The translations under genes were made by a program, and so were the position numbers. DNA of 36,501 nt, taken from an uncultured Eubacteriales bacterium. GTDB lineage: Bacteria > Bacillota > Clostridia > Lachnospirales > Lachnospiraceae. Positions 1 through 36,501 of this stretch are shown here, piece by piece. The notes under the pieces were generated by a model. That model was given only the letters and a program-made list of their open reading frames with translations. It did not search any database and had not been told where the DNA came from. The DNA lies in the NCBI GenBank assembly GCA_900320615.1, contig ONSX01000008.1:1-36501 (forward strand), read 5' to 3'. The stretch's first letter is position 1. Each line of letters opens with the position of its first letter.

Positions 1-387
1 AGCACGAATAACCTCTTGATCTGGGTCGCGAGCATCGCGCTTCTTGTCGGCGGAATCGGCGTCATGAACATCATGCTCGTGTCGGTCACGGAGAGAACCG
101 CGGAGATCGGTCTGAAGAAGGCTCTCGGCGCACGAAAGAAGAGCATTCTCGCGCAGTTTCTCACGGAGTCGGCGCTCCTCACGAGCATAGGAGGCGTCCT
201 CGGCGTAGTTGCCGGCATTGTCATGGCCTGTGTCATCGCGAAAATGACCGGTACGCCGGTGGCGATCAGTATTCCATCGATCTTCCTCGGCGTCGGTTTC
301 TCGATGGTTATCGGCATCGTGTTCGGTCTTCTGCCGTCAATCAAGGCGGCAAATCTGAACCCGATCGACGCGCTGCGGCGGGAGTGA
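1..387 (+). CDS. ABC transporter permease, MacB/FtsX type (3' end only)
   Basis: The reading frame is open from base 1 and ends with TGA at 387, so the gene begins outside the window; the TTG at 16 is internal. The visible ~128 residues are the C-terminal FtsX-like permease domain. A transmembrane helix comes first, then the cytosolic coupling segment with the family pattern ERTAEIGLKKALGARKKSI, then a Gly-rich helix (GGVLGVVAGI) and a last helix ending in FGLLPSIKAANLNPIDALR. That ending (A..L.PIDALR.E) is the standard tail of MacB-type permeases, which work with a LolD-like ATPase to export peptides or drugs or to act as mechanotransducers. The ATPase and the periplasmic/extracellular domain are not visible. 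The family is clear; the substrate cannot be inferred. Confidence 0.9.
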   Translation, partial: STNNLLIWVASIALLVGGIGVMNIMLVSVTERTAEIGLKKALGARKKSILAQFLTESALLTSIGGVLGVVAGIVMACVIAKMTGTPVAISIPSIFLGVGFSMVIGIVFGLLPSIKAANLNPIDALRRE

Positions 388-471
388 GGCGGTGCAAAGA
401 TGCGCCGGCCGGATGATCTGTGAAAGTCTGCATGGATTTAGAAAGGCCTTCGAGGCCACATGTCAAATGTG

Positions 472-514
472 AAAAGCGGGCGTTTTTCCCTCGCCGGGAA
501 AGACGCCCGCTTTT
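472..514. terminator. Bidirectional intrinsic terminator
   Basis: A near-perfect inverted repeat: the arms AAAAGCGGGCGT and ACGCCCGCTTTT enclose an inner TTTCCC/GGGAAA stem with a TCGCC loop. T runs follow on both strands. It sits between the convergent ABC permease (ends 387) and the reverse-strand Nif11 gene (ends 558), so it can stop transcription from both sides. Confidence 0.9.
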
Positions 515-557
515 CATTTTCGTTAGAGAAGCCGTGTGAAGAGAAAGTCTGTGAGCC

Positions 558-839
558 TTACAGTGTATCGAGAAAAAGCTCATAGTAGTCATCTTCGCCC
601 TCGAGGAGAGGGGAGTGAACTCTCCCATCATCCTCGTGGCGGCGTTTCTCCTCATTGTATGTTTCTCCGGCACTGATCAGGTCCATCTCGTAAATGGGAA
701 ATCCGTACCGCGTGCTGAGTCTGCAGAACTCAGCGAGTGGATAATCAGAGTTACGCGTCGCCAGAAGCGACTGCCTGACATCCGGATTGTCGCGCGCCAG
801 CAGTCTGAGTCCGTTCAGGGACTCGTCCAGATTGTCCAT
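558..839 (-). CDS. Small stand-alone Nif11-domain protein
   Basis: A 93-residue protein with ATG at 839 and a good Shine-Dalgarno (TGGAGGT, about 9 nt upstream). Residues ~1-57 follow the Nif11 helical pattern: an N-terminal helix with L..LA.D..VRQSLLA, then D.PLAEFC....YGFPIYEMDLISAGE, which matches the family's 'L..D..L...L..A.D..E....A...GY.F....L' layout. Nif11 domains are best known as long leader regions of nitrile-hydratase/Nif11-type RiPP precursors, but many copies stand alone with unknown roles. Here the C-terminal 35 residues are acidic (LLEGEDDYYELF). They have no double-Gly cleavage site and no Cys/Ser/Thr-rich core, and no modifying enzyme is adjacent. A RiPP precursor is therefore unlikely on present evidence. 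The family call rests on pattern alone. Confidence 0.68.
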   Translation of the reverse strand: MDNLDESLNGLRLLARDNPDVRQSLLATRNSDYPLAEFCRLSTRYGFPIYEMDLISAGETYNEEKRRHEDDGRVHSPLLEGEDDYYELFLDTL

Positions 840-969
840 AGTGCCATACCTCCATTTTGATGCTCCCGCCTGCTTTGCCGTGTCCTCAGAGCCGTGTGCC
901 GGAAGATTCCGATGAGCGGCTCAGATGAAACGGGTGAGCGGAACCTGCGGGCGGCCCGTTGACGAGGAA

Positions 970-998
970 AGTATAGCACAGTTCGCGGAGGAGGTCAG
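970..998 (-). promoter_or_regulatory. Sigma-A promoter for the Nif11 gene (extended -10)
   Basis: On the reverse strand: -35 CTGACC, 17-nt spacer, and -10 TATACT preceded by TG (TGCTATACT, an extended -10). It would give a leader of about 120 nt before the ATG at 839. Confidence 0.55.
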
Positions 999-1054
999 AA
1001 AAGGCCGCTTTTTGTACTTTTACGGGTGATTTCTGCGCAAATCTGTATGCAATC

Positions 1055-2506
1055 TCACTTGATATTGCCCGTCACGTTGTAGGTGCTGCTCTGGGGTGCG
1101 ATCACGGCGTTGTAGAATGCATCTTCTGTCGGATATCCGACGACATAGTGGCCGGCGCTGTCCATTGTGATGATCTGATTGTCGTCAGGCGTGACCGGGG
1201 TCGATGCATTCGGGATCTTGACGCTGCCGTCGCTTCCGATCGTGATGTTATCGAAGCGGAACGTATAATAATAATCGGTCGCGCTCCGGAGGTCTGAGCT
1301 GTAAGTGATCTGATAGACGAAGTAGAGATGGTTGTTGTTTCCGGCTGTCTTCGATGTCAGCAGGTACTCACCGAGGAGTTTCATACTGCGCATAGTCTCG
1401 TGGACATTGCTCGACGGGTTTGTATTCCAGGTGTTTGCGACCTCGGCATTTCGGAGGCTCTGGCAGTGGCTGTCGAGGTTGCTGATCTCATCTTGCGGAA
1501 TCTGGGAGAGCTTCGTGAGGTTCGACGTAAGACCACTCACTGTGAAGTCCTTTGTGAGCGCCTCCGGCTCCTTTCCTGTTTTCTTCGTGTAGGCCGTGAA
1601 AGTTCCGTCGCTGTCGTCGGGAGACTTGACGGTCAGGGTGACTGTGTCGCCGTTGCTTAAGGCCTGCGCTGCGCTCAGCTTGTAGGTGAGACCGTCTGCG
1701 GCCTGTCCGCTTACCGCCGCTGTGCCGAGTCCGTCATATCCTGAGAATTTGACGGTTACGCCGTCAAATGCGTTGAATTGTTTCGCCTTTGCAGAAGAGG
1801 AGCCCGTGGATGTGCTGCCGGCAGCCGATATGGAAGCGGTCGTTTCTGAGACGACTGAAGAAGGGCTCTCCGTCCCTTTCCCTTTTCCAGGCAGGTGCAG
1901 CTTTCCGGAGAAAATGAGAAACAGCACGCCCGCCGCGCAGATGCCGACGATCAGGCTGATGATCACCGGGAGGAACGGGTGGCCGCCGGAAGAGCCGGCC
2001 TCATCGCTTCGCTGACTGGATTCTCCGCAATTGTTTTCTGACGAAGGGAAGCTGCTGCCTTCATCGAAGAAACCGGGATTTTCGAAGGGGCTGGTATTAT
2101 CAGACGGGAAATGCGGATTCTCCCCGCTGCCAGAGTAAATCTGTGTGCCTTCCCCGGTATTCTCCGGATTTTCTCTGCTATAGCTGCTGTCTGGCGCAGG
2201 ATATGCGGCACAGCTGCTGTATGTGTCGTAACCGTCATATGCGCCGTGGTTTTTCCCGGCGTAGCCGCTGTATGCGCCGTATTTTTCCCCGGTATAATCG
2301 CTGTATCTGCCGAAAGCTTCTCCTGCTTTCTTTTCATTCCGATCAGGGATATATTTGTATCCGGCGGGTGCCTCTCCGGGATATTTTTCCTCTCGCACAT
2401 TCTGGGAATTTTCGGGTGTATCTTCTGTGTCGATGACCTTCGCACCGCAGTACCCGCAGAAGATGCTGTCATCTTCAAGTTTCTTTCCACAATTCGGACA
2501 GTACAT
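1055..2506 (-). CDS. Zinc-ribbon, single-pass membrane protein with a large extracellular domain
   Basis: The start is set at ATG 2506 (MYCPNCGKK), which has GAGGGGG 5-10 nt upstream; an in-frame upstream start would add 17 unconserved residues. The N-terminal zinc ribbon is CPNC...CGYC (residues ~3-25). Next come ~150 residues rich in Tyr, Gly, Ser and Asn (YSGYAGKNHGAYDGY-type repeats), then a transmembrane helix at about residues 180-205 (FLPVIISLIVGICAAGVLFLIF). A Ser/Thr-rich stalk and a ~230-residue extracellular part follow. That part begins FDGVTVKFSGYDGLGTA, a motif I associate with Firmicute surface proteins of this layout. It is the last gene of the leftward set, 19 nt after the L,D-transpeptidase. 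The function is not known. The layout (cytosolic zinc ribbon, disordered linker, helix, outside domain) matches three other proteins here. Confidence 0.8.
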   Translation of the reverse strand: MYCPNCGKKLEDDSIFCGYCGAKVIDTEDTPENSQNVREEKYPGEAPAGYKYIPDRNEKKAGEAFGRYSDYTGEKYGAYSGYAGKNHGAYDGYDTYSSCAAYPAPDSSYSRENPENTGEGTQIYSGSGENPHFPSDNTSPFENPGFFDEGSSFPSSENNCGESSQRSDEAGSSGGHPFLPVIISLIVGICAAGVLFLIFSGKLHLPGKGKGTESPSSVVSETTASISAAGSTSTGSSSAKAKQFNAFDGVTVKFSGYDGLGTAAVSGQAADGLTYKLSAAQALSNGDTVTLTVKSPDDSDGTFTAYTKKTGKEPEALTKDFTVSGLTSNLTKLSQIPQDEISNLDSHCQSLRNAEVANTWNTNPSSNVHETMRSMKLLGEYLLTSKTAGNNNHLYFVYQITYSSDLRSATDYYYTFRFDNITIGSDGSVKIPNASTPVTPDDNQIITMDSAGHYVVGYPTEDAFYNAVIAPQSSTYNVTGNIK

Positions 2507-2525
2507 AATGTTCCCCCTCTTATGC

Positions 2526-3461
2526 TCAGTAGGAGCTGATATTTTCCGGCGTATCAATCACGAATGCGCATCCGTCTGTCAGTTTTTGCAGGATCGAGAC
2601 CATCTCATTTTCAGGTATGGAGACACAGCCGGCAGTCGGTCTGCCTGTCGAGCAGTGGAGGAAGACGGCGGATCCGAGTCCCGGTGTGCAGCTGCTGTTG
2701 TATCCGATCGAAAGTGCGTAGTCGTAGGCGCTTCCCGTGCCGACGATATTTTCGCCGCTGCTCCAGTCGGCCTGTACATCATTTGTCGAGACGAGGCGGT
2801 TATAATACTGAGAGGACGAGTCGTCCACCCAGTAGTAGGAACTGTCAACCTGCAGATAGCCGGCCGGGCAGCCAGGGTCTGGCTGACTGCCAAATGCAGT
2901 GCCCGCCGCGAACACGCCGACCGGTGTTTTTTCGTCGCCCTCCACTGTTTTTCCGAGACCGTTTCGGCCGATATAACCGCTCGTCTCGAGGAGCTGGGAC
3001 CACGCGCCGTCGGCACCTTTCTGATGAAAGCTCACGGTGCATGTTGTTCCCGTCGCCTCGACAAGGATCAGCTCATTGTAAGAAGCCGCGACTTTGAGGC
3101 CGGCGACCTTTGCATCTGTCTGTCGAAGAGCCGCGGGGTCCGTCTGCATGGCGATCTCTGCCTGAGCCGTGGCGGTGTCTGTCTGCTTGAGCTGACTGGA
3201 CGCATCTGACGAAGCAGAGGACGCGGCCGGAGTGGACGACGAAGGCACGGACGCGGTGCCCGCTGCAGCTGCATCTGAAACGGCTGCAGAGGACACGGCT
3301 GTATCGGGAGAGCTCCCGGCTGCGGGCTGATTTCTGAGGCGCGTTAAGTCGCTTTGCATTTTCTGAAGGCGGCCGAAGAGGAGACCGTTCATCGCAAGTG
3401 AAATGACAAGCAGTATGCAGAGCACGATAGTCATGACGGGAAAGACGTGTTCTTTCTTCAT
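2526..3461 (-). CDS. L,D-transpeptidase, YkuD domain, membrane-anchored
   Basis: The N-terminal anchor helix is at residues ~7-30 (VFPVMTIVLCILLVISLAMN). A short coiled/polar part and a Ser/Ala-rich linker follow (to ~residue 110). The YkuD domain occupies ~residues 125-305. The catalytic signature is present: His269, ten residues ahead of Cys279, in HCSTGRPTAGCVSIPE. The family forms 3-3 peptide cross-links in peptidoglycan or attaches proteins to it, via an acyl-enzyme on the Cys, outside the membrane. Its ATG overlaps the TGA of the preceding zinc-ribbon gene by 4 nt (ATGA), indicating translational coupling. Lying among zinc-ribbon membrane genes, it is the one clear wall enzyme in the locus and suggests a cell-envelope job for the set. 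Confidence 0.9.
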   Translation of the reverse strand: MKKEHVFPVMTIVLCILLVISLAMNGLLFGRLQKMQSDLTRLRNQPAAGSSPDTAVSSAAVSDAAAAGTASVPSSSTPAASSASSDASSQLKQTDTATAQAEIAMQTDPAALRQTDAKVAGLKVAASYNELILVEATGTTCTVSFHQKGADGAWSQLLETSGYIGRNGLGKTVEGDEKTPVGVFAAGTAFGSQPDPGCPAGYLQVDSSYYWVDDSSSQYYNRLVSTNDVQADWSSGENIVGTGSAYDYALSIGYNSSCTPGLGSAVFLHCSTGRPTAGCVSIPENEMVSILQKLTDGCAFVIDTPENISSY

Positions 3462-4084
3462 CGCTGTCTGCTCTCCGTGCCGGTCAGGTCTGCGCCGCAG
3501 CAGATGCAGAAGCGTGTGCCGGGCTTGTAAGGTCTTCCGCAGTTCGGGCAGATGTTTTGTGCGCCTGAGGTGAGATCTGCGGAAGGATGAACCTGTGGCT
3601 GTTCCATGGGCTGGCTCTGCGCGGGAGGTTCAGACGGCTGCATGTATGGATGCTCCTGCGGCTGGCCTCCGGGCTGCTGCATGTACGATTGACCTGCATA
3701 CTGCGATCCCATGTTCTGCTGCGCCGCGGCAATCGGTGCGCCGCAGCACATGCAATACGGCGTGCCGACTGCTACTTCTGCTCCGCAGTTCGGGCAGCGG
3801 ACGACACCGCGCAGCTGGTCGTACTGAGCGATCTGTCCGTTCATATAGGTCGTTGTGTCATCGATGTCGCGGATCACCTGATCGTAATTCATCGATTCCT
3901 GCGACAGATGCTTTCGCTCCATGTAGACCATGGTTCCGAGCGTGTGGTAGTCGTTGTCAATGCGCTGCTGGCACTGCTCGATTGAATGCTTCAGCTGGCT
4001 CTGAAGCGTAAAATCGTTCGCGCGCTGTGAGATTGCGTTACCTGCGTGGGAGATGCTTTCTCCCAGAGATTCCAGAAATGCCAT
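3458..4084 (-). CDS. Double zinc-ribbon protein with N-terminal coiled region
   Basis: ATG 4084 (MAFLESLGESI) is preferred; the frame extends 18 residues further upstream, but those residues look unconserved, and purines (AAGAAGAG) precede ATG 4084. Residues ~1-90 are helical and charged and likely form a coiled coil. The first zinc ribbon is at ~94-115 (CPNC...CMCC). A Gln/Pro/Met-rich linker with MQQP and QPMEQPQ follows, and the second zinc ribbon lies near the C-terminus (CPNC...CICC). No transmembrane helix is visible, so it is probably cytosolic and may act as a scaffold. It is coupled to the L,D-transpeptidase by a 4-nt overlap. A large hairpin lies just upstream of its ribosome binding site. 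The function is unknown. Confidence 0.78.
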   Translation of the reverse strand: MAFLESLGESISHAGNAISQRANDFTLQSQLKHSIEQCQQRIDNDYHTLGTMVYMERKHLSQESMNYDQVIRDIDDTTTYMNGQIAQYDQLRGVVRCPNCGAEVAVGTPYCMCCGAPIAAAQQNMGSQYAGQSYMQQPGGQPQEHPYMQPSEPPAQSQPMEQPQVHPSADLTSGAQNICPNCGRPYKPGTRFCICCGADLTGTESRQR

Positions 4085-4100
4085 AATTTTTCTCTTCTTG

Positions 4101-4157
4101 CTATTCAGTACCCAGACTCGGAATACGAAGCGTTCCAAGCCTGGGAATGCTGAATAG
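4101..4157 (-). other. Large intercistronic RNA hairpin
   Basis: In the reverse-strand transcript, CTATTCAG (8 bp) pairs with CTGAATAG. Inside it CCCAG pairs with CTGGG and CTTGGAA pairs with TTCCGAG (one G-U). It lies between two co-directional zinc-ribbon genes and ends a few nt before the ribosome binding site of the downstream one. No T run follows, so it is not an ordinary intrinsic terminator. An RNA-processing, stability or translation-control element is more likely. Confidence 0.7.
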
Positions 4158-4174
4158 TTACCCTTTCTTTATTA

Positions 4175-6268
4175 TTATTTCAGACGCTCTCCGATGGGAT
4201 GACCGCATTTAGTGCAGAACTTTGCGCCGGGTTTCAGTGGAGCTCCGCATTTAGTGCAGAATCCCTGAGACTGAGGCACCGGTGACGGGGCAGGAGCGAA
4301 AGAATCTTCCGTACGCTCTGCGGTATAAATGCCGTTTGAGCGCAGCGGAGCAGTCTGATCAGCAGAAACGTCCGGCCTGTCCGGAGGTATGGCAGCGCCT
4401 TCTGTAACAGGTGCCATTGTCTGTGCGGTCGGTTCTGTCGCGGAACCCCTGGAGAATTCTGCGGCAGACTTTTCTGCGGAATCAGCTGCGGATTTTGCGG
4501 CAGCCTCGCTCTGAAGCGCTCTGTCTACCATTGCTCTTGCTGCTGATTCCGCATGGGTCTGCGTATCACAGACTACATTTGTGCCTGTCTTCTGTTTACT
4601 TTGTGTATTGGATATTTCATCAGCTTCGGCCTTCGGGCTTTCCTGCTCAGTCTCTGGAGTGAGCGGAACAGCATGGATTAATGGATGAACCTTTCTCTTC
4701 GGAATAAAGATACGGGTACTTCCAGCGTCGCCTGCGTTCTGTGCTGGCTGCTTCGGAGCAGATGCCGGCGATTCTGCCTGCCTTGCCGCGGTAGGCTGAC
4801 TTCCCTGAGATACATGAGCTGAATCGGAATTTTCGCCAGGTCCTACCGGCCGATATGGAGCTGCGCTCTGATTCGGGTTAAAGCCCTGATTTGGGTTAAA
4901 GCCCTGATTCGGGTTAAAGCCCTGATTCGGGTTAAAGCCCTGATTCGGGTTAAAGCCCTGATTCGGATTAAAGCCCTGATTCGGGTTAAAGCCTTGATTC
5001 GGATTAAAGCCCTGATTCGGGTTAAAGCCCTGATTCGGGTTAAAGCCTTGATTCGGATTAAAGCCCTGATTCGGGTTAAAGCCTTGATTCGGATTAAAGC
5101 CCTGATTCGGGTTAAAGCCCTGATTCGGGTTAAAGCTCTGGTTCGGGTTAAAGTCCTGATTCGGGTTCATCCTCTGGTTCGGATAATAGTTCGGGTCCTG
5201 TGCTGACGGGCCTTTCTTCGGGGTGTTTCCGATTTTTCCGCTCGTTCTCATCGAGAAATGACCAGACCAGGTTGCCTCTTGTGTCCCATACCATACGGTG
5301 AGTGCGAGGATGAGGAAAATGAGACCCCAGATCGCGGTGCCGCCGAGTGAGAAGAGAGCGGATTTTTCTCCGGCATACGCAATGCCATTACTGGTCATAA
5401 ATTTATTGAATTTGACGACAAGGACAATGGATATGATAAAGCTGATAATAAATGAGCAGGCGTATGGAATCATCGCTATGGTCTTTTGATCAGACGGACC
5501 TGCCAGAATCCACAGCATAGCAAGAATTGCAAGAAGAACCACAGCAATGTTAAGCAGTGTGAGCAGAATGGCGCCTATACGAACAGCATCGGATATTTCT
5601 TCCAGCAGATTAATGAGAGTGGCAGGATCGGAAAGGTCACTCAGATCACCGTCACTGAAATCTTCGTTTTCAAAAGATTCGTCATCAAAATCGTCATCAT
5701 AATTGGTTAGTGCCTTCAGAATACCCAGATCTTTTGATAATGAATTCAGAACCCGTGCGTCGCCTGCGAGTTCTCCCATGCTGAACTTGCCATCACGTAT
5801 TGTCTTCAGCATATACAGGATGCCATTTGCATATTTATCGGTATTCATACTGATTCCATAATCAGACAGCCAACTCTGAATGGAGTGATTATATCCAGGG
5901 GTATTGAGAGCGCCCTTGGCCATTGGATACATTACAGAATAATAGTGTTCAATGGACACACCATAGATTGTTTTCGGCAGTTTGATCCATCCGCCGCACA
6001 GATAAAACAGCAGAGAAATGAAGACCAGCGCGGCCGCGATGATTTGTCTCACGCCCGGCGTCTTTCTGCCAGCTTTTCCGGATGTGAAAAATTGCCCTCT
6101 TTTTGTGAACGGACTCTGCTTCGGCTGTCTGTACGGAGCCTGTCCGTACGGATTCTGCCCCTGTACCTGTCCGTACGGGGACTGCTCATAGTGATCTTGT
6201 CCCTGCGGCTGTCCATACGGCATGCTCTGTCCGGGAGCATCTGAATAGTACGAATGGTTATTTTGCAT
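4175..6268 (-). CDS. Zinc-ribbon multi-pass membrane protein with NPNQGF repeat array
   Basis: 697 residues; the start ATG 6268 has GGGAGGGAA upstream. Residues ~1-60 are Gln/Tyr/Gly/Pro-rich (PYGQPQGQ). About four hydrophobic helices follow: one near 75-95 (IIAAALVFISLLFYLCGGW), then, after a ~130-residue loop, three between ~230 and 340. A stretch of about 17 hexapeptides based on NPNQGF comes next, then a long Ala/Glu/Pro-rich disordered region. The C-terminus is a zinc ribbon (CTKC...CTKC). The zinc ribbon is thus at the C-terminus rather than the N-terminus as in its neighbours. First gene of the leftward set, behind a promoter at 6318-6346. No known family could be named for the membrane part. 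Confidence 0.8.
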   Translation of the reverse strand: MQNNHSYYSDAPGQSMPYGQPQGQDHYEQSPYGQVQGQNPYGQAPYRQPKQSPFTKRGQFFTSGKAGRKTPGVRQIIAAALVFISLLFYLCGGWIKLPKTIYGVSIEHYYSVMYPMAKGALNTPGYNHSIQSWLSDYGISMNTDKYANGILYMLKTIRDGKFSMGELAGDARVLNSLSKDLGILKALTNYDDDFDDESFENEDFSDGDLSDLSDPATLINLLEEISDAVRIGAILLTLLNIAVVLLAILAMLWILAGPSDQKTIAMIPYACSFIISFIISIVLVVKFNKFMTSNGIAYAGEKSALFSLGGTAIWGLIFLILALTVWYGTQEATWSGHFSMRTSGKIGNTPKKGPSAQDPNYYPNQRMNPNQDFNPNQSFNPNQGFNPNQGFNPNQGFNPNQGFNPNQGFNPNQGFNPNQGFNPNQGFNPNQGFNPNQGFNPNQGFNPNQGFNPNQGFNPNQGFNPNQSAAPYRPVGPGENSDSAHVSQGSQPTAARQAESPASAPKQPAQNAGDAGSTRIFIPKRKVHPLIHAVPLTPETEQESPKAEADEISNTQSKQKTGTNVVCDTQTHAESAARAMVDRALQSEAAAKSAADSAEKSAAEFSRGSATEPTAQTMAPVTEGAAIPPDRPDVSADQTAPLRSNGIYTAERTEDSFAPAPSPVPQSQGFCTKCGAPLKPGAKFCTKCGHPIGERLK
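4867..5180 (-). repeat. 18-bp tandem repeats coding for NPNQGF
   Basis: About 17 head-to-tail copies of an 18-bp unit, nearly identical at the DNA level (only isolated T/C and G/A changes). They code for NPNQGF, with degenerate copies (RM, DF, SF endings) at the N-terminal side. The near-identity points to recent expansion and copy-number variability by slippage or recombination. The array stays in frame with any copy number. Confidence 0.97.
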
Positions 6269-6317
6269 ATGCTTCCCTCCCTGTACCTCTTACATAAAAT
6301 TAGCATATTTATAGTAA

Positions 6318-6346
6318 ATAATACGGCTTCAGGCGTTCAGATGCAA
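6318..6346 (-). promoter_or_regulatory. Promoter for the leftward zinc-ribbon gene set
   Basis: On the reverse strand: TTGCAT, 17 nt, TATTAT (5 of 6 to the -10 consensus). It sits about 50 nt ahead of the ATG at 6268, in the AT-rich divergent gap. Confidence 0.5.
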
Positions 6347-6354
6347 TTGAGAGG

Positions 6355-6383
6355 CTGAATTTTGTCCTCTGATAGAGTAAAAT
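6355..6383 (+). promoter_or_regulatory. Candidate promoter for the rightward FHA-ABC/kinase set
   Basis: CTGAAT, 17 nt, TAAAAT (5 of 6 at -10, weak -35). It lies 34 nt ahead of the ATG at 6418 and nearly back-to-back with the leftward promoter. Confidence 0.38.
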
Positions 6384-6417
6384 AGATCCTGTTCATTGGG
6401 AAAGGTGATTGTCATTT

Positions 6418-7890
6418 ATGGAAGAAAAAGGGCTTACATTTATCTACGGAGGAAGGGTCCGCACTGCAGGGTTCCCGCGGCGAATGTTTCTTACGCGAGG
6501 CGGTGAGGATATGGAGGGGGCCTTTGTGTTCCCGGCACCGTTTCTCGGCAGAAGTCAAGGCTGCTTTGTCGAGGATGGAAAGGGCTGCTGCTATGTTGAG
6601 TTTGGTGAAGGGGGCCATGCCAGGCTGAACGGCCGTCCGCTCATGAAAGAGACGAAGACGTATCTGAAGGACGGCGATCTGCTTTCATTTTCAGAAGAAG
6701 AGATCCGGACGGACAGCGACTATCTTTATATCCTGTTCGGGGACAAATGCAGGACGCAGAACTGGAACCGTGTGTCCTTTCGCTCGGCTGTCGATCAGGT
6801 CACAGGCTGCAGCGCGTTCCGCCGGTCTAATGTCGGCTGGGCTGCTCTTACAAGAACGGGCAGCGGAGAGACCGTGATACGAAATGGTTCGGCAGCTGTA
6901 TCACCGGGGGAACTCATGACGGGAGAGGTCATCGGAGCGGGCGGGCGACTGTTCATTGTGCTTGAAGATGGGCTGCTCTATCAGCTGGAAAAAAGGAGGG
7001 CGCCAGAGAGAAGCTGCAACATTGCGGGCGCGCCGACAAATCTGCCGCTCACGATTAATCTCGAGGAGCGTTCCGTGCGGGTGCATTTCCGGAAGCATAT
7101 TTTGCTGAAGGATATCAGGCTCAGCATTGAGCCCGGGGAGATGGTCCTGATTCTCGGAGGGTCAGGCGCCGGAAAGACGACGTTCATGAATGCGGTCATG
7201 GGATACGAGAAGGGCAGGGGCCGCATTCTCTACGGAGGTACGGATATCTACAGTCACTTTTCGACTATGAAGCACCAGATCGGCTTTGTGCCGCAGGCCG
7301 ATCTCATGCGGACAGACGATACAGTTCGGAAAACACTCGACGACGCGGCAAAGCTGAAGCTTCCCGTGAAGATCACGACAGACAGACGGATGCGCCGTGC
7401 GCGCGTCGATGAGGTAATGGCCGAGATGGGGCTTACCAATGAGGCGGATGAGCTGGTATCGAAGCTCTCGGGCGGGCAGCGGAAGCGCCTGAGTATTGCG
7501 GTTGAGTTGATTTCCGACCCGGGTCTCTTTTTTCTTGACGAGCCGGATTCAGGGCTCGACGGAAATATGGCGCGCAATCTGATGGAGGAGCTCCGCGAGA
7601 TCGCGGAGAAGGGCAAGATCGTTCTTGTTATTTCCCATTCGCCGGACCGTGCGGCTGATCTTTTCGACAAGGTCATTGTTCTCGCAAAGAGCGAGGCGGA
7701 CAATATCGGTCATCTTGCCTACTACGGTTCTGTCGGTAATGCGTTCCGTTTCTTCGGGACGGAGTCGCTCGAGGAGATCGTAAAGAAGGTGAACCGGAAG
7801 GATGAAGGCGGAGACGGGCAGGCCGACGACTTTATCCGTTCATTTTCGATCATGAGAAGACAGAGAGAGCAGGCGGGAGGAAAGTTGTAA
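6418..7890 (+). CDS. FHA-like/ABC transporter ATPase (ABCG-type)
   Basis: ATG 6418 is chosen because AAAGGTG lies about 10 nt upstream; the TTG three codons earlier is too close to that site. Residues ~1-115 look like a degenerate FHA domain (FLGRSQG..., then LNGRPL...LKDGDLLSF). A second FHA-like segment may follow at ~125-200 (SAFRRSN...VIRNGS...GGRLFIVLEDG). The ABC domain is complete: Walker A GGSGAGKTT at 247-255, signature LSGGQ at ~350-354, Walker B LFFLDEP with D374-E375, and an H-loop (VISHS). The ATPase is most like ABCG/White-type exporters. The partner permease overlaps it by 1 nt. In Mycobacterium tuberculosis, Rv1747 joins FHA, ABC ATPase and permease in one chain and is a substrate of kinase PknF. 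The same parts occur here as separate genes, including a nearby kinase, so phospho-control of export is a reasonable inference. Confidence 0.85.
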   Translation: MEEKGLTFIYGGRVRTAGFPRRMFLTRGGEDMEGAFVFPAPFLGRSQGCFVEDGKGCCYVEFGEGGHARLNGRPLMKETKTYLKDGDLLSFSEEEIRTDSDYLYILFGDKCRTQNWNRVSFRSAVDQVTGCSAFRRSNVGWAALTRTGSGETVIRNGSAAVSPGELMTGEVIGAGGRLFIVLEDGLLYQLEKRRAPERSCNIAGAPTNLPLTINLEERSVRVHFRKHILLKDIRLSIEPGEMVLILGGSGAGKTTFMNAVMGYEKGRGRILYGGTDIYSHFSTMKHQIGFVPQADLMRTDDTVRKTLDDAAKLKLPVKITTDRRMRRARVDEVMAEMGLTNEADELVSKLSGGQRKRLSIAVELISDPGLFFLDEPDSGLDGNMARNLMEELREIAEKGKIVLVISHSPDRAADLFDKVIVLAKSEADNIGHLAYYGSVGNAFRFFGTESLEEIVKKVNRKDEGGDGQADDFIRSFSIMRRQREQAGGKL

Positions 7891-8759
7891 TGCGGTACGC
7901 GGGAAGGTTCAGACAGACAAATATCTATGTTGGCAAGCTATTCCGCATTTTTGTAAATGAGAAGCAGTGGAAAGGCTTTATCAGCGCGACAATTATCACG
8001 GCGCTGATCGCGTCCGTCACGGGAAAGCATATGTTCGTTGAGTATTCGGCGACGAGAAACGGAACGTTTGCGCTCATCTGCGCGTGCATCTGGATCGGTA
8101 TCTTCAATTCTATCCAGTCCGTGTGCAGCGAGCGCGGCATCATTAAGCGGGAGCACCGGTCAGGTCTCTACATGACATCTTACGTAACAGCACATATGGT
8201 CTTTGAATTTTTTCAGAGCGCGGTCGATGCGGCCCTTGTGACACTTGTCACGGTCTTCATTTTCGGCAGCAACATTCGCGATGCGGACGGTTTTAAAAAT
8301 GTTAACTATCTTCTGTTTTACGTGACATTTTTCCTGATTATTTATGCGTCGGATGTTCTCGGCATGATGATCTCCTGTATTGTGAAGACGCCGGAGACAG
8401 CGATGACGGTTATGCCGTTCGTCCTCATCATTCAGCTTGTCATGTGCGGCTTCATCTTTGAGCTCAAGGGAAAAGCGGCCGTGATCGGAAAGATCACGAT
8501 CAGCAAGTGGGGCATGAATGCGCTTGGAACGATCGCGAATATCAATAAAATGAAGCCCGCAGAGCCAGCACCGACAGCTGCGCAGGCGGACTATGTGAAG
8601 GCTCTGCAGGCAAGGTTCCTTGCGGACAAGTATTATGCCGACTATAATCCGGCCCATTTGCATGTGTATAAGATGTGGTTGATTCTGATTGGTTTCATTC
8701 TGCTATACATGGTTGTTTCGATCCTGTTCCTCGAGTTCATCGACAGGGACAAACGGTGA
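7890..8759 (+). CDS. ABC-2/ABCG-type transporter permease
   Basis: 289 residues, with its ATG overlapping the TAA of the ATPase gene by one base, so the two are translationally coupled. About six hydrophobic helices are visible: residues ~28-45, 55-75, a pair at ~105-165, ~168-190, and a final one at ~262-282. This fits the ABC2_membrane fold used by ABCG half-transporters. A larger loop lies between helices 5 and 6 (~200-255), as in that family. The final residues are charged (EFIDRDKR). It should form the membrane part of the exporter with the FHA-like ATPase. The substrate is unknown; the neighbouring kinase, transpeptidase and surface proteins suggest an envelope-related cargo. Confidence 0.82.
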   Translation: MRYAGRFRQTNIYVGKLFRIFVNEKQWKGFISATIITALIASVTGKHMFVEYSATRNGTFALICACIWIGIFNSIQSVCSERGIIKREHRSGLYMTSYVTAHMVFEFFQSAVDAALVTLVTVFIFGSNIRDADGFKNVNYLLFYVTFFLIIYASDVLGMMISCIVKTPETAMTVMPFVLIIQLVMCGFIFELKGKAAVIGKITISKWGMNALGTIANINKMKPAEPAPTAAQADYVKALQARFLADKYYADYNPAHLHVYKMWLILIGFILLYMVVSILFLEFIDRDKR

Positions 8760-8860
8760 AGGCCGCGACGGGTTCAGATCGGACCGCAGGAAGGTCAGGC
8801 ACTGGGAAAAGTGCATGGCCGTGTACAGGCAGCCACGCCGAAAAAAAGGAGAATGACAGG

Positions 8861-10858
8861 ATGGAGAGAAGAACCGGAAATTCATTTCAGGGAAGCGGGC
8901 ATGCACAGGATTCCGGAAAGCTGCAACCGGGATATGTCTGTCTCGGGACCTATGAAGTGGTCAGAAAGATCGGCGAGGGAACGGTGGGAGACTTGTATCT
9001 CGGCCGGCATCGCCGCCTCGGGAAGCCAATCGCCATCAAGGAGATCAAGTCAGAGTATGTGAGTCAGCTGGCGCCGGAGGATTTGAAGCGCGAGGCGGAT
9101 ATCCTGAAGAATCTGAAGAACCGGTACATCACGCAGGTCTATGATTTTGTTCAGAATGGGTCGGATGTCTACACAGTCATGGACTATGTCGATGGCAATT
9201 CGATGCAGGAGTATATCGATCACCGGGTGCGCTTCAGGGAGGCGGACATTGTCCGCTTCCTGCGCGAGAGCCTGGAGGCCCTTGATTATCTGCACACGAG
9301 GCGTCCGCCGGTCTTTCACCGCGACATCAAGCCCGCGAATATCATGATCGACCGGAACGGGGACGTATGCCTCATCGATTTCAATATTTCTCTCCGCGCA
9401 AATATGGAACATGAAATGTCCGGCTACACAGAAGGCTATGCCTCTCCGGAGCAGATCCATCAGGGCGAGCTGTATGACCGAGGCGGGAATTACATGAGCG
9501 TTCGCATCGACGGTCGGTCGGACATATATAGCCTCGGCGCGAGCTTTCTTGCGCTGATGACAGGACAGAAGGTCCGCGATATCAGGGCGAGGCGGCAGAG
9601 AGTCTGGCAGATCCCGGGAAATATCTACTCGGAGCAGCTCTGTCGTGTCATTGACCGCGCGATCGAGGAAAATCCCCGGAAGCGCTTTCAGAGCGCCGCG
9701 GACATGAGAAAGGCACTCGATACGATGTGGCTCCGCGACCGGGAGTACAGGAGTCTTCGGCGCGGACAGACTATCTATACAGCCGTGTTTCTTGTCGCTT
9801 TTGCGGCCGGCGTGTTCCTCTTTTTCTATGGAACGATGCAGAGAAAGTCGGAGGAGTTCCAGAACCGGTACAGCCGCCTGAAAGAACTCACGGATGAAAA
9901 CAGCTATGATGACGTGATCTCTGAAGGAACCGACATTCTGAATGATAGGGACTACACGCGCATTCTCAGCCGGAATCCGCAGGAAGAGGCGGATATCTAC
10001 TACATGATCGCGGACAGCTACTTCAGCCAGGATGACTATAACAATGCGATCACATTTTACCGGAAGGCGATCGAACTGAAGACAGACAATTCAGACTGCT
10101 ACCGGGATCTTGCAATTGCGTTTGCCCGGAATGGGCAGAGGACCGAGGCAGAGAAGATTATTGCGAAGGCGAATCAATATGGTCTCGGCAGTGCAGACAC
10201 AGACCTCGTCGACGCGGAGATCGATTACGGGAAGAAAAATTACGCGAACGCGGAGAAAAAATTCCGGAAGGCTGCGAATCTCGCGGGAGAAGATGAGGAT
10301 CTTCATTTCCGGGCATTGTACTATCTGGCGAAGGTATATGAAAAGGAAGGGGACTATGCAGGCGAGATCGACACGCTTGAAGAGGCCCGGAAGACGGTCG
10401 GGGAGAAGTACAGTCTGCCGCTTCTCCGCAAGGAGGGAGCTGCGTATTACTCGATTCTGAAGAAAGACGGTGAGCTTTCGGACACAGATACCAGAAGGGC
10501 GTATGATGTTTATCAGGTGCTGGTCAATGGTAGCGGGCAGACACTGGAGGATTGGACGAATTTTGCGACGCTTCTGCTCGCGAAGGAGGATTACGACAAC
10601 GCGGCAAAGGTGCTCGATGAGGCTGCAGAGAAATACAAGACGGCCTATCAGATTCCTGCGAAGATGGCGCTCGTTGAGCTCTACCGGCAGAGTGCACTTC
10701 CTTCTGAAAACCAGGACTACTCGAAATTCGATGAAGTGTATCACTGTGCGGAGAAGCTTTTTGCAGATGAGGAGCAGGCCGGGCAGAGCGATGAGGACAT
10801 GCATGACATAGAAACGGCGCATCAGAAGCTGCTGAGCGCGAAGCGGGTTTATTCATGA
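8861..10858 (+). CDS. Membrane Ser/Thr protein kinase with extracellular TPR repeats
   Basis: ATG 8861 (MERRTG) has AAAGGAGA about 9 nt upstream; the frame stays open back into the permease gene, but that part is not coding. The kinase domain is at ~30-290: Gly-loop IGEGTVGDLYLG, VAIK-type Lys60, catalytic loop H153-R154-D155 with IKPANIMID, and metal-binding D173 in DFN rather than DFG. The activation segment reaches YASPEQ and then DGRSDIYSLGA. A transmembrane helix follows at ~305-325 (TAVFLVAFAAGVFLFFYG). The outside part (~345-665) has several TPR-like helical pairs (e.g. ADIYYMIADSYFSQDDYNNAITFYRKAIEL). No PASTA repeats are present, so it is not PrkC/Stk. It probably senses a protein ligand through its TPRs and phosphorylates cytosolic partners, the FHA-like ATPase being the obvious candidate. 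Confidence 0.9.
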   Translation: MERRTGNSFQGSGHAQDSGKLQPGYVCLGTYEVVRKIGEGTVGDLYLGRHRRLGKPIAIKEIKSEYVSQLAPEDLKREADILKNLKNRYITQVYDFVQNGSDVYTVMDYVDGNSMQEYIDHRVRFREADIVRFLRESLEALDYLHTRRPPVFHRDIKPANIMIDRNGDVCLIDFNISLRANMEHEMSGYTEGYASPEQIHQGELYDRGGNYMSVRIDGRSDIYSLGASFLALMTGQKVRDIRARRQRVWQIPGNIYSEQLCRVIDRAIEENPRKRFQSAADMRKALDTMWLRDREYRSLRRGQTIYTAVFLVAFAAGVFLFFYGTMQRKSEEFQNRYSRLKELTDENSYDDVISEGTDILNDRDYTRILSRNPQEEADIYYMIADSYFSQDDYNNAITFYRKAIELKTDNSDCYRDLAIAFARNGQRTEAEKIIAKANQYGLGSADTDLVDAEIDYGKKNYANAEKKFRKAANLAGEDEDLHFRALYYLAKVYEKEGDYAGEIDTLEEARKTVGEKYSLPLLRKEGAAYYSILKKDGELSDTDTRRAYDVYQVLVNGSGQTLEDWTNFATLLLAKEDYDNAAKVLDEAAEKYKTAYQIPAKMALVELYRQSALPSENQDYSKFDEVYHCAEKLFADEEQAGQSDEDMHDIETAHQKLLSAKRVYS

Positions 10859-10883
10859 GGAAGGAGGATGGTGCGGGCAGGGT

Positions 10884-11042
10884 ATGCGGCACCGATTGCA
10901 AATGACTACAGGAGATATGTGTTATCTGGCGGGCATCGTGCTTTCTGTGGGAAGCCTTGCGGCGCTTGTATTCGGAAATTTGGCCTATGGCATGAAACGC
11001 CAGAAGGTGAGAAAGAAGTTGACTGACCAGTACGGGAACTGA
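10884..11042 (+). CDS. Tiny single-pass membrane protein (hypothetical)
   Basis: A 52-codon frame ending at TGA 11042. ATGs occur at 10884, 10902 and 10917; a strong AAGGAGG at 10861-10867 lies 16 nt before the first and ACAGGAG lies just before the last, so the start is unsure. The product has one clear hydrophobic helix (YLAGIVLSVGSLAALVF) and a basic tail (MKRQKVRKKL). It fills the space between the kinase and the next zinc-ribbon gene in the same direction. No family was recognised; it may be a small partner of the transporter or kinase. Confidence 0.5.
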   Translation: MRHRLQMTTGDMCYLAGIVLSVGSLAALVFGNLAYGMKRQKVRKKLTDQYGN

Positions 11043-11167
11043 AAAGTGGGCTCCGTCTGGACATCTTCCGGAACCTGCGGAAAATGAGAAAATCGCGAAG
11101 TGTTCTGAATCTGAGAGCGCTGGGCAGGTGAAATTTCATGATACGTAATGAGACAGGGGGGAATGGT

Positions 11168-11677
11168 ATGATTTGTAAGAACTGCGGGGCACAGATTGAG
11201 GATGACGCTTTATTCTGTCCTGTGTGCGGGGCAAAACAGGACGCAGAAAACTGGCCGGAACCGGATAATGAGCAGCCCATGGGTATGGGAATCGACAATG
11301 GGCTGCCTGAGGGACTTGATCCGGCACCATATGCAAGGGATAATCGCCCTGAGGATGGCCTCAAGTATACGGCAGGCCTTGTGCAGCCGGGAAATGCGTC
11401 CACCGGGGGCGGGCACCGTGAAGCCGCGCCGCGCCCGCGAAAAAAGCGCGGAGGCAGGACAGTCTTTGTTCTGCTCTGTGCTGTGATCTTTGTCCTGATT
11501 TGTGTCATTACGTGGGAGATTCTGGATCTGATCAGCATCAATCGCGGCGGAAATGATTTCAAGGCGCCGGCATTGAAATCAGAGTATGTGTCGGAGAGTG
11601 ACACGTCGTCTGCGGTGCAGTCGGACGCAGTTGTGTCCGCCACGCCCGATGCCGCGTCGGGAACGGCCGGCAAGTAA
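11168..11677 (+). CDS. Zinc-ribbon membrane protein, short form
   Basis: ATG 11168 (MICKNCGAQ) has a G-run ribosome binding site (AGGGGGG) 6 nt upstream, better than the in-frame ATG at 11138. The N-terminal zinc ribbon is CKNC...CPVC (residues ~3-24). A disordered linker follows, then a basic stretch (RPRKKRGGR), a transmembrane helix at ~100-120 (TVFVLLCAVIFVLICVITWEI), and a ~50-residue Ser/Ala/Asp-rich outside tail. It has the same overall layout as the neighbouring proteins, without a folded outside domain. The function is unknown. Confidence 0.75.
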   Translation: MICKNCGAQIEDDALFCPVCGAKQDAENWPEPDNEQPMGMGIDNGLPEGLDPAPYARDNRPEDGLKYTAGLVQPGNASTGGGHREAAPRPRKKRGGRTVFVLLCAVIFVLICVITWEILDLISINRGGNDFKAPALKSEYVSESDTSSAVQSDAVVSATPDAASGTAGK

Positions 11678-11722
11678 ACAGGATGCCTGTGCATCAGCTT
11701 ATCATCGAGGGAGGAGCAACAT

Positions 11723-12763
11723 ATGTTTTGTCCACATTGTGGAGATGAAATTCCGGATGATTCGATTTTCTGTCCGAATTGCGGACGCCGCATCGCGGAG
11801 GAAGAGAGCGGTGCGGAGAATCCGCAGGGGAATGGATACAATCAGACCGGTGATTACGGAAATCTGCAGAACAGCGGCTATGACCGGAGCGGAAACTATG
11901 GAAATCTGCAGAACAGCGGCTATGACCGGAGCGGAAACTATGGAAATCCGCAGGATTATGGCTATGACCGGAGCGGAAACTATGGAAATCCGCAGGATTA
12001 TGGCTATGACCGGAATGAAACCTACGATGGTCAGGATACCTATGGTTTCATACCGGATGATCCTGTTAATGACTATGACGAGGAGGGAGACGGAGACGAA
12101 AAGAAGAGCAGCATGTTCCCGATTCTTATCGTCGGCTGTATCGTCGTTGTGGCTGTGATCGGAACGATCGCGTATTTTACGCTGAGGGGGAAGCTCTCCT
12201 TCAGCTCATCCAGATCGTCGGCTGTCTCCGCTCCTTCTGTCAGCGCTGATGCAACGCCGACCCCGGTGGCAGATAGTGACACGATCAGCATCGGTGTCAC
12301 GTCGAAGCCAACTCCGACATCCACGCCTGCCCCGACGGTCAAGGCAACGCCGACCCCGATTCCGACAGCGACACTGGCTCCGACAGCGACGCCGACGCCA
12401 GTTACAGCGATAAGACAGGCACCTGTGACGAATGGATATGATACGGATGGGGAAGCAGATGCTTCCGTTGACGCATTGATCAATGCAGAATCATCCGGGT
12501 ATCTGGACTACAGTGATCTGAATGGACTTTCGGAGTTTGAAGTCAAACTTGTCCGAAATGGTTTCTATGCACGGCATGGGTATATTTTCTCAAAGGATCC
12601 GAACGTAAAGGCATATTTTGAAAATAAGTCGTGGTATCGGGGAACAACGGATAACATGGATGCGGTTGCTGCTGCGTTTAATTCTTATGAAAAGGCAAAT
12701 CTGCAGACTGTCATTCAGTATGAAAAAGATCATCGGTATAACGGGTATACAAATGACAACTGA
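11723..12763 (+). CDS. Zinc-ribbon membrane protein with extracellular YARHD domain
   Basis: 346 residues; ATG 11723 has GAGGGAGGAGC upstream. The zinc ribbon is CPHC...CPNC (residues 3-25). Four 14-residue repeats of the YGNLQNSGYDRSGN type follow (~45-100). An acidic patch and a transmembrane helix come next (~132-155, FPILIVGCIVVVAVIGTIAYF), then a Pro/Thr-rich stalk (PTPTSTPAPT). The C-terminus is a YARHD domain (residues ~270-335), with the signature LVRNGFYARHGYIF and the SWYRGTT part. YARHD domains are common on extracellular ends of Firmicute membrane proteins; their ligand is not established. It is the last gene of the rightward set; a weak hairpin without T run follows at 12769-12792. 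Confidence 0.88.
   Translation: MFCPHCGDEIPDDSIFCPNCGRRIAEEESGAENPQGNGYNQTGDYGNLQNSGYDRSGNYGNLQNSGYDRSGNYGNPQDYGYDRSGNYGNPQDYGYDRNETYDGQDTYGFIPDDPVNDYDEEGDGDEKKSSMFPILIVGCIVVVAVIGTIAYFTLRGKLSFSSSRSSAVSAPSVSADATPTPVADSDTISIGVTSKPTPTSTPAPTVKATPTPIPTATLAPTATPTPVTAIRQAPVTNGYDTDGEADASVDALINAESSGYLDYSDLNGLSEFEVKLVRNGFYARHGYIFSKDPNVKAYFENKSWYRGTTDNMDAVAAAFNSYEKANLQTVIQYEKDHRYNGYTNDN
11855..12022 (+). repeat. 42-bp tandem repeats, four copies
   Basis: Four in-frame 42-bp units code for YGN(L/P)Q(N/D)(S/Y)GYDRSGN. The first two and last two are close pairs (LQNSG versus PQDYG), consistent with stepwise duplication. They lie in the cytosolic linker between zinc ribbon and membrane helix. Confidence 0.95.
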
Positions 12764-12965
12764 CAGCACCCGGATATTCAGCAGAATCCGGGAATGAGAA
12801 GCCGGACAGGGATACGGAGTAAACAGGAGACGCGATGACGCACATAAAGACGATTGCGAAGCAGACGGACAACCAACTTTCTCAATATGTACCATCTGAC
12901 ATTCGAGGATTGTGCGGAGCAATGAATTTCTGAAACTGGCCGATGACTGACCGGAAGGAGAGTAT

Positions 12966-13661
12966 ATGCAGAACGTATATAAGGTCGTCAGAATTGATGA
13001 GATGGATTATGGCTGTGAGGGGGTGCCGGACGGCGCGTCGTTTATGGACGAGGTGACGCTTGAGGCGGAGGATGGCGCGAGACGGACTGTCCCCGCAAAG
13101 GACAGCGAGCTCCTTGCCATGAAGCTTGAAGAGGGCGACCGGGCGTATCTTGCCGGCGGCATGCTGCAGAAGGCCTATGTGGGGGAATTTCGTCCGATGC
13201 GGCGCTTTAAGCAGGCGCTCCCTGAGGACGAGTGTCTGGATGTTCTTGAGAGGGGAGCGCGCGGTGTGCTGGCCGTCTCCGGAGACGACGGATATCCGTA
13301 CGCGGTTCCGCTCAATTATTATTTTGACAGGGAGAAGATGAAGGTTTACTTCCATGGCGCGGTGGCGGGACACAAGATTGATTCGATCGCTCGGAATGAC
13401 AAGGTGTCGTTTTGCGTGATTGAAAATCAGGGGAAGAATCCCGGCGAGTGGTGGAACGTCTGGAAGAGCGTGATTGCATTTGGCAGAATTCGTTCGGTTC
13501 TGGATATGGATGAGACGGCGGAGATCACGCGGAAGATCGGCTGCAAGTACTATCCGGACAAAGAACTTGTCGAGAAGGAGCTCGAGGCGACGCGGACGAG
13601 AGTCCATTGCCTGGAGCTTCGGATTGAGCACCTGAGCGGGAAACGCGTCAGAGAGAAATAA
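12966..13661 (+). CDS. Pyridoxamine-5'-phosphate-oxidase-like flavoprotein (NimA-like)
   Basis: 231 residues; ATG 12966 is preceded by AAGGAGAGT. Residues ~1-75 form a small N-terminal domain (VVRIDEMDYGCEGVPDG...). The split-barrel flavin-binding domain is at ~78-215: MRRFKQALPEDECLDVL, then GVLAVSGDDGYPYAVPLNYYF, then VYFHGAVAGHKIDSIARNDKVSF. These are the standard landmarks of the NimA/nitroimidazole-reductase branch, whose members bind FMN or heme and carry out poorly known reductions. The reaction of this one cannot be inferred. Appears monocistronic, between the zinc-ribbon set and a convergent transporter, and ends at a shared terminator. Confidence 0.87.
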   Translation: MQNVYKVVRIDEMDYGCEGVPDGASFMDEVTLEAEDGARRTVPAKDSELLAMKLEEGDRAYLAGGMLQKAYVGEFRPMRRFKQALPEDECLDVLERGARGVLAVSGDDGYPYAVPLNYYFDREKMKVYFHGAVAGHKIDSIARNDKVSFCVIENQGKNPGEWWNVWKSVIAFGRIRSVLDMDETAEITRKIGCKYYPDKELVEKELEATRTRVHCLELRIEHLSGKRVREK

Positions 13662-13740
13662 GATAAGATACAGAAGATGTGTGGCACAGCTGTATCTCCT
13701 GATGCAGCGATACCTGCCCTGTGAGAGCAGACAGGTACAA

Positions 13741-13800
13741 AAAGATCCCTCCGTCTGGACTTTGCACATAGGATGCACCGGTTCCTGCGGAGGGATCTTT
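13741..13800. terminator. Bidirectional terminator between convergent genes
   Basis: The arms AAAGATCCCTCCG and CGGAGGGATCTTT match perfectly over 13 bp around a ~34-nt loop, with A/T tracts outside. It lies between the NimA-like gene (ends 13661) and the reverse-strand NSS transporter (ends 13808). Confidence 0.85.
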
Positions 13801-13807
13801 CTGCGTT

Positions 13808-15292
13808 TTATTTTTCCAGAAGCTTTCTGCTTCTGCCGAACGCGCACCAGAAAATGAACAGCAGAAGGAGGCACGCGAAGATCATCCAGCCTGTCAGAAC
13901 GGCGGTGCCCATCTTCGAGAAGATGTCGTAGTAGCCCTTCAGATAGATGATGACGATGACGAGTGGAAGTCCGAACGTGAAGTACCAGCGGAACTGCTTC
14001 GGGAACTTCATGCCGTCGCCCGCGTCAGCCTCTGCGAGGAATCTCTGCCATCCCCAGCCGCGCGCATTGGTGCAGAAGAGGACAAATGCAAGGCTGCCGA
14101 GCGGAAGCAGGTTGTTCGACACGATGAAGTCCTCAAGGTCGAGCACAGCAGTCCCTTTGCCGAGCGGCATGAAGCCCGACCAGATGTTGTAGCCGAACAC
14201 GCACGGGAGACTCAGCGCGATGACGAGGCAGGCGCTGATGAGCACGCTTTTCTTTCTCGACCAGCCGAAGAGATCCATGTCGAACGCGATGATGTTTTCA
14301 AAGACGGCGATGACGGTTGTCAGCGCGGCAAATGAAAGAAACACGAAGAACAGCGCGCCCCAGATCTGTCCGCCCTTCATTTGCGAGAAGATGTTCGGGA
14401 TCGTGAGGAAGATCAGCGACGGACCTGCGTCCGGCTCGACGCCGAAGGCGAAGCACGCGGGGATGATGATGAAGCCGGCCATCAGCGCGACGAGTGTGTC
14501 GAGCGCTGTGACTGTGACTGCCTCACCGGTCAGAGACCGGTCCTTCCCGAGGTAGCTTCCGAAAATGAGCATTGCGCCGATGCCGATGGACAGTGTGAAG
14601 AACGCCTGACTCATCGCCGCGAAGATGACGGTTCCGATGCCGGCCGAGCGGATTGTGGAAGCGCTCGGAATGAGGTAGAACCGGATGCCGGCGCCTGCGC
14701 CATTCAGAAAGACTGAGTGCACCGCGAGGATGAACATCAGAATGAGAAGGGCCGTCATCATGAACTTGGATACGCGCTCGATACCATTCTGAATGCCGAA
14801 GTAGCAGACAGCGAAGCCGATGAGGCAGACGAGAATGGTCCAGAATGTCATTGACGGCGCATGGGAGAGCATGCCCGAGAATTCACTTCTGATTGTGTCC
14901 GCCGTGGCGCCCGCGAAATCACCGCGGATGTTTCGGAAGCAGTAGGACAGCATCCAGCCGGCGACAGTCGTGTAGTACATCATGAGCATGTAGCAGCCGA
15001 CGATGCTGATGAACTTCAGGCGGTGCCAGTTTGTGCCGGCAGGCTCGAGCTTCTCGAACGCGAGGGCCGCTGAACGCTGGCTCGCGCGTCCGATCGCAAA
15101 CTCGCAGACCATGACCGGGATGCCGAGAATCAGAAGAAACAGAAGATAAATCAGGATGAATGCGGCGCCGCCGTATTTGCCGCAGAGGTACGGAAACTTC
15201 CAGACATTTCCGATGCCAATCGCGCAGCCGGCGGAGACCAGGATAAAGCCGAGACGGGAACCGAAGCCCTCGCGCTTTTTTTCATTTGCCAT
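13808..15292 (-). CDS. Sodium-dependent transporter, NSS/SNF family
   Basis: 494 residues with about twelve hydrophobic helices. The N-terminus has the NSS hallmark GFGSRLGFILVSAGCAIGIG followed by NVWKFPYLCGKYGGAAF. This is helix 1, with its unwound substrate and sodium sites as in LeuT. Typical bacterial NSS features follow (AFFTLSIGIGAMLIFGSYL in helix 6). The family imports amino acids or related amines driven by sodium; the exact substrate is not readable from sequence. It starts at ATG 15292 with AAGGAGTG upstream and has its own strong promoter, so it is monocistronic and divergent from the thiamine operon. Confidence 0.93.
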   Translation of the reverse strand: MANEKKREGFGSRLGFILVSAGCAIGIGNVWKFPYLCGKYGGAAFILIYLLFLLILGIPVMVCEFAIGRASQRSAALAFEKLEPAGTNWHRLKFISIVGCYMLMMYYTTVAGWMLSYCFRNIRGDFAGATADTIRSEFSGMLSHAPSMTFWTILVCLIGFAVCYFGIQNGIERVSKFMMTALLILMFILAVHSVFLNGAGAGIRFYLIPSASTIRSAGIGTVIFAAMSQAFFTLSIGIGAMLIFGSYLGKDRSLTGEAVTVTALDTLVALMAGFIIIPACFAFGVEPDAGPSLIFLTIPNIFSQMKGGQIWGALFFVFLSFAALTTVIAVFENIIAFDMDLFGWSRKKSVLISACLVIALSLPCVFGYNIWSGFMPLGKGTAVLDLEDFIVSNNLLPLGSLAFVLFCTNARGWGWQRFLAEADAGDGMKFPKQFRWYFTFGLPLVIVIIYLKGYYDIFSKMGTAVLTGWMIFACLLLLFIFWCAFGRSRKLLEK

Positions 15293-15324
15293 AGGTACAC
15301 TCCTTCTAGTTTTTGCTGACAGCC

Positions 15325-15353
15325 ATTATACCGCCTGCGGCGGGATGGCACAA
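15325..15353 (-). promoter_or_regulatory. Promoter for the NSS transporter
   Basis: On the reverse strand: TTGTGC, 17 nt, perfect TATAAT. It lies about 33 nt ahead of ATG 15292. Confidence 0.7.
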
Positions 15354-15483
15354 CGGAACTGTACCTATTTACCGCGGTGAAGAGAAATCGCCCGCTTCGC
15401 ATGCAAGGCCAGCGTACGCTCCATCCAGAATCGCGCGCGGCCGCAGGAAGCAGGGCGTATTGGGCATGTTCTTTGATCGGAAC

Positions 15484-15512
15484 TTTACAGCGGGTGACGG
15501 CACGGGTATGAT
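15484..15512 (+). promoter_or_regulatory. Promoter of the thiamine operon
   Basis: TTTACA, 17 nt, TATGAT (5 of 6 in both boxes). The expected start near 15520 is just ahead of the TPP riboswitch. The rest of the 484-base gap between the NSS and thiM genes holds the NSS promoter, this promoter, the riboswitch and its terminator; nothing else was seen. Confidence 0.75.
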
Positions 15513-15528
15513 AGATAAAGAAAATTTC

Positions 15529-15620
15529 ACACTGCGAGGGAGCCGCAGAGGGCGGCTGAGAGGAAGCGACTGGCTTCGACCTTTTACCTGATTTGGACAA
15601 TGCCAACGTAGGGAGCAATG
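15529..15620 (+). promoter_or_regulatory. TPP riboswitch (THI element)
   Basis: The conserved cores are all present in order: GAGGGAGCC, GGCTGAGAGG, ACCTGATTTGGACAATGCCA and CGTAGGGA. P1 can form between CACTGC and GCAATG (one mismatch), P2 from GCCGC/GCGGC, and a P3 hairpin from GAAGC/GCTTC. The P5 arm is TTGG/CCAA. TPP riboswitches bind thiamine pyrophosphate and turn off thiamine synthesis or uptake genes; this one heads thiM-thiE-thiD-thiC. Confidence 0.96.
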
Positions 15621-15638
15621 AGTGTATACGCAAGTGAA

Positions 15639-15670
15639 GGCGGCATCCGTTCGGGTGCCGCCTTTTCTTT
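15639..15670 (+). terminator. Riboswitch-controlled intrinsic terminator
   Basis: GGCGGCATCC pairs with GGGTGCCGCC (one wobble), tetraloop GTTC, then TTTTCTTT. It comes 18 nt after the riboswitch and ~107 nt before thiM, which indicates control by transcription attenuation. Confidence 0.9.
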
Positions 15671-15776
15671 GTAGAGAATTGCGGGATCTGCAAGGCAGGG
15701 AGGGAAAGCAATCCGCCGAAATTTATCTATCCAGCGCGCCTGTGGTTTCCTCGCAGTCTTATGGGAGGAATGGAAA

Positions 15777-16604
15777 TTGAGAACACCTGGAATGTGTCTC
15801 GACGCGGTGAGGGCGAATTCGCCTCTGATCCACTGCATCACAAATTATGTTACAGTCAACGATGTTGCAAATGTCATTCTCGCCTGCGGCGCCAGTCCGA
15901 TTATGTCCGACGACGTCGGCGAAGTCGAGGAGATCACGTCGATCTGCAGCGGTCTCTGCATCAATATCGGCACGTTGAATGTGCGGACGATCGAGTCGAT
16001 GAAGGCCGCGGGCGTGAAGGCTGAGAGTCTCGGGCACCCGATTCTGCTCGATCCGGTCGGTGCCGGTGCCTCGTCACTCCGGACCAATACGGCGCTCGAT
16101 CTCATGGAGACGATCCGGTTTGATGCGATCCGCGGAAACATGTCTGAGATCAAGACGCTGATCGTCGGTTCCGGTACGACGAAGGGCGTAGACGCGGATG
16201 CTGCTGATGCGGTGACTGAGGAGACGCTTGATGGCGCCGTCCATTTTCTGAAGGAAGCGGCAGGCAGAATGCACACGATCCTTGCGGTCACGGGTGCGAT
16301 CGATCTCGTGACGGACGGGATGGTTTGCTATGTGATCAGGAACGGCTGCCCGGAGATGGGGCATATCACGGGGACCGGCTGCCAGCTCTCGGGCATGATG
16401 ACTGCATTTCTCGCAGCCAATGAGGAGCAGAAACTTCAGGCGGCGGCAGCGGCCGTTGCGGCGATGGGGCTCGCCGGGGAGACGGGACGCGCGCATCTTG
16501 CTGCCTGCGAAGGAAATGCGACGCTGAGAAACCGCATCATTGACGCGGTCAGCCTGATGGACGGACAGGTGCTCGACGCGGGTGCCAGAATTGAACAGAT
16601 ATGA
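15777..16604 (+). CDS. thiM: Hydroxyethylthiazole kinase
   Basis: ThiM phosphorylates 4-methyl-5-(2-hydroxyethyl)thiazole with ATP, salvaging the thiazole half of thiamine. 275 residues, close to the usual ~265. The landmarks are LIHCITNYVTVNDVANV near the N-terminus, then ASPIMSDD, LDPVGAGAS, IRGNMSEIKTL, and the C-terminal active-site HITGTGCQLSG with its catalytic Cys. It begins with TTG at 15777, 8 nt after GGGAGG; the nearby ATGs at 15761 and 15770 are out of frame. First gene of the operon under the TPP riboswitch; 105 nt separate it from thiE. Confidence 0.95.
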   Translation: MRTPGMCLDAVRANSPLIHCITNYVTVNDVANVILACGASPIMSDDVGEVEEITSICSGLCINIGTLNVRTIESMKAAGVKAESLGHPILLDPVGAGASSLRTNTALDLMETIRFDAIRGNMSEIKTLIVGSGTTKGVDADAADAVTEETLDGAVHFLKEAAGRMHTILAVTGAIDLVTDGMVCYVIRNGCPEMGHITGTGCQLSGMMTAFLAANEEQKLQAAAAAVAAMGLAGETGRAHLAACEGNATLRNRIIDAVSLMDGQVLDAGARIEQI

Positions 16605-16709
16605 GTACGGGATGCGGGCACCGGATCCAAAGATCCTGGGTGAACCTGGGTTACGGAGAGAAGGCATCGGATTCAGGCTCTTTATACAGAAAAACTGGCC
16701 GGAGGAAAA

Positions 16710-17372
16710 ATGAAAGCAGGACACAGATTTACGAAGGATGAGATCCGAAGAGCCATGGAGCTCTATGCGGTGACGGACCGCAGGTGGCTGAAGCCGGGGC
16801 AGACACTCACGGAGGCGGTTCGGGAGGCACTTAAAGGGGGAGCGACATTTGTCCAGCTCCGGGAGAAGGAGATGGATGCAGCCGGCATCGAGGCGGAGGC
16901 CGGAGAGCTGAAGCAGCTGTGCGGCGAATTCGGCGTACCATTTGTGATTGATGATGCTGTAGATATAGCAGTACGCGCCGGCGCGGATGGTGTCCATGTC
17001 GGCCAGGAGGATATGGAGGCCGGACGCGCGCGAACACTTCTCGGCGGAGATGCGATTGTCGGTGTCTCCGCGGAGACGGTGGAGGAGGCAGTTCTCGCGG
17101 AGAAGAACGGAGCGGATTATCTCGGAGTCGGGGCTGTCTTTCCGACGGGCTCGAAGGATGATGCGATTCCGGTGGGATTTGACACGCTGCGGAATATCTG
17201 CGAGGCGGTCTCGATTCCGGTCATCGCAATCGGCGGCATCACGAAGGACAATGTGCGCAAGCTCCGTGGCACCGGCATCGCCGGCATCGCGGTGATCAGT
17301 GCGATTTTCGCACAGCCCGATATCCGGAAGGCGGCGGAGGAGCTTAGGGAACATGTGAGGCAGGTCCTGTGA
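16710..17372 (+). CDS. thiE: Thiamine-phosphate synthase
   Basis: ThiE condenses HMP-pyrophosphate and thiazole phosphate to thiamine phosphate. 220 residues, a single TIM barrel. Landmarks: LYAVTD, GGATFVQLREKEMD, IDDAVDIAVRAGADGVHVGQ, GVSAETVEEA, GADYLGVGAVFPTGSK, and the C-terminal phosphate loop PVIAIGGI...IAGIAVISAIF. ATG 16710 follows CCGGAGG. The stop overlaps the GTG start of thiD by 4 nt (GTGA), implying coupled translation of the enzyme that makes its pyrimidine substrate. Confidence 0.95.
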   Translation: MKAGHRFTKDEIRRAMELYAVTDRRWLKPGQTLTEAVREALKGGATFVQLREKEMDAAGIEAEAGELKQLCGEFGVPFVIDDAVDIAVRAGADGVHVGQEDMEAGRARTLLGGDAIVGVSAETVEEAVLAEKNGADYLGVGAVFPTGSKDDAIPVGFDTLRNICEAVSIPVIAIGGITKDNVRKLRGTGIAGIAVISAIFAQPDIRKAAEELREHVRQVL

Positions 17373-18277
17373 CGCCGCGCGCAGCTCTCACGATCGCCGG
17401 CAGCGATTCCGGAGGCGGCGCGGGCATTCAGGCGGACATAAAGACGATGATGGCCTTCGGAGTCTTCAGTATGTCGGTCATAACTGCCTTGACTGCTCAG
17501 AACACGCTCGGCGTGCAGGACAGCCTCCCCGTGCCGGCATCTTTTGTCGGACGACAGCTGGATTCCATATTTCAGGATATAGTTCCCGATGCGGTCAAGA
17601 TCGGCATGATCGCGGACGCCGGGCAGGTTCGCGTCATCAGCGGAAAACTCCGTGCGTATGGCGCGGGGCACATCGTGATCGATCCCGTCATGATCTCGAC
17701 GAGCGGCAGAAGGCTCATGCCGGAGGACGCCGCGGAGCTTGCGCGGGAGATTTTGTATCCCCAGGCGCAGCTTCTCACGCCGAACATACCCGAGGCGGAA
17801 TACTTGGCCGGCATGTGCATTTCCTCTGATGCAGACCGGGAGAGAGCAGCATCGCTTATAGTTCATGAAATCGGCTGTCCGGTCCTCATCAAGGGAGGGC
17901 ATGCGGCGTCGAAGAAAAGTAAGACAGCTGGAAGCTGCGAAGAGAAGACGAGCAATAGATTCGGGCGGGAGGCAGAAGCCGGGGGCCGATCCGATGATCT
18001 TCTGCACGACGGAACGCAGATGATCTGGCTCAGAGGGCCCCGCATTTTCTGCAGAAATACGCATGGGACAGGCTGCACGCTGTCATCGGCGATCGCCGCG
18101 GGGCTTGCACGCGGCCTGTCGACGGAGGCGGGCGTGCGCGTGGCAAAGCGATACATCGAGGGCGCGCTGCGGGACGGAATGGACATCGGACATGGAAACG
18201 GCCCGCTCAATCACGCCTGGCCCGGGAAGACGGCATACTTCCCTGATTTTCACGGAGAATCGGAGATCCCGGAGTGA
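17369..18277 (+). CDS. thiD: Hydroxymethylpyrimidine (phosphate) kinase
   Basis: ThiD phosphorylates HMP and HMP-phosphate to HMP-pyrophosphate for ThiE. 302 residues, against ~265 usually. Landmarks: ALTIAGSDSGGGAGIQADIK, ITALTAQNT, VKIGMIAD, IVIDPVMISTSG, LTPNIPEAEYLAG, VLIKGGH, and the catalytic THGTGCTLSSAIAAGLA. The start is GTG 17369 overlapping thiE. Extra length comes from a polar in-frame insertion of about 30 residues after IKGGH (nt ~17910-17995, KKSKTAGSCEEKTSNRF...), in a loop ahead of DDLLHDG, followed by a second short extension before the Cys motif. The core is intact, so the enzyme should be active. Confidence 0.94.
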   Translation: MTPRAALTIAGSDSGGGAGIQADIKTMMAFGVFSMSVITALTAQNTLGVQDSLPVPASFVGRQLDSIFQDIVPDAVKIGMIADAGQVRVISGKLRAYGAGHIVIDPVMISTSGRRLMPEDAAELAREILYPQAQLLTPNIPEAEYLAGMCISSDADRERAASLIVHEIGCPVLIKGGHAASKKSKTAGSCEEKTSNRFGREAEAGGRSDDLLHDGTQMIWLRGPRIFCRNTHGTGCTLSSAIAAGLARGLSTEAGVRVAKRYIEGALRDGMDIGHGNGPLNHAWPGKTAYFPDFHGESEIPE

Positions 18278-18375
18278 GCCTTGTTCCCGACGGGATCCGA
18301 GCCGGATTTTCCGCGGGAGAATCTGCAGCTTTCGGCTGAGGCCTGCCGCAGCAACAAGAGAAGAAGGAGGAAAAT

Positions 18376-19680
18376 ATGAGCGGATATGCAACACAGATGG
18401 ACGCCGCAAAGCGCGGCATCATCACATCGGAAATGAAAAAAACAGCGGAGAAGGAGCGGCGGACTCCGGAGGAGATCCGCGCGTATGTCGCAAGTGGTGA
18501 GGTCGTCATTCCCGCAAACAAGATTCATACCTGTCTCGATCCGAATGGAATCGGCAGCATGCTCAGGACGAAGATTAATGTGAACATCGGCGTGAGCCGC
18601 GACTGCCGGGACTATGACGTCGAGATGAAGAAGGTACAGAGCGCGGTTGATCTCGGCGCTGAGGCGATCATGGACCTATCAAGCCACGGCAATACGCAGC
18701 CGTTTCGCCGGAAGCTCTGCCGGGAGTGTCCCGCAATGGTCGGCACGGTGCCGGTCTACGATGCTGTCATTCATTATCAGAGAGATCTCGGAACCCTGAC
18801 GGCGAAGGACTTCATCGATGTCGTGCGGCTTCACGCCGAAGACGGCGTCGATTTCGTCACGCTCCACTGCGGCATCAACCGGAAGACGATTGAGGAGATT
18901 AAAGCCGGAAAGCGGAAAATGAACATCGTGAGCCGCGGCGGAAGCCTTGTCTTCGCCTGGATGTCGATGACAGGAAATGAGAACCCGTTCTATGAGTATT
19001 TTGATGAGATTCTTGATATCTGCCGTGAATATGATGTCACGGTGAGCCTCGGGGACGCGTGCCGCCCGGGATGTCTCGCGGACGCGACGGACTCCTGCCA
19101 GATCGGGGAACTCCTTCGGCTCGGCGAGCTTGTGGAGCGGGCGAGAGCGAAGGATGTCCAGGTGATGGTCGAGGGACCGGGCCATGTCCCGATGGACCAG
19201 ATCGCGGCAAATATGAAGATTGAGCAGACGATCTGCAAGGGCGCGCCGTTCTACGTGCTGGGGCCGCTTGTCACGGACATTGCGCCGGGGTACGATCACA
19301 TCACGGCGGCCATCGGCGGGGCGATCGCCGCGATGAGCGGGGCGGCCTTCCTGTGCTATGTGACGCCTGCCGAGCACCTCGCGCTTCCTGATGTCGAGGA
19401 TGTGCGGGAAGGAATCATCGCGAGCCGGATTGCAGCGCACGCGGCTGATATCGCAAAGGGAGTTCCAGGTGCGAGAGAGCGGGATGACCGGATGGCTGAG
19501 GCGAGACGGAAACTCGACTGGGACGCGCAGTGGAAGGAAGCGCTTGATCCCGGGACGGCGCAAAAAATCCGCGCAAGCCGCGCGCCCGAGGAAGAGGGTA
19601 CCTGCAGCATGTGCGGAAAGTTCTGCGCGGTCAGGAGCATGAATAAGGCCCTGGCCGGTGAAATGATTGATATTCTGTAA
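18376..19680 (+). CDS. thiC: Phosphomethylpyrimidine synthase
   Basis: ThiC is a radical-SAM enzyme that rearranges aminoimidazole ribotide to HMP-phosphate. 434 residues, the length of the short clostridial form without the N-terminal extension of enterobacterial ThiC. The core is complete: ALDLGAEAIMDLSSHG-type region, then PVYDAVIHY, FVTLHCGINR, SRGGSLVFAWM, VSLGDACRPGCLADATD, VEGPGHVPMDQ, PFYVLGPLVTDIAPGYDHIT, and AAMSGAAFLCYVTPAEHL. The C-terminal 4Fe-4S ligand motif CSMCGKFC is CX2CX4C. ATG 18376 has AGAAGGAGGAAAAT upstream. Last gene of the operon; no obvious intrinsic terminator follows on this strand before the murI terminator region. Confidence 0.97.
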   Translation: MSGYATQMDAAKRGIITSEMKKTAEKERRTPEEIRAYVASGEVVIPANKIHTCLDPNGIGSMLRTKINVNIGVSRDCRDYDVEMKKVQSAVDLGAEAIMDLSSHGNTQPFRRKLCRECPAMVGTVPVYDAVIHYQRDLGTLTAKDFIDVVRLHAEDGVDFVTLHCGINRKTIEEIKAGKRKMNIVSRGGSLVFAWMSMTGNENPFYEYFDEILDICREYDVTVSLGDACRPGCLADATDSCQIGELLRLGELVERARAKDVQVMVEGPGHVPMDQIAANMKIEQTICKGAPFYVLGPLVTDIAPGYDHITAAIGGAIAAMSGAAFLCYVTPAEHLALPDVEDVREGIIASRIAAHAADIAKGVPGARERDDRMAEARRKLDWDAQWKEALDPGTAQKIRASRAPEEEGTCSMCGKFCAVRSMNKALAGEMIDIL

Positions 19681-19741
19681 TGACTACATCCAGCGGGACA
19701 TGCGAGGCATTTCGGTGAAAATGCTACGGTATTTTGCAAAA

Positions 19742-19780
19742 AGAGCCGGAGAGACGGATTGGGTTCGTCTCTCCGGCTCT
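19742..19780 (-). terminator. Terminator after murI
   Basis: AGAGCCGGAGAGACG pairs perfectly with CGTCTCTCCGGCTCT around a 9-nt loop. On the reverse strand TTTTTGC follows, so it ends murI. On the forward strand no T run follows, but the stem may still hinder readthrough from thiC. Confidence 0.9.
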
Positions 19781-19796
19781 ATGCTTCCCGGAATCT

Positions 19797-20573
19797 TCAA
19801 AGTTTCATTGTGAAAAACCGTTTATACAGCGCGATTTCTTCCGGCGTGTCAATTGAGGAATGGAACTCGACGGTTCCGGGAACGCCGCCTTCCCGCAGAC
19901 TGCCGGTTTCCCGGAGCCTGCGGAGAAGCTGCATCGCGGTCCCATGCGCGCCGTCGAAGAATTCGACAGACCCCATGACTTCGCGGATCTGCTTTTTTAC
20001 AAATGGGTAGTGCGTGCATCCAAGGACGATGCCGTCGACCTTTCCGATGAACGGGGAGAGCTTCTCCCTGAGATAGGTCTTTATTTCCGGAGAGTCCAGG
20101 TCACCCGTCTCAATGAGATCAGCAAGTCCCGGGCACACGAGGGAAATGAACTCCGCCTTGTCCTCGAAACGTTTCTCAAGCTTCAGGAATTTCTGCAGAT
20201 GGAGCGTCGCGTTCGTCGCCATGACAAGATAGCGGCCGTCCTCCGATGCGCGGTGCATCGCAGCGGGCTTGATGGCCGGCTCGATACCGAGAATCGGAAT
20301 TTCCGGGTGCCTTGCCCTGAGAGAGGCGGCCGCGGCGCTTGTCGCGGTGTTGCACGCAATCACGATTGCCTTTGTGTTCCGGCTGAGCAGATAGTCCGTG
20401 ATGCGCTCAGACAGGGCGAGGATGGCTTCATTTGTCTTGTCGCCGTAAGGAGCATTCGCGGAATCCCCGTAATAAATGAAATTCTCCTGCGGCAGAACGC
20501 GGCACATTTCGCGGAGAACGCTGATGCCGCCCAGGCCGGAATCAAAAATGCCGACAGCTTGATTAGAACTCAT
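19797..20573 (-). CDS. murI: Glutamate racemase
   Basis: MurI interconverts L- and D-glutamate without cofactor, supplying D-Glu for peptidoglycan. About 258 residues, the normal size. Landmarks: AVGIFDSGLGGISVLREM near the N-terminus (catalytic-site Asp), YYGDSANAPYG, the first catalytic Cys in IACNTATSAA, EPAIKPA, and the second in VLGCTHYPFV. ATG 20573 (MSSNQAV) has a G-run (GGGGGA) upstream; a TTG six codons earlier is less likely. It has a promoter at 20650-20678 and a terminator at 19742-19780, so it can be expressed alone. It is 168 nt downstream of the helicase. Confidence 0.96.
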   Translation of the reverse strand: MSSNQAVGIFDSGLGGISVLREMCRVLPQENFIYYGDSANAPYGDKTNEAILALSERITDYLLSRNTKAIVIACNTATSAAAASLRARHPEIPILGIEPAIKPAAMHRASEDGRYLVMATNATLHLQKFLKLEKRFEDKAEFISLVCPGLADLIETGDLDSPEIKTYLREKLSPFIGKVDGIVLGCTHYPFVKKQIREVMGSVEFFDGAHGTAMQLLRRLRETGSLREGGVPGTVEFHSSIDTPEEIALYKRFFTMKL

Positions 20574-20649
20574 AATAATCCCCCAGAACAACCGGTCTGC
20601 CGGAGTGGCAGAAGCGGCGTGTGGCCGCGGAATCTGCGGTCTTCCGCCT

Positions 20650-20678
20650 ATTGTACCACGATTGCACCGGAATGAAAA
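20650..20678 (-). promoter_or_regulatory. Promoter for murI
   Basis: On the reverse strand: TTTTCA, 17 nt, TACAAT. It lies ~77 nt upstream of ATG 20573, within the gap after the helicase gene. Confidence 0.6.
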
Positions 20679-20741
20679 TACGGCGTCCGCCGAGGGATAC
20701 CTGCTTTCCGAAGTCTGACAGCGTGTGAACAGTAACCCGTA

Positions 20742-22148
20742 TCAGGAAGCCCTGACAGCGCTCGGGCGTCTGCCGGAGCGTCTCCGGCTGCAGGAGGCGC
20801 GATCTCCGTCCCTTCTTTCTCTGCGGAAACTTTCGGACCTCTCCGCGCGTGCCCCGCCGTCTCTGCGGAAACTTTCAGACCTCTCCGCGCGTGCCCCGCC
20901 GTCTCTGCGGAAACTTTCGGACCTCTCAGTGTGTGCGATGCGTCCGTATCTGCGGTGCCCGGACGGGCGCCTTCCCGCGCCGGCTCTGTGGCTGTGACGG
21001 CGGCGACCGCCGCGCGCCCTTCGCTCAAGCTCCACGGACCAGTCAGTCTTGAGTTCCGGAATTTCTCTGCCCATCATGTGCTCGATGTCGGCGAGAAGTC
21101 CCATTTCCTCGCTGTCGCAGAGCGAGACGGCCTCTCCGGATGCGCCTGCGCGGCCCGCGCGGCCGATCCGGTGGATGTAGGACTCGGACTCCTCCGGCAG
21201 ATCGTAATTATAGACGTGCGTGACGCCGCGGATATCGATGCCGCGCGCCGCGACGTCAGTCGCGACAAGGACATTGATCTTTCCGCCGCGGAAGCGCTCG
21301 AGCGCACTCTGGCGCTGTCCCTGTGTCTTGTCGCCGTGAATCGCGATGGATTCGATATTTTCCTTTCCGAGGTCCTTCACGAGACGGTCTGCACCGTGCT
21401 TTGTACGCGTGAAGACGATTGCCTTTCGGACATCCGCCTGCTTCAGGAAGACGCTGAGCGCGTGCTTCTTGTCTTCCTTCTTCAGGAAGCAGATCTTCTG
21501 GTCAACTGTCTCCGCCGGGCTTGTCGTCGGTGCAACCTTGATGATCTCGGGGTCTTTGAGGAGCTCCTGTGCAAGGCGCTCGATCGGCCGAGGCATCGTC
21601 GCAGAGAAGAGCAGCGTCTGACGATTTTCGGGAGTCGCCGCGGCGATCTTGCGGATGTCGTGGATAAAGCCCATGTCCAGCATGCGGTCCGCCTCGTCGA
21701 GGACGAAGATCTCGATGCCCGCCAGGGAGACAATGCCGCGGTCCATATAGTCGATCAGACGGCCCGGAGTCGCGACCAGAATGTCGCAGCCTCTGTGCAG
21801 CTGCATGATCTGCGGACGCTCCTTCGCGCCGCCGTAAATGCATACCGTCCGGAGATCCATGTAGCGGCCGTATTTCTTGAAATTGTCGAAGTTCTGGATT
21901 GCGAGCTCACGCGTCGGCGTGAGGACGAGCGCGCGGATGTATCCGCAGGACGCCTTCTCGAGCCGGTTCAGGATCGGCAGCGCGAATGCCGCCGTCTTGC
22001 CTGTTCCCGTCTGCGCGCACGCGATGAGATCGCGTCCGCTCTCTGCCGCCGGTATAGCCTTCTCCTGAATCGGAGACGGCTCCTTGTAGCCGGCCTTCCG
22101 GATTGCGTCCTGCAGGTTCTTATTAAGATTCAGTTCTGTGAATTTCAA
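20742..22148 (-). CDS. DEAD-box ATP-dependent RNA helicase (RhlE/CshA-like)
   Basis: 468 residues. The helicase motifs are complete and in order: Q-motif (GYKEPSPIQ), I AQTGTGKT, Ia PTRELA, GG, Ib TPGR, II DEAD, III SAT, IV IVFTRTK, V ATDVAARGID, and VI HRIGRAGR. Residues ~375-468 are an Arg/Gly/Ser-rich basic tail with a 14-residue unit repeated about three times (GGARAERSESFRRD), likely an RNA-binding extension. Such helicases unwind structured RNA in ribosome assembly, mRNA decay or cold adaptation. The start is TTG at 22148, with AAAGGA 8-9 nt upstream; no in-frame ATG precedes LNLNKNL. The leader holds two hairpins, one terminator-like, downstream of a good promoter, which suggests controlled readthrough. 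Confidence 0.94.
   Translation of the reverse strand: MKFTELNLNKNLQDAIRKAGYKEPSPIQEKAIPAAESGRDLIACAQTGTGKTAAFALPILNRLEKASCGYIRALVLTPTRELAIQNFDNFKKYGRYMDLRTVCIYGGAKERPQIMQLHRGCDILVATPGRLIDYMDRGIVSLAGIEIFVLDEADRMLDMGFIHDIRKIAAATPENRQTLLFSATMPRPIERLAQELLKDPEIIKVAPTTSPAETVDQKICFLKKEDKKHALSVFLKQADVRKAIVFTRTKHGADRLVKDLGKENIESIAIHGDKTQGQRQSALERFRGGKINVLVATDVAARGIDIRGVTHVYNYDLPEESESYIHRIGRAGRAGASGEAVSLCDSEEMGLLADIEHMMGREIPELKTDWSVELERRARGGRRRHSHRAGAGRRPSGHRRYGRIAHTERSESFRRDGGARAERSESFRRDGGARAERSESFRRERRDGDRASCSRRRSGRRPSAVRAS
20821..20930 (-). repeat. 42-bp tandem repeats in the helicase tail
   Basis: Two full 42-bp units and most of a third begin at 20821, 20863 and 20905 (forward coordinates), almost identical. 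They encode the basic ARAERSESFRRDGG-type repeat of the C-terminal tail. Confidence 0.93.
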
Positions 22149-22178
22149 ATGCGTTTTCCTTTCGTCAGGATGATGGAC

Positions 22179-22247
22179 GCGCGAAATGCAGGCCCATCCG
22201 CCTTTTCGCGCAAAAAAACTGACCAGGTATATGCCTGATCAGTTTTT
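22179..22247 (-). promoter_or_regulatory. Structured leader of the helicase mRNA: terminator-like hairpin plus second hairpin
   Basis: In transcript order: AAAAACTGATCAGGCA pairs with most of TACCTGGTCAGTTTTT (22214-22247) and is followed by a run of seven T, an intrinsic terminator in form. Immediately after, GCGCGAAA pairs with TTTCGCGC (22179-22211) around a 17-nt loop. The promoter at 22277-22305 puts the start near 22270, so the terminator lies within the first ~60 nt of the helicase's own leader. Confidence 0.7.
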
Positions 22248-22276
22248 CTATTCCACAAATTGATAAGACGATGCCC

Positions 22277-22305
22277 AGTGTATCACGCTTTGGGCGAAAA
22301 CGCAA
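22277..22305 (-). promoter_or_regulatory. Promoter for the DEAD-box helicase (extended -10)
   Basis: On the reverse strand: TTGCGT, 17 nt, TACACT preceded by TG (TGATACACT). It is ~130 nt ahead of the TTG start at 22148. Confidence 0.6.
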
Positions 22306-22400
22306 TCTTTTCTCATTGTTTTTCGCTTCCCTGCGTAATAGTCTTGCCTTCCGCTTTCAGCTTTCAGTTACTAATAGCACCTTGCCCATTTTAAAATTTT

Positions 22401-22538
22401 TCACCGCCTTTGCTTTCGACGCTTATTCGCCGGTTTATCTGCCGATTTAGGGAGCAGCCAAACACCGGCCATTTTTTACAGTGCCGGGAATACGGCCCTC
22501 AACGCAGTAATCGTTGACTTGGCGGTTTGAAAAGCTCC
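22401..22538 (-). pseudogene. Frameshifted remnant of a small helix-turn-helix protein gene
   Basis: On the reverse strand, one frame reads SNRQVNDYCVEGRIPG and on to TVKNGR. A shift of one base near 22460-22470 leads into VWLLPKSADKPANKRRKQ and a stop at 22401. Joined, they match the end of the common Firmicute excisionase/MerR-like HTH family (pattern S.R.V..LC.EGRI.G....GR.W.IP..A.KPAD.R). The upstream part is missing: a stop codon lies one residue before the visible homology. So it is both truncated and frameshifted. It fills much of the 434-base gap between the helicase and the methyltransferase; the rest is the helicase leader and promoter, and AT-rich sequence in which I see nothing. 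Confidence 0.6.
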
Positions 22539-22582
22539 TTTACGCGCGGCGAATGTCCGACCGGCTCTCCCCGCAGGATTTT

Positions 22583-23434
22583 TCAGAGTATGACGCAGTC
22601 ATACCGCACCGCTTTGCCTTTCAGGGAGTAGGACGGCCTTGTACCTGCGAGATACGGCCCCTTGAGCGGACGTTTGATGACGATTCTCAGCGGTCCGGCA
22701 GCCCTAGCGGCCGCCATTAGTTCTTCCTCGTCACCGCAGGGCGCCTCGAGCTGGTGGATGAGCTGGAATTTCTTCCGCACTTGTGAGCTCTTTGTCCGTT
22801 CCGGGAACATCGGGTCGAGCACGACAACGTCCGGCGCAAAGGAGAGCTGCCGCATGGCCCTGATACTGTCGCCCTGCGTGAAATGCATGCGGCTCACAGC
22901 CTCTGCGAGCTCCGGAACGGCTGCCGCCCTGCGGAGCGTATCAGAAAGAAGCGCCGCAATGACAGGGTCAGCCTCATACAGGAACACTTCGAAGCCGGAG
23001 GCGGCCAGAAGAAGCGAGTCCTCACCCATGCCGGCCGTCGCGTCAACAGCCGTCGGCGGATTTCCCGAGCGGCGATCCTTCGCAGCTTTCACGAGAAGCT
23101 CGTGCGTGAGGTTCGCGTGCGTGAGGCGCGGGATGAGGCGCGTAAAATCGCCGCGCATTGTAAGCGTCCCGTCTGTGAGTGAGAGGCCGTCCCGTCCGAG
23201 ACTGAGAGCGAGTGGAGGTGTGGAGGCTTTAACGATCCCGAGGGGCAGACTGTGAACGCCTCCCTTTTTCATCTGTGTCTCGCAGGAGACAGAGATTTCC
23301 TTACTTTCAGGGAGCTCTCCGCAGGAAATGGTATCGCCGGAGAGACGCGCGCCGAGACGCTTTGCGAGCGCCTCCGCCTCTGCGATATATACATTTTCCT
23401 CAGCGCGTATGATAAGCCCGGCTCTCTCCTCCAT
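22583..23434 (-). CDS. RsmJ-like SAM-dependent methyltransferase
   Basis: About 283 residues from ATG 23434 (MEERAGLIIR), which has AAGGGAG 9 nt upstream; a TTG 13 codons earlier is less likely. The C-terminal half has the class I methyltransferase core: TAVDATAGMGEDSLLLAASG (motif I), FLYEADPVIAALL (motif II), and VVVLDPMFPERTKSS (motif IV, DPMFP). VIKRPLKGPYL follows near the end. DATAG-(L/M)-G-.D....A and LDPMFP are the signatures of the RsmJ/YhiQ family. In E. coli this enzyme makes m2G1516 in 16S rRNA; activity here is inferred from family only. The N-terminal ~110 residues are variable, as in RsmJ. Confidence 0.78.
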   Translation of the reverse strand: MEERAGLIIRAEENVYIAEAEALAKRLGARLSGDTISCGELPESKEISVSCETQMKKGGVHSLPLGIVKASTPPLALSLGRDGLSLTDGTLTMRGDFTRLIPRLTHANLTHELLVKAAKDRRSGNPPTAVDATAGMGEDSLLLAASGFEVFLYEADPVIAALLSDTLRRAAAVPELAEAVSRMHFTQGDSIRAMRQLSFAPDVVVLDPMFPERTKSSQVRKKFQLIHQLEAPCGDEEELMAAARAAGPLRIVIKRPLKGPYLAGTRPSYSLKGKAVRYDCVIL

Positions 23435-23690
23435 GCTCTGCGTCTCCCTTCCATCGATCTGAAATCCAGCCAACGTCGATATTCATACTATACAGCCGGA
23501 TATCAGAATTTGTAAATGCTGTACGAATAGGCACTTGCGGTTCGCCTGCGATGAAACTTCTGCTGCGCGCAACAGGCGCTGTCTGATCCCGGTTACACGG
23601 GTTTTACGAGGCTTTACACGGGTGCGGTAGCTGGAAGTATATACATATGTTAAAAAGAAGAGGTTGAAATATCAGGTGACAGGAGAGTAA

Positions 23691-24362
23691 ATGAAGCAGA
23701 TATACCCGCTGTTTGAAAAAGTAAAAAACGATCACGCTGTCAATGCCTACATCAGTCAGCAGAATGAGAGTATGGTCGCACTACATTACACAGAACATTC
23801 CTATGCCCATGTCCGCATCGTGGCTATGCGGACCAGATACATTCTGGAGACGCTGGAATATGATCCGCATCTTGTTGACCTGGCACTCACAGCGGCCTGG
23901 CTGCACGACATCGGAAATATCGTTAACCGGTCGGATCACAGCCAGTCCGGCGCGCTGATGGCTTTTCAGATCCTGCACGACATGGATGTGCCCGCCGAGG
24001 ACATCGCCCAGATCATCTGCGCGATCGGCAACCACGACGAGGGCAACGGTGTGCCGGTCAGCGTCATTGCTGCCGCGCTCATCATCGCCGACAAGTCTGA
24101 TGTCAGACGGAGCCGCGTTCAGGAGAGCGACGAGCATCAGTTTGATATCCATGACCGCGTCAACTTCTCCGCCGTCAAGTCAAAGCTCAAAATCAATCAG
24201 AACAGAGATGCAATCAAATTAAAATTGAAGATCGATACGCGGTACGGAGAGATCGGGGAGTACTTCGAGATCTTCATGGACCGGATGCTTCTGTGCAAAA
24301 GAGCCGCAAATTTTCTGAAAATGGATTTCCACCTGATTATCAACGAACAGACGCTGCTGTAA
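23691..24362 (+). CDS. HD-domain phosphohydrolase
   Basis: 223 residues; ATG 23691 follows GGAGAGTAA. The HD fold occupies about residues 25-150, with metal-binding positions in EHSYAHVRIV, AAWLHDIGNIVNRSDHSQSG (the HD pair), AIGNHDEG and ALIIADKSDV. The C-terminal ~80 residues (SKLKINQNRDAIKLKLKIDT...EYFEIFMDRMLLC) form a second module. HD enzymes of this size hydrolyse phosphate esters of nucleotides or second messengers; the substrate cannot be told. Upstream, TTACACGGG occurs twice (~23593 and ~23614) ahead of an AT-rich TATATACAT stretch that may hold the promoter. A small remnant gene follows after 28 nt. Confidence 0.86.
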   Translation: MKQIYPLFEKVKNDHAVNAYISQQNESMVALHYTEHSYAHVRIVAMRTRYILETLEYDPHLVDLALTAAWLHDIGNIVNRSDHSQSGALMAFQILHDMDVPAEDIAQIICAIGNHDEGNGVPVSVIAAALIIADKSDVRRSRVQESDEHQFDIHDRVNFSAVKSKLKINQNRDAIKLKLKIDTRYGEIGEYFEIFMDRMLLCKRAANFLKMDFHLIINEQTLL

Positions 24363-24390
24363 ACCCATGAACATCCGGAGGCAATGATCA

Positions 24391-24546
24391 TTGAAAAAGA
24401 CATTTATCCTCGACACAAATGTAATCCTTTCATTCGGCGTCTGGAATAAAATGCGAGGCAAGGGTGTTGCGATGGTTGCATTCGATGAGCGCGATGTCGT
24501 GCGAAGCGATCTCGTGAAATATGCGATCGAGCGCATGAAACGCTGA
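24391..24546 (+). pseudogene. Internally deleted PhoH/PIN-like gene remnant (51 codons)
   Basis: TTG 24391 is preceded by GGAGG at 9 nt and reads KKTFILDTNVILSFG. That is the N-terminal strand of a PIN domain as found at the start of PIN-PhoH ATPases (KKT-(F/Y)-(V/I)-LDTNVLL). After a short junction it reads VAMVAFDERDVVRSDLVKYAIE, which resembles the D-VVR-..LV..-I end of PhoH proteins. All ~400 residues expected between are gone. I infer an in-frame internal deletion of a once full-length gene; the 51-residue frame could still be translated. Alternatively it is an unrelated small PIN-like antitoxin-style peptide. Confidence 0.5.
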
Positions 24547-24567
24547 GACGGGTAACAGTCTCTGATA

Positions 24568-24603
24568 CAGAAATCCCTCTGCTTTGGGGCAGAGGGATTT
24601 CTG
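24568..24603. terminator. Intrinsic terminator-like hairpin between convergent genes
   Basis: CAGAAATCCCTCTGC pairs perfectly with GCAGAGGGATTTCTG around a 6-nt loop. It lies between the forward remnant gene and the reverse-strand MFS gene. T tracts are poor, so efficiency is uncertain. Confidence 0.7.
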
Positions 24604-24653
24604 TGCAGGGGACGATTATCGCCTGTGCGTAGAATGTGCAAGCCGAAATGGTC

Positions 24654-25904
24654 TCATGCCGCTTTCTTCGCGGAGTGCGCGGCGGATTTCCGGAGCAGGA
24701 TCAGTCCGATGATGAAGAGCACGGCGAGCGTCGAGACGGAGATATTGATGCTGCCTGTGAGGCTCACGGTGATCGCAATCAGCATCGTCCCCACGAAAGA
24801 CGCGCCCTTTCCGCAGATGTCGTAGAGACCGAAGTACTCGCCGGAACTCTCCGCCGGGATGATCGACGCGAAGTAGGAGCGGGAGAGCGCCTGGATTGCG
24901 CCCTGGAACATGCCGACGACAAAGGCCATGACGCCGAACTGCCAGAGCGAATGCATGAACAGTGCGAAGATCGCGACCGCGAAATAGCCGATGATGCAGA
25001 CACTGATGAGGGAGAGCGCGCTGTGCTTCCCGGCCAGCTTTCCGAAGAGCGTCGCAAATGCGAACGCGACGACCTGTGTCAGCAGAAGGACGACGAGCAG
25101 TCCTATCTGGTTGATTCCGAGCGATGTGCCGATCGCGACCGCCTCGTCGATGATTGTGTAGACGCCATCGATGTAGAAGAAGAAGGCCAGCAGAAAATAA
25201 AAGACGTGCCGCTCCTCCTTATACATGTGCGTCAGTGTTCTGCCGAGACGGGAGAAACTCTCACGGACGGCGCTGCTGTTATGCTCGACGAAATGTGTCT
25301 GTCTGTAGCACTTAAGAAGCGGGATCGTCACGATGAGCCACCAGAGTCCTGCCACAAGAAATGCAAAGAACATCGCAAGGCGCATATTCATCCTGCCTGC
25401 GGTACCGACCGCGTAGAACGCGAGTGCCGCAATGAATGGGATGCAAGAGCCGAGATAGCCGTACGCGTAGCCGCCGGAGGAAATCACGTCCATCCGCTCC
25501 GGTGCTGTGATGTCAGGCAGCATCGAGTCGTAGAGAACCAGCGTGATCTGGTAGCAGCTCTTTGCGATGATGAAGAATGCGATGTAGAGCCGCCAGCCGG
25601 GGACGATACCGAGCAGTATACAGCCGATGACGCCGACAATCAGCGAGAGTGTGAACATCGGTTTCCGAAAGCCCTTCGTGTCGGACAGCGCGCCGAGCAA
25701 AGGTCCGGCAATGGCCACGAGAATCGTCACCGCACTGACTGCGTAGCTCCAGTAGGCCAGATACTGCGTGCTGCTGATGTGCTGGTTCTTGCCGAGGGTA
25801 TTGAACCAGATCGGGATCAGCGTGGACACCATCAGCGTGAACACGGAATTTCCGACGTCGTAGAGAACCCATGCCTTTTCTTCTTTTTTCATGTTCCGGA
25901 ACAT
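24654..25904 (-). CDS. MFS transporter, UMF1/Atg22-like
   Basis: About 416 residues with roughly twelve transmembrane helices. ATG 25904 (MFRNMKKEEK) has GGAGG 9 nt upstream. The N-terminus WVLYDVGNSVFTLMVSTLIP is the UMF1 family hallmark (W.LYD.GNSAF...V...I.P). GPLLGALSDTKGFRKP follows between helices 2 and 3. Also family-like are YDSMLPDI and SSGGYAYGYLG. The eukaryotic relative Atg22 exports amino acids from the vacuole; bacterial UMF1 members have largely unknown substrates. It is monocistronic and divergent from the dlt-like cluster. Confidence 0.88.
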   Translation of the reverse strand: MFRNMKKEEKAWVLYDVGNSVFTLMVSTLIPIWFNTLGKNQHISSTQYLAYWSYAVSAVTILVAIAGPLLGALSDTKGFRKPMFTLSLIVGVIGCILLGIVPGWRLYIAFFIIAKSCYQITLVLYDSMLPDITAPERMDVISSGGYAYGYLGSCIPFIAALAFYAVGTAGRMNMRLAMFFAFLVAGLWWLIVTIPLLKCYRQTHFVEHNSSAVRESFSRLGRTLTHMYKEERHVFYFLLAFFFYIDGVYTIIDEAVAIGTSLGINQIGLLVVLLLTQVVAFAFATLFGKLAGKHSALSLISVCIIGYFAVAIFALFMHSLWQFGVMAFVVGMFQGAIQALSRSYFASIIPAESSGEYFGLYDICGKGASFVGTMLIAITVSLTGSINISVSTLAVLFIIGLILLRKSAAHSAKKAA

Positions 25905-26157
25905 AGTCTGCAACCTCCGTTTTGATGTCACTTCCTGTCTTCAGGATCTGATGACAGGTGATGTTTATACTGTCTGCCGGTATCAGTGTCTTTGACCTCG
26001 CTGACGGTCTATGATATGATGAGTACACTCAAAAATCCGTCACAACGCACAACAGATATCCGGAATCAAACGCAATTTTATACAATATTATACCATCGGT
26101 GCAGGGTATGTTCTATTAAAACTATGTAAGAACCATGTTAACGGCAGGAATTCTTCA

Positions 26158-26215
26158 GAAACCTTAAGGTTTCCTCCACAAAACTTTAAGGATTTATGGA
26201 TATGCTCATTTAAGG
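26158..26215 (+). promoter_or_regulatory. Palindrome and TTAAGG direct repeats upstream of the dlt-like cluster
   Basis: A perfect 16-bp palindrome, GAAACCTTAAGGTTTC (26158-26173), is followed by two more TTAAGG copies at 26186 and 26210. The three copies are 22 and 24 bp apart, i.e. about two helix turns, on one DNA face. They lie just ahead of the ribosome binding site of the first cluster gene. This is the layout of a response-regulator or repressor operator. The rest of the 335-base divergent gap is AT-rich with several TATA-like stretches (near 26085-26095), but I could not settle a promoter. Confidence 0.5.
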
Positions 26216-26239
26216 ATCGCAAAGGAGACGAATAATCCG

Positions 26240-27760
26240 ATGAATAATGTACTGGAAATGCTTGAGAGAACAGCCGCGAGGCTTCCTGACAGACCCGCCG
26301 TGGCCGATGCGGAGCGCACCCTGACATGGGCAGAGCTTCTTCTTGCATCGCAGCGGGCAGGAAGTGCGCTCGCGGACAAAATATCCGGAAATAAACCGGT
26401 CGCGGTCTGTGCGGAGAAGAGCGCGCTCACCCTTGCCGTGCAGCTCGGCGTCGCCTATGCCGGTGGCTTCTATGTGCCGGTCAGCAGCGATCAGCCGGCG
26501 GATCGGGTGAGAAAGATTCTGGCGCGGCTGAAGACAGAGCTTGTTATTGCGGAGGAGAGTCAGATTCCGGCCGTCCGCGGCGCAGGTTTTGAGGGAGAGG
26601 TCCTCACGATTTCCGATCTGACAGCAGGAAATGAAGATCCGGATCGCGAAACACTCGCGCGCATTCGTGAGAGTGCCTCTCCCGACGATCTTCTGTATGG
26701 CATTTTTACATCCGGCTCCACAGGAGAGCCGAAATGCGTGTCAGTCAGCCACAGGTCGGTCATTGATTTCATTTCTCACTTCACAGAGATCTTTCAGATC
26801 ACGGAACATGACAGACTCGGCAATCAGGCGCCATTTGACTTCGACGTGTCGGTGAAGGACATATATTCCTGTCTCATGACGGGCGCGGAGCTTGTAATTA
26901 TCGACCGCCGGCTCTTTGCGATGCCGGCGAAGCTGATCGATTACCTGAATGACAAAGAGGTGACTGTCCTCATCTGGGCCGTGTCGGCGCTCACGACTGT
27001 GACAGCCTTAAAGGGTCTCGACTACGGGGTTCCGGGGTATGTGCGCCTCATTATGTTCAGCGGGGAGGCGATGCCGACCGGGCCGCTTGATGCGTGGAGG
27101 TCGGCGCTTCCGGAGACGGAGTTCGTGAACCTCTACGGACCGTCCGAGATCACGTGCAATTGCACATATTACCGGATCGGGAGGGACTCTGAGAAGGGCA
27201 GACAGATACCGATCGGAAAGCCGTTCCCGGGACGCAGGGTGTTCCTTCTCGACGAGCGCTGGCACGAGATTAAAGAGCCCGGGATAGAAGGAGAGATCTG
27301 CGTGGCCGGCGAGTCCGTCGCGGCCGGGTATTACAACGACCCGGAGCGGACACAGAAGAGCTTCGTGCATTTTGTGGCAAGTGACGGGAGGAAGCTGCGG
27401 ATGTATATGACCGGTGACCTCGCAAAGTACGACGAGGATGGGAACCTCATCTTCTGCGGGAGAAAGGACTTCCAGATCAAGCTGTTCGGCCACAGGATCG
27501 AGCTCGAGGAGATCGAGAAGGCAATCGCGAACACCGATGGCGTCTCGGACAGCTGCTGTGTATTCACGCCGGAAAACAGCCGGATCACTGCATTTTACAC
27601 GGGGACGGCGGACGCGCATGCGATCCGGGAGACGCTCGTTCGGGAGATCCCGAGATACATGCTTCCGCGCCGCTTTATCAGGCTCGAAAGTTTTCCAGTC
27701 ACCAAGAATGGCAAGAAGGACAGAAATGAGCTGCGCAGCCGGGCGATGGGCAGAGGCTGA
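26240..27760 (+). CDS. dltA: DltA-like amino acid-carrier protein ligase (adenylation enzyme)
   Basis: 506 residues, the length of DltA. It should activate an amino acid with ATP and load it on the carrier protein encoded at 29278. The adenylation motifs are present: P-loop GIFTSGSTGEPK (~residue 152), NLYGPSEIT (~297), MYMTGDLAKYDEDGNL, GRKDFQIKLFGHRIELEEIE, and the catalytic C-terminal Lys in VTKNGKKDRNEL. In characterised DltA the sequence FCGE carries the Cys (269 in Bacillus cereus) that selects D-alanine; here it is FSGE with Ser274. The A5 region is GPSEITCNCTYY rather than the GPTEATV-type of DltA. Specificity may therefore not be D-alanine. ATG 26240 is 12 nt after AAAGGAG. First gene of a five-gene cluster. 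Confidence 0.85.
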   Translation: MNNVLEMLERTAARLPDRPAVADAERTLTWAELLLASQRAGSALADKISGNKPVAVCAEKSALTLAVQLGVAYAGGFYVPVSSDQPADRVRKILARLKTELVIAEESQIPAVRGAGFEGEVLTISDLTAGNEDPDRETLARIRESASPDDLLYGIFTSGSTGEPKCVSVSHRSVIDFISHFTEIFQITEHDRLGNQAPFDFDVSVKDIYSCLMTGAELVIIDRRLFAMPAKLIDYLNDKEVTVLIWAVSALTTVTALKGLDYGVPGYVRLIMFSGEAMPTGPLDAWRSALPETEFVNLYGPSEITCNCTYYRIGRDSEKGRQIPIGKPFPGRRVFLLDERWHEIKEPGIEGEICVAGESVAAGYYNDPERTQKSFVHFVASDGRKLRMYMTGDLAKYDEDGNLIFCGRKDFQIKLFGHRIELEEIEKAIANTDGVSDSCCVFTPENSRITAFYTGTADAHAIRETLVREIPRYMLPRRFIRLESFPVTKNGKKDRNELRSRAMGRG

Positions 27761-27894
27761 GCAGGTGAGGAAAGACAATGCCTGTGGCGGACCTGAATCC
27801 GGTTGTGAAGGCTGCGGCTTAGCAGGTGCAGGCAGGAGATTGATTCGGAAAGGAGACGGCGGCTTTCGGAACGGGGCTGCTTTCAAAGTGACTT

Positions 27895-29157
27895 ATGACG
27901 GACGACATGCTGCGGGAAGCATTGAAGAACACGGGGACGCCTCTCTACGTCTATGATCTGGACGAGGCGGAGGGCCGCGCGGACGCTGTGCACGCCATGC
28001 TGGGAGACGATATCGGGCTGTGCTTTGCGATGAAGAGCAATCCGTTCATCGCAAAGACAATGGCTGGTCATGCGGATCGGATCGAGTGCTGCTCGATCGG
28101 TGAGTTCCGCATCGCGGTGAGACAGAACGTGCCACTCGAGAAAATTTTTTATTCTGGCGTCATGAAGACGAAGGAGGAGATTGCGGAGGTCATGGATCTC
28201 TGCGGGGAGCGGTGTACCTATACGGCGGAATCCGTCTCTCAGTTCCGCGATATCGCGGAGGCGGCGGAGGCGCGGCACATAAGGGTCCGCGTGTTCCCGC
28301 GCCTTACGAGCGGAAACCAGTTCGGCATGGACAGGGAGGAAATAAAAAACCTCCTCGCGCGGGCGGATAAGAGCCGCAGCGTGAGCATCAGCGGCATCCA
28401 CTATTTTTCGGGCACGCAGAAGAAGGAACATATGATCCGGAAGGAGCTGGACATGCTGAGGACCTTCTTCGACGAGCTGGCGGCGGAAGGATGGTCTGAC
28501 CTTGAGCTCGAGTACGGTCCAGGTTTCCCGATCGGCTATTTTGAAAATGACAGCCGCGGCATCACGGAGGATGCGGTGCGGCAGCTTGCGCTCCTTGCAA
28601 AGGAGATCGGAGCGGCTTATGTCACCTTCGAGATGGGACGGTTCCTTGCGGCCGGCTGTGGCGTTTATATCACATCGATCCGCGACATAAAGAAAAACGG
28701 AAAACAGACGTATGTGATTCTTGACGGTGGCATCCACCAGATCCAGTACGACGGCCAGATCCGCGGCATGTTCGTTCCGGAAATCACCGTTATGGGCCGT
28801 GAGAGCGGATCTGGCAGCGGGACGGCTGAACGTCTGGACAGAGCAGGTCAGCAGAATCAGACAAACACTGACGGCAGGACGGAACATCAGGGAGAGCCCG
28901 GCAAAGAGGCGCATACATATGTCCTCTGCGGGTCGCTTTGCACCGTGAATGATATTCTCTGCGCGCGCTACGACAGCGGCATCAGGCTCCTTGCAGGAGA
29001 TGTCCTCATTTTCCACAATGCGGGTGCTTACAGCGCGTTTGAGGGTATGGCACTCTTCCTGAGCCACGATCTGCCGGCGGTTGTGACATGGAGCCGGGCA
29101 GAGGGATTCCGGACGGTTCGGAAGAGCCTGCAGACCTGGCCGATGAACACGAAGTGA
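27895..29157 (+). CDS. Fold-III PLP-dependent decarboxylase (LysA/BtrK-like) in a dlt-like cluster
   Basis: 420 residues. An alanine-racemase-like barrel comes first, with the PLP Lys47 in LCFAMKSNPF, IECCSIGEF, IFYSGVMKT, a His in GIHYFSGTQ, the PLP-phosphate region LELEYGPGFP, and FEMGRFLAAGCGVY. The C-terminal beta-domain has CGSLCTVND (catalytic Cys349, Asp353) and FHNAGAYSAFEGM. These are marks of the ornithine/diaminopimelate decarboxylase family. Relatives include BtrK of butirosin synthesis, which decarboxylates a carrier-bound Glu. A polar ~40-residue insertion (SGSGTAERLDRAGQQNQTN...) precedes CGSLC. ATG 27895 lacks a clear ribosome binding site, and 134 nt without a gene separate it from the ligase. 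Its position between ligase and carrier protein suggests it prepares the loaded residue. The substrate is unknown. Confidence 0.85.
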   Translation: MTDDMLREALKNTGTPLYVYDLDEAEGRADAVHAMLGDDIGLCFAMKSNPFIAKTMAGHADRIECCSIGEFRIAVRQNVPLEKIFYSGVMKTKEEIAEVMDLCGERCTYTAESVSQFRDIAEAAEARHIRVRVFPRLTSGNQFGMDREEIKNLLARADKSRSVSISGIHYFSGTQKKEHMIRKELDMLRTFFDELAAEGWSDLELEYGPGFPIGYFENDSRGITEDAVRQLALLAKEIGAAYVTFEMGRFLAAGCGVYITSIRDIKKNGKQTYVILDGGIHQIQYDGQIRGMFVPEITVMGRESGSGSGTAERLDRAGQQNQTNTDGRTEHQGEPGKEAHTYVLCGSLCTVNDILCARYDSGIRLLAGDVLIFHNAGAYSAFEGMALFLSHDLPAVVTWSRAEGFRTVRKSLQTWPMNTK

Positions 29158-29187
29158 CAGCATTCGTTTTCCGCATCTGACATTCAC

Positions 29188-29221
29188 GCGGAAAAATCGG
29201 GATTGCGGAAAAATCGGGATT
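29188..29221 (+). repeat. 17-bp perfect tandem duplication
   Basis: GCGGAAAAATCGGGATT occurs twice head to tail in the 120-nt gap between the decarboxylase and carrier protein genes. It looks like a recent duplication. Confidence 0.9.
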
Positions 29222-29277
29222 CCGGATAAGGCATAACTATATGGAACGATCGATATGATCAGAAAGGAAGTAATTAT

Positions 29278-29517
29278 ATGAGTGAGAACCTGACAAATGA
29301 AATCATTGGCATCCTGAACGAGATTGATGACACAGTTGACTACAAGAACGAGAAGCATCTGATCGACGATCATATTCTCGATTCGTTCGGCATCATTTCT
29401 CTTGTCGCGGAGCTCGAGGGCCAGTACGACGTGAAGGTCAGCGCTGCTGATATGGTCCCGGAGAATTTCAATTCTGCAGACGCGATTGCGGCTATGGTTG
29501 AAAGACTGAGGAAATAA
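29278..29517 (+). CDS. Acyl/aminoacyl carrier protein (DltC-like)
   Basis: 79 residues; ATG 29278 has AAAGGAAG 8 nt upstream. It is a four-helix carrier protein with the phosphopantetheine Ser36 in HILDSFGIISLVAELE. DltC has DSM or similar at this place, ordinary ACPs DSL. Acidic recognition helix 2 (ELEGQYDVKVSAADMVPENF) is as expected. It would accept the residue activated by the ligase and pass it to the MBOAT protein, whose gene starts 4 nt later. The nearest role model is DltC of D-alanyl-teichoic acid synthesis. Confidence 0.9.
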   Translation: MSENLTNEIIGILNEIDDTVDYKNEKHLIDDHILDSFGIISLVAELEGQYDVKVSAADMVPENFNSADAIAAMVERLRK

Positions 29518-29521
29518 TCGG

Positions 29522-31048
29522 ATGACGTATTTCGAGGCGCTCTACCTGTTTCTGATGCTCCCGGCGCTGGTCATTGTCTACCAGCTTCTGCCGCGGAAAG
29601 TCAGGTGGATCTCGCTCCTTGCGGCGAGTATCCTCTTTTATGTGTCGATCAGCGGCGTTCTTCTGATCTGGGTCATCCTTGCAGCTGCGTGGACCTGGGG
29701 CCTCGGGATTCTGCTCGAAAACCTGCGGGGAGACAGAAGGCAGGGAAAGATACTTCTTCTCGGCATTCTGGGCCTCCTTGCCACGCTTGCCGTCTTCAAG
29801 TACGCGGGGTTTATCCAGATCAATGCGGGGCGGTTGTACAGACTGTTTCATCCCCGGCATCAGATCATCTGGAGGACATTTGCGGCACCGCTCGGAATTT
29901 CATTTTATACCCTGGATGCGATCGGCTATCTGACCGATGTCTTCTGGGGGAAAATGAAACCGGAGAAGAACCCGCTGCGGATTCTTCTGATCCTGTGCTT
30001 CTTCCCGAAGGTCATGGAGGGCCCGATCTTAAGCAGCGGCCAGCTTCAGAAGGAGCTGCGCGCCGGCGATCCGATTCGTTTTCAGAACCTCGCTGACGGC
30101 TCGATCCGGATCGTCTGGGGCCTCTTCAAGGAATATGTCATTGCGAACCGTCTGATCATTGACGTCAACGCAATTTTCAATCATTATGAGCAGTATAGCG
30201 GCGCGGTCATTGCCGTCTCGGGCATTCTCTACGCGCTTCAGCTCTATATGGATTTCTCCGGCACGATGGATGTCGTTCTCGGTTCCGCGAAGCTCTTTGG
30301 AATCGGGATGCCGGAAAACTTCCGCCAGCCTTTTTTTGCGGTGAATGCGTCTGAGTTCTGGCGCAGATGGCATATTACGCTCGGCGTCTGGTTCAGGACC
30401 TATATCTTTTACCCGATCTCGCTGTCGAAGCCGGTCATGAAGTGGAACCGCTATGCGCGGAAGAAGTACGGGCGGTATATCATGCAGCTCGGCACGACTG
30501 CGGTGTGCATCTTTCCGGTCTGGCTCGCGAACGGTGTCTGGCACGGCGGTCAGTGGAACTATCTGTTCTACGGCATGTACTACTTTGTGATCCTTATGAT
30601 CGAGGCGGCACTGGTGCCGGTCCGCAAGGGCATTGAGAAGAGACTTCCCGGGACATGGGCGAAGAACCTCTGGAAGCTGTTCCGGATCGTGAAAAACTGG
30701 TTTGTTATTTTCACGGGCGAGATGTTCTTCCGGGCGAACGGACTTAGAGCGGGATTTCGGATGTTCCGGAGCATGTTCCGCGGTTTTACATTCCGCACCT
30801 TTACGGACGGAACACTGTTCACCCTCGGTCTCAGCAGGGCGGGCTGTATGCTGGCGGGAGTCGGCATCATCGTTGTCTTTCTATACGACCTCTGCCGCGA
30901 GCTGAACTTCGTTCCCGACAAGAGAATTGGAAAATGGGAGACACCGGTCAGATGGACGCTCTATTACGCCCTGATCATCGCGGTGTTTCTGTTCGGTGCA
31001 TATGGCGCCGGTTATCTGAAAGTGGATATGATTTATGCAGGATTCTAA
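29522..31048 (+). CDS. MBOAT acyltransferase (AlgI/DltB family)
   Basis: 508 residues with about eleven membrane helices. MBOAT hallmarks: GISFYTLDAIGYLTDVFWGK, FFPKVMEGPI, YMDFSGTMDVVLGSAKLFGI, FRQPFFAVNASEFWRRWHIT and LGVWFRTYIFYPIS. The invariant His is His341 in NGVWHGGQWNY. The wording of these motifs is closer to AlgI-type proteins (alginate/wall-polymer O-acetylation) than to classical DltB. In the cluster it should move the residue from the carrier protein across or at the membrane to an outside acceptor. ATG 29522 follows GAGGAAA and is 4 nt after the carrier gene; its end overlaps the next gene by 14 nt. Confidence 0.92.
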   Translation: MTYFEALYLFLMLPALVIVYQLLPRKVRWISLLAASILFYVSISGVLLIWVILAAAWTWGLGILLENLRGDRRQGKILLLGILGLLATLAVFKYAGFIQINAGRLYRLFHPRHQIIWRTFAAPLGISFYTLDAIGYLTDVFWGKMKPEKNPLRILLILCFFPKVMEGPILSSGQLQKELRAGDPIRFQNLADGSIRIVWGLFKEYVIANRLIIDVNAIFNHYEQYSGAVIAVSGILYALQLYMDFSGTMDVVLGSAKLFGIGMPENFRQPFFAVNASEFWRRWHITLGVWFRTYIFYPISLSKPVMKWNRYARKKYGRYIMQLGTTAVCIFPVWLANGVWHGGQWNYLFYGMYYFVILMIEAALVPVRKGIEKRLPGTWAKNLWKLFRIVKNWFVIFTGEMFFRANGLRAGFRMFRSMFRGFTFRTFTDGTLFTLGLSRAGCMLAGVGIIVVFLYDLCRELNFVPDKRIGKWETPVRWTLYYALIIAVFLFGAYGAGYLKVDMIYAGF

Positions 31049-32051
31049 TAACAAGCCGGAGACAAGCAAGAACGGAACCGGCATCGGAAGAAAAATCGGG
31101 CGAACAGCCCTGTTCTTCCTGATTCTCTGCCTCATGGTCGAGGGCATATCGCAGATGATCAGTCGCAACCCGCGATATCAGAAGGGCGAGATCGGCGGCC
31201 GGAACGCAGTCTATGTGCGCCTTGCCAATGAGACGCCAGATTCACTCCAGGTTATCAATATCGGTGACAGCGAGAGCTACACGACGTTCAGTCCGATCCA
31301 GGCGTGGGAGGAGACAGGCATCACCTCCTACGACTGCGGACAGCCGGGACAGAGACTTGCAGAGACGATGACGATTCTGAAGGCTGTCTTCAGGCGGCAG
31401 CAGCCGGAGCTCGTTCTTCTGGAGGCTCATGACGCATTCACGAAGGAAACAATGGTCGACGATCTTGAGATGCGCTTCACGGAGCTCATCGGGCAGCTTT
31501 TTCCGGTCGTACGCTATCACAGCTTCTGGAACGCCGACACATATGAGAGCGCGATAGTCTCGAATTACAAGGGCTTCGGGATTCGGACGGCCGTGCATCC
31601 TTATGACGGGAAGAATTACATGTCCCGTAAAATGAAAAACGTGACGGTCAGCACTCTCAGCATGCGGAGTCTTGAGGAAATCCGTGACTACTGTGAGAAG
31701 CGCGGCGCAAAACTTGTCCTCTACAGCGCGCCATCACCGAGAAACTATAATCAGGCGCGTGTGGACGCGCTCACGGCAGCGGCGGCGGAGCTCGGGGTCG
31801 ATTACATCGACCTGAATAGTATTGCGGATGAGATCGGTATCAACTGGTCCACGGACTCACTCGATGACGGCGATCATCTGAACCTGTCCGGCTCGGAGAA
31901 GACGACCCGCTATCTCACAAAATATCTGGTGGATATGTGCGGGATTACAGGCATTGAAAACAATCCGGCGCAGGCGTCCTGGGCAGAGGATGCAGCGAAT
32001 TATGACAAGGAGGTCGATGGGCTGATTGAGAGGATTCGTGGCATTGTGTGA
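31035..32051 (+). CDS. SGNH-hydrolase-type membrane protein (DltD/AlgX-like role)
   Basis: 338 residues. An N-terminal anchor helix is at ~26-42 (ALFFLILCLMVEGISQM), then an extracellular SGNH fold. Block I is INIGDSES with Ser79, and block V DDGDHLNLSG gives the Asp278-x-x-His281 pair. FVLYSAPSP-like strand KLVLYSAPSPRNYNQ lies between. Such proteins accompany MBOAT transferases (DltD in teichoic acid D-alanylation, AlgX/PatB/OatA modules in acetylation) and pass the acyl group to the final acceptor. Classical DltD signatures are absent, so it fits the AlgI-like partner. ATG 31035 lies inside the end of the MBOAT gene, showing tight coupling. Last gene of the cluster, followed by a terminator. 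Confidence 0.85.
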   Translation: MQDSNNKPETSKNGTGIGRKIGRTALFFLILCLMVEGISQMISRNPRYQKGEIGGRNAVYVRLANETPDSLQVINIGDSESYTTFSPIQAWEETGITSYDCGQPGQRLAETMTILKAVFRRQQPELVLLEAHDAFTKETMVDDLEMRFTELIGQLFPVVRYHSFWNADTYESAIVSNYKGFGIRTAVHPYDGKNYMSRKMKNVTVSTLSMRSLEEIRDYCEKRGAKLVLYSAPSPRNYNQARVDALTAAAAELGVDYIDLNSIADEIGINWSTDSLDDGDHLNLSGSEKTTRYLTKYLVDMCGITGIENNPAQASWAEDAANYDKEVDGLIERIRGIV

Positions 32052-32091
32052 CCTGCCCGAATTGATGAAGAGGCACATGAAAACAGCAGAA

Positions 32092-32117
32092 AAAGGGCGC
32101 CGGAGATGGCGCTCTTT
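32092..32117 (+). terminator. Terminator after the dlt-like cluster
   Basis: AAAGGGCGCC pairs with GGCGCTCTTT (one G-U) around a short GAGAT-type loop, then CTTTAT. It lies 40 nt after the SGNH gene and directly ahead of the response-regulator gene. Confidence 0.8.
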
Positions 32118-32156
32118 CTTTATATAATATATTTATCTGGGGAAATGGAGAATGGT

Positions 32157-32885
32157 ATGGACATGCAGAAATCTTATACAGTGCTGATCGCGGAGGATGA
32201 TCCGGATATCATCGCGGTGCTGAAGCTTTATCTCGAGAACGGCGGATATAAGGTGGAATCCGCCTCCGACGGCCGCGAGGCGCTTCAGGTCCTCGATGTG
32301 AAGCATATCGACATCGGCATTTTTGACATTATGATGCCGCATATGAACGGCTACGAACTGATCCGGCGCGTCCGGGAGATGAGCAATATGCCGATCATCG
32401 TTCTCTCCGCCAAGCAGGAGGACAGCGACAAGATCCTCGGGCTTGATCTCGGGGCGGACGATTATCTGACGAAGCCGTTTAATCCGCTCGAGGTCGTCGC
32501 GCGCGTCCGGGCATCGCTCCGCCGGTTCTATAAGCTGTGCGGCTCGGACGCAGGGCAGGAGGATGTCGCCGAGGCGGGGCCATTCCGGATTGACAGGCGC
32601 ACGATGCAGCTGTTTAAGGACGGGCAGGAGATCTCCGTCACGCCGATGGAGCTGAAGATCATGCTCCTCCTCATGCGTCATCCGGGGCGTGTGTACACGA
32701 AACTTCAGATCTACGAGGCTGTGAGCGGAGACTGCTTTGCGGCAGAAGAGAATACGATTATGGTTCACATCTCAAATCTCCGAGACAAGATCGAGGAGGA
32801 CAGCAAGAAACCGAAATATCTGATCACGGTCCGGGGGCTTGGATATCGGTTCGCAAATCAGAATGAGCTCCGGAAGGGATCCTGA
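32157..32885 (+). CDS. OmpR/PhoB-family response regulator
   Basis: About 242 residues. ATG 32157 (MDMQKSY) is preferred, with GGAGAA 6 nt upstream; in-frame ATGs at 32106 and 32145 are less well placed. Receiver domain: acidic pair in IAEDDPD, phosphoacceptor Asp57 in GIFDIMMPHMNG, Ser/Thr switch in IVLSAK, and Lys in LTKPFNPLEV. The winged-helix effector domain at ~140-235 has VTPMELKIMLLLMRHPGRVYTK and VHISNLRDKIEED...ITVRGLGYRF, the usual OmpR-type DNA-recognition end. It pairs with the kinase 2 nt downstream. A perfect TATAAT at 32123-32128 could be a -10, but no -35 fits. Its position suggests control of the dlt-like cluster. Confidence 0.95.
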   Translation: MDMQKSYTVLIAEDDPDIIAVLKLYLENGGYKVESASDGREALQVLDVKHIDIGIFDIMMPHMNGYELIRRVREMSNMPIIVLSAKQEDSDKILGLDLGADDYLTKPFNPLEVVARVRASLRRFYKLCGSDAGQEDVAEAGPFRIDRRTMQLFKDGQEISVTPMELKIMLLLMRHPGRVYTKLQIYEAVSGDCFAAEENTIMVHISNLRDKIEEDSKKPKYLITVRGLGYRFANQNELRKGS

Positions 32886-32887
32886 TT

Positions 32888-34501
32888 ATGAAAACAAAGC
32901 ATGCAAAGAAGGCGCGGAAGTCTGGGAGCCTCTATTCCTTTATGATCCGAAGTCTCGTGTTTCTTGTCGCGGCTATGGTGCTGCTCGGTCTTCTGCTTGT
33001 GTCCTTCTCTGTGTATATTCCGGAGTATATTTTGAACGGCATCGGGACCGGAAGTTTCCTGAAACAGCTCCCGCTTCTTAAGGCGGATCAGTATGATGAG
33101 GTGGAGGCACAGAAATATCTCGGGAAAAATGGATATTTCGAGGTGCTGGGCGAGGATGCGCACGTCATTTACTGCAGCAGGAGCGACAAGAAAAATACAT
33201 ACAGCGTGGATTCTCTGCAGTATCTCACGGACTATCAGAAGGGCGTGAGCTATATGATCGAGTCTCTCGAGCCGGGCGGGAAGGCCAATGGCTATGTCCT
33301 CTCTTGCTATAAGGACAACGGAAGCAGCTGGATTCTGCAGGGAATCGCTGTGATTGACAGCCGACGGTACATCGTCTATACGAACCTGGAGCTCTCGGGA
33401 TCGAGGGTCTCGAAGAACACGATCAACCGCCTGTTTACCAGCAGTCTCGATGATAGCGGGCGCATGGTCCTTCAGAAGACGATGTACACGGACAATGACG
33501 GCCATACGCGTTATCTCCTGATCCACGCGGAGAGCACGCAATATATCTATGACCACCTCTCTGGGAAAGTGACGGATATTCTCATTTTCGTATTTGCGGT
33601 CTGTGTGATCCTTCTCATTATTCTGGTCGGCCTTCGGATGGTCGCGAAGATACGCCGGCCGCTCGCCGTACTGGATGGGGCGCTGAAAGGGTTCATTGAT
33701 GGAGAGAGAGAGCCGGTCCGGGACTACAGGGGGCCGAAGGAATTCGTGCAGATTATTGACACATTCAACGACATGTCTGACAAACTGGCCAGGAGTGAGC
33801 AGGAGCAGAGACGTCTCGAGGAGCAGAAGCGGAAGATGCTGGCGGATATCTCGCATGACCTGAAGACGCCGATCACTGTGATCAGCGGATACGCGCGGGC
33901 AATCGAGGACGGGCTGATTCCAAGAGAGGACGAGGAGAAGTACGTCCGGATTATTTCACAGAAGGCGGATCTGCTGGAGGAACTCATCAGCTCATTCAGT
34001 GATTACAGCAGGCTCGACCACCCGGATTTTCAGCTCGTGCTCGAGCAGGGTGATCTCTGCGAGTATTTCCGCAGCTATATGGCTGGCCGCTATCAGGAGC
34101 TGCAGCTTGGCGGCTTCGGAATGGAGGTCGATATCCCGGACGAGAAGATTGAGACTCAGTTCGACCGCATGCAGCTTAAGCGCGTCTTTGAGAATATCAT
34201 CACGAATTCGATTCGTCACGCAGGTGCGGGGGCGACAATCTACGGGAGCATCTGTGTCAAAAATAGGCAGGCGGTTATCGAGCTCGGGGACAGCGGGCCG
34301 GGTATCCCGGAGGAGTTCCGGGATCACATCTTTGAACCATTTGTCATCGGCGATGAGTCGAGAAAGAGCGGGGGCGGCAGCGGCCTCGGCCTCTCGATCG
34401 CAAAAAAGATCGTGAACAGGCACGGAGGCACGATTGCACTTGTTGAGCCGGGAAAGGGACGGACGGGAACCTGGTTCCGGATCTGCCTGCCGATCCAGTG
34501 A
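32888..34501 (+). CDS. Membrane sensor histidine kinase
   Basis: 537 residues. TM1 is at ~18-40 (MIRSLVFLVAAMVLLGLLLVSF) and TM2 at ~228-248 (ILIFVFAVCVILLIILVGL), flanking a ~185-residue outside sensor domain. A HAMP-like segment follows, then HisKA with the phosphoacceptor His323 in LADISHDLKTPITVISGYA. The HATPase_c domain has N (ITNSIRHAG), G1 (ELGDSGPGIP), F (IFEPFVIGDESRKSGG) and G2 (GSGLGLSIAKKIV) boxes, so it should be fully active. The class is VanS/ResE-like. The signal is unknown; with a surface-modification cluster alongside, envelope stress or cationic peptides are plausible. Only 2 nt separate it from the regulator gene. Confidence 0.94.
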   Translation: MKTKHAKKARKSGSLYSFMIRSLVFLVAAMVLLGLLLVSFSVYIPEYILNGIGTGSFLKQLPLLKADQYDEVEAQKYLGKNGYFEVLGEDAHVIYCSRSDKKNTYSVDSLQYLTDYQKGVSYMIESLEPGGKANGYVLSCYKDNGSSWILQGIAVIDSRRYIVYTNLELSGSRVSKNTINRLFTSSLDDSGRMVLQKTMYTDNDGHTRYLLIHAESTQYIYDHLSGKVTDILIFVFAVCVILLIILVGLRMVAKIRRPLAVLDGALKGFIDGEREPVRDYRGPKEFVQIIDTFNDMSDKLARSEQEQRRLEEQKRKMLADISHDLKTPITVISGYARAIEDGLIPREDEEKYVRIISQKADLLEELISSFSDYSRLDHPDFQLVLEQGDLCEYFRSYMAGRYQELQLGGFGMEVDIPDEKIETQFDRMQLKRVFENIITNSIRHAGAGATIYGSICVKNRQAVIELGDSGPGIPEEFRDHIFEPFVIGDESRKSGGGSGLGLSIAKKIVNRHGGTIALVEPGKGRTGTWFRICLPIQ

Positions 34502-34579
34502 GAGGAGAATCGGCAAGCAGATCCGTCCGCTCCCAAGGCATCCTTCAACTGACAGTGTGCTCGGGGTATTTTTCTGTGC

Positions 34580-34608
34580 ATGACGGATTCTCTGCGATAT
34601 GGTACACT
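34580..34608 (+). promoter_or_regulatory. Promoter for the yitT-like gene
   Basis: ATGACG, 17 nt, TACACT. It ends 34 nt ahead of the chosen ATG 34643, which supports that start over an ATG-like codon at 34580. Confidence 0.55.
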
Positions 34609-34642
34609 CTCAGATGGTACGAAGAAAAGAAGGAGAATGGGT

Positions 34643-35545
34643 ATGCATACTATAGCAGCAGGAAAGGAGAATCCGGTGGTGATCCGCGGGCCTTACCGTC
34701 CGTTTCTTATGCGCAATGTTCTGATGATTGTCGCAGGGTCTCTTATTTACGCGTGCGCGGTGAACTGGTTCATGATGCCGCTCCATCTTTATGCCGGCGG
34801 CATTGTCGGTCTGGCACAGCTGATTCGGACGCTGGCATTTTCGTGGGTGCATGGCGTGGATGTCGCGGGTCTCATCAACCTGGCACTGAATATCCCGCTG
34901 TTTCTGCTCGCGTTCCGGGCCATGAGCCGGCGGATGCTGGTCGGGACGGTGATTTCAGTCGCGGTGCAGACGATCGCGTTTACGTTTCTGCCGATTCCGG
35001 CGCTTCCACTCATTAATGACAGACTGGCGAACATCGCGATCGCGGGCCTGTTCGGCGGCTTCGGCTGCGGCCTCATTCTGACGAACGGAGGAAGCGCAGG
35101 TGGTCTCGATCTCCTCGGCGTCTACCTCACGCAGAAGGGAAAGTTCTCGGTGGGGCTTATGAATTTTGTGTTCAATATCTGCCTCTACGCCGTCATGGCG
35201 GTCCTCTTCAGGCTCTCGACCGCGATTTATTCGATTCTGTTCATCGCATTTTTCTCGGTGGCGATTGACCGGTTCCATTACCAGAACATCGAGCTCGAGC
35301 TGATGATCTTCACGCACCACCCGGAGATCAGGGACGTCATCATGAAGAAGTACGTCCGAGGCGTGACGTTTTGGGACGGTATAGGCGCCTACACGGGAAA
35401 TGCGACCAGCGTCCTCGTCACAGTCGTCGCCAAGAACGAGGTTGAGGAGGTTAAGCGGGACATTCTGGACGCAGATCCGCAGGCTTTCATTATCGAGCAC
35501 TCCGATGTGCATGTTACAGGGGGATACCAGAAGAGACTGGTGTGA
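34643..35545 (+). CDS. YitT-family membrane protein (DUF161/DUF2179)
   Basis: 300 residues from ATG 34643 (MHTIAAGKE), 7 nt after AAGGAG. About five or six membrane helices occupy residues ~25-200, beginning MRNVLMIVAGSLIYACAVNWF with the family's MPLHLYAGGIVGLAQLI, then NIPLFLLAFR and GLFGGFGCGLILTNGGSAGGLDLLG. The C-terminal cytosolic DUF2179 domain is at ~215-300: ELMIFTHHPEI, GVTFWDGIGAYTG (R-G-VT-...-G.G.YTG), and a final QAFIIEHSDVHVTGGYQ. YitT proteins are widespread in Firmicutes with no settled function. It has its own promoter and is followed within 30 nt by an insertion-sequence end. Confidence 0.93.
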   Translation: MHTIAAGKENPVVIRGPYRPFLMRNVLMIVAGSLIYACAVNWFMMPLHLYAGGIVGLAQLIRTLAFSWVHGVDVAGLINLALNIPLFLLAFRAMSRRMLVGTVISVAVQTIAFTFLPIPALPLINDRLANIAIAGLFGGFGCGLILTNGGSAGGLDLLGVYLTQKGKFSVGLMNFVFNICLYAVMAVLFRLSTAIYSILFIAFFSVAIDRFHYQNIELELMIFTHHPEIRDVIMKKYVRGVTFWDGIGAYTGNATSVLVTVVAKNEVEEVKRDILDADPQAFIIEHSDVHVTGGYQKRLV

Positions 35546-35574
35546 AAAATTCCGTATCAACCCTCCTGACTGCT

Positions 35575-36501
35575 CCCACGGGCAAGCCCGTGGGGGTTCT
35601 GATTGCCAAGTGTAGCTTGTAATCGTACACCATTTTCAGGCTTTGGAGTTACAAGTGTAAATCTGTTTGAATCAGGACTTTCATTACCAAGCAGTCCGAC
35701 GACCACATTAGCGGTAAATTTCTGCTTTTCAGCAAGGGAGTACAGTCAATCTCCCTGATATTGAATTGTTAAGCTACTTTAATTCCGCTATTCAGTATCT
35801 TGATTGTATGAGCCTTAATCCATGCGATTAGGGCTTTTTCTTTGTTGTATTGAGCCTTAAATTCTGTCATACATTTTTCTTTATCTATGTTCTGTGTTCT
35901 ATAATCGTAGCAGTAAAGCAGATAGGATGAGTACCAGTCTCTTTGTACTTCAGTACCATCACGAAGTTTATACAGCCTGTCAGACAATTTCTTTTTGATG
36001 TAATCATCAGCCGTATGGTCGTACTGGCTTGCCCTGTAATTGTTCGGAACTTCTATATATGTACCTCCTGTGACCTTAAACTTCTTTTCTACTGTAGTCT
36101 GAAATCCAGAGGGGCAGCGGTTCTTTATGGATTTTCCAAAGCGCTTTTTCTTGTTGAATTTACCTTTACTGTTTTTAGTCGTTTCCTTAGCCCTCTTCAT
36201 CAGCTTGCCTGCATTTTTAGGCTCTGTCACAAATATGTCTCCGAGACTTCGCAAATGGTTAGAATCCTCATTGATTGCGAGCTGCCTGTTTACTGCATTG
36301 ATACGGCACAATTCAGCATGTTTAGATTTCAGCTTCTTATAATGATTTGAATATTTCCAGGTCTTACGGCCTTTCTTAATCGTGCCATCATCATTATAAT
36401 TCTGTGGATTCGTTGCCCGCCTTGACCTGTCCATGGCGCGGTAAAGGAGTCGTTCCTTTCTTTCGGATGTCTGGATACTGTTGCCACGCTCCGAAAGATT
36501 T
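35575..36501 (-). mobile_element. IS605/IS1341-type insertion sequence, partial (runs out of window)
   Basis: It contains the 3' part of a TnpB gene (35769-36501) and, downstream of it, a strong hairpin CCCACGGGC/GCCCGTGGG (35575-35594), typical of the subterminal hairpins at IS200/IS605 ends. The base composition is clearly more AT-rich than the flanking genes. The 175 bases between hairpin and tnpB also hold TTGTAA/TTACAA-type pairing (35616-35655), which could be part of a guide (omega) RNA. The exact end was not determined; no tnpA is visible. Confidence 0.7.
35769..36501 (-). CDS. TnpB-family RuvC-like nuclease (IS605 OrfB), 5' part missing at window edge
   Basis: The frame is open to base 36501, so the N-terminal half (including the first RuvC Asp) lies outside; ATG 36434 is internal. 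Visible: a basic stretch with MDRSRRATNPQNY and DGTIKKGRKTW, then the RuvC II Glu in GDIFVTEPKNAGKLM. Next, the segment that is normally a CxxC zinc finger reads NNYRASQYDHTADDYIKKKL, with no Cys pairs. Then the RuvC III Asp lies in VQRDWYSSYLLYCY. The order E...ASQ...QRD is the TnpB C-terminal pattern. TnpB proteins are RNA-guided DNA nucleases that help keep IS605 elements. The loss of the zinc finger marks a divergent subgroup. Confidence 0.85.
   Translation of the reverse strand, partial: NLSERGNSIQTSERKERLLYRAMDRSRRATNPQNYNDDGTIKKGRKTWKYSNHYKKLKSKHAELCRINAVNRQLAINEDSNHLRSLGDIFVTEPKNAGKLMKRAKETTKNSKGKFNKKKRFGKSIKNRCPSGFQTTVEKKFKVTGGTYIEVPNNYRASQYDHTADDYIKKKLSDRLYKLRDGTEVQRDWYSSYLLYCYDYRTQNIDKEKCMTEFKAQYNKEKALIAWIKAHTIKILNSGIKVA

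Follow-up and report, generated by a model that had tools for sequence, protein, structure and literature searches.

A conserved A-K-C-B-D gene cassette of Lachnospiraceae, distinct from dltABCD and a candidate for carrier-fed surface aminoacylation

The window, a stretch of 36,501 nucleotides from an uncultured Eubacteriales bacterium of the Lachnospiraceae, carries five plus-strand genes at 26240-32051 that code for an adenylation enzyme (A), a fold-III PLP decarboxylase (K), a carrier protein (C), an MBOAT protein (B) and an SGNH protein (D). A-K-C-B-D is a conserved cassette. Judged by sequence, it is no dltABCD operon: the Dlt equivalog cut-offs lie far above the scores of A, C and B, the ligase pocket holds a Lys or Arg, K is BtrK-like, and B bears a shuttle-like tail. 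Because it has its own decarboxylase and a different ligase pocket, the cassette probably attaches an amine-bearing group other than D-alanine. The reading that we favor, with a probability of about 0.55, is a surface aminoacylation fed by a carrier, related to Dlt but distinct from it, in which A would load Asp or Glu via the side-chain carboxyl, K would turn the residue into beta-alanyl or GABA by decarboxylation on C, and B-D would pass the group to a surface polymer. The features of the region are as follows.

26240..27760, + strand: A, stand-alone amino-acid adenylation enzyme, DltA-like, not DltA (TIGR01733 and TIGR01734 scores, pocket code)
27895..29157, + strand: K, fold-III PLP decarboxylase, BtrK-like (Pfam PF02784/PF00278; BtrK is the best solved match of its profile)
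29278..29517, + strand: C, acyl carrier protein with phosphopantetheine serine S36 (PF00550)
29522..31048, + strand: B, MBOAT membrane acyltransferase with H341 in GVWHGG and the tail MIYAGF (Y505) (PF03062)
31035..32051, + strand: D, SGNH protein with GDS motif serine S79 and D277/H281 (SGNH features)
32092..32117, + strand: terminator-like hairpin 3' of D, 11 pairs (such hits are no more numerous in the region than in shuffles)
32106..32885, + strand: neighboring OmpR-type response regulator (PF00072/PF00486)
32888..34501, + strand: neighboring sensor histidine kinase (HisKA, HATPase_c)

Gene order and distribution

All five genes of the cluster described in the initial annotation were confirmed. 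The A-K and K-C intergenic gaps are both shorter than 135 bp, and promoter-like matches (5, versus 3.7 with sd 1.9 in shuffles) are not in excess. The OmpR-type response regulator, whose true start probably lies downstream of 32106, is a possible regulator of the cassette; such a gene is found just 3' of the cassette in 12 of the 61 K loci.

Within the family of the window, 59 of 299 genomes have a strong match to K. At 61 K loci examined, A lies nearby in 58, C in 58, B in 48 and D in 47, with all four partners in 44. The five-gene order proposed for a genome search, A-K-C-B-D, recurs in all seven further class-level loci examined (families f1, f38, f59, f62 and f66). Loci were also found in records named Blautia, Mediterraneibacter, Schaedlerella, Roseburia and Lacrimispora, which partly repeat contigs of the main set. 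At least one of A, C, B and D is missing nearby in 17 of the 61 loci, some of which lie at contig ends. Away from contig ends, L039, L042, L043, L044, L047 and L062 retain A and C but neither B nor D; L042 belongs to one of the nine genomes with the strongest K in the class draw (G257). A scan of such A-K-C loci for a shared partner covered adenylosuccinate synthetase and a SEC-C protein, both of which look like housekeeping genes, other partner families being judged by eye. Outside the five protein families of the cassette, every protein cluster is limited to at most 12 of the 61 loci. Finally, neither B nor D lies within 5 kb of six lower-scoring K homologues (158-238 bits), and the weaker relatives at L301-L303 lie beside carrier-like genes in other settings.

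Relationship of the five proteins to known families

The scores set the cassette apart from dltABCD. A reaches 349 bits against TIGR01733 (cut-off 317) and 290 bits against the DltA equivalog TIGR01734, whose cut-off is 559.85. C passes PF00550 (21.0 bits, cut-off 20.8) and falls short of the DltC equivalogs NF003464 (44.7, cut-off 68) and TIGR01688 (27.8, cut-off 52.35); its S36 is kept in 54 of 54 aligned carriers. B matches PF03062 at 45 bits and the DltB equivalog TIGR04091, its sole NCBIfam match, at 135 bits against a cut-off of 375; in the PDB, its profile retrieved only DltB chains at 1e-5.

The pocket of A consists of D202, V203, K206, I245, M272, S274, L298, C306, N307 and K492 (numbers of A itself), onto which GrsA positions were mapped by hand from core motifs; the position pairs that the consulted text of the literature gives for GrsA and VinN are 235/236/301/330/331 only. 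Among A proteins of at least 440 aa and 200 bits, with near-identical ones removed, the code D-V/I-K...S..C-N-K is present in 115 of 125 K-linked members. The GrsA-239 position is Lys or Arg in 125/125 K-linked and 12/12 racemase-linked A's, and Met or Phe, with Lys or Arg in 0/13, in the DltA-type genes of the same bacterial family (13 genes, 26 rows). A serine at position 301, equivalent to VinN S299, occurs in 124 of 125 K-linked A's, and the amine-binding Asp is replaced by Ile in 9 of 125. The D-Ala pocket of DltA comprises L198, M at the 239 position and C268/269 (PMC11253843, as far as its consulted text goes). The 13 DltA-type genes, 8 of them above the TIGR01734 cut-off, have L, M/F and C at those sites; A has V203, K206 and S274 instead, and its pocket is unlike that of DltA at positions 236, 239, 301 and 322. 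Moreover, cassette ligases and DltA rows fall into separate groups in a tree of 34 of the 125 K-linked and 9 of the 26 DltA rows (quick search without bootstrap). Nor does this K-type code depend on the presence of K, since five genomes (G002, G176, G276, G147 and G158) encode an A that carries it and gave no K match at E <= 0.001 in any part of the genome.

In VinN, the amine and alpha-carboxyl of the substrate beta-methyl-Asp are proposed to be recognized by S299 together with D230/R331 (PMC7756342, consulted text). A has the equivalents of D230 and S299 (D202 and S274), with Asn (N307) at the place of Arg331, and shows no sign of the shortened beta13-beta14 loop of VinN, having no gap there in an alignment to LgrA A domains, which stood in for VinN itself. 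Side-chain loading by the VinN mechanism is thus a prediction for A. The pocket Lys would fit a further carboxylate rather than the side chain of a lysine, and because of this a diamino-acid substrate looks less likely. The SrfA-A1 code of glutamate A domains was looked for in the literature without success and was given no weight.

K keeps K47 (the PLP lysine), E246/R249, C349/D353 and Y379, and has a low-complexity insert of about 30 residues near 301-335. The Lys, Cys and Asp of a fold-III PLP decarboxylase are thus represented by K47, C349 and D353; the Cys and Asp are kept in 59/59 rows with letters, and a racemase assignment was set aside on this ground. The Glu that follows the catalytic Cys in LysA is present in 11 of 14 LysA-type rows, and is Thr or Ser in 59/59 K rows (Thr in the window). 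Among solved structures, the K profile matches BtrK, a carrier-bound glutamate decarboxylase, best (211 bits), with LysA structures at 172 and below, whereas the single window sequence scores 84 bits with a LysA structure and 67 with BtrK. The lead to BtrK given in the initial annotation hence holds for the profile, by which K appears closer to BtrK than to LysA, and fails for the single sequence. Against the LysA model TIGR01048, K reaches 126 bits for a cut-off of 297.9, which is strict in these genomes, since 26 of 30 have no match above it. A separate LysA homologue (258-420 bits) is present in 29 of the 30 K genomes searched out of 59, including that of the window; G001, at 74% completeness, is the one without. 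K rows also separate from 14 LysA-type proteins with an SH-aLRT of 99 in a tree of 32 of 60 K rows (quick search without bootstrap). With the Glu replaced as well, the idea that K is the housekeeping diaminopimelate decarboxylase was rejected, and its place beside these genes is not peculiar to this genome, as it adjoins cassette genes in many others. Apparent K homologues beside racemase cassettes (61-214 bits) were an artefact of a transglutaminase tail fused to K at L088; they vanish once this tail is removed from the K profile.

B, of 508 aa, ends in an acyl-shuttle-like tail of the PatA/DltX type, which bears out the suggestion that this MBOAT departs from DltB, since such tails are described for PatA and other non-Dlt MBOATs. 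Tyr-x-x-Phe is found at the C-terminal end of 98 of 108 K-type, 12 of 12 racemase-type and 0 of 12 DltB proteins, and the strict FxYxxF in 26 of the 108, as counted among B's with closed 3' ends, at least 100 bits and non-identical cores; MIYAGF in the window keeps the Tyr and last Phe, the first Phe being Met. According to the consulted text of PMC12148441, the Tyr of the same motif bears the acyl group in PatA and DltX. D has the GDS serine, the C-terminal Asp/His and the fold of SGNH proteins, and an N-terminal helix (16-43), a probable membrane anchor. Its alignment and profile found no relative in the PDB by sequence; DltD is absent among the 50 matches listed, an absence that says nothing.

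Proposed route and alternatives

The sequences show five linked genes with intact catalytic residues, the pocket code, the shuttle-like tail and a kinship of K with BtrK, and they support the suggestion of the initial annotation that a decarboxylated, omega-amino type residue may be loaded and exported. We infer the substrate, the carboxyl used, the order of the first two steps, the acceptor and the effect as follows. A would activate Asp or Glu and transfer its side-chain carboxyl to the phosphopantetheine of C; K would then strip the alpha-carboxyl on C, so that Asp would yield beta-alanyl-S-C and Glu 4-aminobutyryl-S-C. B would move this omega-aminoacyl unit through the membrane and onto the Tyr of its own tail, and outside D would take it on its serine and pass it to a hydroxyl of a surface polymer. 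The outcome would be an amine-bearing ester that lowers negative charge and is chemically unlike D-alanyl. We lean slightly to Asp and beta-alanine over Glu and GABA, because some sister cassettes have an aspartate-type racemase and A shares the Asp and Ser with VinN.

Dlt (dltXABCD) likewise groups genes for a ligase, a carrier, an MBOAT and an SGNH protein in a single operon and draws on an aminoacyl thioester donor; the cassette adds a BtrK-like decarboxylase, its ligase has another pocket code, and B has a shuttle-like tail of its own where Dlt employs DltX. BtrI/BtrK (butirosin), VinN/VinL/VinO, FlvN, BolO/BolC/BolN and AfcQ/AfcK/AfcP share a ligase, a free carrier and a PLP decarboxylase; their residues are destined for the assembly of polyketides or peptides, or for side chains of antibiotics, whereas the cassette carrier faces an MBOAT/SGNH pair, and VinN has the Arg331 and short loop not found in A. 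In the texts consulted, the decarboxylases of these systems work, or are proposed to work, on a carrier-bound residue. VinN/VinL/VinO is one precedent for a ligase, a free carrier and a BtrK-like decarboxylase (PMC11284099, consulted text); AfcQ/AfcK/AfcP is another and has been reconstituted to convert L-Asp to beta-Ala on the carrier (PMC12186527, consulted text). PatA/PatB and AlgI-type systems combine an MBOAT bearing a C-terminal Tyr motif with an SGNH partner; the cassette differs in coupling such a cis tail with a dedicated carrier, since other MBOAT-SGNH routes have no carrier protein and evidently use acyl-CoA donors (PMC12148441, consulted text). The exosortase-A ligase and decarboxylase (TIGR03098/TIGR03099) belong to the same broad families, and TIGR03099 is K's best NCBIfam model, yet the cut-offs are missed (199 vs 592 and 142 vs 478). 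Among the literature matches listed, titles and abstract openings describe no such cassette.

Free amino acids are the substrates of fold-III decarboxylases such as LysA. K might likewise use them, leaving A to load finished beta-alanine, GABA or, if K uses diaminopimelate, lysine, with export unchanged. The first rank of a LysA structure for the single K sequence agrees with this, and the five genomes with the same pocket and no K are easily explained if the product comes from elsewhere. We nevertheless consider it unlikely: BtrK is the solved structure closest to the K profile, the LysA-type Glu is missing from K, the pocket Lys would suit a second carboxylate better than a lysine side chain, and in the described precedents the thioester forms first (PMC11284099, PMC12186527), AfcQ having no activity on beta-Ala in the consulted text of the latter.

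It is quite improbable that the carrier-bound residue enters a small secreted peptide or lipid acylated by B-D rather than a wall or capsule polymer. The at least six A-K-C loci without B and D nearby, and the carrier-like neighbors of the weaker K relatives, speak for such a product; the MBOAT and SGNH genes near A and C in 44 of 61 loci, and the lack of a shared extra synthetase among the protein clusters, speak against it. Ordinary D-alanylation by a divergent dlt operon, with a LysA-type or racemase-type gene there by chance, has a parallel gene set and DltA, DltC and DltB models among the top NCBIfam matches of A, C and B in its favor. It is very improbable given the scores far under the equivalog cut-offs, the four differing pocket positions and the ligase tree, and since K is not LysA and true dlt occurs together with K in G082 and G152.

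Sister cassettes and surface chemistry of gut Clostridia

The joint presence in these two genomes also led us to reject a mutual exclusion of the cassette and true dlt; canonical DltB above cut-off is found in 12 of 299 genomes of the family. An aspartate-type racemase lies beside A in 12 of 40 K-less loci, which are the top of the DltA-like list and not a random sample, and some K-less sister cassettes have a formyltransferase instead of K. At L088, an A of the racemase-linked clade nevertheless has a K, the one fused to a transglutaminase-like domain. Tentatively, gut Clostridia may possess a modular surface-acylation chassis (A, C, shuttle-tailed B and D) with interchangeable tailoring enzymes (K, aspartate-type racemase, formyltransferase or GNAT acetyltransferase) and several ligase pocket codes, giving polymers with so far unseen amino-acid esters that would largely replace D-alanylation in this bacterial family. 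The products would be beta-alanyl or GABA with the decarboxylase, and D-Asp or similar with the racemase.

D-alanylation is the textbook means of surface-charge tuning in Gram-positive bacteria. If the cassette attaches another amine-bearing group, it would be a new means of altering bacterial surface charge, uniting a carrier-protein donor with a cis shuttle tail, which the consulted text of a 2025 paper (PMC12148441) holds apart. The pocket codes render its substrate directly testable. Should beta-alanyl or GABA be installed, gut-type bacteria would display a different surface amine, which may bear on antimicrobial peptide tolerance and host recognition; in the case of GABA, they may also hold a bound pool of it.

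Conservation of the five-gene cassette

The initial annotation described genes in one direction for an adenylation ligase (A), fold-III PLP decarboxylase (K), carrier protein (C), MBOAT (B) and SGNH protein (D), and A-K-C-B-D is a conserved cassette. With the window K as query, 100 of 299 family genomes gave matches at E <= 0.001, the best match reaching at least 114 bits in 59 and at most 80 bits in the other 41. We compared 61 K loci: the window, one locus per genome from the 58 others with a strong match, a second locus of G090, and one locus of G108 (K match 80 bits). A and C each lie near K in 58 loci, B in 48 and D in 47; A and C are both present in 55, and all four partners in 44. Of the 61 loci, 31 follow the strand order A-K-C-B-D exactly, and the same genes are also found in other orders. 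Median gaps, taking first possible codons as starts, are -4 bp for A-K (51 pairs), 2 bp for C-B (33 pairs) and -14 bp for B-D (34 pairs). Among named GTDB loci, which partly duplicate these contigs, 46 of 80 (the best 80 of 555 relatives) show exactly this order; 46 of these 80 span at least 15 kb, with A, K and C in 44 and all five genes in 42.

A class-wide draw of 291 genomes yielded nine with K at 460 bits or more (family-level groups f1, f38, f59, f62 and f66), the next score being 236 bits. The window and G257 were already known; the G257 locus (L042) harbors A, K and C, with B and D absent nearby. The other seven strong loci all read A-K-C-B-D, and all seven ligases carry the K-type pocket code. 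Six loci with intermediate K homologues (158-238 bits) have no B or D within 5 kb, and some adjoin carrier-like genes. No description of such a cassette was found in the literature searched (titles and abstract beginnings, among the matches listed, mostly non-subscription).

Elsewhere in the window, three genes lie in a row:
6409-10858 (+): ABC-type ATPase extended at its N-terminus by about 200 residues, an unassigned protein, and a Ser/Thr kinase resembling PknB
Proteins encoded on the minus strand at 1055-6268 match no NCBIfam model at 1e-10.

Decarboxylase and ligase

K is set apart from housekeeping LysA: K and LysA-type rows split with support 99 (32 and 14 rows), and a separate LysA homologue is present in 29 of 30 K genomes searched (of 59). 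Against solved structures, the K profile ranks two BtrK entries at the top (211 bits), followed by 6knh (175) and LysA structures (at most 172); for the single window sequence the top match is a LysA structure at 84 bits, with BtrK in fifth place at 67 bits. K retains the PLP lysine, the E-x-G-R motif, Cys349 and Asp353. The residue after the catalytic Cys is Thr or Ser in 59/59 K with letters there and Glu in 11/14 LysA-type proteins of K genomes; position 171 is Phe or Tyr in 60/60 K and, in the LysA-type proteins, His (7/14) or Phe (7/14). K also has a low-complexity insert of about 30 residues (window about 28795-28900); L035, from the same genus, has a longer one, and most other aligned K have a shorter one or none.

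The cassette is not dlt. Eight of 299 family genomes exceed the DltA cut-off and 12 the DltB cut-off; dlt and K occur together in G082 and G152. The pocket positions of A differ sharply from those of DltA.

Pocket codes of the ligases (GrsA numbering)
K-linked A, 115/125 distinct sequences: D-V/I-K-x-x-S-x-C-N-K
K-linked A, 9/125: I-A-R-x-x-S-Q-A-S-K
K-linked A of L088, the remaining 1/125: D-A-K-C-A-V-L-G-V-K
Racemase-linked ligases, 12/12: D-A-K-C-A/C-G-L-G-M-K
DltA, 26 rows (two from each of 13 genes, of which 8 exceed the cut-off and 5 score 513-546 bits): D-L-M/F-V-L/I-C-T-V/G-A/C-K, last letter missing in 2 rows

From these codes, Lys or Arg occupies position 239 in 125/125 K-linked A versus 0/13 DltA-type genes. 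In a quick-search ligase tree of 83 rows, nine DltA rows fall on one side of a branch with SH-aLRT 85, and all non-DltA ligases except the long-branched row L241 lie behind a branch with support 100.

Comparable trios are described for vicenistatin, where the ligase VinN and the free carrier VinL work with the PLP decarboxylase VinO, which acts after loading (PMC11284099), and, as a proposal, for bolagladin (BolO/BolC/BolN; PMC7756342); AfcQ/AfcK/AfcP of AFC-BC11, converting L-Asp to beta-Ala on the carrier, has been reconstituted (PMC12186527). In VinN, D230 is proposed to recognize the amine, and S299 and R331 the alpha-carboxyl (PMC7756342); VinN also has a shortened loop. A keeps equivalents of this Asp and Ser but has Asn for the Arg, and shows no gap relative to LgrA domains where the VinN loop is short. 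The logic of these trios thus fits the cassette, but the pocket is not VinN's. K206 of A could stand in for the Arg. Beta-alanine or GABA is the predicted product, from a likewise predicted substrate and for a predicted acceptor.

The export end

The MBOAT histidine H341 of B is invariant, as are G338 and W340 (23 rows), and the window B ends in MIYAGF. PatA and DltX end in F-x-Y-x-x-F, whose Tyr carries the acyl group and hands it on to the SGNH partner; DltX and DltB are two proteins, whereas other MBOAT-SGNH routes bear the motif on the MBOAT itself and, according to the authors, have no carrier protein (PMC12148441). Among 108 distinct K-type B with closed ends, 98 terminate in Y-x-x-F (26 in the strict motif) versus 0/12 DltB, in agreement with the suggested departure from DltB. 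The strict motif is found in 12/12 racemase-type B, and the tail motif in 16/19 B scored as lacking K or racemase nearby, two of which (L080, L088) come from K loci. The cassette therefore has both a carrier protein and an apparent shuttle tail in cis, unlike Dlt and unlike the carrier-free routes. Transfer would be to a surface polymer, by analogy with known MBOAT-SGNH pairs.

Sister cassettes with other tailoring genes

Forty loci with a DltA-like ligase and K absent nearby were chosen among the top-scoring DltA-like ligases. In 12 of them an aspartate-type amino acid racemase adjoins the A gene; the two scanned with NCBIfam match TIGR00035 with 204 and 215 bits against a cut-off of 93 and also exceed the cysteate racemase cut-off.

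Tailoring genes in related loci
L257, L259, L261-L266, L268, L271-L273: aspartate-type racemase next to the DltA-like ligase, in place of the decarboxylase
L251:8322-9188; L260:5422-6303; L253:2-850: gene of the formyltransferase family within or next to A-C-B-D cassettes
L088:6213-9557: K, long linker and transglutaminase-like domain in one 1114-aa frame

The racemase loci contain carrier, MBOAT and SGNH genes, except for a carrier match in L264; in L272 these genes precede the racemase by about 2 kb. The L088 ligase falls within the racemase-linked clade, yet its locus has K. The fusion there joins a cytoplasmic-type PLP enzyme to a surface-type domain, of the same kind as the transglutaminase/Ig-like protein that is encoded separately, upstream of the racemase, in L261 and L262.

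The codes of other K-less ligases are very different, and some lack the amine-binding Asp. Seven DltA-like ligases (L235, L237, L238, L248, L250, L269, L270) have Ser or Val in its place and hydrophobic codes, and 5/7 have carrier, MBOAT and SGNH genes close by; these ligases possibly handle another acyl group.

The K-type code occurs without K nearby in seven A, which counts against a tight A-K link: two belong to genomes that have K at another locus (G001, G082) and five to genomes lacking any K match. In L251, L253 and L260 this code goes with a formyltransferase-family gene adjoining A or C, and in L245 a GNAT gene lies between the A and C genes. These arrangements suggest a single export chassis with interchangeable tailoring enzymes, partly for acidic amino acids.
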